Of a DNA stretch of 64,000 bases, positions 1 through 64,000 are shown in pieces (the stretch's first letter is position 1; every line of letters starts with the position of its first letter). The position numbers and the translations under genes were made by a program. Source of the DNA: Actinomycetota bacterium (GTDB lineage: Bacteria; Actinomycetota; Acidimicrobiia; Acidimicrobiales; Ilumatobacteraceae). The stretch covers positions 33,921 to 97,920 of the forward strand of contig VFZC01000007.1 of the NCBI GenBank assembly GCA_016871355.1, read 5' to 3'. The notes under the pieces are model-generated. The model did not search any database. It had not been told where the DNA came from and worked only from the letters and a program-made list of their open reading frames with translations.

Positions 1-98
1 GACGGTACCACCGCACCTTCTCGTCCGACGGCCAATCAGGCTCTGCCACCAGGTGTTTGTCGTAGTATCGGACAGTCCTTTCGGGACGTTGGACGACG

Positions 99-3000
99 AT
101 GCTGGGACCTCGACAGGACGATCCCGCCCTCCCCCGTGCGGGATGGCTGATCCTCGGGCTCGGCGTCGCCCATCTCGTCGAACGCTCACTCGCCGCGGGC
201 GATGTCGTGTCGTGGTCGGGCTGGATCCAACCCCTTCTTCTCGTGGCCGTGGTGGCGACGGCGCCCGTCGACGGCTGGACTCGCCGACGCGTCCTCATGG
301 GCGGTGCGTTGTGGTGGTCGATCGTGGCCATTGCGGTCGCGACCCATGCGGCCACCACACCGACTCCGCGAGACCTGTTGGCGAGCCTCGTGATCTTCCG
401 TACTCCCGACGGTGCGCTTCCGGGTCTGGAGATCGGACCTCTCGTACTGACGGCGGTCCTGACTCTCGTCGTCCTCCGGCGGTGGCGCTCCTCGAATCAC
501 GTCGTCGTTCCCGTCGGACTGATCGCGATCGGACTGGCGGTTCAACTGATCGGCGGCCAGATGGCCACGTGGCCGCTCGGACATCTCCATCTGGTCGGAC
601 TCGGATTGCTGGCCCGTCGTTGGAGCGCCGGTCTCATTCGCACCGACGTTCGACGGCCGCGTCTCACCTCGTTGCTCTGGATCACGCCCGGTGTCGTTCT
701 TCTCGGCGACTCGGCCTTCGATCTCATCGCTCGCCAGCACGTCGAACGCGTCGTACTCCACAGCGGACGGGCGATCGGACTCGATGGTCCGGTCCTCCCG
801 ACTTTTCTCTGGACCGTCATCACGGCGTCCGCACTCGGACTCGTGATCACCGCTGCCCTCGCCGTCGCCGTCGGCCACGGTTCGTTCGCTCGCCGAACGT
901 CGTACGCCCTCACCGCGACGTCGGTGATCGCCCTCGGCTTCCTGGTGCGACTGGCCACACTGCTCACGGTCGCACCCACGCGCACCGACGGCGGCGATCC
1001 GCTCTTCTACCACTCCACTGCCAACATCCTCGCCGAAGGTGGCGGCTTCCCCGAACCGCTCAACTTCATCGCATTCCAACGGTGGATTCCGTCGGCTCTG
1101 CACGGACCGCTCTATCCCATCGTCCTGTCGATCAGTTCACGACTGGGTGGCACCACCTACTTCGACCACAAGTTCGTGTCGCTGTTGATCGGCACCGGTG
1201 TCGTCGCACTGGTGGTTCTGGTGACTCGTCGCATCACCGACTCACCGCTCGCGGCCATCGTCGCCGGATTCCTCGCCGCGATCTACCCCAACTTGTGGTT
1301 GGTCGACGCTGTGTTGTTCCCCGAAGGCCTCATGGCTCTGTGCACGATGACGGTCGTCTACGCCGCGTATCGCTGGTGGGATCGACCGGCCTGGCGCTGG
1401 ACCATCGTCATGGGAGCCGTCACCGGGTTGGCCACCCTCGCGAGAGGCGAAGGTTTGTTGCTGTCGGTTCTCCTCATCGTCCCGTGGATCGCACTGCGCC
1501 GCGACCTGTCGTGGCGCCGACGAATCGAACACGTCGCGCTGGCGGCCGTAGCGTGCATCGTCGTCCTGGCTCCCTGGGCCGTTCGTAACGCCCGTTCGTT
1601 CGAGGCCTTCGTGCCTCTGTCGACCAACGGCAACGAGTTGTTCGTGTACGCCAATTGCGACGAGACCTACGAAGGAAAGTTCCTGGGCTTCTGGCTGTTC
1701 GATTGCCAAGAGCAGATTCGACGCGAGGGCCGCGACGCCGTCGGCGACGAAGCCGAGAAGTCTTTGTACTGGCGCGAAATCGGTCTCGACTACGCGCGTG
1801 ACAACGCCGGTCAGCTGCCCAAGGTGTTGGCGGCTCGTGTGCTGCGCCAATGGGATCTCTTCCGGCCGTGGCAGAACGCCGACTTCGCCCCCATCGAGGG
1901 CCGCGACAAGGATGCCGCTCGAGCCGGTCTCGTCATGTACTACGGACTGGCCGCGACCTCGCTCGTGGGCGTGCGCTGGTTGCGTCGTCGACAGGTGCGA
2001 TTGCTCCCGCTCGTCGTGCAGTTCGTGAGTGTCACGCTCACCGCGGCGTATGCGTACGGCACCACGAGATTCCGCATCCCGGCCGAGCCGATTCTGTGTG
2101 TCTTGGCTGGCGCCGGAGCCGTTCCGATCATTCGCTGGCTGGCCCGTCGCTACGCGCGCACGCCGCGTGACGAACCCGTCGACACGACTCCGTTCGTTCG
2201 GGGCGGATCCGTGTCGTGGCGGACCGCCTTCCAACGCGCATCGGTGCGTTCGTGGATCGCGGTCGGTTCGGTCGCAGCGGCGGTGGGCCTGGCCCTTCCC
2301 GCGCTCTACCGCGCGACTGGGTCGACCATGGAAGAGGGCTTCATGCTCGTCTTCCCCGAACGCGTGATGAACGGCGACGTCGCCAACGTCGACTTCTTGC
2401 ATCTGTACGGACCCGGCTCACTGCACTGGCTGTCGTTGTGGTACCGACTCTTCGACGTCTCACTCGCCAGCGAACGAACCTTCGGGCTGCTCCAACATCT
2501 TCTCGTCGTCTCGGCTCTCTTCGTACTGGCCCGTCCGTGGGGGCGCGCGGTGGCCGCCGTCGCCGCCGCGTCGTCGGTGGTCTACGTCCTCACCCCCATC
2601 GGCTTGCAGGCCTTGGCCTGGTCGGGTGCGGTCGGGCTCGGTTTGTGGTCGGTGGTCTTCGCGGTGCGCGCGTCGTACATCGAACGACCAGCGCGTTCGG
2701 TGCTGATCAGCGGCCTGCTGGCCGGAGTCGCTCTCACCTTCCGTCCCGATGTGGTGCTCGCGCTGGCACTGGCTCTGGGTTTCACTCCGGTGGTGCGACG
2801 ACAGTGGCGTGCTCTCGCCGGTGGTCTCGCCATCGGGTTGGCGTCGTTCTGGATTCATCTCGTGCAGGCCGGTCCGGCCGATGTCTTCCGCGGCATGGTG
2901 CTCGAGCCGGTCTTCGATCTGCGTGGCGGGCGCGAACTACCGCGACCCCCGAGCTGGGACCATCTCGACGGTGCCCTGCAGGTGATCGGCGAGAAGTTCG

Positions 3001-4034
3001 CACCCTGGTGGGGTGTTCCGCACATCGGTGCACCCAAGCAGTTGTTCCTCTGGTTCTTCGCCCTTCCGATCATCGCCTTCGGTGTCGTGGTGGTCGCGCG
3101 TCGACTCGAGCCGATGCGCCGTACCGCGCTTCTCGCTCCAGCGCTGTTCGGTGTCGGCATCCTGCCCCAAGCGCTCCAACGCCCGGATTCGGCTCACTTC
3201 AACTGGGTGGCCATGGTGTCGTGGCCACTCGCCGTCATCGCCGTGGTCGAGATCGTTCGTCGTCGCGCGCCCACGATTCATCCGACCGTGCGCACCTGGA
3301 TCGCCGGTGGATCACTTCTCGTCACGTTGGCGATCGTCGCGCCGTTCTTCACCTTGCGCACCTACGGCGATCTGGTCGTACGCAGCGTGAGTGGTGATCT
3401 GTCGACCCTCACGGTCGAACGCAACGGCCGCACCTTCCATCTCGGCGACACCCGACCGTGGAAGGCCAGTCTCGAGGTGATCGCCGATCTCGATGCGCAG
3501 GCGCGTCCCAGTGAGCGGCTGTTCGTCGGTCCGGTCGATCTGCGTCAGACCGCCTACAGCGACGTGTTCTTCTACTACCTGTTCCCCGAACTCGATCCGG
3601 CCACGTACTTCATCGAGATGGATCCCGGTCTGGCCAACGCCGAGGGCTCGCGTTTGAGCGCCGATGTGGCCAGCGCCGACTGGCTCGTTCTCACTCGCTT
3701 CTGGAGCGGTTGGATCGAACCCAACGACTCCATCGTGTTCGGGTCGGACGAGCCCAATCAAGTGGTCGAGTCATCGTTCTGTTTGCGCGGCTCGTATCAA
3801 GCCGACGTGATCCGCTTGTACCAGCGGTGCGACAAGGGTGACGGCATCGGTCCGTACGACCCACCCTACGAACCGCGGGTCGATTACGCAGTCGAAGTGT
3901 TGGTACCGGTACCACCACGTCCCGACGGCACCTGCACACCCACGTGCAACGGACGTCCGGCCCTACCCGGCGAGGGCTTCAACCCAGAGGAAGCCGCCGC
4001 CATAACGGCGCGGGCAGGTGCCTCAGCACCATGA
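99..4034 (+). CDS. large two-module GT-C type membrane glycosyltransferase
   Basis: A 1311-residue polytopic membrane protein. The first half (about residues 1-690) has many hydrophobic helices and a luminal-loop region of the dolichyl-phosphate-mannose mannosyltransferase/ArnT type (acidic DGGDPLFYH segment near residue 305, then a loop rich in aromatic and Cys residues after the membrane block). The second half (about 700-1311) is another block of around ten helices with its own acidic loop (EEGFMLVFPERV) and a long soluble C-terminal tail. This suggests two GT-C folds fused head to tail, which is about twice the usual length. Such enzymes move sugars from polyprenyl-phosphate donors to cell-envelope glycans. 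The convergent neighbours make decaprenyl-phosphoryl-arabinose, so an arabinan or envelope-glycan role is plausible but inferred. The ATG is the first good start in frame. The 3' end overlaps the dprE2 end by 56 bp. Bases 1-98 hold no gene I can support. Confidence 0.75.
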   Translation: MLGPRQDDPALPRAGWLILGLGVAHLVERSLAAGDVVSWSGWIQPLLLVAVVATAPVDGWTRRRVLMGGALWWSIVAIAVATHAATTPTPRDLLASLVIFRTPDGALPGLEIGPLVLTAVLTLVVLRRWRSSNHVVVPVGLIAIGLAVQLIGGQMATWPLGHLHLVGLGLLARRWSAGLIRTDVRRPRLTSLLWITPGVVLLGDSAFDLIARQHVERVVLHSGRAIGLDGPVLPTFLWTVITASALGLVITAALAVAVGHGSFARRTSYALTATSVIALGFLVRLATLLTVAPTRTDGGDPLFYHSTANILAEGGGFPEPLNFIAFQRWIPSALHGPLYPIVLSISSRLGGTTYFDHKFVSLLIGTGVVALVVLVTRRITDSPLAAIVAGFLAAIYPNLWLVDAVLFPEGLMALCTMTVVYAAYRWWDRPAWRWTIVMGAVTGLATLARGEGLLLSVLLIVPWIALRRDLSWRRRIEHVALAAVACIVVLAPWAVRNARSFEAFVPLSTNGNELFVYANCDETYEGKFLGFWLFDCQEQIRREGRDAVGDEAEKSLYWREIGLDYARDNAGQLPKVLAARVLRQWDLFRPWQNADFAPIEGRDKDAARAGLVMYYGLAATSLVGVRWLRRRQVRLLPLVVQFVSVTLTAAYAYGTTRFRIPAEPILCVLAGAGAVPIIRWLARRYARTPRDEPVDTTPFVRGGSVSWRTAFQRASVRSWIAVGSVAAAVGLALPALYRATGSTMEEGFMLVFPERVMNGDVANVDFLHLYGPGSLHWLSLWYRLFDVSLASERTFGLLQHLLVVSALFVLARPWGRAVAAVAAASSVVYVLTPIGLQALAWSGAVGLGLWSVVFAVRASYIERPARSVLISGLLAGVALTFRPDVVLALALALGFTPVVRRQWRALAGGLAIGLASFWIHLVQAGPADVFRGMVLEPVFDLRGGRELPRPPSWDHLDGALQVIGEKFAPWWGVPHIGAPKQLFLWFFALPIIAFGVVVVARRLEPMRRTALLAPALFGVGILPQALQRPDSAHFNWVAMVSWPLAVIAVVEIVRRRAPTIHPTVRTWIAGGSLLVTLAIVAPFFTLRTYGDLVVRSVSGDLSTLTVERNGRTFHLGDTRPWKASLEVIADLDAQARPSERLFVGPVDLRQTAYSDVFFYYLFPELDPATYFIEMDPGLANAEGSRLSADVASADWLVLTRFWSGWIEPNDSIVFGSDEPNQVVESSFCLRGSYQADVIRLYQRCDKGDGIGPYDPPYEPRVDYAVEVLVPVPPRPDGTCTPTCNGRPALPGEGFNPEEAAAITARAGASAP

Positions 4035-4734
4035 ACACGTAGCGCAACACTCCGGGAACCCACACGATTCGTCGGCCGGCCCTGAGTGCCTTCGCTGTCG
4101 CGTCGGCGACGGCATCGGGAGTGGTGGCGAACGGTGCGGCTTCCATTCCCTGGGTCATCGCGCTGTGCACGAAGCCGGGCCGCACGACGAGAACCGAGAC
4201 TCCCGACGAGACGAGTGAATCGCCAAGGGCCTGGGCGAATCCGTCCAAACCCGCCTTGGTCGATCCGTACACCATGTTGGCCGGACGGACTCGTTCGCCC
4301 GCCACACTCGACAGAACCACGATGCGCCCGTGACCTTGGCGGCGCATCACGCGGGCCACCGCCAGCAGTACCGATACCGCACCGGCGAAGTTGACGGCCA
4401 CGAGGTCGGCTGCGGCCACCGGGTCGTCGTCGAAGTGCGACTGCTCACCCAGTTGACCGAAGGCGAGAACGACGACGTCGATGTCACCCAGCGACGTTGC
4501 CAGCGAATCGACGAAGGCCGCGTGTTGATCGACGCGAACGGCGTCGAAGGGAACCGCGTCGACGATGAGGCCGGGTCGACGAAGCCCGTCGATCGGAGCG
4601 TCTTGTGGGCGACGGCACGCCAGCACGATCGACGTGGTGGATGGTGCGGTCAGCCGACGCGCGATGGCGACTCCGATGTCGCTCGATCCACCGAGCACGA
4701 CGATGTTCTGCGGTTCTCCGGCGGCGTTCAACAT
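3979..4734 (-). CDS. dprE2: decaprenylphosphoryl-2-keto-ribose reductase (SDR family)
   Basis: A 251-residue short-chain dehydrogenase. It shows the N-terminal nucleotide-binding GGSSDIG motif near residue 12 and the catalytic Y-x3-K in VYGSTKAG. A hydrophobic C-terminal segment (WVPGVLRYVFMVLRHLP) is typical of DprE2 and probably holds it at the membrane. It reduces the 2-keto intermediate made by DprE1, giving decaprenyl-phosphoryl-arabinose, the arabinose donor for envelope arabinans. The start was chosen at MLNAAGEP because the upstream in-frame sequence lies inside dprE1 and is not SDR-like. This leaves 2 bp between the two genes, consistent with co-translation. It is the last gene of a nine-gene minus-strand operon that starts at scpA. 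Confidence 0.9.
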   Translation of the reverse strand: MLNAAGEPQNIVVLGGSSDIGVAIARRLTAPSTTSIVLACRRPQDAPIDGLRRPGLIVDAVPFDAVRVDQHAAFVDSLATSLGDIDVVVLAFGQLGEQSHFDDDPVAAADLVAVNFAGAVSVLLAVARVMRRQGHGRIVVLSSVAGERVRPANMVYGSTKAGLDGFAQALGDSLVSSGVSVLVVRPGFVHSAMTQGMEAAPFATTPDAVADATAKALRAGRRIVWVPGVLRYVFMVLRHLPAPLWRRLPLG

Positions 4735-4736
4735 GT

Positions 4737-6104
4737 TCACTCCAGGAGTCCGAGGCGGCGAGCCAAGTCGCTGCGGAAAGTCTGTTGCGGATCGAGCCGA
4801 CGGCGAACGTTCTGCCACTCGGCCAGGCGCGGATAGCCCGCGCGAAGAGCCGCCGGGCCGAGCAACGCATCCTTGGCGAGGTAGTGACGGCCGCCGGCTT
4901 CGAGGACGATCTCGTCGAGCGTGCGCGTGAGTGAGGCGAGAGTGTCGGCACCGGCCGGCAGATCGACCGTGAGGGTCCAACCCGGCATCGGGAAGCTGAG
5001 TGGCGCATCGTTACCGGCACCGAATCGCTTGAGAACGACCAGCGGAGTGGCCAGACGTGAAGCGACGATCACCTCGACGATGCGACGCAGTTCGGATTCG
5101 CGGCCGAATGGAACGACGAACTGGTACTGAACGAAACCGTGCCGACCGTGCAAACGATTCCAAGACCCAACCGCATCGAGCGGATGGAAGTAAGCCGGAA
5201 TCGACTTGATGGAGCCTTCACGGCGACGCGGTTCCTTGCGGAACCAGGCCTCGTTGAAGACGGCACTCGACAGTGCGTTCACCACACCCGACCCGGGAAT
5301 CACTGGTGGAACCGACAGCACTTGACGCGGTCCGTACTCGAGCGCATTGGCCCGATCGGCCACCGGCAGATCGTCGCGACGGGCGTGATCACCACGCCAG
5401 AGAACGCCACGCCCGAAGTGCGATCCACTCGACAAGAGATCGACCCACGCCACCGAGTACCGGACGTCGTCGTCTCCGGTGCTCATGTGTTCGATCAATT
5501 CGTCGAAGTCGTCACAGCGCACCGTGTCGACCCGGCAGCGGCTCGTTTCGATGCCGATCAGTCCGAAGGTCGCGTCGCGGATGACTCCGGTGAGTCCCAT
5601 GCCGCCGATGGTCGTCCAGAACGCGTCGGGATTCTGCTTGCGCGAGCACTCGAGCACCGAGCCATCGGCGAGAACGAGCGAGAAGCGCCGTACGTGATTG
5701 CCGAAGCTCCCCTCGAGGTGATGATTCTTGCCGTGGATGTCGGCCGCCACCGCCCCACCCACCGTGACGAATCGAGTGCCCGGCGTGACCGGGACGAAGA
5801 ACCCGCGCGGAACGATCACGCGCAGCAGATCGTCGAGGCTGACGCCGGCTCCGGCGGTGACGGTTCCAGCCGACTCGTCGAGACGTACGTCGGACGACGA
5901 CGACGCCAGTCGCAGGACTCGCCCGCCACCGTTTTGAGCTGCGTCACCGTAAGACCGCCCGAGACCACGAACGAGAACTCCTCGCTCGTCGGCCACCTTC
6001 ACATGGTCGATGAGATCGCGATCGGACACCGTGGCGACGTGAGCCGACGACATGGTGGAGCGCCCCCAACCACGAAGCACCTCGGACGCGTAGTCGGGAG
6101 ACAT
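4737..6104 (-). CDS. dprE1: decaprenylphosphoryl-beta-D-ribose 2-oxidase (FAD)
   Basis: A 455-residue FAD-linked oxidase. The FAD domain shows GRSYGDAAQNGGG near residue 50 and the characteristic DIHGKNHHLEGSFGNHV segment near residue 135. The C-terminus has the DprE1-typical AKDALLGP...YPRLAEW pattern. It oxidises the 2-hydroxyl of decaprenyl-phosphoryl-ribose, and DprE2 (2 bp downstream) completes the epimerisation. In the substrate-site segment GWTLTVDLP there is Thr where, from memory, Mycobacterium tuberculosis has Cys387 (GWNVCVDF), the residue attacked by benzothiazinones. The gene begins with ATG, 25 bp after the DPPR synthase gene. Confidence 0.92.
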   Translation of the reverse strand: MSPDYASEVLRGWGRSTMSSAHVATVSDRDLIDHVKVADERGVLVRGLGRSYGDAAQNGGGRVLRLASSSSDVRLDESAGTVTAGAGVSLDDLLRVIVPRGFFVPVTPGTRFVTVGGAVAADIHGKNHHLEGSFGNHVRRFSLVLADGSVLECSRKQNPDAFWTTIGGMGLTGVIRDATFGLIGIETSRCRVDTVRCDDFDELIEHMSTGDDDVRYSVAWVDLLSSGSHFGRGVLWRGDHARRDDLPVADRANALEYGPRQVLSVPPVIPGSGVVNALSSAVFNEAWFRKEPRRREGSIKSIPAYFHPLDAVGSWNRLHGRHGFVQYQFVVPFGRESELRRIVEVIVASRLATPLVVLKRFGAGNDAPLSFPMPGWTLTVDLPAGADTLASLTRTLDEIVLEAGGRHYLAKDALLGPAALRAGYPRLAEWQNVRRRLDPQQTFRSDLARRLGLLE

Positions 6105-6129
6105 GACTGGCGAAGCCTACCGATCGGCC

Positions 6130-6999
6130 TCAGCCGACGTAGACACCCAGAGCGAACACCGCGACCCACACGACGCCCATCAACTGCAGCATGCGATCGG
6201 CCACGAAGATCTCCTCAGGTGCGCTGCCGTGCCCTTGTTCGAGCACGAGCAGATACCGCATGAGAGCGGCGAGCATGGGGACGATCGAGAGTTCGTAGAA
6301 CGGCCAGGTGGCGCCGGACACTTCTTTGGTGTCGAACGCCCAGGTGCAGTACGCGACGAGTGTCGCGCCCACCGAAACCGACAGGATGATGCGCAGATAG
6401 CCGAGCGAGTATTGCGAGAGCGTCGGACGAGTGGACGCCGCATCTTCTCCCATCTCGCGCAACTCGGCGTAGCGCTTTCCGGTGACGATGAACAACGACC
6501 CGCAACTCGTGCAGAGAAGGAACCACGTACTCATCGGGACGCCGGTGGCTTCGGCGCCGGCGATCGCGCGGATGACGAAACCGGCGGCCACCGCGATCAG
6601 GTCGACGACGGCCTGATGCTTGAGCCAGACCGAGTAACCCACCGTGACCGCGACGTACACGCAGACCGCGACACCACAACGCCAGTCGGGAACGAACCCG
6701 AGACCAAGACCTCCGAGGAGAAGAAGCGTTCCGATGACACGAGCGGTTCCGAGGCCGATGCGACCGGCGGCGATGGGACGATTGCGCTTGGTGGGATGGC
6801 GACGATCGGCCTCGACATCGAGGAGATCGTTCCAGTAGTACGTTCCGCTGGCCGCCAGCGACAGCGCCACGAAAGCCACCAGAGCCGGCCACAGGCCGGC
6901 CCAGTTGTCGAGCACACCGGCCGCACCCGGAGCCGCGAACACCAGCAAGTTCTTCAACCACTGCTTGGGGCGGGCTTCCGCGAACAGCGCACCGATCAC
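6130..6999 (-). CDS. ubiA: decaprenyl-phosphate phosphoribosyltransferase (UbiA family)
   Basis: A 289-residue polytopic prenyltransferase-family protein. The signature NDLLDVEADRRHP near residue 57, followed by KRNRPIAAG, is the first Asp-rich motif of UbiA enzymes and is typical of the DPPR synthase branch (Rv3806c type). About nine membrane helices follow. It transfers 5-phosphoribose from PRPP to decaprenyl phosphate, the entry step for arabinose donor synthesis. The start is GTG and overlaps the stop of the upstream HAD phosphatase by 4 bp (GTGA). DprE1 and DprE2 follow, so the whole donor pathway lies in one operon. Confidence 0.9.
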   Translation of the reverse strand: MIGALFAEARPKQWLKNLLVFAAPGAAGVLDNWAGLWPALVAFVALSLAASGTYYWNDLLDVEADRRHPTKRNRPIAAGRIGLGTARVIGTLLLLGGLGLGFVPDWRCGVAVCVYVAVTVGYSVWLKHQAVVDLIAVAAGFVIRAIAGAEATGVPMSTWFLLCTSCGSLFIVTGKRYAELREMGEDAASTRPTLSQYSLGYLRIILSVSVGATLVAYCTWAFDTKEVSGATWPFYELSIVPMLAALMRYLLVLEQGHGSAPEEIFVADRMLQLMGVVWVAVFALGVYVG

Positions 7000-7604
7000 G
7001 CCGGCACCTCGGAAATCGGACTCGTCGTGACACGGATCGCGTGATCGGCGAACGCGAGCATCTCGGCATCAGCCGACGAGTCACCATAGGCGTACACGGT
7101 CGGTCGGTCGCCTCCAAGCCACTCGCGCAGGCGACGTTCTTTCTCCATTCCTCGACAATTGGCGCCACGGAGTCGACCGGTGCACAGGCCCCGCTCGTCG
7201 ACCTCCACATCGGTGGACAACACGGCATGAGCGCCCACGTGCGCAGCCAGCGGTTCGAGGTACGAGCGGAACGACGCCGACACCAGAACGATGTGATGAC
7301 CCTTCGCCGCGTGCCAACGCAATCGCGCCATGGTGTCGGGACGAAGATGACGCCGAACGAAGCCCGCTTCGAATTCGGCGCCCAGACGATCGACGGTGTC
7401 GATCGGCAGACCGCGAACGGCTGCGGCCGTCACCACTTCTTTGACCCGATCACGACGCCGGGCCGCCGCCGCGGCGACGAGACTCGGACTCCGCGGGGCC
7501 AGTCCGGCCAACAAACCTGGGCCGCGCAGACGCCACAAGAACGGCACGACGCAATCGCGCGTGGTCAAGGTCTTGTCGACGTCGAAGGCGGCCACCGTCT
7601 CCAT
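6996..7604 (-). CDS. HAD-IB phosphatase, candidate DPPR 5'-phosphatase
   Basis: A 202-residue HAD-superfamily phosphatase of the SerB-like IB group. The nucleophile motif is AAFDVDKTLTTRDC at residues 4-17, the Thr/Ser motif is LVSASF near residue 105, and the Mg-binding motif is YGDSSADAEM near residue 175. The start at 7604 (ATG) places the DxDxT motif at the N-terminus. The longer in-frame extension lies inside aroA and is not protein-like. The gene overlaps the DPPR synthase start by 4 bp. In mycobacteria the product of that synthase must lose its 5-phosphate before DprE1 acts, and a PAP2-type protein is proposed for this. Here this HAD enzyme is well placed to do it (inference). Confidence 0.8.
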   Translation of the reverse strand: METVAAFDVDKTLTTRDCVVPFLWRLRGPGLLAGLAPRSPSLVAAAAARRRDRVKEVVTAAAVRGLPIDTVDRLGAEFEAGFVRRHLRPDTMARLRWHAAKGHHIVLVSASFRSYLEPLAAHVGAHAVLSTDVEVDERGLCTGRLRGANCRGMEKERRLREWLGGDRPTVYAYGDSSADAEMLAFADHAIRVTTSPISEVPA

Positions 7605-7617
7605 GGGCACGGGGAGA

Positions 7618-8898
7618 TTACCGACCCGCCACGAGCGACGCCCGGACGGTCCACCAATCGGGCCAACTCTTCGAGACGACCGAATCGTCGTCGAGAGTGA
7701 TGCCCGGAATCCGCAATGCCAACAACGACCAGGCCATCGCCAAACGATGATCGTGATGAGTGGCCAACACGGCGCCGTGGTACGACTCGGGAACCGATGG
7801 ACTGATGACGATGCCGTCGTTCGTGACTTCGGTTTGACACCCGATCGATCGCAACCCGCGGGCCAGGTCACCGAGCCGATCGCTCTCCTTGTTGCGAATG
7901 AAACCGACACCACGAATGTGTGTCGGTGTGTCGGCGAACGCGGCCACGGCCGCGAGAGTGGGAACCAGATCGGAGACATCGGCCATGTCGACGTCGATTC
8001 CTCGCAACGACGCGCCGCCGCGCACCCGGGTGCCCGCGTCATCGATCGTCGCGACACAGCCCATGCTCTCGAGCAGAGATGCGAAGGCCGCATCACCCTG
8101 GAGAGAACGTGCGGTCAGGCCCGGAACCATCACGTCTCCCGTGGTGATCGCGGCCGCGGCCAACGGATACGACGCCGAGGATGCATCGGGTTCGATCCGG
8201 TAGTCGATGGCGCGATATCCGTCGGGGGCCACGTCGATCGTCTGATCGGAGATGGCGATACCGGACGCTCCGAACGTGGACATCACCGCGGCGGTCATCG
8301 CCACGTACGGACGTGACACCAACGGCGACGTGAGCCGGATCGACAGACCCTCGGTCAGCAACGGCGCAATGAGCATCAACGCGGTGACGAATTGACTGCT
8401 CACGTCACCGGGCAGTTCGACCACTCCGCCGCGGAGATTGCCGCGAGACACCCGCACCGGAAGGCAGCCCATCTCACCGAGTGCTTCGATACGAGCACCG
8501 AGACGACTCAGCGATTCGTGGAGCGCCGCCATGGGTCGAGCGCGCAGACGTTCGGCTCCGGTGACGACCGACGAGTCGGTGCCGAGCGCGGCCACCGCCG
8601 TGAGAAAGCGCGACGTGGTGCCGGCCAACATGGCATCGACTTCCACTCCCCCACGAATACGCCCGCCGTGACCCGACACCGTGAAATCGCCATCGGATTG
8701 ATGGACGATCGTCGCACCCAAACGCGTGAGACCGTCGATCATCGCGCGCGTGTCGTCTCCATCCGGACAACCGCGAACCTGACTGACCCCATCGGCCAGT
8801 GCTGCACACACGAGTGCGCGGTTGGCGATGCTCTTCGAACCCGGAACGCTCACCGTGGCCCGGATCGGTGCCGACGCGACGTCGAGAGGACGGGTCAT
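7618..8898 (-). CDS. aroA: 3-phosphoshikimate 1-carboxyvinyltransferase (EPSP synthase)
   Basis: A 426-residue protein, normal length for AroA. Substrate-binding motifs are visible: PGSKSIANRALVCAAL near residue 20 and FIRNKESDRLGDLARGL near residue 335. It joins PEP to shikimate-3-phosphate in the chorismate pathway. It overlaps tyrA by 4 bp (ATGA), so the two aromatic amino acid genes are translationally coupled, and the HAD phosphatase starts 13 bp later. The start is ATG with no competing upstream start. Confidence 0.95.
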   Translation of the reverse strand: MTRPLDVASAPIRATVSVPGSKSIANRALVCAALADGVSQVRGCPDGDDTRAMIDGLTRLGATIVHQSDGDFTVSGHGGRIRGGVEVDAMLAGTTSRFLTAVAALGTDSSVVTGAERLRARPMAALHESLSRLGARIEALGEMGCLPVRVSRGNLRGGVVELPGDVSSQFVTALMLIAPLLTEGLSIRLTSPLVSRPYVAMTAAVMSTFGASGIAISDQTIDVAPDGYRAIDYRIEPDASSASYPLAAAAITTGDVMVPGLTARSLQGDAAFASLLESMGCVATIDDAGTRVRGGASLRGIDVDMADVSDLVPTLAAVAAFADTPTHIRGVGFIRNKESDRLGDLARGLRSIGCQTEVTNDGIVISPSVPESYHGAVLATHHDHRLAMAWSLLALRIPGITLDDDSVVSKSWPDWWTVRASLVAGR

Positions 8899-9956
8899 GA
8901 CAACCGGGTGATCGAGGGACGAAAGCCGCGCGCCATCAAGCCACCCCGGAACAACTCGGCGGCATCGGCTTCCACGAGAACGACCGCGATACCGCGATCA
9001 CCTTCCACCGAATGCACGACTTCGAAGTTCGGAATGTTGACCCCGAGTTCGGCGGCCAGAGTGAACACTTCGGCAGCCGCACCGGGTCGGTCGGGAATCG
9101 GGATCCGCACCTCGGCCAGATCGTCGGGCCGAGTGACCCGCGACGGAAGATTGGCCCGTGCTTCACGAGCGCTGGTGAGTCGAGCGAGCAGGGCCGAACG
9201 ATCGCCACTCGCGATCACGCCACGCATGTCGCCGAGGCCGGCGATGAGTGCATCGAGTGCGGCCACGATGGCATCGCGATTCTCGTCGCAGATGTCGAGC
9301 CAGATACCGGGCTGACCCGAAGCGATACGCGTCATGTCGCGGAAACCACCAGCAGCCAGGCGCAGCAATGCGACGTGCTCTTCGGCGCGCGAACCGGCCA
9401 GACGCATGAGAGTCGCCGCGGTGAGATGAGGAACGTGGCTCACGACTGCGACCAAGCTGTCGTGGCGCTCGGGTTGGAGGCCCACCACCTCGGCCCCCAA
9501 CTCGCTCACCGCGGCCGCCACGGTGGCGAACGCGTCGTCGGACGTGCTGGCCGTCGGCGTGAGTACCCACACCGCACCCACGAACATCTCGGCATCGGCA
9601 CCGTCGAGACCGTCGAGTTCGCTACCGGCCATCGGATGGCCGGCCACGAAGCGCGAGTCGGTGATCGCACGAGCCAGCGCCGTCTTCACACTGCCCACGT
9701 CGGACACGACCCCGGTCGTTTCACGAAGTGCTCGCTCGACTTCGGTGTGCAACGCCTTGGGTGGCACGGCCACGAACGTGACCGCGGCATCGCGGGCCAG
9801 GCCGGCCTCGTGAATGATTCCGCGCTCGCGGGCCACGGCGACACGCTTGTCGTCGACATCGGTGCCGTGGACGCGCCAGCCGCGCTCGGACAGTGCCAGG
9901 GCGACCGAGCCTCCGATCAGGCCGAGGCCAAGGACGTTGGCGACCCGATCACTCAT
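8895..9956 (-). CDS. tyrA: prephenate dehydrogenase with C-terminal ACT domain
   Basis: A 353-residue protein. The N-terminal Rossmann motif GLGLIGGSVALAL is at about residues 10-22. The conserved catalytic-region His is in SHVPHLTAA near residue 180. An ACT domain (RVTRPDDLAEVRIPIPDRP onward, about 270-350) ends the protein and suggests feedback control by tyrosine or another amino acid. It converts prephenate to 4-hydroxyphenylpyruvate. The start at MSDRVANV was preferred to one nine codons upstream because it places the nucleotide-binding motif normally. It overlaps rluB by 8 bp and aroA by 4 bp. Confidence 0.92.
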   Translation of the reverse strand: MSDRVANVLGLGLIGGSVALALSERGWRVHGTDVDDKRVAVARERGIIHEAGLARDAAVTFVAVPPKALHTEVERALRETTGVVSDVGSVKTALARAITDSRFVAGHPMAGSELDGLDGADAEMFVGAVWVLTPTASTSDDAFATVAAAVSELGAEVVGLQPERHDSLVAVVSHVPHLTAATLMRLAGSRAEEHVALLRLAAGGFRDMTRIASGQPGIWLDICDENRDAIVAALDALIAGLGDMRGVIASGDRSALLARLTSAREARANLPSRVTRPDDLAEVRIPIPDRPGAAAEVFTLAAELGVNIPNFEVVHSVEGDRGIAVVLVEADAAELFRGGLMARGFRPSITRLS

Positions 9957-10731
9957 CGTCACGAGGGTACCGAGCCACGGCACTGGTGAGGCTTCTCAAT
10001 TCGTCGAGCGTGAGCTCGCGGCAGGCACCCGGACGTAACGATCGATCGGAAATCGGACCGATGCGCACACGCACCAACCGTTGCACCGGATGACCCACCG
10101 CATCGCACATCCGGCGAATCTGACGATTGCGACCTTCGTGAATGGTGATTCGCAACAGACCAGGCTCGGGTTGCGACACCTGCGCCGGTGCGGTCCGACC
10201 GTCTTCCAGATCGACGCCTTCGCGAAGTTGCCGCAACTCCCCGGGCGCCACCTGACCACCCGCCACATGGGCGAGATACTCCTTGTCGACACCGTGCGAC
10301 GGATGCGCGATGCGATGCGCGAGATCACCGTCGTTGGTGAGGAGCAAGAGTCCTTCGGTTTCGGCATCGAGTCGCCCGACCGGGAAGACGCGCGGCTCGG
10401 TCGGCACCAGATCGAGCACGATGGGTCGACCCTGCGGATCGTGCGCCGTGGTGACGACACCCGATGGCTTGTTCACGAGGTAGTACACCAGGCCGGGTTT
10501 CACTCCGATCGGAACGCCGTCCACCTCGACCAGATCGTGATCGACGTCGACCCGACGGCCTAGTTCGGCGACTTCGCCATTGACGGTGACGCGACGCTCG
10601 GCGATGAGTTCTTCACACGTGCGGCGCGAGCCGAACCCGCGCACGGCCAGAACCTTCTGCAACCGCTCGCCTTGTGGGAGAAGGCGCGACTTCTCGGCCC
10701 ATTGCTCCCAGAGCGGTTTCTCCACCGTCAC
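9949..10731 (-). CDS. rluB: 23S rRNA pseudouridine synthase, RsuA/RluB family
   Basis: A 260-residue protein with an N-terminal S4 RNA-binding domain (ERLQKVLAVRGFGSRRTCEELI) and a pseudouridine synthase domain with the catalytic Asp in GRLDAETEGLLLLTNDG and the closing motif EGRNRQIRRMCDAVGHPV. The GTG start at 10731 overlaps the scpB stop as GTGA. A second GTG two codons on is possible. The order scpA-scpB-rluB is widely conserved in Actinobacteria, where a cytidylate kinase gene usually follows. Here tyrA takes that place. Confidence 0.9.
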   Translation of the reverse strand: MTVEKPLWEQWAEKSRLLPQGERLQKVLAVRGFGSRRTCEELIAERRVTVNGEVAELGRRVDVDHDLVEVDGVPIGVKPGLVYYLVNKPSGVVTTAHDPQGRPIVLDLVPTEPRVFPVGRLDAETEGLLLLTNDGDLAHRIAHPSHGVDKEYLAHVAGGQVAPGELRQLREGVDLEDGRTAPAQVSQPEPGLLRITIHEGRNRQIRRMCDAVGHPVQRLVRVRIGPISDRSLRPGACRELTLDELRSLTSAVARYPRDDE

Positions 10732-11366
10732 TCCGACGACGGGGCGTTCGACGACTGGTCGGAAGCGACGTCCACTGCTTTGGGGGTGCGCAAACCTTGT
10801 TCGAGTGCCTCGACCACTTCGGCATCCGGAACGAAGTCGACGATCGGCGGCAAATCGTTCACCGAGTTGATCCCCAACTTCTCGAGAAACGCCGGCGTGG
10901 TCCCCCACATCACGGCCTGACCCGGTCCGGGATCACGTCCGACCTGATCGATGTAGCCACGACTCTGCAAGGTGCGCAGAACACCGTCCGGGTCGACTCC
11001 GCGAATGGATGCGATCTGACTGCGCGAGATCGGCTGCTTGTAGGCCACGATCGCCAGCGTTTCGAGGGCCGCACCGGAAAGTCGCGCGCGCTGACCGTCG
11101 AGGATGAAGCGCTCCACATAGGGCGCGAGATCACCGCGTGACTGGTACCGATAGCCACCGGCGATGCGCACGAGTTCGAATCCGTGACCGGCTTCGTCGT
11201 ATGCCGACGCCAACGACGCGCACAGTTGGTCGACCACGGCGGCCGGCTGCTCGAGGATCTGCGCCAACAGATCGGTCGGAACCGGTTCGGATGCGACGAG
11301 GAGAATGGCCTCGAGTGCGCGAACGATCTCGGCGTCGACGGCGCGGGTTGCGGTCTTCTCGGTCAT
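10728..11366 (-). CDS. scpB: segregation and condensation protein B
   Basis: A 212-residue ScpB with two winged-helix domains. Typical segments are LEAILLVASEPV near residue 18, the LAIVAYKQPISRSQI block near residue 95 and RGYIDQVGRDPGPG near residue 125. With ScpA it forms the kleisin complex that works with SMC in chromosome compaction. The start at MTEKTATR was chosen, 1 bp after the scpA stop. An in-frame start 19 codons earlier would lie inside scpA. The stop overlaps the rluB GTG start. Confidence 0.93.
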   Translation of the reverse strand: MTEKTATRAVDAEIVRALEAILLVASEPVPTDLLAQILEQPAAVVDQLCASLASAYDEAGHGFELVRIAGGYRYQSRGDLAPYVERFILDGQRARLSGAALETLAIVAYKQPISRSQIASIRGVDPDGVLRTLQSRGYIDQVGRDPGPGQAVMWGTTPAFLEKLGINSVNDLPPIVDFVPDAEVVEALEQGLRTPKAVDVASDQSSNAPSSE

Positions 11367-11367
11367 G

Positions 11368-12147
11368 TCATCCTTCGTAGTCGTCGATGGTGAGGGCGGA
11401 CACGGAGACGCGATCGTCGCCACCGGTCCACACGATCTGGACGTCGCCGAACTTCTCGCCTTGTTCGAGTTCGACGTGGCCCTGTTTGAAGAGTTCGAGA
11501 AGAGCGAGGAAGCGGACGATCACTTCCAGTCGATCGACGAAATCGCGGGTGAGGCGACGGAACGTGATGCGTTCGACGCGCGGCAATTCGTCGAGGAGTT
11601 CGGCCAACGCATCGGCCACGTTCGCCTTCACGAGCGCCACGTGGTACAGGTCGAGACGGGGTTCGGGTTTGGGCGTGGTGGCTCGAAGATACGCGGCGTG
11701 CACCTGACGTGGCTTCACACCTTCGAGCAGATCGGGCATGAGTTCGACGAAACGCTCGTCGGGGCCGCAGGCCCGCGCGTACGACCGATCGGCCTCGTCG
11801 GCCAGCCGACCGAACACCTGACCCACGTCCTTGAACGTCTTGCATTCGAGCAACCGAGCCAGGAGCAGATCGCGTTCTTCCCACAGGGCCAGTTCCTCGT
11901 CGAGGTCGACGTCCTCGCGCCCGGGCAGCAGACGCCGGGCCTTCAGTTCGACGAGGGTCGCGGCGATCAACAAGAACTCGGTGGCCACTTCGAGATCGAG
12001 CGACTGCAGCCGCTCGATCTCTTGCAGATAGGCGTCGACGATCGTGGCCAAGTTGACCTCGTGGATGTCGACCTGCTCTTTCAGGATCAGGTGCAACAAG
12101 AGGTCGAAAGGTCCCTCGAAAACCGGGGTGCTGACCTCGACTGCCAT
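11368..12147 (-). CDS. scpA: segregation and condensation protein A
   Basis: A 259-residue kleisin. The N-terminus FEGPFDLLLHLILKEQVDIHEV is diagnostic, with EFLLIAATLVELKARRLLP near residue 55 and a C-terminal winged helix around VIVRFLALLELFKQGHVEL. It bridges SMC heads together with ScpB. The ATG at 12147 gives the canonical N-terminus. Longer in-frame extensions run into the divergent trpS region and are not conserved-looking. It is the first gene of the long minus-strand operon running down to dprE2. Confidence 0.93.
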   Translation of the reverse strand: MAVEVSTPVFEGPFDLLLHLILKEQVDIHEVNLATIVDAYLQEIERLQSLDLEVATEFLLIAATLVELKARRLLPGREDVDLDEELALWEERDLLLARLLECKTFKDVGQVFGRLADEADRSYARACGPDERFVELMPDLLEGVKPRQVHAAYLRATTPKPEPRLDLYHVALVKANVADALAELLDELPRVERITFRRLTRDFVDRLEVIVRFLALLELFKQGHVELEQGEKFGDVQIVWTGGDDRVSVSALTIDDYEG

Positions 12148-12165
12148 CGACCCCACGCTAATCGG

Positions 12166-12180
12166 CCGGGGGTTCCCCGG
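12166..12180. promoter_or_regulatory. inverted repeat in the scpA/trpS divergent promoter region
   Basis: The 81-bp gap between the divergent scpA and trpS genes contains a perfect 6-3-6 inverted repeat, CCGGGG-GTT-CCCCGG. An imperfect GCTAAT/ATTAGC pair lies around it at about 12157 and 12216. This region must hold both promoters. The repeat could be an operator or a short leader hairpin. No regulator can be assigned from sequence. Confidence 0.3.
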
Positions 12181-12228
12181 ACCGCTAAACACCCGGTTCG
12201 CGAGGGTCCCGCCAATTAGCCTGAGCAG

Positions 12229-13218
12229 GTGGCTCGCGTCCTGTCCTGCATTCAGCCGACGGGCAACGTCCATCTCGGCAACTATCTCGGGGCGCTGCGC
12301 AATTGGGTCGCCGGCCAGCACGAATGCGATGCGTTCCACGGCATCGTCGATCTGCACGCTCTGACGGTCACCGATTCGCCCGGTGTGCTCGGACGCAACA
12401 CTCTCGAATTGGCGGCCACACTCTTCGCCGTCGGACTCGATCCCGACGCGGCAACGGTGTTCGTGCAGAGTCACGTTCCCGAGCATCCGCAACTGGGCTG
12501 GATCATGGAATGCACGGTGTCGTATGGCGAATTGAGCCGAATGACGCAGTTCAAGGACAAGTCCGCCAAACGCGAGGCCGACTTCGTTTCGGCTGGCTTG
12601 TTCACCTATCCCGCTCTGCAAGCTGCCGACATCTTGTTGTACGACGCCGACGAAGTTCCGGTGGGTGAAGATCAGCGCCAACACATCGAGATCACGCGCG
12701 ACATCGCCGAACGTTTCAACCATCGATTCGGACCTACCTTCACGTTGCCCAAGGTGGTCACCCCCAAGGCCGGCGCCAAAGTGACCGACCTCCAGGACCC
12801 CACGAGCAAGATGTCGAAGTCGTCGAGTTCGGAAGCCGGCATCGTGTACCTCGACGACGACCCGGCCGCGATCATGAAGAAATTCAAGCGAGCGGTCACC
12901 GACTCCGAGTCGGAGGTGCGTTTCGATCGAGCCACCAAGCCAGGTGTGTCGAACCTTCTCGAGATCCTGGCCGCCTGCACCGGCCGCACACCCGACGCCG
13001 TGGCCGCCGACTACACGCAGTACGGACCGCTCAAGAACGACACCGGTGAAGCCGTCGTCGCGGTTCTCGCTCCGATTCAGGAGCGCTACCGCGAGTTGCT
13101 GGCCGATCGCGCCGAGCTCGCGCGGTTGCTCCGGGTGGGCGCCGACAAGGCCCGAGCCGTCGCGTCACGCACGCTCGAGCGCGCGTACACCAACATCGGC
13201 ATCTTGCCGCCCGGCTGA
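12229..13218 (+). CDS. trpS: tryptophanyl-tRNA synthetase
   Basis: A 329-residue class I aminoacyl-tRNA synthetase of normal bacterial length. The HIGH-type motif is in QPTGNVHLGNYLGALRNW at residues 9-26, and the KMSKS loop is KMSKSSSSEAG near residue 195. The start is GTG. Any upstream extension would run into the divergent promoter region. The gene is followed by two adjacent hairpins and then a convergent HD-domain gene. Confidence 0.95.
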   Translation: MARVLSCIQPTGNVHLGNYLGALRNWVAGQHECDAFHGIVDLHALTVTDSPGVLGRNTLELAATLFAVGLDPDAATVFVQSHVPEHPQLGWIMECTVSYGELSRMTQFKDKSAKREADFVSAGLFTYPALQAADILLYDADEVPVGEDQRQHIEITRDIAERFNHRFGPTFTLPKVVTPKAGAKVTDLQDPTSKMSKSSSSEAGIVYLDDDPAAIMKKFKRAVTDSESEVRFDRATKPGVSNLLEILAACTGRTPDAVAADYTQYGPLKNDTGEAVVAVLAPIQERYRELLADRAELARLLRVGADKARAVASRTLERAYTNIGILPPG

Positions 13219-13219
13219 G

Positions 13220-13257
13220 CTGACCCGACGGGTCAGGTGACGCTCGTGAGACGAGCG
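13220..13257. terminator. double hairpin between convergent trpS and HD gene
   Basis: Two perfect 7-bp stems with 3-nt loops stand side by side: CTGACCC-GAC-GGGTCAG at 13220-13236 and CGCTCGT-GAG-ACGAGCG at 13241-13257. They lie exactly between the trpS stop and the stop of the convergent HD gene. No T-run follows in either direction. As inverted repeats they could act for both transcripts. Confidence 0.5.
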
Positions 13258-13261
13258 AAAC

Positions 13262-13699
13262 TCAGATTCGGTCAGCCCGTCGCAGGGCCGTCACCGCGTT
13301 GGAGGGTTCGTTGCCCAACATCGCCAGGGTGACCGCAGTCGAACCCGCTTCGCGGCACAGTTCGAGCCCGATCCGCTCGTGATCGCGATACTCACGCCAA
13401 CGAGTCGTGCGACTGCCGAGAATCGTCGCCGCCACCCGTTCGAGAGTCGACAACTGCGACACGGTTTTACCGATGTCGTGCAACAGCGCCGCCGCCATCT
13501 CGTCTCGGGTCCACGAGCCCAGGACCTCCAAGCGCCGCGCGACCTGGATCGCGTGACGACGATCGACGTTGCCCAGCCGACACCACAGAACGAGCTCGCC
13601 ATCCAATAGGAACGATTCGGCCCACACTTCGTCGTGAACCGGAGGCGCGGCCGCGGAGAGCGAACCGACGAATCGCTTGACGAGATGGAACACGACCAT
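13262..13699 (-). CDS. small HD-domain protein
   Basis: A 145-residue protein with an HD phosphohydrolase-like core: RRHAIQVARRLE near residue 48 supplies an early His and AAALLHDIGK near residue 70 is the HD doublet. A later YRDHERIGLELC segment gives further possible metal ligands. The substrate is unknown. The start chosen is ATG, whose A is also the last base of the xerD stop (TGATG). A GTG one codon earlier is equally possible. The longer in-frame extension lies within xerD. It is the last gene of the pyrG-Nudix-xerD operon. Confidence 0.7.
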   Translation of the reverse strand: MVVFHLVKRFVGSLSAAAPPVHDEVWAESFLLDGELVLWCRLGNVDRRHAIQVARRLEVLGSWTRDEMAAALLHDIGKTVSQLSTLERVAATILGSRTTRWREYRDHERIGLELCREAGSTAVTLAMLGNEPSNAVTALRRADRI

Positions 13700-14624
13700 C
13701 ACTCGCCTCGGCCCACCCGGGCCCGCGGATGAGCGGCGCGGTACTGCTCGAAGATTCGCTCCTGCGACACCTTCGTGTACACCTGCGTGGTGGAGATGGA
13801 CGCGTGACCGAGCATCTCTTGAACGATGCGTAGGTCGGCGCCGTGATCGAGCATGTGCGTGGCGCACGAATGACGAAGTACGTGAGGCGAGAGATGTCCG
13901 GCCAATCCGGCCCGCTCGCCGTGTCGAGTCACCGCCGCCCAGGCGGCCTGGCGCGAGAGTCGACCACCGCGACGATCGAGGAACACCGCTTCGGCATCAC
14001 CCCGCCGCTTCCACCGAGCGGGAACGAGATCGGGACGGCCACCGGTCAACCACTGTTCGAGGGCCTGTCGTGCGCACGAGCCCACCGGAACCAAGCGTTC
14101 CTTCGAGCCCTTGCCGTACAGGCGAACCAGACCCGACTCGAGATCGAGGTCACCGAGCGACAAGCCACAGGCCTCGGAGATGCGCGCGCCCGTCGCGTAC
14201 AGGAACTCGAGCAAGGCACGATCTCGGCGCGCCACCGCGTCGTCGCCCACCACGGCGCCGATCAAACGCGACACGTCGTCCTCACTCAGGGGTTTGGGAA
14301 TCCCGGCCGGCACACGCACACCGTCGAGGTCGGCGGTCGGATCGTCACGCCGTCGACTCTCGGCCACCAAGAAGCGATGGAAGTTGCGCACCGCGGCCAA
14401 CTGACGGGCCACACTGGATGCCGCCGCTTCGGCACGACGCTCAGCGACGAAAGCATCGATGTCGGTTGCGTTCACGTCGAGCACCGACTTCTTGCGGCCG
14501 CGCAACCATTCGCAGTAACCGGACAGATCACGCCGGTAGGCCGCCACCGTGTTCGACGAGCGTCCCCGTTCGGCAACCAACCACGACAGGTACTCTTCCG
14601 CGTCGATCGGGAGTTCGGAGCGGG

Positions 14625-14628
<4 letters not shown>
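13699..14628 (-). CDS. xerD: site-specific tyrosine recombinase XerD
   Basis: A 309-residue tyrosine recombinase. The N-terminal SAM-like core-binding domain covers about residues 5-95. In the catalytic domain the residues are Arg in YATGARISEACGL, Lys in YGKGSKERLVPV, His/Arg in HVLRHSCATH, His in MLGHASISTTQVYTK, and the Tyr nucleophile in that last motif. All of the R-K-H-R-H-Y set is present. It resolves chromosome dimers at dif. The context, between Nudix and the chromosome-segregation genes, is the conserved actinobacterial one, so this is the housekeeping Xer and not a mobile-element integrase. It overlaps the Nudix stop by 4 bp. Confidence 0.93.
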
Positions 14629-18504
<3,876 letters not shown>

Positions 18505-18506
18505 GG

Positions 18507-19370
18507 TCAGCGGTCGGCCAGGCCGAACTTGGTCTTCAGGATCTGATGGAAGCGCCGGGCGTGCAGGCGTACGAACACCGCCGGCTGCTTCGATTCGCGA
18601 CAGACGATTCGATCACCCGGTCGGAGTTCACCGAGGAATTCGCCGTCGACGGCCAAACCAACCGGACGCGAGCCGGTGACAGTGACGACGACGGCCTCAT
18701 CGGGCCCGAGGACGAGAGAACGATCGAACAACATGTGCGGTGACAATGGTGTGACGAGGACGGCCCGCAAGAGCGGCGACACGATCGGACCGCGCGCCGA
18801 CAACGAGTACGCCGTCGAGCCGGTGGGTGTGGCCACGATGAGACCGTCGGCTTGATACGTGGTGAACGGCGCTCCGTCGATGTCGACAGCCAGGCGCACG
18901 GTGTGGCCGGCCGTGAGTTTCTCGAGCGACGCCTCGTTGAGCGCGCGATGCCGCTCGACCGCTCCGGCTCGATGCACCTCCACGTCGATCACGGTGCGCG
19001 ACTCGAGTGAATGACGTCCGGCCATCACGTCGTCGAGAGCGGAGATGATGGCCGGCGGTTCGACCTCGGAGAGATAGCCGAGCAGACCCACGTTCACACC
19101 GAGAACCGGAACGTCACGGCCGGCAATCAACTTGACCGTGCGCAACATGGTCCCGTCGCCACCGATGCTCAGCGCCAGGGTCACCGACCCGATGTCGGTG
19201 AGATCGGCCACCTGCGACGCCGCCAACCCGAGATGTGCGCGGTCGTCGGCGGTGGCGACCACACGGTGTCCCCGCTCGAGCAACCACTCGACGGCCCGAT
19301 GCGCGACACCGTCGGCCTCGTCGCGATCGGCGTGGCCGACGACGAGCACGGTGTGCGTGGCGCCGCTCAT
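18507..19370 (-). CDS. nadK: NAD kinase
   Basis: A 287-residue protein. The diagnostic GGDGTML motif is near residue 69, followed by GVNVGLLGYLSEV and the NE-x-specific segment ALNEASLEKL. The loop DGLIVATPTGSTAYSLSARGP is complete. It phosphorylates NAD to NADP. The tlyA stop overlaps the ATG by 4 bp. The tlyA-nadK-recN order is conserved in Actinobacteria. Confidence 0.94.
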   Translation of the reverse strand: MSGATHTVLVVGHADRDEADGVAHRAVEWLLERGHRVVATADDRAHLGLAASQVADLTDIGSVTLALSIGGDGTMLRTVKLIAGRDVPVLGVNVGLLGYLSEVEPPAIISALDDVMAGRHSLESRTVIDVEVHRAGAVERHRALNEASLEKLTAGHTVRLAVDIDGAPFTTYQADGLIVATPTGSTAYSLSARGPIVSPLLRAVLVTPLSPHMLFDRSLVLGPDEAVVVTVTGSRPVGLAVDGEFLGELRPGDRIVCRESKQPAVFVRLHARRFHQILKTKFGLADR

Positions 19371-20122
19371 GGCGACAGTCTCGCACGAACCCTCGCGTGC
19401 AGGAGGAACTCTTTGTTGCCTTCACCACCCGTGATGGGCGACTCGACCAGGCCCACTACATCGGCGCCGGCCTCACGGAACGCGTCGCTCACCGCATCAC
19501 ACGCCTGGCGATGCAATTCGGGGTCGGTGACGACACCCTGGCCCCGACTCACCTCACGCCGACCCACCTCGAATTGCGGCTTCACGAGCACCGCGAGGTC
19601 GGCTCCGTCACGAGCCATACCCACCAACGCACTCGCCACGACGGTGAGCGAGATGAACGACAAGTCGGCCACCACCAGATCGACTCGCCCGCCGTACCGA
19701 TCGGGGTCGATCTCGCGCACGTTGACGCGTTCGACGACGTCGACCCTTTCGTCGTGACGAATCTTCGGATGGAGCTGCCCGTGTCCCACGTCGAGCGCGA
19801 TCACCCGCCGCGCACCGCGTTGCAGCAGACAGTCGGTGAACCCACCGGTGGATGCGCCGGCATCGAGCACCACACGGTCGGTCACGTCGATCGCGAACGA
19901 ATTCAACGCGTGATCGAGTTTCTCGCCGCCACGACTCACGAAACGGGCGGGCGGACCACTCACGACGACGGCATCGCCGGGGTCGACGAGGCGTGACGAC
20001 TTGTCGGCGATCGCGCCGTTCACCAGAACACGATGCTCGTCGATGAGTGTCGACGCCTCCGTGCGACTCGACACCAGTCCGCGTCGCACCAATTCGGTGT
20101 CGAGTCTCTGACGGCGTGTCAC
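19367..20122 (-). CDS. tlyA: TlyA-family rRNA 2'-O-methyltransferase
   Basis: A 251-residue protein. The N-terminal S4 domain (RQRLDTELVRRGLVSSRTEAS) is followed by an FtsJ-like methyltransferase with the SAM site VVLDAGASTGGFTDCLLQRGA near residue 84 and the VADLSFISL motif near residue 150. Mycobacterial TlyA methylates 16S and 23S rRNA and sets capreomycin susceptibility. The GTG start at 20122 overlaps the upstream HAD stop (GTGA). The long in-frame N-terminal extension lies inside that gene and is Arg-rich, unlike a real domain. Confidence 0.9.
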   Translation of the reverse strand: MTRRQRLDTELVRRGLVSSRTEASTLIDEHRVLVNGAIADKSSRLVDPGDAVVVSGPPARFVSRGGEKLDHALNSFAIDVTDRVVLDAGASTGGFTDCLLQRGARRVIALDVGHGQLHPKIRHDERVDVVERVNVREIDPDRYGGRVDLVVADLSFISLTVVASALVGMARDGADLAVLVKPQFEVGRREVSRGQGVVTDPELHRQACDAVSDAFREAGADVVGLVESPITGGEGNKEFLLHARVRARLSP

Positions 20123-20916
20123 GACGACTCGATCAACCAGCGGGCCACCGCAGCGAGGTCGGCCACGTCGACGTGCACCTCGACGCCATCGGCATCGAAA
20201 GCGGCCCGACCCGTACCCGCGGGTGTGACACCCGAACGCACCAACGCGTAGCGGCACCCGAGGGTGCGTGCGAACAGCCCGTCGGTGGAGGGTCGATCAC
20301 CGACCATGACGGCATCAGCCGGCAAGCCTCCCAGTAGATCGCGTACCACCGTCGCCATCGCGGTGTGCGGCTTGCCCGCGATCACGGGATTGACACCGGC
20401 CGCAGTAGCGATCGCCGCGACGATGGATCCGCCACCCGGGATCGGTCCATCGGGCGTGGGATAGGTCGCATCATCATTGGTGGCGATGAGACGCGCGCCC
20501 CGGCGCACCGCTCCGGCCGCGCGGCGCATGATCTCGTAATCGAAGTGGCGATGGAAGCCCACCATCACGGCGTCGATCGGCGACGAGTCGGCCACGTCGT
20601 GCGGAACCGAGATCGCTCCCCGCGCGCCGATGGCTTCTTCGACACCCGGACCACCACACACCAGAATTCGCTCACCGGCTTCCACGAGCCGAGCCCCGGC
20701 CAGCGCCGACGTGACCACGTCACCATCGGCGGGCACTCCGACGGCCGCCAACGCGCGCTCTTGTTCGGCGACCGTGGCCGACGAATTGTTGGTGACGAAC
20801 AGAACCCGATGACCCCGGGCGCGGAGTGCGGCGATGGCCTCGGCCGAACCCGCGATGGGCCGATGCGCGAGCCAGACCACACCATCGAGATCACACAGAA
20901 CCGGAACGGGGCTCAC
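20119..20916 (-). CDS. HAD-IIA family phosphatase (NagD/PGP-like)
   Basis: A 265-residue hydrolase. The nucleophile motif is LCDLDGVVW near residue 7, FVTNNSS near residue 40 is the second motif, and VIAGKPH with VMVGDRPSTDGLFA gives motifs III and IV. The C2A cap placement matches the NagD/4-nitrophenylphosphatase group. The substrate is unknown. The start is GTG at 20916, since the frame further upstream runs into the divergent gene. It heads the tlyA-nadK-recN operon, as in mycobacteria. The 38-bp gap to the divergent DUF1015 gene must hold both promoters. Confidence 0.87.
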   Translation of the reverse strand: MSPVPVLCDLDGVVWLAHRPIAGSAEAIAALRARGHRVLFVTNNSSATVAEQERALAAVGVPADGDVVTSALAGARLVEAGERILVCGGPGVEEAIGARGAISVPHDVADSSPIDAVMVGFHRHFDYEIMRRAAGAVRRGARLIATNDDATYPTPDGPIPGGGSIVAAIATAAGVNPVIAGKPHTAMATVVRDLLGGLPADAVMVGDRPSTDGLFARTLGCRYALVRSGVTPAGTGRAAFDADGVEVHVDVADLAAVARWLIESS

Positions 20917-20954
20917 GGGTAGTGATCCTGCCACCTCCGTGCCAACCTGTACGG

Positions 20955-22145
20955 GTGCCCCGTTTCGAACCGTTCCGCGCCCTTCGCTACGACCACTCGT
21001 CGCCGAGCGACCTCCAGGCCGTGATGGCACCGCCGTACGACGTGTTGTCCGACGCCGATCGGGCCGAATTGGCCGGACGCCATCCACACAACATCGTGCA
21101 CGTCGACGTTCCGATGGAGGCCGACGGTCCGGGCCGTTACGACGCCGCCGCCCGAACCCTGCGCGACTGGATCGATCGCGGTGTCGTGCGGCTCGACCCT
21201 TCCCCGTCGTTCACCATCTACCGCATGGACTTCACCGATGAGTCGGGACGTCGTCGCCGCACGTCGGGTGTGATCGGTGCCCTCGAAGTGGTCGACGAAG
21301 GGGCTGGTGGCGTGCTCCCCCACGAGCGCACCACGCCGAAGGCCAAAACCGATCGACTCGACCTCACTCGTGCGACGCGCACCAATCTGTCGCCGGTCTG
21401 GGGACTGTCGCTCACACCCGGCCTCACCGCTCTCCTCGACGAACCGGGCGAGCCCATGGGATCGGTCGAGTTCGAGGGCGTCGTTCACACGTTCGAACGA
21501 GTGATCGACCCGAGTCGGGTGAACGCCATCGCTCGGGCCGTCGGGTCGCACGACGTGGTGATCGCCGATGGTCACCACCGCTACGCGATCAGCCGGACGT
21601 TCCGCGACGAGGAGCGTGCTGCCGGCCGCACGGTCGACACCACCATGACCTACGTGGGCGAGTTGATCGCCGAGCAGTTGAGTGTCGACGCGATCCATCG
21701 TCTCTACTCGGGCATCTCCTTCACCGATCTGCGCGCGGCCCTGGCGTCGTCGTTCGACATCGAACCCCTCGGAGCCGTGACGCCGGCCGTGACGTCCACC
21801 ATGCGCGACCGCGGCGCCCTCGTACTGGTGGCCCCCGACGGCACCGGCGAACTCCTCGTTCCGCGAGCCGACTCATTCGCCGGTGTGCGCGATCTCGACG
21901 GCGCGCGTCTCGAGCACGCCCTGGCCGACGTCGCGCACGACGTGACCTACCAACACGGCGTCACGAACGTGGTCGGCATCGTGGCCACTCGCGGTTCGAT
22001 CACGGCCGGAGTTCTCATCCGGCCGGTGTCGGTCGCCGAGATCAGGCGAACCGCCGACGAAGGATTGTTGATGCCGCCGAAGTCGACTTTCTTCACACCG
22101 AAGTTGCGCACCGGTCCGGTGCTGCGACCGGTGGACGCGAACTGA
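20955..22145 (+). CDS. DUF1015 family protein
   Basis: A 396-residue protein of the DUF1015 family, recognised by the N-terminal PFRALRYD...VMAPPYDVLS block and the highly conserved VIADGHHRYA segment near residue 200. The function is not established. The His/Asp-rich ADGHHRY motif suggests metal or phosphate-ligand binding. The GTG start (VPRFEPFRAL) puts the conserved block at the N-terminus. It lies divergent from the HAD-IIA gene and only 6 bp from the convergent aldolase end. Confidence 0.8.
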   Translation: MPRFEPFRALRYDHSSPSDLQAVMAPPYDVLSDADRAELAGRHPHNIVHVDVPMEADGPGRYDAAARTLRDWIDRGVVRLDPSPSFTIYRMDFTDESGRRRRTSGVIGALEVVDEGAGGVLPHERTTPKAKTDRLDLTRATRTNLSPVWGLSLTPGLTALLDEPGEPMGSVEFEGVVHTFERVIDPSRVNAIARAVGSHDVVIADGHHRYAISRTFRDEERAAGRTVDTTMTYVGELIAEQLSVDAIHRLYSGISFTDLRAALASSFDIEPLGAVTPAVTSTMRDRGALVLVAPDGTGELLVPRADSFAGVRDLDGARLEHALADVAHDVTYQHGVTNVVGIVATRGSITAGVLIRPVSVAEIRRTADEGLLMPPKSTFFTPKLRTGPVLRPVDAN

Positions 22146-22151
22146 CCGACC

Positions 22152-23039
22152 TCAGGTGAGCGACGCGGCGTAGATGCTGGCGATGGCCGCGTCGAGTGCG
22201 GCGTCGAACTCGGCGTCCGACTGCTGGGCCGACAAACCCTCGGTGAGGGCGCGCGAGAAGCTGGCGATCACACCGTGGTTGTGACTCAACTTCGTGTTGG
22301 CGTCGTCGCGTGAGTAACCACCCGAGAGCGCAACGACCCGCAGCACACTCGGATGCCTCACGAGATCGAGGTAGAAGTCGTCGATGGACGGCAGTGTGAG
22401 TTTGAGCATCACGGGCTGATCGGCCGGCTGGCGATTCAACTCGGCCAACAGTTCGTCGCGCAGGATCTTCTCGGCCTCGGCCTTGTTCGGACTATGAATG
22501 TCGACTTCGGGCTCGATGATCGGCACGAGTCCGTGGCCGAGGATCTGGCGTCCGACGGCGAACTGCTGCGCGACCACGGCCTTGATTCCGGCCGGGTCGG
22601 CCAACTTGATGACCGAGCGCATCTTGGTACCGAAGATCCCCTTGGCCACCGCGCGAGTGAGCAGCGCATCGAGATCGGGCATGGGCTTCATGATCTGCGC
22701 ACCATCGACCTCGTCGGCCAGGCCCTTGTCGACCTTCAGGAACGGCACGACCTTCTTGACGGTCCAGAGGTAGTCGGCACTACCACGACCCTCGATGTTG
22801 CGATCCATGGTGCCTTCGAAGAGGATCGCGCCGAGAATCCGGTCGCCGTTGAACACTCGGCTGGTGATCATGCGCGACCGCATGCCGTGGATGAGATCGA
22901 ACATTTGCGCGTCACCGGAATATTCGCTCTCGGCGATGCCGTAGAGCTTGAGCGCCTTGGGAGTGCTGCCGCCGCTCTGGTCGAGCGCGGCGATGAATCC
23001 TTTGGCGCCGCGCAGGCGTTCGAGTTGCTCGGCGTTCAT
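22152..23039 (-). CDS. fda: fructose-bisphosphate aldolase class I (short bacterial type)
   Basis: A 295-residue protein closely matching the short class I aldolase of Staphylococcus. The N-terminus runs [18 protein letters not shown], then [45 protein letters not shown] (with the candidate Schiff-base Lys region) and [10 protein letters not shown]. It cleaves fructose-1,6-bisphosphate by the lysine mechanism without metal. AAAGGTG lies 6 bp before the ATG. It is the last gene of a short operon with the SSB-like and TPR genes. Confidence 0.93.
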
Positions 23040-23077
23040 TCCGTCACCTTTCGATCGAGACGGGCCGAGCGTAGTTC

Positions 23078-23458
23078 TCATACCACGAGCGTTCCGAGAA
23101 CCCGGCGTACCTCGGTGATGTGGCGTTCGACTCGGCTGCGCTGGCCAGCCGGAACGACCTCGTGAGCCACCACTTCGGTGCGACTTCCCGGGCCATTGGC
23201 CCCACGGAAGAATCGTCGGCGAACCTCGCCGATCACCACCACGTCCGAACCCGCCTTCAGTTTTTCGAGTTCGGCCACCCGCTTCGGATCGACCACGGTG
23301 ACTGGCGCCGATCGACGAGAGCCTTCCTCGTAATCGGTGGTGACTTCGAGCGTGACGGCGGTACTGCCGGACGCGAGTTCGCGCCACACCGGATCGCTGC
23401 TGAGAGAGCCGTTGAGAACGACGATGTTGTTCACGAGGGACGTGAAGTCAGTTGCCAT
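23078..23458 (-). CDS. single-stranded DNA-binding-like OB-fold protein
   Basis: A 126-residue protein with an SSB-type N-terminus ([19 protein letters not shown]) and an OB-fold pattern of alternating strands, including [17 protein letters not shown]. It lacks the acidic C-terminal tip of housekeeping SSB and is shorter, so it is probably an accessory SSB paralogue. The start at MATDFTSL removes a non-conserved extension. It lies 38 bp upstream of the aldolase and 22 bp after the TPR gene. Confidence 0.75.
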
Positions 23459-23480
23459 GCCCCAGAGTGGGACGACGGTG

Positions 23481-24926
23481 TCAGAGCGAGGCGAGACGAT
23501 CGGTGACGTCGGCGTAGTCGCGATCGTGCACCGCGACGCGTCGGAACATCTCACGCGCCTTGGGTACGTTGCCGGCCCGGTCGTACAGATCGGCGAGCAC
23601 GTACCACTGCTTCAAGTGGAACGGGCGCACGCGACGCGGAATGGATGCCGTCTTCTCCATCAACTCGATGGCTCCGCGCAGGTCACCGCGTTCGGCCAGA
23701 GAGCCAGCGGCCACGATGCGACCCTCGGCCATGACGTCGTGGGCTGGTGACGCTTCGCGGATCTCCTGCCAGATCTCGTCGACCTTGGCCCAGCGGCGAA
23801 GCGCTCGGTAGCAGTCGGCCAGAACCGGAAGATCTTCCACCCGACTGCGCTGAGAACGCGCGAGCTCGAGAGCGGCGACGGCCTCACGCCACTTGCCCAA
23901 GCGGTAACTGGACAGACCGAGCACTTCGTGCACCGCGGCGACGTGTCCCATTTCCTTCACGAGCGAGCGAGCAATACGGCGCGCGTCGGTGAAGCGTTCG
24001 GCTTCGAGGGCCACCTGGGCCTGCAAGAGCCGCTCGCTCAGTCGAGCGGCGCGACGAGGTTCGAGGGTCTCTTCGACGGTCGCCTTGACCGTCGGGTCGA
24101 GCTCGCCGGCTGGCTCACGACGCGTCTTGGCGCGGGTGGCGCGCTCGGTGGCCTGCACCGCCGCTTCACGCACGGTCGGGCCCTCGTCGATCCACTGCTC
24201 GGGTTCGCGTTCGACCCGAGTGGGTTCGAGATCTTTGCGGGCCGTGCCCGCGCCACGGGCCCGAACCGCGCGACGGCGACGTTCGGCTTCGTTGCGTGGC
24301 TCTCGCTCTTCGCTCTCGACACGACGGGGTGCGACACGGCGATCACCTGATCGCGACGTGGGTCGGCCACTGCCTCGACCATCCGGACGACCGCCACGTC
24401 GATCGCCGGAACGTCCACCAGGGCGTCCGCCTGGACGATCGTCACGTCGACTATCACGTCGACTGTCACGTCGGCTGTCGGGGCGACCATCGCCGTCACG
24501 ACGCGGGCGTCGATCACCATCATCGTCACGCCTCCGCGGACGGCGACCGTCGTCGTCGCGTCGTGCGCGCGGCGCCGATCCATCAGTACTGCGACGCGGG
24601 CGTCGATCAACATCGTCATCACGCCTCCGCGGACGGCGACCGTCGTCGTCACGTCGCGCGCGCGGCGCCGATCCATCAGGACTGCGACGCGGGCGTCGAT
24701 CACCATCATCGTCACGCCTCCGCGGACGGCGATCGTCGTCGTCCCGTCGTGCACGTGGAGCGGCACCATCGGAACGGCGAGCTCCGCCGCCCGAACCGCT
24801 GGACGGGCGACCAGACGGGCGACCAGACGGACGGCCCGACGGACGGCCCGACGGGCGGCCCGACGGACGGGCACCACCACGGGGGCGACTTTCGCCGTCA
24901 CGACCGGAACGAGGAGACGAATTCAT
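23481..24926 (-). CDS. TPR protein with long repetitive Arg/Asp-rich N-terminal tail
   Basis: A 481-residue protein in two parts. Residues 1 to about 245 are low-complexity and surely disordered: a PSGR tetrapeptide run near residues 20-42, three near-identical 31-residue units built on RRDDDGRRPRRR, then short RRDS, PGGR and GSGR motifs. Residues from about 290 to the end are helical with TPR-like repeats (LLQAQVALEAERFTDARRIARSL; LGLSSYRLGKWREAVAALELAR; VLADLYDRAGNVPKAREMFRRV). TPR units bind partner proteins, and Arg/Gly/Asp-rich tails often bind RNA or drive condensation. No specific function can be named. The repeats are encoded by 93-bp and 12-bp DNA repeats. Confidence 0.8.
   Translation of the reverse strand: MNSSPRSGRDGESRPRGGARPSGRPSGRPSGRPSGRPSGRPSSGSGGGARRSDGAAPRARRDDDDRRPRRRDDDGDRRPRRSPDGSAPRARRDDDGRRPRRRDDDVDRRPRRSTDGSAPRARRDDDGRRPRRRDDDGDRRPRRDGDGRPDSRRDSRRDSRRDDRPGGRPGGRSGDRRGGRPDGRGSGRPTSRSGDRRVAPRRVESEEREPRNEAERRRRAVRARGAGTARKDLEPTRVEREPEQWIDEGPTVREAAVQATERATRAKTRREPAGELDPTVKATVEETLEPRRAARLSERLLQAQVALEAERFTDARRIARSLVKEMGHVAAVHEVLGLSSYRLGKWREAVAALELARSQRSRVEDLPVLADCYRALRRWAKVDEIWQEIREASPAHDVMAEGRIVAAGSLAERGDLRGAIELMEKTASIPRRVRPFHLKQWYVLADLYDRAGNVPKAREMFRRVAVHDRDYADVTDRLASL
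24501..24779 (-). repeat. three tandem 93-bp coding repeats
   Basis: Three direct repeats with an exact 93-bp period lie inside the TPR gene. For example, the block beginning ACGCGGGCGTCG recurs at 24501, 24594 and 24687, and CCTCCGCGGA at 24531, 24624 and 24717. They differ by only a few bases and encode 31-residue Arg/Asp units. The near-identity at DNA level points to recent duplication, so copy number may vary between strains. Confidence 0.85.
24801..24872 (-). repeat. 12-bp repeats encoding PSGR tetrapeptides
   Basis: About six 12-bp units of the GGACGGCCCGAC/GACGGGCGACCA kind encode successive Pro-Ser-Gly-Arg tetrapeptides in the N-terminal tail of the TPR protein. The units are in frame and imperfect, as expected of slippage-generated sequence. 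Confidence 0.8.
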
Positions 24927-24951
24927 GAGCCTTGCGAGCCTACGGCGCGGA

Positions 24952-25989
24952 TCAGGTGATGAGGCCGAACTCGCGCGCGATCAGATCGGTGGCGTCGATG
25001 TCCTGGGCCACGGCGCCGACCGACGACGTCGCATCGGACGGGAAAGGCGCACCCGGATGCGTGTGCCCCGCACCCTCACTCAAGTACAGAACGACCTTCG
25101 TGCCGTCGACGCAGTCGATCCACTCGTGTCGCTCGGTTTCCGGGCCCATCGACGTGATCGTGACCTCGCTCGCACACCCGTCTCGCCTCGCCCACGACTC
25201 GACGATCCCGATCAAGTCGCCGCGAAAGAACTTTCGCTCGTCGTCGAATGCATCGGTGTCCCATCCATCGAGGCCCTCGATCGGCACGTACTGATCGAGC
25301 GTGCCGTGGAACGCGACGAGCGAGACCGCCGGCGAATCTTCACAACCACGCACGAGATTCACACCCGCGACCGGTGCGACGCCGGCGAAGAGCGAACTCG
25401 TGCAACCGAGGTACGCGCTCATGGCCGCACCCGACGAAATGCCGGTGGCGAAGATTCGTTCGGGGTCGATGCACGCCGTCTCCACGATCGCGACGATCGC
25501 GTCTTCGATGAACCCGATGTCGTCTCCTGGAATCGCCCCCGGCACCGCCCACGCCGTCATCGCACCCAGCGCCAGGGGCGTCATCGTGACCCAGGCGCCG
25601 GTCTCGATCCCGCGGACTCCGAAACGCGAGATCGCCTCTTGAATCGCGGGGGTGCCGGTGGTGCCGTGCAGATCGACCACCAACGGCAAACGTCCGCCGT
25701 CGGAGGTGTCGGGACGATGCAACACGAAATCACGACGACCTTCCGCTCGTTCGAGCACATGGTCGGTACTGCCGGCCGCGAACGACGGTGTACACGGACC
25801 GGGTGCCGCCACGAGTTCGGGCGATCGGCGAGCCGGCACCTCGGTGGTCGACGGCGAATCAGTGGCCGGTGCGGTGGTCGACGGGATCAGCGTCGACGAT
25901 ACTGAGCCGTCCGAGTTCGCCGCCCCGTCGTCACCCGACGAACAGGCCGCCAACATCACGGCGGCGATGGCGACGGGCCACGTTCGCAT
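24952..25989 (-). CDS. secreted esterase lipoprotein, PHB-depolymerase/LpqC-like
   Basis: A 345-residue lipoprotein. The signal peptide MRTWPVAIAAVMLAAC ends in a lipobox (LAAC, Cys16), followed by a Ser/Thr/Pro linker to about residue 55. The alpha/beta-hydrolase domain has the oxyanion segment LVVDLHGTTG, the nucleophile in ATGISSGAAMS near residue 185, and a late His in GAGHTHPG near residue 310. This arrangement matches the esterase/poly(3-hydroxybutyrate) depolymerase-like family 1 (LpqC, feruloyl esterase). It would hydrolyse esters outside the membrane. Its ATG shares one base with the stop of the maleate-isomerase-like gene (TGATG), so it is the last gene of operon A and probably serves that pathway. 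Confidence 0.82.
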   Translation of the reverse strand: MRTWPVAIAAVMLAACSSGDDGAANSDGSVSSTLIPSTTAPATDSPSTTEVPARRSPELVAAPGPCTPSFAAGSTDHVLERAEGRRDFVLHRPDTSDGGRLPLVVDLHGTTGTPAIQEAISRFGVRGIETGAWVTMTPLALGAMTAWAVPGAIPGDDIGFIEDAIVAIVETACIDPERIFATGISSGAAMSAYLGCTSSLFAGVAPVAGVNLVRGCEDSPAVSLVAFHGTLDQYVPIEGLDGWDTDAFDDERKFFRGDLIGIVESWARRDGCASEVTITSMGPETERHEWIDCVDGTKVVLYLSEGAGHTHPGAPFPSDATSSVGAVAQDIDATDLIAREFGLIT

Positions 25990-26771
25990 CAGTACTCGCG
26001 CAACAAAGTGCCGAACCCGTGCAGGCGATCGTCGACTCCGTTGTCGCGAAGCGCCATCCACCACGTGGCGGCATTGATGGCGATCACGGGCTTGTCGACG
26101 ATGCGTTCCATCTCGTCGGCGAGACGGATCATGCTCAGGTTCGTTCCCACTTGAACGAGCGCGTCCACATCCGGGCCATTGACTTTGTGCAGAGCGGCCC
26201 GCAGTTCGGCCTCCGGAACATGAGCGATGGCGACCGCGGTCGGACACTTCAGACCCTCGACGGCCGCGACCTCGAAGCCGAGTTCACTGAAGAACTTGAC
26301 GACGTTGGTGTCACCGATCGGCTGATACGGCGTCACCACACCGATCTTCTTCACGCCGAACAATTTCAGCGCTCGCTCACACGCCTCCGCACCCGTGGCC
26401 ACCGACAGGCCGCCGGAGCGCTCGTTGATCTGCTTGATGAACTTGCGGTTGCCCTCCACACCGTCCCAGAACGTCTCGGCCGACATTCCCATGACCATGT
26501 AGTCGGGTTCGGCCGTCATGATCCGATCGACGGTGTAGCCGATCTCCTCTCGGATCTGCAGCAGCAGGTTCTGGAACGCCTCGTCCGAATCGAGCACCTG
26601 ATTGCGGATGTGAATGCGTCCGGTATGAGCCGTGATGCCCGGCACCGACATCGCGTGGAACTCGGGTTCGACGATGGTGTTGGTGCTCGGGATGATCACG
26701 CCGAACTTGCGACGCCACCCCAGCTGATCGCATCCACCGTGATGCGCGTTGGTCACGTTCACGAATCCCAT
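25989..26771 (-). CDS. maleate isomerase/arylmalonate decarboxylase family protein 1
   Basis: A 260-residue member of the Asp/Glu racemase superfamily, with the family N-terminus KFGVIIPSTNTIVEPEF at residues 22-38. In the two segments where maleate isomerase and arylmalonate decarboxylase carry catalytic Cys, this protein has YMVMGMSAETFWDG and VQVGTNLSMI, with no Cys in either. A Cys lies elsewhere (GLKCPTAVAIAHV). It therefore belongs to a subfamily whose reaction is not assured: cis-trans isomerisation, decarboxylation or racemisation are all possible. A strong ribosome-binding site (GAGAGGAG) precedes the ATG, 32 bp after the aldehyde dehydrogenase. A paralogue with the same features lies at 31999-32769. 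Confidence 0.78.
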   Translation of the reverse strand: MGFVNVTNAHHGGCDQLGWRRKFGVIIPSTNTIVEPEFHAMSVPGITAHTGRIHIRNQVLDSDEAFQNLLLQIREEIGYTVDRIMTAEPDYMVMGMSAETFWDGVEGNRKFIKQINERSGGLSVATGAEACERALKLFGVKKIGVVTPYQPIGDTNVVKFFSELGFEVAAVEGLKCPTAVAIAHVPEAELRAALHKVNGPDVDALVQVGTNLSMIRLADEMERIVDKPVIAINAATWWMALRDNGVDDRLHGFGTLLREY

Positions 26772-26803
26772 CAGTACTCCTCTCGTTCTGTCTCTTCGTC
26801 ACG

Positions 26804-28249
26804 TCAGCCGAGGCTGTTCTCGACTCCGACCACTTGATTGCCGCCGAAGAACCGGATGGTCTCGGCCGTTCCCTCGTCGTGCAGCCCCGAGACCCCGAAC
26901 GCCGGGCGCGGGGCCATGAGATGCAGCGAGATCGGACTCACTCCGTTCACCTTCACTCCCCCGGCCCGCACGCGCCGCGCCGCGCCCATCGCCGCGTCTT
27001 CGTCGCCCCCCACGACGTAGGCCTCCAGGCCGTAGTCGGTGCCGTTGGCCAGGGCCACCGCTTCGTCGAGATGTCGATAGCCGTGAACCGCAGCCACTGG
27101 GCCGAAGATCTCGTCGACGGTTCGACTCGGATCGACACCGTCCACGAGCGTGGGCGCGAACCAGTTGCCCGAGCGATCGGGCAACTGTGTGGTCCGCACG
27201 ATTCGACCATCGCTGAAATCGTCCACGCGTCGCTGCAGATGCGCGCGATGCGCCGAATGGACGATCGGACCCATGTGGGTGGACGGATCGATCGGGTCGC
27301 CCACGACCACCGACGACAACGCACCGGCGACCGCATCGACGATCTCGGTTCGCCGTCGCTCCGGTACGAGCAAACGGCCCAGAGCGCGACACCACTGCCC
27401 ATTGAGAGTGAGGAGCAAGCCGAGGGCACCGGCCACCGCGTGTTCGATGGGCGCATCGTCGAGGATCAACAGCGGCGCGTGTCCTCCGAGTTCGAGTTGG
27501 GCCGGCTTCAGGTCTTCGGCACAGGCGTGCGCCACCGCTCGGCCACCCACGATGCCACCGGTGAACGACACCGCGCGCACACGTGCATCGGTCATCAATG
27601 CGGTCGCGGTGTTCGGTCCGCCGTGCAACAACTGCACGGTTCCCGGCGGGAACAGATCGGCGATCGTTCGAACCATCACCATGGTTCCGTGCGGAGCCCG
27701 CTCGGGTGGCTTCACGATCACCGGACACCCCGCGGCCAGCGCCGACGCAGCCTTGTGCGCCGCCATCGGGGCGGGAGCGTTCCATGGACACAGCAACAGA
27801 GCTGGTCCCCACGGCAGGCGCCGCACCTCGACGGCGCGACCTGTCGGTCCGTCGAAACGCGCATCCAACACTCCCGATCGCAACTGATCGGCGGCCAAGC
27901 GGAACGCACCATGCACGATGAACCCGAGCATGCTCGTGGTTCCGATCACGGCACCGGTCGTCGCCGATTCGAGTGCGGCGATGTCGGGCACCACCGCGGC
28001 CAGACGATCGGCGGCCGCTTCGAGAACGTCGGCTCGTTCGTGGTCGGTTCGACTCGACCAAGCACCACTGGCGTGCACGCTCCACGCCGCGGCCAGAGCA
28101 GTCTCGACGGACGCGGCCGATGCTTCACGTTGCACCTGCTCGGCTCGACCGTCACTCGAATGCTCGATCCACTCGGCACGCTCGGCCCCCTCCGAGATCC
28201 AACCACCAGCGACCAGGTCGGTCTGTTCGGGAAGCACGACTCGAGTCAT
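26804..28249 (-). CDS. NAD(P)-dependent aldehyde dehydrogenase
   Basis: A 481-residue aldehyde dehydrogenase. The Rossmann part has PWNAPAPMAAHKAASALAAG and KPPERAPHG. The catalytic Glu is in QLELGGHAPLLIL near residue 255 and the catalytic Cys in NGQWCRALGRL near residue 287. EIFGPVAAVHGY near residue 390 is also typical. It oxidises an aldehyde to an acid, or to acyl-CoA in some families. It overlaps the stop of the preceding unknown gene (ATGA) within operon A. The substrate is unknown. Confidence 0.88.
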   Translation of the reverse strand: MTRVVLPEQTDLVAGGWISEGAERAEWIEHSSDGRAEQVQREASAASVETALAAAWSVHASGAWSSRTDHERADVLEAAADRLAAVVPDIAALESATTGAVIGTTSMLGFIVHGAFRLAADQLRSGVLDARFDGPTGRAVEVRRLPWGPALLLCPWNAPAPMAAHKAASALAAGCPVIVKPPERAPHGTMVMVRTIADLFPPGTVQLLHGGPNTATALMTDARVRAVSFTGGIVGGRAVAHACAEDLKPAQLELGGHAPLLILDDAPIEHAVAGALGLLLTLNGQWCRALGRLLVPERRRTEIVDAVAGALSSVVVGDPIDPSTHMGPIVHSAHRAHLQRRVDDFSDGRIVRTTQLPDRSGNWFAPTLVDGVDPSRTVDEIFGPVAAVHGYRHLDEAVALANGTDYGLEAYVVGGDEDAAMGAARRVRAGGVKVNGVSPISLHLMAPRPAFGVSGLHDEGTAETIRFFGGNQVVGVENSLG

Positions 28250-28821
28250 GACGACTTTCCTTTCGCGGCGTAGATGTCGACCTCCGAGCGCAGATCGTGA
28301 ACGGGCCCATCGGCGCCACGCGGATCGAGTTCGTGTCGAACCGAGGTGTCAGAGGAAATGCGACGACCTCTCACCATCAAGAAGCGACGCAATGCGCCGT
28401 CACGCCACAAGACCGTGTGTCGCCAACGTCGATCGCCGTCGATGCGGATGAAGTCGGGTTCGGCGTACCGCTGGATCGCTTCCGCGGCCACGGTGTCGGC
28501 CACGAACCACAGCGCCCCCGGCCCCTGTGACACTCCCACGATGCGCGGGGCACCCGGGCCGAGAGGCACGAATTCGAGCACGTCACCTTGCACCGCCGCC
28601 TCGAACGTGCGAACGGCTTGTTCGCGCCCCGACAGAACCACGCTCGTCTGCACGAAGCGAGTGCCGTCGAAGTCGATGTACACCAACACCTCGTAGGGAA
28701 ACGCACCCGGCACTCCGCCGTGCGGATCGTGACTGATCGCGGCGCCGTGCTCGTCGACTGCGGTCAACTCTTCGCGCCACACACCGCGCAGCGAGTGCAG
28801 GTTGTCGATCAGCGTCGACAC
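28246..28821 (-). CDS. calycin-like protein of unknown function
   Basis: A 191-residue protein with no clear enzyme motif. It is rich in beta-strands with a lipocalin-like pattern: LHSLRGVWREELTAVDEHG at the start, YEVLVYIDFDGTRFVQTSVVL in the middle and RWRHTVLWRDGALRRFLMVRG near the end. I see similarity in style to DUF3598-type beta-barrels, and to the larger protein at 41865-42797. It may bind a small hydrophobic ligand or pigment (inference). The GTG start lies 1 bp after the ACAD-like gene stop, and its own stop overlaps the aldehyde dehydrogenase start. Confidence 0.55.
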   Translation of the reverse strand: MSTLIDNLHSLRGVWREELTAVDEHGAAISHDPHGGVPGAFPYEVLVYIDFDGTRFVQTSVVLSGREQAVRTFEAAVQGDVLEFVPLGPGAPRIVGVSQGPGALWFVADTVAAEAIQRYAEPDFIRIDGDRRWRHTVLWRDGALRRFLMVRGRRISSDTSVRHELDPRGADGPVHDLRSEVDIYAAKGKSS

Positions 28822-28822
28822 G

Positions 28823-30100
28823 TCAGCCCTTGGCCCCGAACTGCGTCGACTCGGCTCCGCTCACGAGGAGCGACGCCGCTTCGAGACGGCCCTTCTCGGC
28901 GGGAAAAGCCTGGACGAGTCCCATCGACAGATCACGAAGACCGCGCGCGACCACACCGCTGTTGCCGGTGTTCGACGTTCCACAGGCCTTCATCGCGCAC
29001 ACTCCCACGGCGAACGCCGCGTCGGCCACGGTTCCTTTGGCCAAACGCCACTGGCGAACGACATCGGGTTTGGGCAGGATCGGCGGCTCACTCGTCTCGA
29101 GGTCGACCTGGCGCCGTAGCCACAGCGTGGCCGTGTCGAGGTGCATGCGCATTTCGCCGATCAGCTGCTGCTGGAAGGGGGCACTGCCGATCGGAGCCCC
29201 CGAGTCGGAGAACGTCGTGCTGGTGAGGTGCTTCATCGCCCAGTCGTACACGGCGCAGGCCGCACCGAGGTACACCGCGGTACCCGCCACTTGGCTGCCG
29301 ACGAAACTGCCCCGACTCATCTGCATCATCCGTACGAAGGCACCCGGAATGGCCAACGAATCGACGGCCGGCACGAACACGTCGCTCAACACGATGCCGT
29401 GTGTCGCAGTGGCCCGCATACCGATGGCATCCCACTTGGTTCGCTCGCTCACACCGGGTGACTTCGGATCGACGATGAACACCGCGAGTGATTCGGCCGT
29501 CGCACCGCCGCCGAGTGACGCCGTGACGAGATAACGACCAGCCACGCCGGTGGCGCAACCGAACGACTTCACCCCGTTGAGCACCCAACCCTTCTCACCG
29601 CCGCGAGTGGTCGGTTCGGCCGTCGTGGAGATCAAGATGTTGGCGCTCGACGACTTCACCGATTCCGACGCGAAGTTGGCCAACCACACACGGTCCCGTC
29701 CCATGAGTTCGAGCACTCGTTCGGCGAACGCCGCGACCGCGTCGCGTTCGTCGGCGTCGAAGAGTCCGGCTTCGAGCGCTTCGAGGGCGAGCAATCCACG
29801 AGACGCCGAACTGCAATGGAAGAAGTACGACAACGCGGTCGAGGGACAGGCGGTCCCCATGGCGAACGTCGCACCCACCAGGTCGCGCAATCCACCGCCG
29901 AGTCCGCCGAATTTCTCCGGCACCACCAAGCCCATGAGTCCGGCCTCGGCCAGAGTCGCCACGTGCGCCATCGGGAACTCGGCGTTCCGATCGGCTTCTT
30001 CGGCGGCGGCCGCCAGAGCCGGGAGAACCGAATCGACTCGACGCGCCCGGGCGTCTTCGGCCGGTGTGAGCGTGTCGAACAAGCGAGTGGCCACGCTCAT
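28823..30100 (-). CDS. acyl-CoA dehydrogenase-fold flavoprotein
   Basis: A 425-residue protein with the acyl-CoA dehydrogenase architecture. The helical N-terminal domain has LMGLVVPEKFGGLGGGLRD near residue 54, the middle beta domain has GWVLNGVKSFGCATG and KWDAIGMRATATHGIVLSDVFVP, and a C-terminal helical bundle follows. I do not see the catalytic Glu in its usual C-terminal place. The protein may therefore be a dehydrogenase of a divergent group or a flavin-dependent monooxygenase of the same fold. Its start overlaps the upstream cysteine hydrolase stop (ATGA). It would act on a CoA thioester or ring intermediate of operon A. Confidence 0.8.
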   Translation of the reverse strand: MSVATRLFDTLTPAEDARARRVDSVLPALAAAAEEADRNAEFPMAHVATLAEAGLMGLVVPEKFGGLGGGLRDLVGATFAMGTACPSTALSYFFHCSSASRGLLALEALEAGLFDADERDAVAAFAERVLELMGRDRVWLANFASESVKSSSANILISTTAEPTTRGGEKGWVLNGVKSFGCATGVAGRYLVTASLGGGATAESLAVFIVDPKSPGVSERTKWDAIGMRATATHGIVLSDVFVPAVDSLAIPGAFVRMMQMSRGSFVGSQVAGTAVYLGAACAVYDWAMKHLTSTTFSDSGAPIGSAPFQQQLIGEMRMHLDTATLWLRRQVDLETSEPPILPKPDVVRQWRLAKGTVADAAFAVGVCAMKACGTSNTGNSGVVARGLRDLSMGLVQAFPAEKGRLEAASLLVSGAESTQFGAKG

Positions 30101-30726
30101 TGCGTTCCTCCCAGGTGAGCGAGCGCATCGTCCATCGTCACGACGTCGGCGTACTTCGCCTGCAGGTCGAACAAGTTGGAGTCGTGCGGTCGCGGGTCGC
30201 GATCAGCACACGCATCGGCCACCACGATCGGCACGAATCCGTGCTGCAAGGCATCCAGAGCCGACGCGCGCACACAGCCGCTGGTCGACACGCCAGCGAT
30301 CACGACCGTGTCGACATCCAATGCGTTGAGCGTGGCGGCGAGTGACGTGCCGAAGAAAGCGGACGCGTACTGCTTGGTGACGATCACGTCTCCCGATGTC
30401 GGACGCACCAGATCGGTGAACTCGGCCCAGGGGTTGCCACTTTCGAAGCACCGCAGAGCCGGAACTTTGCGGAAGAAATGACCACCGTCGACTCCCCCGG
30501 CGGCGTACTCGACTCGCGTGAACACCACCGGCCGATCTTGGCGGCGAGCAGCAGTGGCGAGACGATCGGCGTTGCGGTACGCGTCGGCCGCGGCGGCCGC
30601 GTACAACGGCGCCTGGTCGTCGACGTACGCCCGGCACATGTCGACCACGAGGAGTGCGGGTCGAGAACCCCAACCGAGTCGAGTGCCGAAACCGGCCTGC
30701 AAGTAGTCGGCCTGCAAATCGCTCAT
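30097..30726 (-). CDS. isochorismatase-family cysteine amidohydrolase
   Basis: A 209-residue cysteine hydrolase with the full D-K-C triad: Asp29 (LLVVDMC), Lys118 (VTKQYASAFFGT) and Cys151 (GVSTSGCVRAS). The STSGCVRA motif and length resemble N-carbamoylsarcosine amidase and maleamate amidohydrolase more than true isochorismatase. It most likely hydrolyses an amide or carbamoyl group, releasing ammonia. It is coupled to the ACAD-like gene by a 4-bp overlap and follows the FAD monooxygenase by 10 bp. In the proposed pathway it would deamidate a half-amide (inference). Confidence 0.85.
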   Translation of the reverse strand: MSDLQADYLQAGFGTRLGWGSRPALLVVDMCRAYVDDQAPLYAAAAADAYRNADRLATAARRQDRPVVFTRVEYAAGGVDGGHFFRKVPALRCFESGNPWAEFTDLVRPTSGDVIVTKQYASAFFGTSLAATLNALDVDTVVIAGVSTSGCVRASALDALQHGFVPIVVADACADRDPRPHDSNLFDLQAKYADVVTMDDALAHLGGTQ

Positions 30727-30736
30727 GACGACATCC

Positions 30737-31999
30737 TCACAAGTGGCTCCTCACGGCGTCGAGCATGGCCGTCCGGCGCACGCGTTCACGGTGGCGATCG
30801 GGATCGGCGGCGGCCGCAGCCAGATCGGCGTGCATCGCAGCCCGCTTCACCGGATCGGGTTCACGCAGTACGAGCCAATTGGCGTGACTGTCGGCTTGCA
30901 CGTATTGCACCGCCACCTCACGCCGTAGACGATCGAACTCGTCGAGCACGGTCTCGGAGCCACCGCGCCACACCTCGGCCAGACGGCGTCCGGCCGACAG
31001 CGCGTCTTGGACACCCGAGTTCATTCCCATGCCCCCGAGCGGCGAGTTCTGATGAGCGGCATCACCGATGATGAGGAGCCGTCCGCGTCGCATGGCGTCG
31101 ACCACTGCTCGCTTCACGGTGTACACCGACGTGGCCAGAATCGTCCACGAACGATCATCGCCGGTGATGCCGCGCATGCACTCGGCCACGAGTTCGTCCG
31201 ATGCTTCGCCCTCGGGATGCGGATGGTCGGCAGCCAAGGGGAACAGGATCCGCCAATGATCGGGAGTCCGCAACAACACGAGCCACTGCTCGGGATCGGC
31301 CACGTAGTTGACGTTCTCGATGTCGGGAAAGATCGCCGCCAGATCGTCGGCGATCGAGACCACCAAGAACTTCTCGGGGTACACGTCTTCGTGCAGTGGC
31401 ACTCCAGCCGTACGACGAACCGCCGAATGGGCGCCGTCGGCGGCGATGAGCCACGGGCAGTCGATGTCGACGATGCCCTCGGCAGTTCCCACCACCACGG
31501 TTGCCGCCGTGTCACCGAGCGTGCGCACTCCATGCACACGATGATCCATCCGGATCTCGCAGTCCCAGTCGCCCCGCTGATGGCCGTCGCGAATGTGATC
31601 GGCGATGATCGCGGCCACCTTGTTCTGTTCGAGTTGGATGCGAAACGGGAACGAGGTCTCGTCATCGAGATGTGAAAGATCGAACGTGGCCACCGGACCG
31701 TGCCGTCGATCCCGGAACTGTGTACGGGGCGCCTTCAAGCCACGCGCGAGTATCGGTTCGATCACACCGAGCGATGCCAGGATCTCGAGTGTCGGCGGGT
31801 GGAGCGTGGAAGCGCGAGACTCGACCGCCAGTTCGGCACCCTTTTCCAACACCGTGACCGGAACACCTTCGCGGGCCAGCGCGAGAGCGGCGACGAGGCC
31901 ACTCGGCCCACCACCGGCGACGACCACACGCTCGAGCCGCTCGGTGCGCACCGGCGACAGATCGTTGAGCGACCCGTCGAACCGGCGCAACGCATCCAT
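30737..31999 (-). CDS. FAD-dependent aromatic-ring-type monooxygenase
   Basis: A 420-residue class A flavoprotein monooxygenase of the PHBH type. The FAD-binding GxGxxG is in VVVAGGGPSGLVAALALAREG near residue 32, the DG motif is CPWLIAADGAHSAVRR near residue 190, and the second FAD motif is LLIIGDAAHQNSPLGGMGMN near residue 325. Such enzymes hydroxylate aromatic or heteroaromatic rings using NAD(P)H and oxygen. The ATG shares a base with the preceding stop (TGATG). The long in-frame extension upstream lies inside the maleate-isomerase-like gene. The substrate is unknown; pyrrole, pyridine or phenol rings are all possible. Confidence 0.87.
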   Translation of the reverse strand: MDALRRFDGSLNDLSPVRTERLERVVVAGGGPSGLVAALALAREGVPVTVLEKGAELAVESRASTLHPPTLEILASLGVIEPILARGLKAPRTQFRDRRHGPVATFDLSHLDDETSFPFRIQLEQNKVAAIIADHIRDGHQRGDWDCEIRMDHRVHGVRTLGDTAATVVVGTAEGIVDIDCPWLIAADGAHSAVRRTAGVPLHEDVYPEKFLVVSIADDLAAIFPDIENVNYVADPEQWLVLLRTPDHWRILFPLAADHPHPEGEASDELVAECMRGITGDDRSWTILATSVYTVKRAVVDAMRRGRLLIIGDAAHQNSPLGGMGMNSGVQDALSAGRRLAEVWRGGSETVLDEFDRLRREVAVQYVQADSHANWLVLREPDPVKRAAMHADLAAAAADPDRHRERVRRTAMLDAVRSHL

Positions 32000-32769
32000 C
32001 AGAACTCTTCCAGCAACCGGCCGAAACCGCTGAAACGATCGTCGATGTCGTTGGCGCGCAGGGCGTGCCACAAGGTGGCCATGTTGATGGCCACGACCGG
32101 CTTTCCGAGTTCGCGCTCGAGCGCTGCGGCCTGGTGGACGAACGACAGATTGGTTCCGACCTGAACGATCGCGTCGACTTCTGGCGAATCGATCGCCGCC
32201 ACGGTGTCGGCGATCTGTGCCGAGCCCACCTCGGCAATGGCGGTGGCGGTCACACAACGCAGGCCGGTGATGGCACGCACGTCGAAGCCGGCTTCGCGAA
32301 AGAACGAGCCCACCTGCTCGTCGGCGATGGGCTGGTACGGACTGAACACCGCAATGCGCTTGGCCCCGAATTTTTCGAGCGCGGCCCGACACGAAGCAGC
32401 TCCGGTACTCACCCGCAGGCCGCCGGTCTGATCGGAGATGCGCTTTTCGAACGCGGTGTTGCCGGCCAGGCCACCCCAGAAGGTCTCGGCCGACATTCCC
32501 ATGAGCATGTACGACGGCTTGCACGTGATCACGTCGCGCACCGCCGTCGTGATGGACGCGCGGATCTGCAGGATCAACTCCGAGAACTTCTCGTTGGAGT
32601 CGATTCCGGGACTCTCGATGTACATGCGTCCGTAATGGAACGACACTCCTTCGGGGCGCACCCAGGTGAGGTCTTGTTCCACCGTGGTGTTGGTGCTCGG
32701 AATGATCACACCGAAACGGGCGCGTGGTCCCACCACGTATGGCTCGTACCGGTTCGACGACGCGGTCAT
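31999..32769 (-). CDS. maleate isomerase/arylmalonate decarboxylase family protein 2
   Basis: A 256-residue paralogue of the protein at 25989-26771: RFGVIIPSTNTTVEQDL, MLMGMSAETFWGG and VQVGTNLSFVH occupy the same positions. It likewise lacks Cys in both catalytic segments of characterised family members, but keeps a Cys in GLRCVTATAIAEV. Both paralogues end in the same FGxLLxE-type C-terminus. They sit in the same operon, so they may form a heteromer or act on two related diacids. It is coupled to the CoA-transferase upstream (TGATG) and the FAD monooxygenase downstream. Confidence 0.78.
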   Translation of the reverse strand: MTASSNRYEPYVVGPRARFGVIIPSTNTTVEQDLTWVRPEGVSFHYGRMYIESPGIDSNEKFSELILQIRASITTAVRDVITCKPSYMLMGMSAETFWGGLAGNTAFEKRISDQTGGLRVSTGAASCRAALEKFGAKRIAVFSPYQPIADEQVGSFFREAGFDVRAITGLRCVTATAIAEVGSAQIADTVAAIDSPEVDAIVQVGTNLSFVHQAAALERELGKPVVAINMATLWHALRANDIDDRFSGFGRLLEEF

Positions 32770-33959
32770 CAGATCACCTCGCGCCCACGAAGATCGGCGA
32801 GGGTTTGCTCGTCGTACGCCAGCACTTCGCGCAACACCTCGTCGGTGTGTTGGCCGAGTTCGGGTCCGACCCAGCGCACCCGACCGGGCGTGTCGCTCAA
32901 CTTCGGCACGACGTTCTGCATCGGAAACTCACCCAACTTCGGATGCATGAGCGTCACGATGGCTTCGCGCGCCTTGAAATGCGCGTCGGCCAACATGTCG
33001 GGAGCGGTGTAGATGCGACCATTGGGCACCGCGTGCTCGTTGAGCACGGCCTCCAGCTCTTCGGCCGTGAGCGTCTTGCTCCATTCGGCGATGAGACGAT
33101 CGAGTTCGATCTGATTGCGCCCGCGAGCACCGTGGGTGGCGAAGCGTTCGTCGTCGCCCCATTCGGGTCGACACATCGCCACGGCCAGACGACGCCAGAC
33201 CGTGTCCTGGTTGCCCGAGATGAGGTGCTCCTTGCCGTCCTTGGTGGGATAGGCGTTGGCGGGTGCCACGTTGGGGATCATCGACCCGGTGCGTGGTCGC
33301 ACGTAGTCGGCGATCACGTATTCGGGAATCAGCGATTCCATGATGCCGAGCACCGCTTCGTACAACGCCGAGTCGACCACTTGTCCGCGGCCGGTGCGCT
33401 CGCGAACGTGCAGGGCCACCAGTGTTCCGACACACGCGAACGTGGCCGCCATGGTGTCGCCGAGAGAGATACCGGCGCGGGCCGGCGGACGATCGGGTTC
33501 ACCGATCACCGCCCGGATACCACCCATCGCTTCACCGATCGCGCCGTAGCCCGGTCGATCGGAGTAGGGCCCGGTCTGGCCGTAACCCGAAACGCGCACC
33601 ACGATCAGTCGCGGATTGTCACGCCGTAACGTCTCGGGATCGAGTCCCCACTTCTCGATGGTGCCGGGGCGAAAGTTCTCGATCAGGACGTCGGCTTTGC
33701 TGATGAGCTCGCGGGCGATGCGCTGTCCGTCGGCCGTACGCAGATCGAGCGTGACCGAACGTTTGCCGCGCGCCACCACCGGCCACCACAACGAATAGCC
33801 CTCGGCCTTCTCGCGACCCCACTCGCGCATGGGGTCGCCCACCTTGGGGGGTTCGATCTTGATGACGTCGGCGCCGAAGTCGGCGAGCAGTTGACCGCAG
33901 AACGGCCCGGCCAACAATTGGCCCATCTCGACTACGCGGATGTCGTCCAAGGCCGCCAT
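32769..33959 (-). CDS. family III CoA-transferase (CaiB/BaiF)
   Basis: A 396-residue family III CoA-transferase. Typical segments are VVEMGQLLAGPFCGQLLADFGADVIKIE at the N-terminus, ENFRPGTIEKWGLDPE near residue 94 and VRVSGYGQTGPYSDRPGYGAIGEAMGG near residue 120. It moves CoA between carboxylates, for example from succinyl-CoA to a branched or unsaturated diacid. It is the first gene of minus-strand operon A. Its ATG is 37 bp from a copy of the island palindrome. A second member of the family lies at 53193-54392. Confidence 0.9.
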   Translation of the reverse strand: MAALDDIRVVEMGQLLAGPFCGQLLADFGADVIKIEPPKVGDPMREWGREKAEGYSLWWPVVARGKRSVTLDLRTADGQRIARELISKADVLIENFRPGTIEKWGLDPETLRRDNPRLIVVRVSGYGQTGPYSDRPGYGAIGEAMGGIRAVIGEPDRPPARAGISLGDTMAATFACVGTLVALHVRERTGRGQVVDSALYEAVLGIMESLIPEYVIADYVRPRTGSMIPNVAPANAYPTKDGKEHLISGNQDTVWRRLAVAMCRPEWGDDERFATHGARGRNQIELDRLIAEWSKTLTAEELEAVLNEHAVPNGRIYTAPDMLADAHFKAREAIVTLMHPKLGEFPMQNVVPKLSDTPGRVRWVGPELGQHTDEVLREVLAYDEQTLADLRGREVI

Positions 33960-33996
33960 CTGCCAGCATCCCCTCCCCGATCGCTGTTTCGCTCAG

Positions 33997-34011
33997 CGGA
34001 ACAGCGTTACC
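33997..34011. promoter_or_regulatory. IclR-type operator copy a, CGGAACAGCGTTACC
   Basis: Matches the island consensus CGGAAC-NNN-GTTCCG at 13 of 15 counted positions (spacer free). It lies in the 101-bp divergent gap between the CoA-transferase (operon A) and the HMG-CoA-lyase-like gene. A further half-site-like CGCTGTTTCG lies at 33982-33991. From here a regulator could control both directions. Confidence 0.6.
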
Positions 34012-34060
34012 ATTGGAATCGTAGCCCACCGGCACCGCCACCGGGCAAGAATCGACACCC

Positions 34061-34996
34061 GTGAGCACGCCCGTCACCCGCGAACTCGACATCTCGCTCG
34101 TCGATGTCGCCGCTCGTGACGGACTGCAGTCCGAGGACGTCATCGTCTCCACGGCCCACAAGGTCGAACTGGTGCAGCGATTGGTCGCGGCCGGAGTTCG
34201 CCGGGCCGAGGTCGTGTCGTTCGTCAACCCGAAGCGTGTTCCGCAGATGGCCGATGGCCTCGAGGTGATGGGTGCGCTCAACTCCCCCGGAACCCTGCCC
34301 GATCGCACCGCTGTATCACTCGCCGGATTGGTCCTGAACGCACGTGGCCTCGACGGTGCGATCGAATCAGGAGTCGACGAGATCAACGTGGTGGTCGTCA
34401 GCACCGACACCTACGCGACGCGCAACCAAGGACGCACCACCGCCGAACTCGTCGACGTCTGGCATCAAGTCGGCGAGCGCGCTCGCGCGCACGGTCTGCG
34501 CACGACCGTCACCCTCGCGGCTGCGTTCGGATGTCCTTTCGAGGGCGAATTGCCCGACGGACGTGTGCGCGATGTCGCCCGCGCGATCCTTCAGGTTCGA
34601 CCCGACGAGTTCGCACTGGCCGACTCCATCGGCGTGGCCGCGCCCACCGACATCGTCCGCGGCGTCGCCACGGTGCGCGATCTCGATCCCGATCTCGCTC
34701 TGCGTTGCCACTTCCACAACACTCGCAACACCGGACTGGCCAACATCGCGGCGGCCGTCGGCGAAGGTGTCCGCGCCTTCGATGCGTCGCTCGGCGGTAT
34801 CGGTGGTTGTCCGTTCGCGCCCAACGCCACTGGCAACGTGCCCACCGAAGACGTTCTCTACCTGCTCCACCGCATGGGCCGGTCCACCGGGATCGACCTC
34901 GACGCGATCATCGCATCGGTGCCGTGGTTGCAGTCGGTGATCGGCCACCCCACTCCCGCCCTGGTGTCGCGGGCCGGCAATTTTCCGCCGCGATGA
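34061..34996 (+). CDS. HMG-CoA lyase-like enzyme
   Basis: A 311-residue TIM-barrel lyase. The N-terminal DVAARDGLQSE (residues 15-25) is the DRE-TIM metallolyase motif, the metal-binding HFHNTRNTG is near residue 215, and the HMG-CoA lyase loop GIGGCPFAPNATGNVPTEDV is near residue 245, with its active-site Cys. It cleaves 3-hydroxy-3-methylglutaryl-CoA or a related branched hydroxyacyl-CoA. The GTG start gives the expected N-terminus. Its stop overlaps the nitrilase ATG (ATGA). Placement divergent from a CoA-transferase, with a shared operator, suggests use on a CoA ester from the island pathway and not in leucine breakdown (inference). Confidence 0.88.
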   Translation: MSTPVTRELDISLVDVAARDGLQSEDVIVSTAHKVELVQRLVAAGVRRAEVVSFVNPKRVPQMADGLEVMGALNSPGTLPDRTAVSLAGLVLNARGLDGAIESGVDEINVVVVSTDTYATRNQGRTTAELVDVWHQVGERARAHGLRTTVTLAAAFGCPFEGELPDGRVRDVARAILQVRPDEFALADSIGVAAPTDIVRGVATVRDLDPDLALRCHFHNTRNTGLANIAAAVGEGVRAFDASLGGIGGCPFAPNATGNVPTEDVLYLLHRMGRSTGIDLDAIIASVPWLQSVIGHPTPALVSRAGNFPPR

Positions 34997-36591
34997 TCGT
35001 CCGCCTGGCCGCCGCCCAATACGCCACCGGCTGCGACGTCGACGAGAACCTCGACACCGCATTGCGCATGATCGACGAAGCAGCGCGCGCCGAGCCGACC
35101 GTTCTCGTTCTCCCCGAATTCGGGAACCATCTCTCCATCTACGACTCGGCCGAACACTGTTGGGACGTCGCGATCGATCTCGATTCGGCCTGGACCCGAC
35201 GTATCGGCGCCGCAGCCGCGCGCCACGCGATGTGGATCCAGTTCAACTGCACGGTGCGTCGCGAAGCCGGACGCGTCACCAACACCAACCTCCTCATCGA
35301 TCCATCGGGTCGACTCACGGCGGCCAACGACAAGACCGTGCTCATGGGCGCCGAGGGCATCTATCTGTCACCGGCCGATCGACCGGCCGACGTCGTCGAC
35401 GCCGGCTTCGCTCGTCTGGGCACCTATGCGTGCATGGACGGTGTGGTCCCCGAGGTTCCGCGCACCCTGGCGGTCCGTGGCGCGAACGTTCTGCTGAATT
35501 CTCTCAATTCGTTCGCCCTCGACGAAGCATCCACGCACATTCCGGTGCGAGCGGCCGAGAACCGAGCGTGGTTGGTGGCCTGCTGCAAGATCGGCCCACT
35601 CTTGCCGCCCGATCGTCTGGCCGAGTTCGCCCAGAACATGGGCGTGCCCTCGGCGATGTTGCGTGGCGCCGGCGAGAGTCAGATCGTGCGACCCGACGGT
35701 GTGGTGGTCGCCCAAGGTCCTCGCGACGACGAAGCCGTCGTGGTGGCCGACGCCGACCTCTCGTTGTGCGGACAGCCGCGTCCCGACGGAACCGACGTGC
35801 GGCGCAATCGCCGACCCGCGGTCTACTCGGCCCTGGCGCAACCGACACCCGTGGCCGACGACCACCGCCGAGCCGATCGCCTTCAGGCGAGCGCCACGGC
35901 GAACGTTCACGAGGTCGCCTCACTCGTTCGCAACGGATCGACGCTCGTCGTGCTCCCCGAACTCGCGCTCGACGACGCGTCGATCGGAACGATCACGGCT
36001 GCTTTGGCGGATACCGACGCCATCGTCGTGTCGTCACGTCGACATTCGAGCCATGACGGCACCAGCCACTGCGGAGTGGCCATCAGTGCGAGTGGTGTCG
36101 TGTTGCATCAACGCCAGATACATCGCGTGGCACGACACGGGTGGGTCGACGTCCTCGGCGACTCCGTCGTCACGCTCGATACCTCATTCGGTCGCCTGGC
36201 CATCGTGGTCGGAGACGATGTTCTGTACCCCGAGATTCCACGCTTGGCCGCTCTGGCCGCCGTCGACGTGATCGCCGTGCCGTGGACATCGGGTGGCGAA
36301 CCGTGGGACGTCGAGCTGTGCCTCCCCGAGCGGGCCGCCGAGAACCGGGTGAACCTGGTGGCCGCCGGCCCCGAGAACGTCGTCGTCTCGTTGCCGGCCG
36401 ACTTCACTCTCTGGGCTCCGGAGCGTCGACGACCGTTCGACGGAACCATCAACTTGCCCGACATCGCACGCGCTCATCAGACCGTGACGGCCGAGATCCA
36501 TCCGGTTCGATCGCTGAATCGTCGCATCAGCCGCAACACCGATCTCGTCGACGGTCGACCCTGGCAGTTGTGTCAGTCGCTCACCGACTGA
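34993..36591 (+). CDS. tandem nitrilase-superfamily protein, second domain degenerate
   Basis: A 532-residue protein with two carbon-nitrogen hydrolase domains. Domain 1 (about 1-265) has the complete Glu-Lys-Cys triad: Glu42 (VLPEFGN), Lys114 (NDKTVLM) and Cys147 (YACMDGVVPE). Domain 2 (about 290-515) keeps Glu323 (VLPELALD). It has HQRQIHR where the Lys motif should be, and VVGDDVLYPE around residue 407 where the Cys should be, so it looks catalytically dead. Nitrilase-family enzymes hydrolyse amides, nitriles or carbamoyl groups. Fusion of an active and an inactive copy may rebuild the usual dimer in one chain. It is coupled to the HMG-CoA-lyase-like gene by a 4-bp overlap. Confidence 0.87.
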   Translation: MIVRLAAAQYATGCDVDENLDTALRMIDEAARAEPTVLVLPEFGNHLSIYDSAEHCWDVAIDLDSAWTRRIGAAAARHAMWIQFNCTVRREAGRVTNTNLLIDPSGRLTAANDKTVLMGAEGIYLSPADRPADVVDAGFARLGTYACMDGVVPEVPRTLAVRGANVLLNSLNSFALDEASTHIPVRAAENRAWLVACCKIGPLLPPDRLAEFAQNMGVPSAMLRGAGESQIVRPDGVVVAQGPRDDEAVVVADADLSLCGQPRPDGTDVRRNRRPAVYSALAQPTPVADDHRRADRLQASATANVHEVASLVRNGSTLVVLPELALDDASIGTITAALADTDAIVVSSRRHSSHDGTSHCGVAISASGVVLHQRQIHRVARHGWVDVLGDSVVTLDTSFGRLAIVVGDDVLYPEIPRLAALAAVDVIAVPWTSGGEPWDVELCLPERAAENRVNLVAAGPENVVVSLPADFTLWAPERRRPFDGTINLPDIARAHQTVTAEIHPVRSLNRRISRNTDLVDGRPWQLCQSLTD

Positions 36592-36595
36592 ACCA

Positions 36596-37993
36596 TCAGA
36601 GTCGGTACGACACCATCCAGCCGTCGGTCGGACCTCCGTACGACGACTCCGACGCATCGATCAAACCGGCGGTCACGCCGACGGCGATCAAACGATCGTC
36701 GACACTCGCCAGACCGTACGCATCGTCGTCGACCTCACCACCGAACTGATCGCTCCAGCGGATCGAGCCATCGGCGCCCAGTCGAGCGACCACGACGTCT
36801 TTCTTGCCGGCCCACGTCGCGCCGTTGAACGAGCCGCTGACGGTTCCCGATACGTACACGTCGCCGTCGTCGGTGGGGACGAGTCCGAAGATGCGATCGT
36901 CACCATCGGTGCCGAGTCGTGCTTCACTCAACAACTCACCCGCCGACGACACGCGCACCAGGAACATGTCGCTGCCACCCAAGCTGCCCTCGGCGCCCGC
37001 GGTGAAACCACCGGCCCAGATCGTTCCGTCGGAGGCGATAGCAACTCCCTGCAACCAGTCGTCGAGCTCGCTCCCGCCCTGCACGACCCAGTCGAACGCT
37101 CCATCGGGAGCGATACGCGCGATGAAGTAGTCGCGCGCTCCGGCGTTGGCGCCATTCCAGTCGCCTTGTGTGTAGCCGACGATCACCACACCACCCTCGG
37201 CATCGAGGGCGAGCGACTGTCCCCACTCCACATCGGATGTTCCGACCGAAGCGACCCACTGAACCTCGCCGGCGGGCGACAACTTGGCCACGACCACGTC
37301 GTGATTGCCTTGGCCCACGCCTCCGAAGTTCTCGGCGATGCCTCCGAAGGTGTAGCCACCCACGAACACCGACCCATCAGCAGCCATCGCCACCGAATAA
37401 CCACGATCCCAGTCAGGGCCCCCGAGTTGCGCGCGCCATTCCTCGGCTCCGTCGGCTGTCAACTTGGCCACGATCATGTCGTTGATGCCGTAGTTGGTGG
37501 TGGCGAACTCGCCCTTCGAGTAACCGATCACGGCCACGCCGTCGTTGGCGGTCGTCGCCGATCCGAGCAGTGCATCGGCGTCAGCGGTTCCGAACTGCAC
37601 GGGAATCTTCACTCGTCCGGTCGCATCAACTCGGAGCACGAGTGCATCGAGCAGTCCCGACGACGACGTACCGCCGTACGCATCGTCCGCACCAAGGACG
37701 GCCGCATCGGTGTGACCCGAGATCCACACGTCACCGTTGGCGATGGGGGTGACACCGAGAAGAACGTCGGAGCCTTCGGTTCCGAACTGCACGAGCCACT
37801 CACGGGTCGCCGGTGGAACCGTGACCGCGGTGGTGGTCGGCGCGTCGGTGACCACGGGATCCGTCGACACGACCGGCGTGTCGGTCGATGCCACCGAACT
37901 CGAGGATGACGAACCATCGGACCCGCCGCACGACACCAGAACGGTGCCGGCGACGAGTCCGACGACGAACGAACGTGTTCGCAGAGCGCTCAG
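36596..37993 (-). CDS. beta-propeller repeat lipoprotein (probable CTG start)
   Basis: Seven or so SBBP-like repeats of about 50 residues, each with a GGxD/DxxVAxLxxDG pattern (for example DMIVAKLTADGAEEW and DVVVAKLSPAGEVQW), predict a beta-propeller outside the membrane. Conventional starts give only MSCGGSDG (GTG at 37936), which cuts off the signal peptide. Reading on upstream gives LSALRTRSFVVGLVAGTVLVSC, a clear lipoprotein signal ending in the lipobox LVSC. The frame has no ATG, GTG or TTG there. It does have a CTG at 37993 that overlaps the preceding stop as CTGA, so I place the start there. The protein has 465 residues with this start. A Ser/Thr-rich linker follows the Cys. Its partner is the surface protein just upstream; the function is unknown. 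Confidence 0.72.
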   Translation of the reverse strand: MSALRTRSFVVGLVAGTVLVSCGGSDGSSSSSSVASTDTPVVSTDPVVTDAPTTTAVTVPPATREWLVQFGTEGSDVLLGVTPIANGDVWISGHTDAAVLGADDAYGGTSSSGLLDALVLRVDATGRVKIPVQFGTADADALLGSATTANDGVAVIGYSKGEFATTNYGINDMIVAKLTADGAEEWRAQLGGPDWDRGYSVAMAADGSVFVGGYTFGGIAENFGGVGQGNHDVVVAKLSPAGEVQWVASVGTSDVEWGQSLALDAEGGVVIVGYTQGDWNGANAGARDYFIARIAPDGAFDWVVQGGSELDDWLQGVAIASDGTIWAGGFTAGAEGSLGGSDMFLVRVSSAGELLSEARLGTDGDDRIFGLVPTDDGDVYVSGTVSGSFNGATWAGKKDVVVARLGADGSIRWSDQFGGEVDDDAYGLASVDDRLIAVGVTAGLIDASESSYGGPTDGWMVSYRL

Positions 37994-38631
37994 CCCTTGC
38001 GGCGCTTGGCGAGCACTGCTCCACCGCCACCGATCACGACGACCGCAGCAACGATCGCGATGATGATGCCGGCCGAGCCGCCACCCGAGTCGTCGCCCGA
38101 CTCCTCTTCTTCGGGAGCCGCCGCGTCGACTGCAACGGGTGCTTCCGTCGCCGCCGGTGCTTCGGTCGCGGCCGGCGCCTCGGTGGGCGGAGTGGTGGCC
38201 GCCGCCGGATCAGCGAAGGTGATCGGCAGACCCGCGGTGTACGAATCGAAGCCCATGCCCTGGAAGATCACGACGTGACACTGGATCTCGAGGCAGTTGA
38301 ACGTGCCGTGATCGAGCGTCACCGCGTAATCGAAAGTTCCGGTCCCGTCGGGGTTGATGTTGACGGTCGGTGCATCACCGAACTCGGCCAAGTTGAACGC
38401 TTCGGGCCCAACGACCGGCCAGGTGTTGGCCATCATGATTTGGGCCGTGTTCATACCCGGCATCTTCATGTTGGCCACCGAAATGGTGATCGTCTGGCCG
38501 TCGGTGAGACCCTCGGTGGTCTCGGATGTGGCGGTCTCTCCGGCGTGATCGGCCGATACGCCGGATGCACCGGCCAGCAGTCCGATGGCCATAACGGCCG
38601 CCGCCAGGACGACTCGAGTCCCTCGCAACAT
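37990..38631 (-). CDS. surface-anchored neocarzinostatin-like domain protein
   Basis: A 213-residue secreted protein. The signal peptide covers residues 1-27. An immunoglobulin-like domain begins GLTDGQTITISVANMKMPGMN, with two Cys (NCLEIQCHVVIFQG) and TFDYAVTL strands, resembling the neocarzinostatin chromoprotein family. A stalk of TEAP/ATEAP repeats and an acidic linker (EEEESGDD) follow. The protein ends with one transmembrane helix and a KRRKG tail. The neocarzinostatin fold binds flat aromatic chromophores, so capture of a pigment-like ligand at the cell surface is possible but speculative. Its 5' region carries an island palindrome at 38685-38699. A strong GGGGGAAA site precedes the ATG. 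Confidence 0.7.
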   Translation of the reverse strand: MLRGTRVVLAAAVMAIGLLAGASGVSADHAGETATSETTEGLTDGQTITISVANMKMPGMNTAQIMMANTWPVVGPEAFNLAEFGDAPTVNINPDGTGTFDYAVTLDHGTFNCLEIQCHVVIFQGMGFDSYTAGLPITFADPAAATTPPTEAPAATEAPAATEAPVAVDAAAPEEEESGDDSGGGSAGIIIAIVAAVVVIGGGGAVLAKRRKG

Positions 38632-38684
38632 GTTTCCCCCTCTTGCAACGGGCCCCTCACCCGGCGACTCCGGCCAGCGTAAAA

Positions 38685-38699
38685 CGAAACGCTGTTCCG
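38685..38699. promoter_or_regulatory. IclR-type operator copy b, CGAAACGCTGTTCCG
   Basis: Matches CGGAAC-NNN-GTTCCG with one difference in the left arm. It lies 53 bp upstream of the neocarzinostatin-like gene, in the 109-bp gap after the membrane protein gene, so it probably controls the surface-protein/beta-propeller pair. Confidence 0.65.
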
Positions 38700-38740
38700 C
38701 GCAAGCACTTCCTCCCGCTGCGGATCGACGCGGACCAGGT

Positions 38741-39391
38741 CTACAGGGTCGGTTGGGCGACCGCCATGGCCGCAGCCGCCAGCAACGACGCCCAAATCAC
38801 CACCACGAAGGGCTGGGCCCGCCGGATCGATCCGGCCACGATCGCTTCGCGTTCAGGAGTCGAACCCTCGGCCAGGATCTGCCCGAACGCGACCGAGAAC
38901 GGACGCAGGACGAAACGGATCACGATGCCCGACGTGATGATGACCGCGAAGCACACGAGCTTGACCGCGAGCCACCGCACACCGACCGGATCGTCGTTCA
39001 CCAACGACGCAATGGCGGCGATCCAGACACCAACGGCCACGGCCGAACGCCACCACAGATCGACCCGAGCCAAGACGGTCGATCCACGGTGGATGAGCCA
39101 GACCGCGATGCTCCAGAGAGGTGCGGCCACACCGATCGCGCCGGCCACCCAACCCCAGTCGATCCAGCCGCGCTCTTCGGCGGTGAGAACACCCGTACCG
39201 AAGGCCAACGGCAGACAGAGCCGCGCGAAGATCTCGACCGACATCATCGCCCCCGCGATCGCGGCTCGACTGGCCGGCGCCGTCGACGACGACACGACAC
39301 GGCGTGACAACGTGAAGGTGGCGAGATCCGTACCGAACCAGGCCGCGAACACGACGATGTGCGCGACCAACAACCATTCGGACCGATCCAT
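38741..39391 (-). CDS. integral membrane protein, DUF2269/CopD-like
   Basis: A 216-residue protein with about five or six transmembrane helices. The first helix is LLVAHIVVFAAWFGTDLATFTLS, with a His in the membrane, then AGAMMSVEIFARLCLPLAFGTGVL. This His-containing layout resembles DUF2269 and CopD-type proteins, some of which bind haem or copper. The function is unknown. It is divergent from the CitE-like gene with a 26-bp gap, and neither carries the island palindrome. Confidence 0.6.
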   Translation of the reverse strand: MDRSEWLLVAHIVVFAAWFGTDLATFTLSRRVVSSSTAPASRAAIAGAMMSVEIFARLCLPLAFGTGVLTAEERGWIDWGWVAGAIGVAAPLWSIAVWLIHRGSTVLARVDLWWRSAVAVGVWIAAIASLVNDDPVGVRWLAVKLVCFAVIITSGIVIRFVLRPFSVAFGQILAEGSTPEREAIVAGSIRRAQPFVVVIWASLLAAAAMAVAQPTL

Positions 39392-39417
39392 CAGTTCCCC
39401 CCTCGTAGGATGACTCC

Positions 39418-40224
39418 GTGTGGCGAAGTCTGCTGTACGTGCCGGCCGACCGGGCCGACCACTTCGTGCCCAAGGCCGAAGCGACGGCCGTGGATGCGAT
39501 CATCGTCGACCTCGAGGACGGTGTGGCTCCCGTGGCCAAGGAAGCGGCTCGTGCGCGCGTCGCCAACGTGATTCGTTCGATCGATCGGCCGGTGATCGTG
39601 CGCGTGAACAGCGGCGACGCGTTGGATTCCGACATCGAGGCCATCGCCCTGGCCAATCCGTCCGCCGTCATGCTCCCGAAGGCCACCGCTTTGTCGCTTG
39701 ACGACGCCGAGCGCAGTCTCGCTCGCCATCGCCTGCCGGTCCCCGTGATCGCACTCGTCGAATCGGCCCGTGGTCTGCTCGATCTCGAGGCGATGGCCCG
39801 TCACCGACGAGTGTCGCGCCTCGCGTTGGGTGAGGCCGATCTGCGCGCCGAACTCGGACTCGGCACACACGCCGACCATGCGCTCTGGCCGTTGCGCACG
39901 TCGGTCGTGGTGGCCTCGGCTGCTCACGGACTCGAACCGCCCATCGGTCCGGTCTCCACCGACTGGCGCGATCTCGACGACCTGCGCCGCACCAGCACCT
40001 TGCTCAGGAACGCCGGTTTCGGTGGCCGCTCGGCCATCCATCCCGATCAGGTGGACACCATCAACGACACGTTCCGCCCCAGTGCCGACGACGTGAAGGT
40101 CGCCGAACGGATCGTGGCGATCTTCGATGCCGCTCTGGCCGACGGTCGCGGCGTCGCGGTCGACGACGACGGTCGCATGATCGACGAAGCGGTCGTTCGA
40201 TCGGCTCGTCACGTTCTGTCCTGA
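39418..40224 (+). CDS. CitE/HpcH-type acyl-CoA lyase
   Basis: A 268-residue TIM-barrel lyase of the citrate lyase beta/malyl-CoA lyase family. The N-terminus WRSLLYVPADRADHFVPKAE, the DAIIVDLEDGVAP metal-site segment, VRVNSGD, ALVESARGLLDL and LALGEADLRAELG are all conserved. Family members cleave citryl-, malyl- or citramalyl-CoA. The start is GTG. It would supply a C-C cleavage for CoA-activated hydroxydiacids from the island. The 3' end overlaps the convergent hydrolase by 16 bp. Confidence 0.85.
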   Translation: MWRSLLYVPADRADHFVPKAEATAVDAIIVDLEDGVAPVAKEAARARVANVIRSIDRPVIVRVNSGDALDSDIEAIALANPSAVMLPKATALSLDDAERSLARHRLPVPVIALVESARGLLDLEAMARHRRVSRLALGEADLRAELGLGTHADHALWPLRTSVVVASAAHGLEPPIGPVSTDWRDLDDLRRTSTLLRNAGFGGRSAIHPDQVDTINDTFRPSADDVKVAERIVAIFDAALADGRGVAVDDDGRMIDEAVVRSARHVLS

Positions 40225-40856
40225 CTCGCGGCTCGCGCGATGAAATCGGCCACGGCAATCGGTGCGAGCAACGGTGCGTCGTGATGACTCGTGATCGTTT
40301 CGTACCCGCGCCCCTCGGCATCGAAGCGACGGCGACTGGCCACTGACGGAAAGAACTCCGGAGTCAGCGAGCAGAACGCGACGGAAAGGGGCACCCGCTC
40401 GTCCACCTCCACGGCGTCGAGACTCGGACCGAACGGAGTCGGCGACAACCGTTCGTTGACCCACGCCGCCAGTGACACGTCGAAACCGTTGGTCTCACCC
40501 ACGGGAGTGGCTGGAATGTCGGTCTCTCGTGGCGGTAACGACGGAGGCGGCGGCCCCGACACGTCGACCGCCCGCTGGCCACTCTCGATCACCGGGGCAT
40601 CGATCAGCACCACTCGCGACACCTGTGGCCAGCGTGCGGCGGCCCGCGCCACCACCCCACCCATCGAATGACCAACCACCACGTCGCCGGGATCGACGGC
40701 ACGAAGCACGTCGTCGACCCACTCGCTCATCGATGGTCGACCACCCCGCAGATCGATCGCCGCGGCGTTCACACCGCGCGACGACAGTTCGTGCACCACT
40801 CGATCCCACGCCCACGAACCGCGGAAGGCGCCGTGCACCAGAACGCACTTGCTCAT
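40209..40856 (-). CDS. alpha/beta hydrolase resembling plant methylesterases
   Basis: A 215-residue hydrolase. The N-terminus CVLVHGAFRGSWAWDRVVHEL closely follows the pattern of plant methylesterase/hydroxynitrile-lyase proteins (FVLVHG-x-x-GAWCW). The nucleophile is Ser64 in VVGHSMGGVV and the probable catalytic His is in TSHHDAP near residue 190. In plants one member (MES16) removes the methyl ester of fluorescent chlorophyll catabolites. Here the gene closes an operon containing a Rieske oxygenase and two RCCR-like proteins, so a similar demethylation is a natural guess (inference). It overlaps the ABM-fold gene by 4 bp. Confidence 0.82.
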   Translation of the reverse strand: MSKCVLVHGAFRGSWAWDRVVHELSSRGVNAAAIDLRGGRPSMSEWVDDVLRAVDPGDVVVGHSMGGVVARAAARWPQVSRVVLIDAPVIESGQRAVDVSGPPPPSLPPRETDIPATPVGETNGFDVSLAAWVNERLSPTPFGPSLDAVEVDERVPLSVAFCSLTPEFFPSVASRRRFDAEGRGYETITSHHDAPLLAPIAVADFIARAASQDRT

Positions 40857-41167
40857 CGATCGGTCGCGAGCAGCACGGAGAGGATCTCTTTCTGGGGATC
40901 ACGTGGTTCGATGTGTTCGCTCAGGCGCGCGATCCACGTCGCGTAATCAGGATGAGCAACCAGGTCGTCGTAGTCATCGACGCGATCGAAGAAGCGAATG
41001 TTCACGACATGGCGCGGATCGTCGTTCCCGTGCAGAAGGCGCCGTCCGCGGTAGCCGGCGATGGTCACGTGAATCGCCTCGAATTCGGCTGTGATGCGCG
41101 CATACGCGTCGGCTCGGGCCGCTGGGTCGTCGTCGAGCAACCAGGCGTGCGAGACGATCGCGATCAC
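40853..41167 (-). CDS. small dimeric alpha/beta-barrel (ABM-like) protein
   Basis: A 104-residue protein with the ferredoxin-like dimeric barrel pattern: VSHAWLLDDDPAARADAYARI, RRLLHGNDDPRHVVNIRFFDRVDDYDDLVAHPDY and a C-terminal EILSVLLATD strand. The family includes antibiotic-biosynthesis monooxygenases and haem-degrading IsdG/HmoA enzymes. The assignment is by fold pattern only. The GTG start overlaps the VOC gene stop (GTGA). A role on a tetrapyrrole-derived substrate would fit the operon. Confidence 0.6.
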   Translation of the reverse strand: MIAIVSHAWLLDDDPAARADAYARITAEFEAIHVTIAGYRGRRLLHGNDDPRHVVNIRFFDRVDDYDDLVAHPDYATWIARLSEHIEPRDPQKEILSVLLATDR

Positions 41168-41865
41168 GCCGCGATCTCGCTTCCGTCGGGTGCCGCCGCC
41201 CCGAACAGCAGCCCGGTCACCCCGGCGCCGCGAGACGTCGGTGACGCGACGTGACCCGGAAACGAAAGCAGTTCGAGTCGTGTCGATGCGCCGTCGTCGG
41301 ACGCCAGCGTGATCATGCGCAGAGGCGCATCGGCCACCGGCAGATCGAGATAGGCGCCGAGCGACGGATCGGCGAATTCGAGCGGTGGTCCGGCGGTGGC
41401 GCCGGCCGCGGTCCAGAGAGACGCCTCGACGTCGCGATCACGCACGCACCAGACCACGCTGTAGATCTCCGAGCACCAGTGCGATTCGGTGTCGAGGAGC
41501 GACGGACGGCGATGCGAACTCTCGACCATCACGACCGGCACACCGTCTGGTCCGGCCACCAGGACCTGGCGCATCCGAACCGGCCCGAGCGCGATCGCAC
41601 CGATCGCACCACCCGACCAACCGGCCACCTCGACGCGAGTCAGCGCCTCGTCGAGATCGTGAACGTACACGTCGAGGCCGCGTGGTCCGAGATCCCAACC
41701 TCGGCGCACGACACCCTGCGCATTCGAACGGGAGATGCGTACGGATGCTCCCGCCGAACGCGACAACACATCATCACCGCCGTCGACGTAACCGAACACC
41801 GCGAAGAAGTCGCGAGTGGCCGCCGGATCCGACGCCGCGACATCGATCCGGCGGATCGGCAGCAT
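41164..41865 (-). CDS. VOC (glyoxalase/dioxygenase) superfamily protein
   Basis: A 233-residue protein with two VOC-type beta-alpha-beta modules: IRRIDVAASDPAATRDFFAVFGYVDGG at the N-terminus, LDVYVHDLDEALTRVEVAGWSGG in the middle and IYSVVWCVRDRDVEASLWTAAGATAGP for the second half. Metal-ligand positions cannot be fixed by eye. VOC proteins include ring-cleaving dioxygenases, isomerases and binding proteins. The ATG at 41865 shares a base with the preceding stop (TGATG). Confidence 0.72.
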   Translation of the reverse strand: MLPIRRIDVAASDPAATRDFFAVFGYVDGGDDVLSRSAGASVRISRSNAQGVVRRGWDLGPRGLDVYVHDLDEALTRVEVAGWSGGAIGAIALGPVRMRQVLVAGPDGVPVVMVESSHRRPSLLDTESHWCSEIYSVVWCVRDRDVEASLWTAAGATAGPPLEFADPSLGAYLDLPVADAPLRMITLASDDGASTRLELLSFPGHVASPTSRGAGVTGLLFGAAAPDGSEIAA

Positions 41866-42797
41866 CAGTCCCCTTGCCAGGCGAGTGCGCCGTAGAGCAT
41901 GTAGCGCATCCGGTCGCTCTCGATCCACTTCCAGCAGGCCGACATCGACAACTTGTCGTCGTACAGGAACTCACGACCTTGGATCTTGGTGGCCTCACCG
42001 AAGATGTGCTGAGCCGTGTACAAGGCCCGACCGTACGCGCGACCGTTGCCGTAGAGACCAGGCCCGTCGAAGGTGTGCAGGTTTCCGTCGTGATACCGAT
42101 CGAACGTGTACTGCTTGTTGATCAGGCCCGAGAGCTTCACGGTCTGGCGCGCCCGCAAGAGGCTGGTGGGCTCGTGACGGATGGAGATGTTCACTTCGCC
42201 GACCGGCTGCTGATCGGAACCGTACGCGCGCATGGTTCCGGACCAGGTGCCACTCTGCTTGGGCGGAAGGGTGTGCGGCATGCGACCGGCCTGGGCCTCG
42301 GCATCGCAGAAGGCGTCGATGCGCTGGCGCGTCGCCGCGTTCGTCTCGTAGTCGAACGCAACCTTGTACACGCCGTTCATGACCGCGACGATCGTCTGGC
42401 CTTCGAACAACAGCGACGAGTACACCTGCGTCTCGCCGTCGTCGAGGATGTGCACCATGGTGCGCAGGTCGGCCTGCCACGCCGGCGAGTAGTAGTTGGC
42501 GTCCACCAACATCCCGTACGGATGACCCGCCCCCACGAAGTCGGGACCGAGATAGATGCGATCACGGTCGCTGTCGAGCAGTTCGAACGCGAACTCGCTG
42601 AATTCCATGCGATTGCGCAACGGGCCGTCGTTGTCGAACTTGGTGTGCATGTAATAAATGGTCTTGTCGCCCTCTTTGCGCGACGACCGTGACACCTTGA
42701 TCCAGCCGGTGTGGTTACCGTTCGGATCCCAGACCGACGGACGGCCGTACCACTCACCTTCGATGGTCTGCTGCCACTTGCTCGTATCGTTCGACAT
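41865..42797 (-). CDS. two-domain calycin-like protein (DUF3598-like)
   Basis: A 310-residue protein of beta-rich lipocalin-like character: QQTIEGEWYGRPSVWDPNG at the start, YYMHTKFDNDGPLRNRMEFSEF, QVYSSLLFEGQTIVAVMNG, then a second barrel-like half from about residue 180 (SGTWSGTMRAYGSDQQPVGE to the end). The style resembles DUF3598 proteins of cyanobacteria and plastids and, more loosely, bilin-lyase calycins. No catalytic motif is visible. Lying between an RCCR-like gene and a VOC gene, it may carry a hydrophobic tetrapyrrole product (speculative). A GAGGGGA site precedes the ATG. Confidence 0.6.
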   Translation of the reverse strand: MSNDTSKWQQTIEGEWYGRPSVWDPNGNHTGWIKVSRSSRKEGDKTIYYMHTKFDNDGPLRNRMEFSEFAFELLDSDRDRIYLGPDFVGAGHPYGMLVDANYYSPAWQADLRTMVHILDDGETQVYSSLLFEGQTIVAVMNGVYKVAFDYETNAATRQRIDAFCDAEAQAGRMPHTLPPKQSGTWSGTMRAYGSDQQPVGEVNISIRHEPTSLLRARQTVKLSGLINKQYTFDRYHDGNLHTFDGPGLYGNGRAYGRALYTAQHIFGEATKIQGREFLYDDKLSMSACWKWIESDRMRYMLYGALAWQGD

Positions 42798-42812
42798 GTC
42801 CCCTCGCTTGTG

Positions 42813-43562
42813 TCACTTCGCTGGCGTCGCCAGCTTCGATCTGAGAACTTCGGCCTTCTCGGCCCCGATCAACTGGCCGACGCGACCCCACACCGGATCG
42901 ACCGTCGGATCGAACACGATGGCTCGGTTACGGCGATCACGATCGGCGATCTGATCGGGACCCACGCCGTCGAGAACGTCGTTCGGGACACCGCTCGTCA
43001 CGAGCGACAACCAGTGGTCGCGATACGCGGTCACCGCGGTCTCCACACTGCGGAACGCCGATTCGTCGGCCCGGTGCACGACCATCCACGCCGACATCAC
43101 CGCGTACTGCGTCGGACTCAGATGCGCCGGCTCGAGTCCGGCGATGGTCTGGGCCTCGGCACGAATGGCGGTGAGCGGTTCGAAACAGTGGCGTAGGTAA
43201 CCGAGGTGTGCACCGAGATCGAGTTTCGGAATGAGATCGAGGTGGAAGGCGAACGCCGCCTGCGCACCCGGTTGGCCGCCACCCGCCACTGAATCGATCG
43301 TGAAGTGCGGAACCGCCGACGTGACCGGCGAGAACGCGAACATCATGTGGCTGTCGAGGCCGATGGGTGGAACCGACAACCCGATGTAGACGAGATCGAC
43401 CGCTCCGGTCCACCAACGCATCCGACCCACCGGAGCGTCCGGCATCATCGGACTGGTGAGCACGTGCAAGGCGTCCGGTGCCTCGCCCGCGGTCTCCACC
43501 AATCCGAGACGATCGACGATCGTCTCGACCGAACGCCAACACAGATCGAACGACACGCTCAC
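42813..43562 (-). CDS. RCCR/bilin-reductase-like protein 2
   Basis: A 249-residue protein that I read as a distant member of the red chlorophyll catabolite reductase/ferredoxin-dependent bilin reductase fold. VPHFTID (Asp90) aligns with the plant PNFVVE segment that holds a catalytic Glu. FHLDLIPKLDLGAHLGYL (107-123) aligns with LILDLPHRKDLVLNPDYL of Arabidopsis RCCR. LSPTQYAVMSAWMVVHRA aligns with VSPSLFVRSAFSPTA. RDRRNRAIVFDPTVDP recalls the late RRD segment. It would reduce an open-chain tetrapyrrole with ferredoxin electrons. The GTG start overlaps the Rieske stop as GTGA. The alignment is by eye only. Confidence 0.6.
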   Translation of the reverse strand: MSVSFDLCWRSVETIVDRLGLVETAGEAPDALHVLTSPMMPDAPVGRMRWWTGAVDLVYIGLSVPPIGLDSHMMFAFSPVTSAVPHFTIDSVAGGGQPGAQAAFAFHLDLIPKLDLGAHLGYLRHCFEPLTAIRAEAQTIAGLEPAHLSPTQYAVMSAWMVVHRADESAFRSVETAVTAYRDHWLSLVTSGVPNDVLDGVGPDQIADRDRRNRAIVFDPTVDPVWGRVGQLIGAEKAEVLRSKLATPAK

Positions 43563-44749
43563 GCGCGCTCGACCTCTCGTCGTTCGCGCAAGGCTTCCTT
43601 CGCTTCGAGTTCCTTGAGCACCCACGCGTTGGCCAATTCGGGATTGGCGCGGCGCGCCGGTGACGGCACCACCTTGGCGCCTTCGTAACGACCCGTGCCC
43701 ACGACGTGCTCGTCGATCAGCCAACCGCGATCGATGTTGCCTTGACGCCAACGGCGATACGCCAACTGAACGGCGTCACTCTTCACCTGCAGTTCGGCCG
43801 ACAGATCGAACGGCACCAATTCGGGGCGCTGGCCCTCGACGGTGGCTCGATCTTCGTAGAAGATCTTCATGGTGCGCTTGTACGAGTCCTTGTCGGCGCG
43901 CAGCAACGTGATGGCCCACGGCTGTGTGAAGAATGTCCGCATCATCGTCCACTTCGAGATCGAGTGGTTCTCGTCGACCGGCACCACGGCCGTGAAGATG
44001 GTCATCACACCGATCGGCAGGTTCACCTGCAAGAAGGTGATGTTGGGGAAGAACACGCCGTTTCCGGTGGCAACCGGTGGGCGCTCCTTGCCGCGACGCA
44101 GAACCTTCCAGATGCCCTTGGGATCGGGCGGTTCGAGATGCACCACGTACGTGGCACCCATCAGATGGTCGCCGACTCGGTGTTCCACGAGATCGAAGTC
44201 CTCGATCTCGGGCTTGTTCGGGTTACCGAAACTGGTGGAGTGCACGAACGGTGCGTGGGCGGCATCGGCGCCGTTCTCGATCACTCGCTCGTAGTTGGCG
44301 TTCCAGGCGAACTCGCCTTGCACGATCCGATTGCCTTCGGCACGGGCCTCACACGTGTCGGCCATCCCAGGTAGTTCGGCCAGCGGCGGCCGCTCGTTCT
44401 CGGGAAGGTCGCCGAAGAACACGAACACGTACCCGTACTTCTCGACACACGGGTAGTTGTCGACGCGGGCCTTCTTCGGAATCGGAGATCCCGCCTTGTT
44501 GGCGGGGATCTTCACACAGGCGCCATCGGTGTCGAACTGCCAACCGTGGTACGGGCACTCGACGCAATCGCCCACGACCTTGCCGCCGGCCAGCGACGCA
44601 CCACGATGGATGCAGATGTCGCTGTGGCACACGATCTCGCCTTTGGTGTTGCGGTACAGGACGAGATCCTGTCCGAACAACCGCACCTGATGCGGCTTCG
44701 AGCCGATCACGTGACCGAACTCGACTGCATACCACTGGTTCTTGATCAT
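43559..44749 (-). CDS. Rieske mononuclear iron oxygenase, pheophorbide-oxygenase-like
   Basis: A 396-residue oxygenase component. The Rieske cluster ligands are Cys46-x-His48 and Cys65-x2-His68 (CIHRG, CPYHGW). The mononuclear iron site has Asp162-x2-His165-x4-His170 (ADAAHAPFVH). Segments such as GACVKIPANKAGSPIPKKARVDNYP and KYGYVFVFFGDLPENERPP are typical of the group containing plant PaO, TIC55 and cyanobacterial relatives. In plants PaO opens the chlorin ring of pheophorbide a. No C-terminal membrane anchor or CxxC is seen, so it is soluble and not a close PaO orthologue. Lying between two RCCR-like genes, it is likely to supply their substrate (inference). AAGGAG precedes the ATG. Confidence 0.85.
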   Translation of the reverse strand: MIKNQWYAVEFGHVIGSKPHQVRLFGQDLVLYRNTKGEIVCHSDICIHRGASLAGGKVVGDCVECPYHGWQFDTDGACVKIPANKAGSPIPKKARVDNYPCVEKYGYVFVFFGDLPENERPPLAELPGMADTCEARAEGNRIVQGEFAWNANYERVIENGADAAHAPFVHSTSFGNPNKPEIEDFDLVEHRVGDHLMGATYVVHLEPPDPKGIWKVLRRGKERPPVATGNGVFFPNITFLQVNLPIGVMTIFTAVVPVDENHSISKWTMMRTFFTQPWAITLLRADKDSYKRTMKIFYEDRATVEGQRPELVPFDLSAELQVKSDAVQLAYRRWRQGNIDRGWLIDEHVVGTGRYEGAKVVPSPARRANPELANAWVLKELEAKEALRERREVERA

Positions 44750-44761
44750 GATGTCTCCTTG

Positions 44762-45595
44762 TCAGCCGATCCGGGCTTTCGAACCGTCGGGTCTCGCGAT
44801 CCGGCGATCGCCGCCCCACAACGCGCGCACGAGGCGCTCGGTCATCTCCTCACCGAAGAAGCGCACACCGATCACGTTGGCCGGATCGCGGTCGGCCACC
44901 GTGCGGCGAACGAGAAGATCGCGCTCGGCCAACGAACGTCGTTCGGCCGTCGGCACCGGATCGCCCGTCTTCAGATGGTCGAGCCAGGCATCGACGCGAC
45001 CTTGCGCCAACCTCAGCATCTTGTCGACCGCGTCGTCGGTGCGTTTGACGACACAGCACAACGCGGTGTTCGACACCGCTTGCCGGACGTAGAGCGTCTG
45101 ACTGACGAACGGCGAGAAGTTGGGGTCTTCGCGAATGGCCATGAACTCGGCGTTGTGCGGCTCGTAGTACCGATCGAGGTAATCGGGTCGGGCCAGCAGA
45201 TCGACTCGGGGCACGTAGTCGACGAAGTACCAATAGTCGGGAATCGTTCCGACCGCGATTCCGAGATGCGGCACGTACGTGTGCGGCCCGAGGTACGCGG
45301 TGAGGTGCAAGTTGGTGAAGCCGATCGACGGATTGCCGATCCAGGAATGGATCATCCAGTCGACCTCGGGTCCGACGAACGCGTTGAGGCTGCCTTTCGG
45401 CCCGCCCTCCACTCCGTACGCGGCGAACTCGTTGGTGGACGGATCGGGTTCGACCGGCAGCACCGCGGTGATCTGATCGAACATCTTCTGCAGTCCGGCC
45501 TGCAATACTCCGAACTCGCGCGTGACGTCGAGCGGTCCCGCTTCGTCGTGGATGTCGACGATCGACTTCGTCGTCTCCGTGGCCCCTCCGGACAT
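44762..45595 (-). CDS. red chlorophyll catabolite reductase-like protein 1
   Basis: A 277-residue protein with clear by-eye similarity to plant RCCR across its C-terminal two thirds: MIHSWIGNPS (81-90) to GSWIHCKIPT; VDYVPRVDLLARPDYLDRYY (125-144) to LDLPHRKDLVLNPDYLKEYY; FSPFVSQTLYVRQAVSNTA (160-178) to NPYVSPSLFVRSAFSPTA; ERDLLVRR...VRFFGEEMTERLVRAL (224-259) to RRD...FPRMFGEEVSSRVVHAI. The plant sequence is quoted from memory. In plants the enzyme reduces red chlorophyll catabolite to a fluorescent phyllobilin. At the site of the plant catalytic Glu this protein has Ala (PHLGIA). It heads the operon, 20 bp from a perfect 25-bp palindrome, with a strong GGGGAGGGGA site. Confidence 0.78.
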   Translation of the reverse strand: MSGGATETTKSIVDIHDEAGPLDVTREFGVLQAGLQKMFDQITAVLPVEPDPSTNEFAAYGVEGGPKGSLNAFVGPEVDWMIHSWIGNPSIGFTNLHLTAYLGPHTYVPHLGIAVGTIPDYWYFVDYVPRVDLLARPDYLDRYYEPHNAEFMAIREDPNFSPFVSQTLYVRQAVSNTALCCVVKRTDDAVDKMLRLAQGRVDAWLDHLKTGDPVPTAERRSLAERDLLVRRTVADRDPANVIGVRFFGEEMTERLVRALWGGDRRIARPDGSKARIG

Positions 45596-45615
45596 GTCCC
45601 CTCCCCTTCGAACGA

Positions 45616-45640
45616 GTTTGCGGAACGCCGTTCCGCAAAC
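45616..45640. promoter_or_regulatory. IclR-type operator copy c, perfect 25-bp palindrome
   Basis: The core CGGAACGCCGTTCCG (45621-45635) is extended by GTTTG on one side and CAAAC on the other, giving perfect 11-bp arms around a 3-bp spacer. It lies between the end of the LLM oxidoreductase gene and the start of the RCCR-like gene, 20 bp before that ATG, so it probably overlaps the promoter of the RCCR-Rieske operon. Confidence 0.75.
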
Positions 45641-45644
45641 GACC

Positions 45645-46658
45645 TTAGCCCACGATCAGGCCGCACTCCCTCAACGCCGGTGCGACGGCGGCCGGTCCGT
45701 TCGGATCAGCCGCATGCGCCGGCAACATGAACGACAATCCGTCGAGGCCCGACCCCCCGCAGAGACCACCGAGGCGATCGGCCACTTCGGCGTGGGTGCC
45801 AACGATCATGCGCGCAGTGAGCCCGGCCCGAAAGCCCGGATCGTCGAGTTGAGCCGGATCCATACCGCGTCCGGCGACCATGCGACGCAACAAGTCGTCC
45901 ACCTCTTTCTCGGTCGGAGCGGTCACCAACGATGCCAGCAGTGTGACGTTGATCGAATCTCGTGACCGACCCGCGTCGTCGAGCGCGCGTTCGAGCACGG
46001 CCATCTTGTGCGGCACTTCGTCGACCGTGCAGTTGAAGTTGATCGCATCGGCGACTCGCGCCGCCAGCGGAATGGTCTTGCGCTCACCCGATCCTCCGAT
46101 GACGATCGGCGGACCACCCGCGCGCAGCGGCGCGGGAACGTTCACGAGACTCTCGGTGCGGAAGTGGCGACCCGACACGGTGGTCTCGGCCTGGGTGAAC
46201 ATTCCGCGCAGAATTTGCACACCCTCGTCCAGCATTTCGAAGCGCTGCGAGACGGACGGAAACTCGAAGCCGAAGGCTCGGTGTTCTTCTTCGTACCAAG
46301 CCGCACCGATTCCGCAGATGGCCCGACCGCGCGACACGACATCGAGGGTCGTGATCATCTTCCCGAGCATGGCCGGGTTGCGGTAGGTCACCCCGGTGAC
46401 GAGGGTTCCGAGATTCACGCGCTGGGTTCGTGCCGCCAGAGCCGACAAGAGCATGTAGCCCTCCAGCATCGGTTGACGCGAACCGCCCAGGAAGATGAGT
46501 TGGTAGAAGTGATCCATCACGAAGACCGTGTCGAATCCGGCTTTCTCGGCCGACTGCGTGTAGCTCGAGACGTGCTCGAAGAGGCCGTCGTCGGGCACTC
46601 CCAGGCCGTGGAAGGTGGGCATTTGCAGCGCCGCGCGAACCAAGGTGCGATTCGTCAT
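45645..46658 (-). CDS. LLM-class flavin/F420-dependent oxidoreductase
   Basis: A 337-residue luciferase-like monooxygenase-fold protein. HVSSYTQSAEKAGFDTVFVMDHF near residue 30, RTQRVNLGTLVTGVTYRNPAMLGK near residue 80 and the GRAICGIGAAWYEEEHRAFGFEFPS motif near residue 115 are typical of F420-dependent members in Actinobacteria. It would perform a hydride-transfer reduction or an oxygenation. It is the last gene of operon E. Its ATG overlaps the preceding stop (ATGA) and its own TAA lies beside the 25-bp palindrome of the next operon. Confidence 0.83.
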   Translation of the reverse strand: MTNRTLVRAALQMPTFHGLGVPDDGLFEHVSSYTQSAEKAGFDTVFVMDHFYQLIFLGGSRQPMLEGYMLLSALAARTQRVNLGTLVTGVTYRNPAMLGKMITTLDVVSRGRAICGIGAAWYEEEHRAFGFEFPSVSQRFEMLDEGVQILRGMFTQAETTVSGRHFRTESLVNVPAPLRAGGPPIVIGGSGERKTIPLAARVADAINFNCTVDEVPHKMAVLERALDDAGRSRDSINVTLLASLVTAPTEKEVDDLLRRMVAGRGMDPAQLDDPGFRAGLTARMIVGTHAEVADRLGGLCGGSGLDGLSFMLPAHAADPNGPAAVAPALRECGLIVG

Positions 46659-47239
46659 GACAATCCCTTCGTGTAGTCGTTCACGGTGACCACATCGGCC
46701 ACACCCGACAGGCTGACCAGAGTCGCGTCGTGAACCTGGGGGTCGAACGCCGCACATCCGTCGGAGAGCAACCGAACGTGGAAACCACGGGCGTGAGCGT
46801 CACGTACCGTCGAGGCCACCCCACCATTGGTCACGATGCCCGCCACGGTCACGTGATCGACGTCCCATTGGCGCAGCAACCATTCGAGGCGAGTGTGCAA
46901 GAACGCGGAGTAGGCGACCTTCTCCACCACGGAATCGGTTGGTTGCAGTTCATCGACCACCGAATGCCCCCACGAACCAGCGGCGAAATCTCCGCGACGC
47001 AGGAACGGACGCAGTGAACGCAGATGTTCGGCAACCATCGGATCGCCGTGTCGATCGGGCACGAGTGTGAAACAGGTGGCGATCACGGGAACGCCGTGGC
47101 GACGCGCGGCCGCCACCGTGGGCGCCAGACGAGCGGGAAGAGCTCGCGCGGCTTCGCTCACCGCTCCCCCTCGCGCGTACGCGCCGTCGGGATGCAGGAA
47201 GTCGTTCTGCAGATCGACGAGAAGCAAGGCCGACGTCAT
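46655..47239 (-). CDS. isochorismatase-family protein lacking the nucleophilic Cys
   Basis: A 194-residue cysteine-hydrolase-fold protein. Asp9 (LLLVDLQNDF) and Lys107 (VVEKVAYSAF) of the catalytic triad are present. The position usually held by Cys reads VTNGGVAST, with Gly140. It is therefore either a true isochorismatase-like enzyme using activated water or an inactive or binding subunit. It differs from the paralogue at 30097-30726, which keeps Cys. It overlaps hyuA by 4 bp and would act directly after the HyuA/HyuB ring opening. Confidence 0.78.
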   Translation of the reverse strand: MTSALLLVDLQNDFLHPDGAYARGGAVSEAARALPARLAPTVAAARRHGVPVIATCFTLVPDRHGDPMVAEHLRSLRPFLRRGDFAAGSWGHSVVDELQPTDSVVEKVAYSAFLHTRLEWLLRQWDVDHVTVAGIVTNGGVASTVRDAHARGFHVRLLSDGCAAFDPQVHDATLVSLSGVADVVTVNDYTKGLS

Positions 47240-49275
47240 GACGCACGCACCACGTCGAGGTTGCCGTACTGGTCGACCGTGGCCCGGAAGCCCGGCTCGA
47301 TGAGCGTCGTCGCGTCGGGCTGTTCGAGAACGCACGGTCCGACCACGGTTGCGCCGATCGGGAGTTGCAATCGGCTCCACACGTCGGCGTCGTGCCACTG
47401 CCCACCCACATACACGGGGCGACGGCCCAGACGCGCGGCTTCGACGGAGGTGGTTCCACTCACCAGACGGGCCAGATCGAACTCGGGTCGTCGACCGATC
47501 ACACTGGTGCGAACACCGAGGACGCGAACGGCCACGCCGTTCAGCAGTCGTCCGAACTGCGCGCGGTAAGCGCTTTCGAAGGCGGTCGTGATCACGGACG
47601 AATCGAGTCGAGCTGGGTCGTCGATGGGAAGAGGAACCGCGACGGCGTGGGTCTGGCCCACGTACGACATGTCGAAGGCCATCTCGACGTCCACTCCGTC
47701 GAACACCACACCCGACGACTCGATGGCACGACGTGATTCGTCGATCGATGCTCGCATCGATTCGCGAACGGCCTCGATGTCGAGTGAAGCAAGAGGTGAC
47801 TGCCACGTGCGGACCGAGTCGTAACGCATGTCGGCCAACACGCAACCGAGAGCCGAGATCACCCCGGGGAGGCGCGGTACGAGCGCTCCGGCCAAACCGA
47901 GGTCGCGCACGAACGCGCAGGTGTGCAGCGCACCCGCTCCACCGAACGGCACCATCCAGAACTTGGACGGATCGTGGCCGCGCTCGATCGACACGATGCG
48001 CAGAGCTCCCGACATACGAGTCTCGGCAACCGTGACGATGGCTTCGGCGGCGTCCTCGATCGACAATCCGAGCGGGCGACCCACGTGTTCGTCGATCGCG
48101 CGCCGGGCCGCCGCCACGTCGAGAGCCGCGCGCCCACCGATGGGACGCTCGGCGTTGATTCGACCGAGAACCACGTTGGCGTCAGTGACCGTGGGCCGAT
48201 CGTTCCCCATGCCGTAACACACCGGTCCGGGCACGCCACCGGCTGATTCGGGGCCGATCTGCAACAGACCACCCCGATCGACCCAGGCGATCGACCCGCC
48301 GCCGGCCCCGATCGTGCTCATTTCAATCATCGGAGTACGCACCACCAGACCGAAATCGATGGTGGTCTGCGCGGCTTGAACGGAACGCCCGTCGACGACG
48401 ACGGCGACGTCGAAACTCGTACCTCCCATGTCACCGGTCAGGACATTGGGATGCCCGGCCGCCACCGCGATCCGACTGGCCGCGATGACGCCCGCGGCCG
48501 GACCCGACAACGCGGTACGGACCGGCACCGCTCGTGCGCGTTCGACGGTCATCACACCGCCGTTCGACTGCACCACGAGGAATCGACCCGAGAATCCGTT
48601 CTCGGCCAAACCCTTCTCGAGTTGTTCGAGATAGTCGCCGACGACCGGCTGCAAGTAGGCGTTCAGAGTGGTGGTGGACGTGCGCTCGAATTCGCGGATC
48701 TCGGGCAAGATCTCACTGCTCACCGAAACGTGCGCGTTGGGCCACGACTCACGTACGACTCGCGCCGCCACCTGCTCGTTGCTCGGATCGGCGTACGAAT
48801 GAAGGAAGCAGATCGCGATCGACCGCGCACCGCGCTCGAGCAGTTCGTGAGCGACCCGTCGCACTTCGTCGGCATCGATCGGTTCGATCACGGTTCCGTC
48901 GGCCAGAGTTCGCTCGGCCACTTCGGCCCGCATGTCGCGTTCGACCACTGGGCGGAAGTCTCCCCAGAGCCCCCACGTACGCGGCCGATCACGACGACGC
49001 ATCTCCAGCACGTCGGCGAAACCGGCCGTGGTGAGCACGGCCGTGCGTGCACCCTTGCGCTCAAGAAGGGCGTTGGTTCCGACGGTCGTTCCGTGGATGA
49101 TGGCGTTCACGTCACCGAGCGGCCGCTCCCCCGTCACACTGCGAACTCCGTGCAGGAAGCCTTCCGATTCGTTGGTGCGGGTGGACGTGACCTTGCCCAC
49201 CGACACCTCACCCGACGATTCGTCGAGTGCGAACACGTCGGTGAACGTTCCGCCGACGTCGATTCCGATGATCAC
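47236..49275 (-). CDS. hyuA: hydantoinase/oxoprolinase A-type subunit
   Basis: A 679-residue protein of the HyuA family, which belongs to the actin/Hsp70-like ATPase fold. The phosphate-binding N-terminus is IGIDVGGTFTDVFALDE, and TGDMGGTSFDVAVV near residue 280 is also typical. With HyuB it forms an ATP-dependent complex that opens lactam or imide rings (5-oxoproline, N-methylhydantoin) or, in relatives, carboxylates ketones. The GTG start overlaps the hyuB stop as GTGA. The substrate is not determined by sequence. The neighbours (cyclase, cysteine hydrolase) fit hydrolysis of a cyclic amide. Confidence 0.9.
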   Translation of the reverse strand: MIIGIDVGGTFTDVFALDESSGEVSVGKVTSTRTNESEGFLHGVRSVTGERPLGDVNAIIHGTTVGTNALLERKGARTAVLTTAGFADVLEMRRRDRPRTWGLWGDFRPVVERDMRAEVAERTLADGTVIEPIDADEVRRVAHELLERGARSIAICFLHSYADPSNEQVAARVVRESWPNAHVSVSSEILPEIREFERTSTTTLNAYLQPVVGDYLEQLEKGLAENGFSGRFLVVQSNGGVMTVERARAVPVRTALSGPAAGVIAASRIAVAAGHPNVLTGDMGGTSFDVAVVVDGRSVQAAQTTIDFGLVVRTPMIEMSTIGAGGGSIAWVDRGGLLQIGPESAGGVPGPVCYGMGNDRPTVTDANVVLGRINAERPIGGRAALDVAAARRAIDEHVGRPLGLSIEDAAEAIVTVAETRMSGALRIVSIERGHDPSKFWMVPFGGAGALHTCAFVRDLGLAGALVPRLPGVISALGCVLADMRYDSVRTWQSPLASLDIEAVRESMRASIDESRRAIESSGVVFDGVDVEMAFDMSYVGQTHAVAVPLPIDDPARLDSSVITTAFESAYRAQFGRLLNGVAVRVLGVRTSVIGRRPEFDLARLVSGTTSVEAARLGRRPVYVGGQWHDADVWSRLQLPIGATVVGPCVLEQPDATTLIEPGFRATVDQYGNLDVVRAS

Positions 49276-50969
49276 GAATCGCCTCGCGTGACGTACCCGA
49301 GACGACGATCGCGCTCGATGGCCGCGGGGTCGCGATCACTGGACGGGCCGTACCCGCCACCACCGGGCGATTCGATGCGTACGCGATCGCCACGCGTCAT
49401 CTTGACTCCGAGAACCTTCGCCCCCAGTTCGGGTTCGATCACGTCGTCGGCCACCACGAAACTCACCTCGTTGGTGGCAGCGGCTCCACCACCGGCGACC
49501 CCCAACGGCGGTCGCCACGCTCGATCGCCGAACGTGAAGGCCTCGGCCGATTCGGCCAACAACTCGATGTCGTACGACGCACCGAGCCCGCCACGGAACT
49601 TGCCGTCACCACCCGAGTCGGGTCGCAGCGACCAACGACGGAACCGAACCGGATACTGCGCTTCGAGAATCTCGACCGGAGGAATCGTGGCCGTGGACAA
49701 CGGAGCGTTGCCGTGATTGAGACCGTCGGAGACGGGCGAGCCACCCAGCCCGCCGCCGTAGAACGTGAACATCACCCAGGGCGAGCCGTCGGCGCGCTGA
49801 CCCGCGAGTGACAACGCGTTGATGGTTCCGTAACTGCACCCGTTCGACGCGGTGGGGTCGGCCTCGGCGACACATCGGAAGATCAGATCCATCACCCGCA
49901 GGATCGTCTCGGTGTAACCGCCCACCGGTCGGGGGCGCGTGGCCGCCAGCAGACTGCCGGCCGGAATCACGATGTCGACGGGCTCGAGGCAACCAAAGTT
50001 CGCCGGCACGTCACGGAAGACGTGCTTGAGTCCGACGTAGCACGCGGCGACCGCGGTGGAGTGAGAGATGTTGATCGGTCCGGTGACAGCACCCGACGTG
50101 CCGCTGAAATCGAGCCGCAGACGATCTCCTTCGACCGTCATCGTGAGCGCAACTTCCACCAGATCGGCCGACGATCCGTCGTTGTCGAGATAGTCGACGG
50201 CGCGGTACACACCGTCGGGCAACTTGTCGATACTCGATCGCATGAGCGTCGCGGCGCGACGGGTGAGTTCGTCGAGGGCTTCGTGAACCACGTCGTCGCC
50301 GTACTCGTCGAGGAGTTCGCCCAAGCGACGCGCCCCGAGATCGAGTGCGTTCAACTGCGCCTGCATGTCGCCGTAGGCATTGACCGGTTGTCGCGAGATC
50401 GAGCACACCAGGTCGACCACTCGCTCGTCGGTCTCACCGGCGCGACGAATGAGCACCGGCGGAATGAGAGTTCCTTCTTGTTGGATGTCTCGCGCGGCCG
50501 GGTTGTAGTTGCCCGGCACGTTGCCGCCCACGTCGGTGAAGTGACCGACCGATGCCAAGTGACACCAGATCCGACCGTCCCGGAAGAACGGACGAATCAT
50601 CTTCAGGTCGTTGAGATGAGTACCGCCCTCGTAGGGGTCGTTGAAGCAGTACACGTCACCATCACGCACCGCGCCCGACTCGACCGCACCGTCGACGTCG
50701 GCCCGTCCCCCACGACGTTCACTGTCGGCCGACATCGTCGCGATGGCCAGACGCACCGCACCGGCCATCGAACCGACGAACACCGGGAGACCATTCGATC
50801 CCTGCGCGAGCGTCGCTCCGGTGTGCGCGTGATAGATCCCGTGCGACGCGTCGTGCGCCTCGGCGATGATCGGATTGAACGCCGAGCGGAACAACGTTGC
50901 GTCCATCTCGTCAGCGATCTGCTCGAGGCGACCGTTGATGACCGCCAGCAGAACGGGATCGAGGCTCAC
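49272..50969 (-). CDS. hyuB: hydantoinase/oxoprolinase B-type subunit
   Basis: A 565-residue HyuB-family protein. The N-terminus INGRLEQIADEMDATLFRSAFNPIIAEAHDAS, then YCFNDPYEGGTHLNDLKMIRPFF and SVGHFTDVGG (likely metal-binding His/Asp), SFYG-like VMFTFYGGGLG and the C-terminal PGGGGYG are all typical. It is the catalytic partner of HyuA. Its GTG start overlaps the MmgE/PrpD stop, and its stop overlaps hyuA, so the two subunits are made together. Confidence 0.9.
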   Translation of the reverse strand: MSLDPVLLAVINGRLEQIADEMDATLFRSAFNPIIAEAHDASHGIYHAHTGATLAQGSNGLPVFVGSMAGAVRLAIATMSADSERRGGRADVDGAVESGAVRDGDVYCFNDPYEGGTHLNDLKMIRPFFRDGRIWCHLASVGHFTDVGGNVPGNYNPAARDIQQEGTLIPPVLIRRAGETDERVVDLVCSISRQPVNAYGDMQAQLNALDLGARRLGELLDEYGDDVVHEALDELTRRAATLMRSSIDKLPDGVYRAVDYLDNDGSSADLVEVALTMTVEGDRLRLDFSGTSGAVTGPINISHSTAVAACYVGLKHVFRDVPANFGCLEPVDIVIPAGSLLAATRPRPVGGYTETILRVMDLIFRCVAEADPTASNGCSYGTINALSLAGQRADGSPWVMFTFYGGGLGGSPVSDGLNHGNAPLSTATIPPVEILEAQYPVRFRRWSLRPDSGGDGKFRGGLGASYDIELLAESAEAFTFGDRAWRPPLGVAGGGAAATNEVSFVVADDVIEPELGAKVLGVKMTRGDRVRIESPGGGGYGPSSDRDPAAIERDRRLGYVTRGDS

Positions 50970-52378
50970 GATTCCGTGCTCTCGATCGAGGCCAGCTGCG
51001 TCATGACGACGCTAACGTCGGGGGCCGCACTCGTGAGCACATCGGCCACCAGGGCCGCCGCGTCGGGCTTCAACAAACCATCCACGTTCTGCTCGAACTT
51101 GCCCCGCAATTCGGCGTTCGACAACGGACGGCGAGGGCCACCCCGATTCTCCATGACCGCGCAATGCAACTCTCGGCCGTCGATCGTGTCGACGGTGAGA
51201 ACCGCCGGGAACTCGTACGGGTACACGGCATCACACGCCGCGTCACCCACCACCGTGATCTTCTTCATGAGTTCGCGTCGACGCGGATCTTTGGCGAGAG
51301 TGTCGGTGAAGTCGTCGAGGCCCAGTCCGAGTCCGCCACCGCCGAACAGCGCGGCGGCCACGGTGTACGGGCCGGAGAACTGTGCGGCGTAACCCGTGGG
51401 CGGAGTGCGCTTCATGTCGATCGGGTCACCGATCGTGCGCACCGTTGCCGTGGCGACTCCGAGGGTCGCCGAGGCGACGTGTTCGGGACGCAGACCCTGA
51501 CTACGCAAGGCGATGGCCGCATCGATACCGGCGTGCGTGAAATGGTTGGCCGGATACGGCTTGTAGAAGATGTCGGCCACGTTCCACTCGGTACCGAGAC
51601 CGTCGAGCAACGGATCGGGAGACCACTTGTCGCGCAACGTCGCACCGTAGAAGCCGAATCGTCCCTCCAGTGCGGTGGGAGCGCCGGTCAGACCGGCCAA
51701 CGCCAGTTGGGCCGCGGTCACGGCGGCCTGAGCGGCCCAGCCGCAGTGGATTCGTTTGACCGTGCCACCGGTGCGATTGGCCTCGATGATCCCCGAGGCC
51801 ATCGAACACGCGATGGCCATGGCGTGCGCGCATTCTTCCGCAGTTCCTTGGGCCAAGGCGGCCACCGCACCCGCGGCGCCGATGGCTCCGCACATCGACG
51901 TGGCGTGCCAGCCGTGCTCGAAGAACTCGGATTGATGCGACGCCTGGTCGTAGCCGGCCATTCCGAGGCGAACCACCAACTCGAGACCGATGGCGACCGC
52001 GTTCATGGTGTCGTGTGGTGCACTGCCGTACTCCTCGGCCGCGGCCAACACCGCCGGAACCACACTCGCCGACGGATGAAGGATCGACGGCAGATGCGTG
52101 TCGTCGTAGTCGAGCGAATGGGCCAGAACTCCGTTCACGAACGCGGCCGTGGTGACCGGCATCCCCGAAGCGAACCCCACCGCCGTGCAACGACCGATAC
52201 CGCCCTGACCTTGTACGAACGAGCGGATCGCATCGGTGGAGTCGACTTCGGTCGCCCGGACGCAGATGCCGAGGATGTCGAGCACACGACCGGGAACCGA
52301 CGCCGCGACATCGGCCGGGAGCGTACGATGCATCGACTCGGCGGCGAAACGCCCGAGTCGTTCGAGAAGTGTGGTCAT
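50966..52378 (-). CDS. MmgE/PrpD family protein
   Basis: A 470-residue protein of the MmgE/PrpD family (2-methylcitrate dehydratase, cis-aconitate decarboxylase and relatives). Visible blocks are VNGVLAHSLDYDDTHLPSILHPSASVVPAVLA near residue 80, GTAEECAHAMAIACSMASG near residue 185 and YKPYPANHFTHAGIDAAIALR near residue 275. Members dehydrate or decarboxylate branched tricarboxylates without metal. It would process a branched polycarboxylic acid in the pathway. It is coupled at both ends by 4-bp overlaps (cyclase upstream, hyuB downstream). Confidence 0.88.
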   Translation of the reverse strand: MTTLLERLGRFAAESMHRTLPADVAASVPGRVLDILGICVRATEVDSTDAIRSFVQGQGGIGRCTAVGFASGMPVTTAAFVNGVLAHSLDYDDTHLPSILHPSASVVPAVLAAAEEYGSAPHDTMNAVAIGLELVVRLGMAGYDQASHQSEFFEHGWHATSMCGAIGAAGAVAALAQGTAEECAHAMAIACSMASGIIEANRTGGTVKRIHCGWAAQAAVTAAQLALAGLTGAPTALEGRFGFYGATLRDKWSPDPLLDGLGTEWNVADIFYKPYPANHFTHAGIDAAIALRSQGLRPEHVASATLGVATATVRTIGDPIDMKRTPPTGYAAQFSGPYTVAAALFGGGGLGLGLDDFTDTLAKDPRRRELMKKITVVGDAACDAVYPYEFPAVLTVDTIDGRELHCAVMENRGGPRRPLSNAELRGKFEQNVDGLLKPDAAALVADVLTSAAPDVSVVMTQLASIESTES

Positions 52379-53196
52379 GAGTTCACCACCGCGAGGGGAC
52401 GGACCGGCGAACCGGTGGCACCGACGAGAGACAAGGGAGCCAACACGAAAACGAACTCGTGCATTCGGCGTTCGGAGAGAACCTCGAGGTCAAGTGTTTC
52501 GATGATGTTGACACCGCGTTCGACGAGCAGCACGCGGTGGGCCGGAAGCAGGGCGTGACCTCGACCCGGCGGCAAACACTCGAACGCGATGGTGTCGGCA
52601 CCGACGGCGCGCGGAGAGCGATCGGCCAACCACCGTGCGCCGGCTTCGCCCACACCCGGAACACCCGTGTCCTTGCCCACGAAGGCCGCGCCGTCGCTCC
52701 ACTTCGATCCCCAACCGGAACGAACCAGGATCACGTCGCCCGGTCTGGGCGCGACTCCACTCCAGGCGACGGCATCGTCGAGAAGACGCGGGGTGATCTC
52801 TTCACCTCCGTCGAGCGTCCGACGTCCGAGTGAGGCCGCGACGTCGATCAAGACACCGCGCGTGACGATCGGCTCGATGTGATCGACTCCATGGGTCGAC
52901 AAACGCCCGCCGCGCTGTGCGTCGTCGGCCTTGACTCCCCCATAGAGATCACCGCAATGCGAGACATGACCGAGGGCGTCGATGTGAGTGCCCACGTGCG
53001 TGCCCGTGACGAGCAGATCGTTCGCGGCCGAACCGCCGTCGTCGCGAACCATGTCGCCGTGGCGGCGGGGCATGCTGAGGCGGAATTCGGGATGGTTCGG
53101 CGACTGCGGCATTCCGACGACCATGGGCCGAGCCAGATCGACGATGGAGACACCGCGACCGACGGCCTCGAGCAACGGCTGAACGTTCGAGCTCAC
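52375..53196 (-). CDS. cyclase/kynurenine-formamidase-like metal hydrolase
   Basis: A 273-residue member of the cyclase family. The N-terminus VSIVDLARPMVVGMPQSPNHPEF and the metal motif THVGTHIDALGHV (H-x-G-T-H-x-D-x3-H, about residues 65-77) are complete. Relatives include kynurenine formamidase and isatin hydrolase, which cut amide bonds, often in lactams. It could hydrolyse a lactam or formamide. The GTG start at 53196 overlaps the CoA-transferase stop (GTGA). The longer in-frame extension lies inside that gene. Confidence 0.85.
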   Translation of the reverse strand: MSSNVQPLLEAVGRGVSIVDLARPMVVGMPQSPNHPEFRLSMPRRHGDMVRDDGGSAANDLLVTGTHVGTHIDALGHVSHCGDLYGGVKADDAQRGGRLSTHGVDHIEPIVTRGVLIDVAASLGRRTLDGGEEITPRLLDDAVAWSGVAPRPGDVILVRSGWGSKWSDGAAFVGKDTGVPGVGEAGARWLADRSPRAVGADTIAFECLPPGRGHALLPAHRVLLVERGVNIIETLDLEVLSERRMHEFVFVLAPLSLVGATGSPVRPLAVVNS

Positions 53197-54392
53197 GCGA
53201 GAACTCCCTGGCCTCGCAACTTCTCGATGGTTTCCGCGTCGACGCCGACTTCGCCCAACACCTCGTCGGTGTCGGCCCCCAACTCGCGACCGGTGAAACG
53301 AATCGACCCGGGTGTGTCCGACATTCTGAACAACACGTTGCCCATGAGCAGCGAACCGAAGTGCTCGTCGGGCACCTCGGTGAGCATCCCCGTCGAACGA
53401 ACGTGCGGATCGGCACACAGATCTGCGGCGGTATAGACCGGAGCCACCGCGGCTTCGGCGGCTTCGAACGCCGCCACCACGTCGTCGAACGAGCGGGCGG
53501 CGATCCAGTCGGCCACCGCACCATCGAGAAGATCGACATGGGCCACCCGACCCGCGGCCGATGCGAACCACGGTTCGGACACCACGTCGGCCCGGCCCAC
53601 CAGGCGCATCACTCGCTCGGCGATCGGCGAGGCCGAAGTGGAGATGGCGACCCAACGCCCATCGGACGTGCGGTACGTATTGCGCGGCGCGTTGGCCACC
53701 GAACGGTTGCCCACGCGAGGTGCGATCCGACCGGTGAGCGAATACACCGACGGTCCCGGCCCCACCGCCGTCATCATCGGTTCGAGTAACGACACGTCGA
53801 TCACCTGCCCGCGACCACTCACGGTGTCGCGGTGGTACAACGCCATCATCACCGCCGAAACCGCCGCGTAGCCCGTGAGAGTGTCGGCCAGTCCCATGGG
53901 TGGCAACGTGGGCGGACCGTCGGGTTCACCGGTTGCCGCGGCGAATCCCGACATCGCTTCGGCCAGAGTTCCGAATCCGGCCCGCGCCGCGTACGGACCG
54001 CTCTGCCCGAATCCGGTGATGCGCGCGATCACGAGCCGCGGATTGATCACGTGGAGCACCTCGGGACCGAGTCCCCACTTCTCGAGCGTGCCGGGTCGGA
54101 AGTTCTCGACCAAGACGTCGGTGTCGCGCACGATGCGCTTGAAGATCTCGGCCCCGTCGGGGTCGCCGAGATAGAGGCCAACGGTTCGCTTGTTGCGACC
54201 GACCGTTTTCCACCACACACCATGTCCGTCGACCACGGCCCCGTGATGGCGGAACGAGTCGCCGGCCGTCGGATGTTCAATTTTCACGACGTCGGCCCCG
54301 AAGTCACCGAGGATCTGCGCGGTCAGGGGTCCGGCCAGGACGGTGCTCGCGTCGACCACGCGCACGCCCGACAACGGCCCACTGCCCGTCAT
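53193..54392 (-). CDS. family III CoA-transferase (CaiB/BaiF), second copy
   Basis: A 399-residue family III CoA-transferase: VRVVDASTVLAGPLTAQILGDFGADVVKIE, ENFRPGTLEKWGLGPEVL and ARITGFGQSGPYAARAGFGTLAEAMSG match the paralogue at 32769-33959 in layout. It would activate a carboxylic acid by CoA exchange. It is the first gene of the seven-gene minus-strand operon E. Its ATG lies 30 bp from a palindrome copy, opposite the divergent IclR-type regulator gene. Confidence 0.9.
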   Translation of the reverse strand: MTGSGPLSGVRVVDASTVLAGPLTAQILGDFGADVVKIEHPTAGDSFRHHGAVVDGHGVWWKTVGRNKRTVGLYLGDPDGAEIFKRIVRDTDVLVENFRPGTLEKWGLGPEVLHVINPRLVIARITGFGQSGPYAARAGFGTLAEAMSGFAAATGEPDGPPTLPPMGLADTLTGYAAVSAVMMALYHRDTVSGRGQVIDVSLLEPMMTAVGPGPSVYSLTGRIAPRVGNRSVANAPRNTYRTSDGRWVAISTSASPIAERVMRLVGRADVVSEPWFASAAGRVAHVDLLDGAVADWIAARSFDDVVAAFEAAEAAVAPVYTAADLCADPHVRSTGMLTEVPDEHFGSLLMGNVLFRMSDTPGSIRFTGRELGADTDEVLGEVGVDAETIEKLRGQGVLA

Positions 54393-54421
54393 GTCCCCTC
54401 CATCCGATCTGTTCCGCTAGG

Positions 54422-54436
54422 GGGAACAGGATTCCG
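54422..54436. promoter_or_regulatory. IclR-type operator copy d, GGGAACAGGATTCCG
   Basis: Matches CGGAAC-NNN-GTTCCG at 10 of 12 arm positions. A second arrangement, GTTCC at 54411 and GGAAC at 54423, overlaps it. The 75-bp gap separates the regulator gene (+) from CoA-transferase operon E (-), so the site may give both autoregulation and operon control. Confidence 0.55.
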
Positions 54437-54467
54437 ATAGGGTCCGTTCTATCAGAAAGGGGGCGGA

Positions 54468-55271
54468 ATGAGCACCAGACGCTCGACCCGCGAGCCGGCT
54501 CACGCGAAGTCCCGGGGCAGCACCACCAGTGTCGAACGGGCCATCGACGTCTTGATGCTCTTCACCACCAGCCAAGGGGCCACGCTCGGGATCACCGAGA
54601 TCGCCACCGAGCTCGACATCTCCAAGGCCGTGGTGCACCGCATCCTCACCTCACTGTGCGATCGCGATGTGGTGATCGCCGATCCCGAAAGCCGCCGCTA
54701 CTCGCTCGGCCCGGGCGTGCTCCAACTGGCGTCGGCCTACCGCAGTCGTCTCGATCTGCGCACTCTCGCCCGTCAGACCCTCGTGCAGTTGTCGCGCACC
54801 ACCGACGAAACGGCCACCTTGTCGCTTCGCCATGATTGGTCGCGCACCTACATCGACCAGGTCACTCCCGATCGCGAAGTGACCATGACGGTGTCGCTCG
54901 GAAGAATGTTTCCGCTCCACGCCGGTGCCTCGTCGAAGGCGCTCCTCGCGTTTCTGCCGAGCGAAGAGATCGACGCGTATCTCGCGACCGGCGCCATCGA
55001 TGCCCTCACCCCGCAGACCATCGTCGACCGCGATGCATTGCGCGGAGAGCTCGAATCCATTCGTCGGGTCGGTTACGCGGTGTCGTTCGGTGAGCGTCAG
55101 GTCGGGGCGGCATCGGTCGCCGCTCCGGTGTTCAGCGACGAGGGCCCGGTGGGCGTGATTTCCATCTGCGGACCGCTCGAACGCTTCGCACCGCTCACCA
55201 ACGATTTCGCCCGTCGTCTGCTCGAGGCGACGACCGGGCTGTCGGCGCGTCTGGGTTATGCTCGGCCGTAA
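54468..55271 (+). CDS. IclR-family transcriptional regulator
   Basis: A 267-residue regulator. The N-terminal winged helix covers about residues 22-80: SVERAIDVLMLFTTSQGATLGITEIATEL leads into DISKAVVHRILTSLCDRDVV as the recognition helix region. The C-terminal IclR effector domain (about 95-265) has LHAGASSKALLAFLP and a VSFGERQVGAASVAAPVF block. IclR proteins bind 15-bp palindromes near promoters and respond to small aromatic or acidic metabolites. It is the only regulator gene in the island, and five 15-bp palindromes of IclR geometry lie at operon starts, two of them directly flanking this gene. I infer it controls the island. Confidence 0.88.
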   Translation: MSTRRSTREPAHAKSRGSTTSVERAIDVLMLFTTSQGATLGITEIATELDISKAVVHRILTSLCDRDVVIADPESRRYSLGPGVLQLASAYRSRLDLRTLARQTLVQLSRTTDETATLSLRHDWSRTYIDQVTPDREVTMTVSLGRMFPLHAGASSKALLAFLPSEEIDAYLATGAIDALTPQTIVDRDALRGELESIRRVGYAVSFGERQVGAASVAAPVFSDEGPVGVISICGPLERFAPLTNDFARRLLEATTGLSARLGYARP

Positions 55272-55286
55272 CGGAACGGCGTTCCG
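55272..55286. promoter_or_regulatory. IclR-type operator copy e, CGGAACGGCGTTCCG
   Basis: A perfect copy of the island palindrome. It starts at the base after the regulator stop codon and lies 28 bp before the ATG of the bicupin gene, so it marks an internal promoter for the bicupin-hydrolase-transporter operon F. Confidence 0.75.
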
Positions 55287-55314
55287 AGAGTAAGAACCGC
55301 ACGGAGGAGGGGCC

Positions 55315-56208
55315 ATGCGACCGCACGTCGAACTCGTCGACGAACGTGACTACATCTGGCACGGGGGCGAATTCGTCCATGCCGACGGGACCGCCCGGCA
55401 GCGCAACCTCGCCTACGACGAAGAGGACGGCTCACTGTCGGCCAAGGTCCAGTTCGTCACCGACTGGCATCGCCCGGCCGGAGTGCACCACGCCGAAACC
55501 GAGTGGTTCGTCCTGTCGGGCGAGTTGACCATCGGCGACGAGCGTCTGGGGCCTGGCGGCTACTGGATGGCCCCCACCGGTGTTCTCACCCCGGCCATTT
55601 CGGTGAAAGCCGGCACCGAGATCCTGTTCTTCCGCGAGTACGGCGACTGGGGATTCGATCTCGCATCGGCCGATCGTGCCGGAGTTCGTGACGATCAAGT
55701 GCTCGTCATCCATCACAGCGCCGAAGAAGAGTGGTTGCCGGTCGAAATCGGCAGTCCGATGCGTTTCGATCTCGGTGGAACGCCCGTTCCCGGACTCTTC
55801 ATCAAGATGCTGCACCGCGACGCCAAGACCGGCTTCTACACGCGCCTCATTAAGGCCAAGCCGGGGTGGCGCGAACATCCACTCGCGCATCATCCGGTTT
55901 ATGAAGAGGCGTACTGCCTCGAGGGCGGCTTCGACTACAACTTCGGAAAGATGTGGCCCGGCACGTACTTCTTCCGTCCGGCCCTCGTGCGTCACGGTGA
56001 CTTCACCGCAGCCGAAGAAGTTGGCTGCACCTGGTTGTTGCGTTGCGACGGCGATCTCGTCGACTGGTACACCACCGAAGCGTCGATCGAGATGAAGGGC
56101 AACGCGGTCAATTGGGGTCCCGAACTGAAGCACACGGTCGCCCCCACCATCGTGCAGCCAGTTCGCTCGCGTTCGGTCGGGCCGATGCCCGACCCTCTCT
56201 ACCAATAG
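55315..56208 (+). CDS. bicupin protein (DUF4437-like)
   Basis: A 297-residue protein with two cupin domains. The first has HRPAGVHHAETEWFVLSGELTIGDERLGPGGYWM (about residues 58-91). The second has HPLAHHPVYEEAYCLEGGFDYNFGKMWPGTYFFRP (about 181-215). His and Glu residues at the usual cupin metal positions are present in both (HHAE, HHPVYEE). It could be a dioxygenase, isomerase or sensor; the sequence does not decide. A GGAGGAGGGG ribosome-binding site precedes the ATG. It is the first gene of operon F, directly behind operator copy e. Confidence 0.8.
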   Translation: MRPHVELVDERDYIWHGGEFVHADGTARQRNLAYDEEDGSLSAKVQFVTDWHRPAGVHHAETEWFVLSGELTIGDERLGPGGYWMAPTGVLTPAISVKAGTEILFFREYGDWGFDLASADRAGVRDDQVLVIHHSAEEEWLPVEIGSPMRFDLGGTPVPGLFIKMLHRDAKTGFYTRLIKAKPGWREHPLAHHPVYEEAYCLEGGFDYNFGKMWPGTYFFRPALVRHGDFTAAEEVGCTWLLRCDGDLVDWYTTEASIEMKGNAVNWGPELKHTVAPTIVQPVRSRSVGPMPDPLYQ

Positions 56209-56245
56209 ACGAACCACCACACCGATCGACACGAAAGAGGGGACG

Positions 56246-56518
56246 ATGTCGGGAACAGCGGGCAGCCGCGGTGTATCGCGCTACGTCTGGCTCGGTCCGT
56301 TGGTCGGATTCCTCACGTACGTGACCGGTCTGATGGCCGAGGAAGTCTTCGATCCCGTGACGTCGTGGTTGCGCGATCAATCCACCGGAGTCGTTTCGGC
56401 CGTGGTGAGTGCGCTCGGTGCTTTCGTCATCTGGCTCCTCGTTCGTCGCGAGAAGCAACGCCGTCGCCGTATCGAATCCATTCGCGCACGCGTCGCGGCG
56501 GGAAACTCACCGTCGTGA
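56246..56518 (+). CDS. small two-helix membrane protein
   Basis: A 90-residue protein with two hydrophobic segments (VWLGPLVGFLTYVTGLMAEEVF and VVSAVVSALGAFVIWLLV) and a basic tail (RREKQRRRRIE). It is too small to be a transporter by itself. It may be an accessory subunit for the importer encoded downstream. A clear AAAGAGGGGA site supports translation. Its stop overlaps the hydrolase GTG start. I do not recognise a family. Confidence 0.65.
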   Translation: MSGTAGSRGVSRYVWLGPLVGFLTYVTGLMAEEVFDPVTSWLRDQSTGVVSAVVSALGAFVIWLLVRREKQRRRRIESIRARVAAGNSPS

Positions 56519-57513
56519 CCAACAAACCACTCATTCGCGCACTGCACGGTGCGGCCAAGATTCATCAGGCCCGCGCGCCCCACGACACGGTTCACTTCCG
56601 CTTGCACTACCCGGCCGAATACACAGGCTCCGATGCCGAACGACTCTCGGGAATGTTGCCCGCGCTCACCGACCGAGCCCCGTGGCCGCTCGCGATCATC
56701 ATGCCCGGCATCAACGTCGGCTCCGATCAGTACCGCTGGCTCGCGGTGTCATTGGCGAACGAAGGCATCGCCACGATCACCTTCGACTTCGTCGACGAAC
56801 TCATGCCCGGCAACCTCGCGTTGTCACCGGGTCTCGACATCACCGCGGTCGCACCCGACACGTACGGCACCCGACCCAGTGCCACGGCCATCGCTCCCCT
56901 GCTCGGTGCTCTCCATCGCCTCGAGCGCGAAGGACCCATCACCGGTCTGATCGATGCCAGTCGTTTCGTTCTCATCGGACACTCGGCCGGCGGCACCGTC
57001 GCGCTCGAGAATGCGAAACGCGAATGGTTCCCCGGTTTGCGCGGAGTCATCACGTACGGCGCGCACACCATGCCGGCCCTCATGCTCGGTCATCCCAAGG
57101 ACACCGTGCTACCGGTTCTCGACGACGTTCCCGTCCTGCTCATCTCCGGATCGGACGACGGTGTCATTCGCCAGAGCGCCGATCGTTACAAAGGTGGCGC
57201 CGATCACGATCCGGTGAAGGCCACGTTCGATCGAGCGGTTTCGTCCCATGTGCTCAGCCGTTACGTGGTCATCGACGGTGGATCGCACATGGTGATGGGA
57301 CACCCGGGTGACACCACCACGGCGCGCGGTTTCCTCGACGCCGACCCCACCCCCGAGTCGCAGGCTCTCGACGGCGAAGTTCGCTGCCTGATCTCCGGTC
57401 TCACGATCGCATTCGCCAAAGCCGCGCTGTCGAAGGACCCGCGACGAATGGACACCAAACCCCTCGAAGCGTTCGCCAAGAACCCGCGCGTGAGCGAATG
57501 GGGACGCAAGTGA
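56515..57513 (+). CDS. alpha/beta hydrolase, dienelactone hydrolase/PETase-like fold
   Basis: A 332-residue hydrolase. The oxyanion/early strand is LAIIMPGINVGSDQYRWLAVSLANEG near residue 60. The nucleophile is in FVLIGHSAGGTVALEN near residue 155, a candidate acid lies in LLISGSDDGVI near residue 215, and the catalytic His is in VIDGGSHMVMGHPG near residue 255. No signal peptide, so it is cytoplasmic. It would cut an ester or lactone in the imported compound. The GTG start overlaps the preceding gene (GTGA), and its stop overlaps the binding-protein start. Confidence 0.82.
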   Translation: MTNKPLIRALHGAAKIHQARAPHDTVHFRLHYPAEYTGSDAERLSGMLPALTDRAPWPLAIIMPGINVGSDQYRWLAVSLANEGIATITFDFVDELMPGNLALSPGLDITAVAPDTYGTRPSATAIAPLLGALHRLEREGPITGLIDASRFVLIGHSAGGTVALENAKREWFPGLRGVITYGAHTMPALMLGHPKDTVLPVLDDVPVLLISGSDDGVIRQSADRYKGGADHDPVKATFDRAVSSHVLSRYVVIDGGSHMVMGHPGDTTTARGFLDADPTPESQALDGEVRCLISGLTIAFAKAALSKDPRRMDTKPLEAFAKNPRVSEWGRK

Positions 57514-58874
57514 GTCGGGCCGCCCGTCTCGTCGTCGGTATCGCTCTGCTCGGTCTCGTCGTCGGGGCCTGTGGACCCAAGCGCACCGAACTCGCCCGCG
57601 AGGCCGCCCGGGCCAGTGCCGCAGTCGAGTCGGCGACGTCGTCGGGAGGCGACGCATCGGGAGAACTCTCCGGGCCCGGTGTCACCGACACCACGGTGAA
57701 GATCGGCTTCATCATCGTCGACCAGACGCAGTTGAAGAAGTTGTTGCGCTTCGACTCGCCAGAAGTGGGCGACGTGAAGGGTCAGATCGAGGCCTTGGTC
57801 GCCGACGCGAATTCCCGTGGCGGGATCGGCGGCCGGACCATCGAGCCGGTGATCGTCGTGTTCGATGCATTGCTGGACAGCCCCGACACCGAAGAGAAAC
57901 TCTGCCGCACCTTCACCGAAGACGACCCGGTGTTCGCCGTGGTTCTCTACGGCCAGGTGCAGTCGAACGCCCGCCCGTGCTACGCCAATCGCCAGACGCT
58001 CATGATCGACCAGACGTTCTTCCCGGTCGATCAGCAGACGCTCGAGGAATTCTCGCCGTATCTCTGGCAGCCGATCATGCCCGAGTACGGAAAGTTGCTG
58101 CGCGGTCTCGCGGTCGCGTTGTCCGACAATCAGTTCTTCGCCGATGGCGCCAAACTCGGCATCGTCGGTATCGACAGTTCCGAAAACCGCCGAGTGGTCG
58201 AACAAGATCTCGCCCCCACACTCGCCTCGCTCGGCATCGAACCCTCCGACATACAATGGATCGACCCGACGTCCGGCGCCACGCTGCAGGCCGGTCAAGA
58301 CCAAGCGGTTCTCGAGTTCAAGGATCAAGGCATCGACCGAGTGATCGTCGTGGGCGGCTCGCGACTCCTGGCGTTCCTCGTCACCACGGCCATCCCGCAG
58401 GAGTACTTCCCGCGTTACGCCATCACCTCGTTCGACAATCCCGACTTCATCAAGCGGGAGATGCCGATGGCCCTCGACGGCGCGATCGGTATCTCCATCC
58501 AGCCCGCGTTCGACATCGCCGACTCCGAGTATCCGCGCCCCGGCAACCCATCCGAGCAGCGTTGCATCGACGTGCTCGCCGCGGCCGGTCACACCTTCGC
58601 CGAGCGCGCCAACATGCGCGAGGCTCTCGTGTACTGCGATGCGCTGGCCATGCTCGAACAAGCCGGGCGGGGTCTGAGCGGACGCGCACTCACCGCCTCG
58701 GCGATGGCCGAGCAATTCACCGCACTCGGATCGTCGTGGATGAGCGCATCGAACTACGCGTCGGCGTTCACCCCTGGCTCGTTCGACGGAGTGGCCGGCT
58801 TCCGCGCGACCATCTGGGACTCCACGTGCCTGTGCTTCACGCTCACCAAGGAAACGGTGGGCTTCCCGTCATGA
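57510..58874 (+). CDS. Liv-type ABC importer substrate-binding lipoprotein
   Basis: A 454-residue periplasmic-binding protein of the branched-chain amino acid (LivJ/K) type. The signal peptide ends in the lipobox VVGAC (Cys21 from the GTG start). The mature part begins with TVKIGFIIVDQTQLKK and shows the two-lobe pattern with NSRGGIGGRTIEPVIVVFD. Relatives bind amino acids, amides, urea and aromatic acids, so the ligand is open. It captures the island's substrate outside the membrane. The GTG at 57510 overlaps the hydrolase stop; an ATG four codons earlier is possible. The next gene overlaps by 4 bp. Confidence 0.87.
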   Translation: MSRAARLVVGIALLGLVVGACGPKRTELAREAARASAAVESATSSGGDASGELSGPGVTDTTVKIGFIIVDQTQLKKLLRFDSPEVGDVKGQIEALVADANSRGGIGGRTIEPVIVVFDALLDSPDTEEKLCRTFTEDDPVFAVVLYGQVQSNARPCYANRQTLMIDQTFFPVDQQTLEEFSPYLWQPIMPEYGKLLRGLAVALSDNQFFADGAKLGIVGIDSSENRRVVEQDLAPTLASLGIEPSDIQWIDPTSGATLQAGQDQAVLEFKDQGIDRVIVVGGSRLLAFLVTTAIPQEYFPRYAITSFDNPDFIKREMPMALDGAIGISIQPAFDIADSEYPRPGNPSEQRCIDVLAAAGHTFAERANMREALVYCDALAMLEQAGRGLSGRALTASAMAEQFTALGSSWMSASNYASAFTPGSFDGVAGFRATIWDSTCLCFTLTKETVGFPS

Positions 58875-60814
58875 CGAAGGGCCCCTGGTACCGCGATCCC
58901 GCTCAGTGGTGCGATCTGCTCGCGATCGCGGGCGCGGCGGTTCCGCTCCCCCTCGTTCTCACGCGCATCGACGTGATCGCGTTCGACGCCGACCGTTCGA
59001 TTCGCCCGTTCCTCGCACTCGTTGCCGTCGCTCTCGTGATCGGTGTCGCCATCGCGAACGCCGTGGCCGCATCGCGATCGCGGCGCATCGTCGCGCTGGC
59101 GGCCGGCGCCCTGGCCGTCGGATTCGTCGACATCGGTGATCCCGGCTGGGTGACCCTCGGAGTTCTCGCCCTCGTCGCTTTGTCGTCGGCCTCGGTTCTC
59201 GCTCATGCGGTCGCCCTCGAGCGCGCGCAATCGCAACGCTTCGTCGGTTCGGCCCTGTCGGTCGGTGCCTCCGCCGTCGGTGTGGCCGGTGCGTTGGCCT
59301 ACGCAACCTGGTCGCCGGTCGTCGACTGGGGTGTGGTCACCGCGGTCGGTGGCATCGCGCTCATCGTCGCCGGTGCCCTCGGATGGAGTCAGCCCGATTC
59401 GGTGGCCGTCTCGTCCACGTTCGATCCGCGTCTCGTCACTCGTGAAGCCGACGGCCGACCAGTCGCCGAGGTGATCAAACGGCCGATCGGACTCATCGCG
59501 TTCCTCGCCGTCGGCCTGTGGCCGCTCGCGGCGACTCAGATTCGGAGTGATTCGGTCGTGGGCCCGCGTTACCCACTCCTCACTCTCGTGGGTGGAGCGT
59601 TGGGCGCGTTGGTGATCGGCGGCCTCGGGCATCTCATCGATTCACGCCGCTCCGACACCACCAGTCGACTTGTTCAGACCCTGCACGCCACCGTCGCCAT
59701 CGGTGCGTTGTCCGCACTGGCGGGTATCACGTCACACACCCTCGTCGGAGCCGCCACCGGATGGGGCATCGCGATCGCCTGTTCGGGGGCGGCCATCGTG
59801 TTCGCCAGCGGCATCGTGTCGTGCGATCCCGAACCACTTGGTCGCGCTGTCGCCGTCGGTCGCGTGATCGGACGCGCACTCCTCGGTAGCGCGCTCGGTC
59901 TCGTTGCATCCAGCATCGCCGAACCGCGCCATCACACCTGGTGGCTCACGATCGCCGCGGTGATCGTTCTTCATCAGTCGATTCGCCGTCTGCGTCGCCT
60001 CACGATCATCGACCTCGAACCGGTGGCCGAACCGATGGTCAGTGCGGTTGGTTCGTCGCGTTCGCGCGACACGGCTCTGCTCGACGTCCGTCGCCTCGAC
60101 TCCGGCTACGGCGCTCTTCAGGTTCTCTTCTCGGTCGACCTGGCGGCGGCTCCCGGTGAAGTGGTGGCTCTCCTCGGACCGAACGGCGCCGGCAAGACGA
60201 CGTTGCTGCGCAGCATCGCGGGCCTGCATCCCACCTGGTCGGGTCGCGTGCAATACAGCGGCGTCGATCTGGCCGGGCTCGATGCGGCCGGACGTGCGGG
60301 CGCCGGACTCATGCTCATCAGTCCCGAGGCCGCCATCGCCCGACCGCTCACGGTCGACGACAACTTGCGCCTGTTCGCCAACACACTCTCGGTCGCCGAG
60401 ATGCGAGCCGCTCGTGAGCGCGCGTTCGAGACGTTCCCCAAACTCAAAGAACGTCTGCGCCAGTCGGCCGGAACTCTTTCGGGCGGAGAACGTCAAATGC
60501 TCGCTCTGGCGCGTGCCGTCATGTTGCGGCCGCGCCTGTTGCTCATCGACGAACTCACGCTCGGGCTCTCCCCCGCCGCGATCGCCGATCTCGGACCGGC
60601 CATCCGCCGGCTCAACGACGAAGGAGTCGCCATGGTGATCGTCGAGCAGTCGACCTCGGTGGCTTTGTCGTTGGCGCAACGCGCGGTGTGCATCGAACGC
60701 GGTGCGATCGTGGCCGACTTCCCGGCCGCCGAATTGCGCGCACAACCCGACCTGATCCGCGCCATCCATCTCGATGGCATGAGCTCGGTCCTGGCCAACA
60801 GGGCGGCATCGTGA
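58871..60814 (+). CDS. fusion of multi-helix membrane domain and LivF-type ATPase
   Basis: A 647-residue fusion. Residues 1 to about 390 form a membrane region of about ten or eleven helices with no family I can name. Residues from about 403 are a LivF-type ABC ATPase: Walker A GPNGAGKTTLL near residue 437, the signature LSGGERQMLALARA, Walker B LLLIDELTLGLSP and the switch region IVEQSTSVALSLAQRA. LivF is normally a stand-alone cytoplasmic protein, so tethering to a membrane block is unusual. It overlaps the binding protein by 4 bp (ATGA) and the next transporter gene by 4 bp (GTGA). Confidence 0.85.
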   Translation: MTKGPWYRDPAQWCDLLAIAGAAVPLPLVLTRIDVIAFDADRSIRPFLALVAVALVIGVAIANAVAASRSRRIVALAAGALAVGFVDIGDPGWVTLGVLALVALSSASVLAHAVALERAQSQRFVGSALSVGASAVGVAGALAYATWSPVVDWGVVTAVGGIALIVAGALGWSQPDSVAVSSTFDPRLVTREADGRPVAEVIKRPIGLIAFLAVGLWPLAATQIRSDSVVGPRYPLLTLVGGALGALVIGGLGHLIDSRRSDTTSRLVQTLHATVAIGALSALAGITSHTLVGAATGWGIAIACSGAAIVFASGIVSCDPEPLGRAVAVGRVIGRALLGSALGLVASSIAEPRHHTWWLTIAAVIVLHQSIRRLRRLTIIDLEPVAEPMVSAVGSSRSRDTALLDVRRLDSGYGALQVLFSVDLAAAPGEVVALLGPNGAGKTTLLRSIAGLHPTWSGRVQYSGVDLAGLDAAGRAGAGLMLISPEAAIARPLTVDDNLRLFANTLSVAEMRAARERAFETFPKLKERLRQSAGTLSGGERQMLALARAVMLRPRLLLIDELTLGLSPAAIADLGPAIRRLNDEGVAMVIVEQSTSVALSLAQRAVCIERGAIVADFPAAELRAQPDLIRAIHLDGMSSVLANRAAS

Positions 60815-63438
60815 TGTGGGCCGTCGCCCTCGGCGACTTCGACATCACGACGGGTGGTGTCGCGCTCGGTCTGTTCACCGGCAGCACCTACGCATTGCTC
60901 GCGGCGGGTCTCGTTCTGGTCTACCGCTCATCGGGCGTCATCAACTTCGCCCACTCGTCGATCGGTCTTCTGGGGGCGGCGTTCATGTCGCTCGCCATTC
61001 AGCAGTACGGCATTCCGTATTGGTTGGCGTTCGCGGTGGGTGTATTGGTGTCGGCCGGGGCCGGTGCGGCCACCGAAGTCGTGGTGATCAAACCACTCTC
61101 GTCGTCACCCAAGGTCATTCCGATGGTGGCGATGCTCGGACTCTCCACCTTCTTCGTCGTCTTGTCGCTCGCCCTCAACCCCGACGGCCTGAGCGGTGAA
61201 GCGTTCCCCCAACCAGCCGGCATGCCCACCGGATCGATCGGTTCACTTCTGATCACCAAGCCGTACGCGGCACAAGGAATCGTCGCGCCGTTGCTCCTTC
61301 TCGGGCTCGGCGTGTTCTTGTGGTTGTCGAAGACCGGCTTGGCCATTCGTGGCGCCGCGGCCAATCCCGATGTCGCGTCGATGAGCGGAGTTCCGCCGCG
61401 CACGATGATGGTGTGGTCGTGGGCCCTGGCCGGTGCGGTGTCCGCCGTGGCCGCCATGTTCATTCTTCCGACCGTGGGCGTGGTGACTCCTGAAGCGCTC
61501 GGCCCCGACCTGCTGTTGCGCGGACTCGCCGCCGCCGCCATCGCGCGCTTCGCCAGTTTCGGTGTGGCGGTTGCGGTCGCTCTCACCATCGGCGTGATCG
61601 AACAGGTCATGACCACCAGCGAAGGCGCCAAAGGCTGGATCGAGATCGTCATTCTCGCCGCGGTCGCACTGGCCCTCGCCGCCGAGCGGCAGCGCGGCCG
61701 CAAGGCCGCCGAACCCTGGACCCAAGTCGGTGCCCCGCATCGCGCACCGCTGCGACCACTCTCGATTGTCATCGCCGTGATCGCCGTCGCGGCCGCGGCC
61801 ACGGTGCCGATGTACGCCAATGCCAGCGATGCGGTGAACGCCACACTCGTGATCGCGGTGGCGATCGTCGGCATCTCGGTCAATCTCGTCACCGGTCTGG
61901 GTGGTCAACTCACCCTCGCCCAGTTCGCGCTCGGCGGACTGGCCGGTGCGGTCTCGATTCGCGCCGCTGCCGACAACGTTCCGTTCCCCGTCGCCGTGGT
62001 GTGTGGCGCCGTGATCGCCGGTGCCGTGTCGGCCCTCATCGCCATTCCGTCGTTGCGCGTGCGCGGTCCGCAGTTGGCCGTGGCCACGTTGTCGTTCGCC
62101 CTCGTCACATCGGCCTATCTCCTCGATCGCGGCTGGCTGCTCGGCACTCGGCAATCGCCGTCCCGCCCGAGCGGATCGATCGGCGGCATCGATCTGGCCT
62201 CCGGACGCGGCTACTACTGGGTCGCCCTGGCGGCTCTCGTCGCAGTGTTGTTGCTCGTACGTTGGATCCGTCGGACCGCGTTCGCCCGCAACGTGGTGGC
62301 CGTGCGCGACAACGAAGACGCGGCGCGAGCCATGGCGGTGTCGGCGATCTCGACGAAATTGCAGTTGGCCTTCGCCGGTGGATTGGTGGCCGGTATCGGC
62401 GGTGCGATCTACGCGCACGCCTACACCTCGTTGTCGTCGGCCAACTTCCCGGTGGCACTCTCGATCGATGCCGTCACCGTGGCCGTGATCGGTGGACTCG
62501 GTTCGCTTATCGGTCCGGTGTTGGGCGCGGCCTATCTGGTGGGCCTGCCTTTGTTCCTGCAACCACCGGCCGAAGCGCGTGCCGGCATCGCCGGCATCTG
62601 GTTGATTCTCGTGACGCAACAGCCCCGCGGCATCACCGGTTTGTTCGATGCCATCCGCAACCGGATGCGCCCCCACACCGTGACCGAAGAAGCCCACGAG
62701 GCCCATCTCGAACGCGAACCGTTCAGCGCACAGCGTCCGAGCGGCCGTTTACTCGACGTCGAGACGGTCACCCGCCGATTCGGATCGATCACCGCGGTCG
62801 AGGATGCATCACTCACCGTCGATGCCGGCGAGATCGTCGGACTCATCGGACCCAACGGCGCCGGCAAGACGACTCTCTTCGAGATCGTCTCCGGCTTCAC
62901 TCGTCCGCAGACGGGCCGCGTGGTCTTCTGCGGTCGTGACGTGTCGCGACTCGGACCCACCGCCCGCGCGCGACTCGGCATCGCTCGTTCGTTCCAGTCG
63001 GCGCAGTTGTTCCCGAGCCTCACCGCTCTCGAAACGGTTCTCGTCGCACTGAGTTCGAGTCACGACGAAAAGCGCGCCCGCCAACTCCTCGACGAATTCG
63101 GCATCGCGCAGTACCGCCACGTTCAGGTGGGGTCGCTCCCCACTGGACTGCGCCGCGTGCTGGAGATGACCTGCGCCTTCGCGTCGTCGCCCACTCTCGT
63201 GTTGCTCGATGAACCGACGGCTGGTTTGTCGAGCACCGAGCGCGAGAGCTTCGGCGACAGCGTGATGGCCTGGCGCGAACGCACCGGTGTGGGCATCGTG
63301 ATCATCGAACACGACCTGCCCGTTCTGACCCGCGTGTGCGACCGCCTGGTTGCGATGAACCTGGGCCGCGTGATCGCCAACGGCACGCCTGCCGAGGTGG
63401 TGAGCCACCCCGACGTGGTGGCCAGTTACACCGGCTGA
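60811..63438 (+). CDS. LivH-LivM-LivG fusion of an ABC importer
   Basis: An 875-residue triple fusion. The LivH permease covers about residues 1-295 (LGLFTGSTYALLAAGLVLVYRSSGVINFAHSS; AIRGAAANPDVASMSGV). The LivM permease covers about 313-625 (GLGGQLTLAQFALGGLAGAVS; VRDNEDAARAMAVS; VIGGLGSLIGPVLGA). The LivG ATPase covers about 645-875 (Walker A GPNGAGKTTLF near 683, signature region TGLRRVLEMTCAFAS, Walker B LVLLDEPTAGLS). Together with the preceding two genes this is a complete importer in three chains where five are usual. The start is GTG at 60811, or the ATG right behind it. Confidence 0.9.
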   Translation: MMWAVALGDFDITTGGVALGLFTGSTYALLAAGLVLVYRSSGVINFAHSSIGLLGAAFMSLAIQQYGIPYWLAFAVGVLVSAGAGAATEVVVIKPLSSSPKVIPMVAMLGLSTFFVVLSLALNPDGLSGEAFPQPAGMPTGSIGSLLITKPYAAQGIVAPLLLLGLGVFLWLSKTGLAIRGAAANPDVASMSGVPPRTMMVWSWALAGAVSAVAAMFILPTVGVVTPEALGPDLLLRGLAAAAIARFASFGVAVAVALTIGVIEQVMTTSEGAKGWIEIVILAAVALALAAERQRGRKAAEPWTQVGAPHRAPLRPLSIVIAVIAVAAAATVPMYANASDAVNATLVIAVAIVGISVNLVTGLGGQLTLAQFALGGLAGAVSIRAAADNVPFPVAVVCGAVIAGAVSALIAIPSLRVRGPQLAVATLSFALVTSAYLLDRGWLLGTRQSPSRPSGSIGGIDLASGRGYYWVALAALVAVLLLVRWIRRTAFARNVVAVRDNEDAARAMAVSAISTKLQLAFAGGLVAGIGGAIYAHAYTSLSSANFPVALSIDAVTVAVIGGLGSLIGPVLGAAYLVGLPLFLQPPAEARAGIAGIWLILVTQQPRGITGLFDAIRNRMRPHTVTEEAHEAHLEREPFSAQRPSGRLLDVETVTRRFGSITAVEDASLTVDAGEIVGLIGPNGAGKTTLFEIVSGFTRPQTGRVVFCGRDVSRLGPTARARLGIARSFQSAQLFPSLTALETVLVALSSSHDEKRARQLLDEFGIAQYRHVQVGSLPTGLRRVLEMTCAFASSPTLVLLDEPTAGLSSTERESFGDSVMAWRERTGVGIVIIEHDLPVLTRVCDRLVAMNLGRVIANGTPAEVVSHPDVVASYTG

Positions 63439-63927
63439 TCAGTCGCCGTCACCTTCGCCGGTGACCTTGACCTCGTTCCACACCGACTTCGCGCCCGAAT
63501 GGCCGGCGTCGTACATCGACCAACTGGCGAACGCCCCGCTCACGACGATGGCCAGGGCGACCACTGGACGCCACCACTTCTTGGCGGCCACAGCCTTCAC
63601 GAAGAGTGGTCCGAACACGGCCACCACCATGACGATGAAGAAGACGATCGCCGCCGCGCGGGCCATGTCGCCGGCCTCCACGTGTTCACGCACCAGCTCG
63701 CGGACACTCCGATCGCGGACTGCTTCTTCGAGCGCTTCGCCACTGTTCGCCCCCATGATCGCGCCCAGGGTTCCCGCCGCGGTGACGATCACGGTCGGCC
63801 AGGCGAGGCGCTGCCACCAGGCCAGTCGCGCGATCATGAAGAGCGCGCCAATGAAACCCAGCGGTACCAACACGACCGGTAGGTGCACGAAGAGCGGATG
63901 GGCGGGAAGACCGAAGAACGTGTTCAC
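63439..63927 (-). CDS. DUF2231-type membrane protein
   Basis: A 162-residue protein with four transmembrane helices. The N-terminus FGLPAHPLFVHLPVVLVPLGFIGALF is the hallmark of the DUF2231 family, whose two early His have been suggested to bind haem or metal. A third helix region holds AAIVFFIVMVVAVFGPLF. The function is unknown. Its stop codon directly abuts the stop of the convergent transporter gene, with no intergenic base. The 73 bases to the window end hold no gene I can support. Confidence 0.78.
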   Translation of the reverse strand: MNTFFGLPAHPLFVHLPVVLVPLGFIGALFMIARLAWWQRLAWPTVIVTAAGTLGAIMGANSGEALEEAVRDRSVRELVREHVEAGDMARAAAIVFFIVMVVAVFGPLFVKAVAAKKWWRPVVALAIVVSGAFASWSMYDAGHSGAKSVWNEVKVTGEGDGD

Positions 63928-64000
63928 GCTTCGACCGTACCGACTGTGGTTCTCACGCTCGCAAAGATTCGGTACGAGGTGCGTGAGAATTCGTACCCGG

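What the first reader, a model, noticed from the sequence alone, without database searches (positions are those of the whole stretch)
40209..45595. Bacterial operon pairing a Rieske oxygenase with two plant-RCCR-like reductases and a methylesterase-like hydrolase
Seen: RCCR-like 1, Rieske oxygenase, RCCR-like 2, calycin-like protein, VOC, ABM-fold and a hydrolase with the plant-methylesterase N-terminus are encoded in one direction with mostly 1-4 bp overlaps. Known: plants open pheophorbide a with a Rieske enzyme (PaO), reduce the product with RCCR, and demethylate it with a methylesterase (MES16). Inference: this is a bacterial route for opening and reducing a chlorophyll-like or other tetrapyrrole macrocycle. 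I do not know of such an operon being described.
Basis: partly seen in the sequence, partly recalled or inferred. Interest (0 to 1): 0.95.

Follow-up and report, generated by a model that had tools for sequence, protein, structure and literature searches.

The report
Bacterial operon for dismantling chlorophyll-like pigments
Bacteria of several phyla carry a conserved block of genes in which two relatives of a plant chlorophyll-breakdown enzyme accompany an oxygenase unlike the plant one, and the block is predicted to take apart chlorophyll-like pigments as food.

Summary
RCCR1 (44762-45595) passes the RCC-reductase family cut-off; RCCR2 (42813-43562) is a divergent member shown only by profile comparison. 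Between them lies a Rieske oxygenase. They sit in a 14-gene operon (40209-54374). In 74 of the 80 named loci most similar to RCCR1, RCCR1, Rieske, RCCR2 and a two-domain beta protein occur together (Actinomycetota, Chloroflexota, a record labelled Deltaproteobacteria). An esterase-like hydrolase (66 of 80) and a nitrilase-type protein (68 of 80) are also linked and absent from 40 arbitrarily placed 20-kb control stretches. In the window, operator-like palindromes lie in five gaps between genes, among them those before RCCR1 and before the cupin/hydrolase/ABC-transporter unit.

The plant analogy is partly right: the Rieske protein is not PaO (VanA_C domain in 20 of 20, PaO domain in none), RCCR1 lacks one acid of plant RCCR, and the methylesterase-like hydrolase is not core (5 of 80).

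Best reading: genes predicted to oxidise and reduce a tetrapyrrole, likely chlorophyll-derived (heme oxygenase not found in 23 of 34 cluster genomes), and then to break its pyrrole units into central metabolites. Substrate and reactions are untested. Ten open full-text searches listed no description of this operon.

The parts
44762..45595 (-). RCCR1: RCC_reductase family protein
   Evidence: PF06405 5.6e-20; plant RCCR structures 7.7e-13; invariant Asp237, Ala114 at the FDBR Asp-99 position
43559..44749 (-). Rieske non-heme iron oxygenase, VanA_C class
   Evidence: PF00355 2.7e-23, PF19112 3.2e-25; C46/H48/C65/H68 and D162/H165/H170 invariant in 20; clade of its own
42813..43562 (-). RCCR2: divergent RCCR/bilin-reductase superfamily protein
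   Evidence: hhalign to RCCR1 E 1e-13; PDB profile search gives only plant RCCR, E about 0.1; A1 profile finds Chloroflexota RCCR2; AF2 pLDDT 91.4
41865..42797 (-). CALY: all-beta (calycin-like) protein in two halves, possible tetrapyrrole carrier
   Evidence: AF2 pLDDT 91.8; no Pfam/PDB match; linked in 74 of 80 loci
41164..41865 (-).
   Evidence: frame and junctions; no Pfam match (longer start 41928); 9 of 80 loci
40853..41167 (-). ABM-fold-like small protein (found in few relatives)
   Evidence: PF03992 E 0.086, below cut-off; 3 of 80 loci
   Evidence: PF12697 7.2e-14; 5 of 80 loci
45645..46658 (-). luciferase-like monooxygenase
   Evidence: PF00296 1.4e-45 (longer start 46757); not enriched beside RCCR1 (3 of 80 against 3 of 40 controls)
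46655..47239 (-). isochorismatase-family amidase
   Evidence: PF00857 6.1e-39 (frame 46655-47251)
47236..49275 (-). HyuA, hydantoinase/oxoprolinase A
   Evidence: PF01968 6.6e-89; 7 of 80 loci
49272..50969 (-). HyuB, hydantoinase/oxoprolinase B
   Evidence: PF02538 6.5e-160; 7 of 80 loci
50966..52378 (-). MmgE/PrpD family (de)hydratase
   Evidence: PF03972 1.9e-54; 21 of 80 loci
52375..53196 (-). putative cyclase/amidase (PF04199)
   Evidence: PF04199 9.6e-24 (frame 52375-53655); 19 of 80 loci
53193..54374 (-). CoA-transferase family III, first gene of the 14-gene operon
   Evidence: PF02515 1.8e-113 (frame 53193-54392)
54468..55271 (+). IclR-type regulator, divergent
   Evidence: PF01614 5e-41; 36 of 80 loci
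55315..56208 (+). cupin (DUF4437)
   Evidence: PF14499 2.4e-40
56515..57513 (+). CHLASE: esterase-like alpha/beta hydrolase (distantly like DLH, PETase and chlorophyllase); in actinomycetes it lies between RCCR1 and Rieske
   Evidence: A4: GHSAGG with S207, and D265, H308 invariant in 16; family matches; 66 of 80 loci
57510..63438 (+). branched-chain-type ABC importer (binding protein, two long ATPase/permease proteins)
   Evidence: PF13458, PF02653 1.5e-57 and PF00005
39418..40224 (+). HpcH/HpaI-type C-C lyase
   Evidence: PF03328 8e-27; nearest NCBIfam RipC itaconate-degradation C-C lyase 142 bits, below cut-off 375
34993..36591 (+). NITR: long nitrilase/amidase-type protein
   Evidence: NCBIfam nitrilase NF040852 6.7e-31, below its cut-off (frame from 34864); orthologue in L027 PF00795 5.2e-42; 68 of 80 loci
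34061..34996 (+). HMGL-like C-C lyase
   Evidence: PF00682 1.8e-36
32769..33959 (-). second CoA-transferase III
   Evidence: PF02515 2.2e-129
31999..32769 (-). AMDASE: maleate isomerase/arylmalonate decarboxylase superfamily, catalytic Cys absent
   Evidence: PF17645 1.2e-21; PDB maleate isomerase 3.5e-14 with other residues at both Cys sites
30737..31999 (-). FAD-dependent monooxygenase
   Evidence: PF01494 4.2e-58 (frame to 32524); 38 of 80 loci
30097..30726 (-). isochorismatase-family amidase (N-carbamoylsarcosine amidohydrolase-like)
   Evidence: PF00857 4.6e-41; PDB 26st 1.6e-46
28823..30094 (-). acyl-CoA dehydrogenase-fold flavin enzyme
   Evidence: PF02771/PF02770/PF08028; 31 of 80 loci
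26804..28249 (-). aldehyde dehydrogenase
   Evidence: PF00171 6.5e-93
25989..26771 (-). second AMDASE paralogue
   Evidence: PF17645 1.8e-17; PDB maleate isomerase 1.8e-9
45621..45635 (.). operator-like palindrome CGGAAC-N3-GTTCCG in the 49-bp gap before RCCR1
   Evidence: similar sites before RCCR1 in relatives
55272..55286 (.). same palindrome between IclR and the cupin/CHLASE/ABC unit
   Evidence: exact match
54411..54427 (.). one-mismatch site between CoA-transferase and IclR genes
38685..38699 (.). one-mismatch site upstream of gene 37990-38631
33986..34002 (.). one-mismatch site between second CoA-transferase and HMGL genes

Best explanation
This 14-gene operon and its apparently co-regulated neighbours likely encode a pathway that oxidises, reduces and then dismantles a tetrapyrrole, probably one derived from chlorophyll. 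Shown by calls: the gene set, its family assignments, its conservation in other phyla and the shared palindromes. Inferred, step by step: the ABC importer would take up the pigment or its fragments; the CHLASE hydrolase would remove an ester group; the Rieske oxygenase would open the macrocycle or hydroxylate it; RCCR1 and RCCR2 would make successive ferredoxin-type reductions of the linear product, RCCR2 carrying the Asp that corresponds to the first FDBR catalytic acid and RCCR1 the second; the two-domain beta protein would hold the reactive linear tetrapyrrole. The FAD monooxygenase and other flavin enzymes would then cut it into pyrrole units, the nitrilase-, isochorismatase- and hydantoinase-type enzymes would open lactam or imide rings and release ammonia, and CoA-transferases, hydratases and C-C lyases would feed branched dicarboxylates to central metabolism. 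An IclR-type regulator probably controls the set.
For: RCCR1 and RCCR2 family evidence. All four core genes in 74 of 80 named loci, same strand in 73 of 74; CHLASE, NITR, SDR and AMDASE are each also present in 43 of 43 loci of cultured actinomycetes. At 100 bits, Rieske 77, RCCR2 76, CALY 74, NITR 68, CHLASE 66, AMDASE 46, FADMO 38 of 80, each 0 of 40 in control stretches. RCCR1 and CALY in the same 3 of 247 genomes of the class, RCCR2 in those and one more. Distances between core proteins correlate, r 0.82-0.93 over 73 loci. A second arrangement in three Chloroflexota genomes, NITR-RCCR1-FADMO-ALDH, ties the ring-attacking enzymes to RCCR independently. C-C lyases of three families (HpcH 30, PEP-mutase/ICL 19, HMGL 20 of 80; any 52 of 80 against 1 of 40) suggest one kind of reaction filled by different folds. 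Five of six palindromes lie in the 2.3% of the window outside called genes. PF01126 heme oxygenase found in 11 of 34 cluster genomes, not in the window's own, so most would need an outside substrate.
Against: No substrate is shown. The Rieske protein is outside the PaO family, and its nearest rows in the tree include a VanA-like one, on long branches. RCCR1 has Ala in 30 of 30 where plant RCCR has Glu. No Mg-dechelatase SGR in 34 cluster genomes; in 251 Chloroflexota genomes SGR (3) and RCCR1 (3) never share a genome. The AMDASE proteins lack both cysteines of maleate isomerase. The window's own CHLASE has no chlorophyllase match at E<=1. Luciferase-like, isochorismatase, HyuA/B, ABM and hydrolase genes of the window are not significantly enriched in relatives, nor are aconitase-type hydratases (2 of 80 against 1 of 40). 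AMDASE and FADMO lie within the fetched flanks in only 2 of 29 acidimicrobial-type loci. No ferredoxin or Rieske reductase was sought. The palindrome is not clearly enriched in the cultured actinomycetes.
Confidence: 0.55

Rival explanations
1. The operon acts on bilins or phycobilins (linear from the start, from heme or cyanobacterial antennae), not on a chlorophyll macrocycle; the Rieske enzyme only hydroxylates or cleaves a side group or a bridge.
For: The superfamily's best-known members are bilin reductases and the RCCR1 profile also hits GtPEBB (3.4e-9). The Rieske protein is not PaO. Heme oxygenase exists in 11 of 34 cluster genomes.
Against: PF01126 heme oxygenase not found in 23 of 34, the window's genome included (several are MAGs that may be incomplete, the window's is 86% complete; other heme-degrading families were not searched). 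Among solved proteins the RCCR1 profile scores plant RCCR (2.1e-18) far above any FDBR. An esterase-like hydrolase is linked in 66 of 80.
Confidence: 0.25
2. A biosynthetic cluster for a tetrapyrrole-derived or unrelated secondary metabolite in actinobacteria.
For: Present in Streptomyces, Micromonospora, Nocardia and other metabolite-rich genera; a flavin reductase lies next to an acyl-CoA-dehydrogenase-fold enzyme in L027.
Against: Found also in acidimicrobial genomes of about 2-4 Mb and in Chloroflexota; no NRPS/PKS domain among the cluster proteins scanned, apart from a sub-family KR match of an ordinary SDR; importer, CoA-transferases, C-C lyases and amidases look catabolic.
Confidence: 0.1
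3. The island degrades a different N-heterocycle (purine, hydantoin/creatinine or nicotinate type), and the RCCR-like proteins have been recruited to that substrate.
For: Rieske nearest to NdmA among solved proteins, with HpxD among plasmid matches; isochorismatase nearest to N-carbamoylsarcosine amidohydrolase; HyuA/HyuB in the operon; FAD monooxygenase, amidase and maleate-isomerase-like genes resemble a nicotinate lower pathway (recalled).
Against: HyuA/B in only 7 of 80 loci; no RCCR/FDBR member is known to me to act on a single-ring compound (recalled); RCCR2 accompanies RCCR1 in 76 of 80 loci.
Confidence: 0.1

Closest known systems
Plant PaO/phyllobilin pathway (PaO, RCCR, MES16; pathway recalled)
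   Same: Rieske oxygenase plus RCC-reductase family protein(s), hydrolases in the set; RCCR1 passes the RCC_reductase cut-off
   Different: Rieske enzyme of VanA_C class, not PaO; two RCCR proteins with differing catalytic acids; linked ring-catabolism genes; no SGR found
Ferredoxin-dependent bilin reductases and bacterial pre-PcyA clusters (PMC10151467, passages read)
   Same: Same superfamily; in heterotrophic bacteria; A1 profile hits GtPEBB and, not significantly, HY2 and PebA
   Different: Pre-1/pre-3 clusters are described with heme oxygenase, V4R, Fe-S and globin genes; Rieske has 0 occurrences in that paper's main text
Cyanobacterial RCCR homologues of Nostoc/Anabaena (PMC2716323, passages read)
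   Same: RCC_reductase family; two neighbouring copies also seen here in two Nostocales loci (L064, L070)
   Different: No Rieske, RCCR2 or CALY in the fetched stretch (it ends 1.0 and 2.8 kb downstream)
VanA_C Rieske oxygenases (NdmA, HpxD, SxtT)
   Same: Domain architecture; NdmA and SxtT among the closest solved relatives
   Different: Own clade (100/99) of 20 cluster rows plus three rows that are the window's own gene or close copies of it from its genus, in a 53-row tree

Membership tests
RCC reductase (PF06405) | score over Pfam cut-off, RCCR1 | tested here: met
   72.1 bits against 24.9
RCC reductase (PF06405) | score over Pfam cut-off, RCCR2 | tested here: not met
   no hit at E<=1; homology only by profile
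RCC reductase (PF06405) | acid pair of plant RCCR (Glu154/Asp291, numbers recalled) | tested here: not met
   RCCR1 has Ala114 in 30 of 30 at the Glu site; Asp237 invariant near the Asp site, register uncertain by one residue. RCCR2 has Asp90 in 30 of 30 at the first site and an invariant Asp222 possibly at the second
Ferredoxin-dependent bilin reductase | Asp pair (Asp-99/Asp-219 of GtPEBB, PMC6755814, passages read) | tested here: inconclusive
   second Asp kept in RCCR1, first Asp kept in RCCR2; no single protein shown to hold both
Ferredoxin-dependent bilin reductase | ferredoxin-dependent reduction of a linear tetrapyrrole | not testable with these tools
   needs assay
Pheophorbide a oxygenase | PaO C-terminal domain PF08417 | tested here: not met
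   0 of 20 members at E<=1, VanA_C in 20 of 20
Pheophorbide a oxygenase | groups with PaO in a tree | tested here: not met
   separate from eight PaO-family rows of two Nostocales genomes; several reference rows are long-branched, no plant PaO was available
Rieske non-heme iron oxygenase | Rieske CxH/CxxH and 2-His-carboxylate residues | tested here: met
   C46, H48, C65, H68, D162, H165, H170 invariant in 20
Chlorophyllase (PF07224) | score over Pfam cut-off (26 bits) | tested here: not met
   window protein: no match at E<=1. Relatives: 10 of 16 match at E<=1; of those listed in full only L060 passes, 27.2 bits, where DLH scores higher, 33.6
Methylesterase MES16 | MES family membership and demethylation | not tested
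   only Abhydrolase_6 shown
Maleate isomerase | two catalytic cysteines (sites recalled) | tested here: not met
   31999-32769: Met and Gly at the two aligned sites; 25989-26771: Gly at the second and the same MGMSAETFW stretch at the first

The most novel reading that the evidence does not exclude
A complete, previously undescribed bacterial pathway that consumes chlorophyll: de-esterifying hydrolase, a non-PaO ring-opening Rieske oxygenase, a split pair of RCC reductases and a beta-barrel carrier, followed by enzymes that cut the phyllobilin to pyrrole units and on to central metabolism, all in one regulon; the RCC reductase of land plants would then have bacterial roots in such operons.
Probability: 0.28. 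Interest if true: 0.93.

Novelty: new variant of a known kind. Interest (0 to 1): 0.82.

Why it matters
Chlorophyll is made and destroyed in huge amounts each year, yet bacterial genes that would mineralise its tetrapyrrole are not known to me, and the rows listed by ten open full-text searches described no such operon. A conserved cluster in cultured Streptomyces, Micromonospora and Nocardia makes the question directly testable. It also bears on where plant RCCR came from: the 2009 survey (PMC2716323, passages read) knew homologues outside plants only in plant-symbiotic cyanobacteria and called their source problematical.

Tried and rejected
PaO membership of the Rieske protein: rejected. Nicotinate-type maleate isomerase step: weakened, catalytic Cys absent. 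Coupling to SGR: not found (the SGR model does ring in 3 of 251 Chloroflexota, so it works). Placing plant RCCR in the bacterial tree: unresolved, support 47/86 and long branches. RCCR1 on plasmids: no match. First control set (35 loci, 125 kb) was far shorter than the test set, so I replaced it by 40 stretches of 20 kb at coordinates I chose: 28 from six genomes of the window's order or nearer, 11 from two Chloroflexota genomes, one from a Nocardia genome. At least four of these genomes hold the cluster or its genes elsewhere, and test genera such as Streptomyces and Micromonospora have no control. All-against-all BLAST timed out, the reduced run over-merged families, and the first gene caller chose antisense frames; results from these were not used. 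The 80 loci are the best 80 of 177 confirmed matches; the other 97 were not examined. The palindrome was defined from the site before RCCR1, so that site is not independent evidence.


Full report
What is in the sequence. The minus strand from 54374 down to 40209 carries 14 genes: CoA-transferase III, PF04199 cyclase, MmgE/PrpD, HyuB, HyuA, isochorismatase, luciferase-like monooxygenase, RCCR1, Rieske, RCCR2, CALY, a VOC-like protein, an ABM-like protein and an alpha/beta hydrolase. Ten of the 13 junctions overlap by 1-4 bp; the others are gaps of 49, 15 and 12 bp. A divergent IclR gene follows, then a plus-strand unit of cupin, a small gene, the CHLASE hydrolase and a branched-chain-type ABC importer to 63438. 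To the left, 25989-36591 holds a second block: two AMDASE paralogues, aldehyde dehydrogenase, a protein without match, an acyl-CoA-dehydrogenase-fold enzyme, isochorismatase, FAD monooxygenase, CoA-transferase III, an HMGL-like lyase and a long nitrilase-type protein.

RCCR1 and RCCR2. RCCR1 passes the RCC_reductase cut-off and aligns over residues 64-259 of 277 with a plant RCCR chain, 3agb. A profile of 30 relatives hits plant RCCR at 2.1e-18, GtPEBB at 3.4e-9 and, not significantly, HY2 (0.035) and PebA (0.13). RCCR2 has no Pfam match, but three lines agree: hhalign to RCCR1 at 98.1% probability, E 1e-13; only plant RCCR among PDB matches up to E 10, at E about 0.1, not significant alone; and the RCCR1 profile finds the RCCR2 of two Chloroflexota genomes at 1.9e-13 and 9.3e-15. 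Its model is confident (pLDDT 91.4), strands flanked by helices; no fold comparison was possible. [quoted passage not shown] RCCR2 has Asp90 at the first site in 30 of 30, and an invariant Asp222 that may fill the second after a short insertion. Over the fetched loci (80 plus the window's own) a pattern at the first site of RCCR1 gives Ala in 78, Val in 2 and no match in 1 of 81; that of RCCR2 gives Asp in 76 of 76 scoring over 200 bits. That the two proteins divide the work of the acid pair is my inference.

The Rieske protein. Twenty cluster members all carry Rieske and VanA_C domains and none matches the PaO domain at E<=1. In a 53-row tree they form one clade (100/99) with three rows that are the window's own gene or its close copies, apart from eight PaO-family proteins of two Nostocales genomes and from VanA_C proteins of the window's relatives. 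The nearest rows are three plasmid Rieske proteins, one of them next to a PDR/VanB-type reductase gene (95/91); the program flags this as a meeting of long branches, so the sister group is open. Iron-binding residues are invariant. By sequence the nearest solved proteins are NdmA and SxtDIOX/SxtT, and plasmid matches include HpxD. This fails the PaO analogy as membership, but does not exclude ring opening.

Conservation. The scan of named genomes returned the best 80 of 177 RCCR1 loci. Rieske is present in 77, RCCR2 in 76, CALY in 74; all four in 74, on one strand in 73 of these. Of the six misses, L031 ends 1.3 kb and L042 3.4 kb downstream, L064 and L070 are Nostocales with two RCCR genes, L040 has CHLASE but none of the three, L033 lacks CALY. 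In 43 of 43 cultured-actinomycete loci CHLASE, NITR, SDR and AMDASE are present too; CHLASE lies between RCCR1 and Rieske in L027, L061 and L062 and some 6-7 kb downstream in acidimicrobial loci. Forty control stretches of 20 kb hold no hit over 100 bits to the core genes, CHLASE, NITR, AMDASE or FADMO. Among 247 genomes of the class, RCCR1 and CALY occur in the same three; RCCR2 in these and one more. Distances between the four proteins correlate at r 0.82-0.93 over 73 loci, Mantel p 0.001, as expected if they travel together. Not significantly enriched against the controls: luciferase-like, isochorismatase, HyuA, HyuB, ABM, hydrolase and aconitase-type genes (p values uncorrected).

A second arrangement. 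In three Chloroflexota genomes an RCCR1 relative sits in NITR-RCCR1-FADMO-ALDH, while in one of them CHLASE-Rieske-RCCR2-CALY-SDR-HMGL-aconitase-type pair-CoA-transferase lies elsewhere without RCCR1. The same partners recur in a different order, which argues for one pathway. Lineages differ in their C-C lyases (HpcH, PEP-mutase/ICL, HMGL); at least one is present in 52 of 80 loci against 1 of 40 controls. MmgE/PrpD (21 of 80 against 0 of 40) or, in Chloroflexota, an aconitase-type pair (2 of 80 against 1 of 40, not enriched) could serve as hydratase. I read this as an endgame on branched dicarboxylates, such as would come from alkyl-maleimides of the pyrrole rings; that is inference. Against a simple maleate route, the AMDASE proteins lack the maleate isomerase cysteines.

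CHLASE. The family keeps GHSAGG and candidate triad residues in 16 of 16. It is an alpha/beta hydrolase distantly like DLH, PETase and chlorophyllase; one relative (L060) passes the chlorophyllase cut-off, where DLH scores higher, and the window's own copy has no chlorophyllase match at E<=1. A de-esterifying role is inferred.

Regulation. The 49-bp gap before RCCR1 holds a perfect palindrome with 12-bp arms. Its core CGGAAC-N3-GTTCCG occurs twice exactly in the window, at 45621 and at 55272, just before the cupin/CHLASE/ABC unit; 100 shuffles average 0.02 and none reaches 2. With one mismatch, and with the related spacing GTTCCG-N5-CGGAAC, there are six sites; five lie outside called genes, which leave 2.3% of the window: between the second CoA-transferase and HMGL, upstream of 37990-38631, before RCCR1, between CoA-transferase and IclR, and before the cupin gene; the sixth is inside HyuB. 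The one-mismatch N5 form alone is not significant (2 found; 12 of 100 shuffles reach 2). In 29 loci, mostly acidimicrobial, there are 79 such sites in 543 kb (overlapping forms counted apart), 68 outside called genes, against 8 in 800 kb of controls; the 43 actinomycete loci have 14 in 869 kb. Sites stand before RCCR1, before the separate CHLASE unit (L007, L013, L020, L026 and others) and before the nitrilase of L033. The linked IclR protein is the likely reader, untested.

Which tetrapyrrole. PF01126 heme oxygenase is found in 11 of 34 cluster genomes and not in the window's own, which is 86% complete; other heme-degrading families were not searched. No SGR in the same 34. A pigment taken from outside, its metal already lost, fits. 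Bilins remain possible.

Literature. Ten searches of open PMC full text listed no paper describing an RCCR-Rieske operon in bacteria; listings were capped (for example 40 of 276) and subscription papers are not covered. Passages read: PMC10151467 (RCCR as outgroup; no mention of Rieske), PMC2716323 (RCCR homologues outside plants in Nostoc and Anabaena, side by side in N. punctiforme), PMC6755814, PMC10060970 (a Streptomyces heme/bilin paper; its 'Rieske' protein lacks the motif).

Verdict. The cluster is real and conserved, and shows signs of common regulation. That it acts on a tetrapyrrole is supported by family membership; that the tetrapyrrole is chlorophyll-derived and fully consumed is a testable proposal.

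Noticed in passing
window 33986, 38685, 45621, 54411, 55272: Operator-like palindromes in five gaps between genes of the island; likely operator of the linked IclR-type regulator, half-sites GTTCCG.
   Followed up: partly
window 37990-38631 and 38741-39391: A putative secreted alanine-rich protein and a putative membrane protein sit inside the island; similar-looking proteins were seen by eye beside the Nocardia cluster L045 (gene list). No family match over cut-off.
   Followed up: no
window 28246-28821: Protein without Pfam match, with relatives in only 2 of 80 loci (L033, L062); may be another beta-rich carrier.
   Followed up: no
L061:330-1100 and relatives: A second conserved protein without Pfam match (CALYb) before RCCR1 in Chloroflexota loci and within the fetched stretch in 22 of 80 loci.
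   Followed up: no
L134, L135, L136: Second RCCR1-type operon NITR-RCCR1-FADMO-ALDH in Chloroflexota, with a long-branched RCCR1 paralogue.
   Followed up: partly
window 31999-32769 and 25989-26771: Two maleate-isomerase-superfamily proteins without the catalytic cysteines, with relatives beside RCCR1 in 46 of 80 loci; their reaction is unknown.
   Followed up: partly
window 22949-23039: ARAGORN calls a tRNA-Thr that overlaps the called protein gene 22152-23039 on the other strand; possibly a false call.
   Followed up: no
window 24441-24870: Short tandem repeats with 12-, 33- and 93-base periods next to the left border of the island.
   Followed up: no
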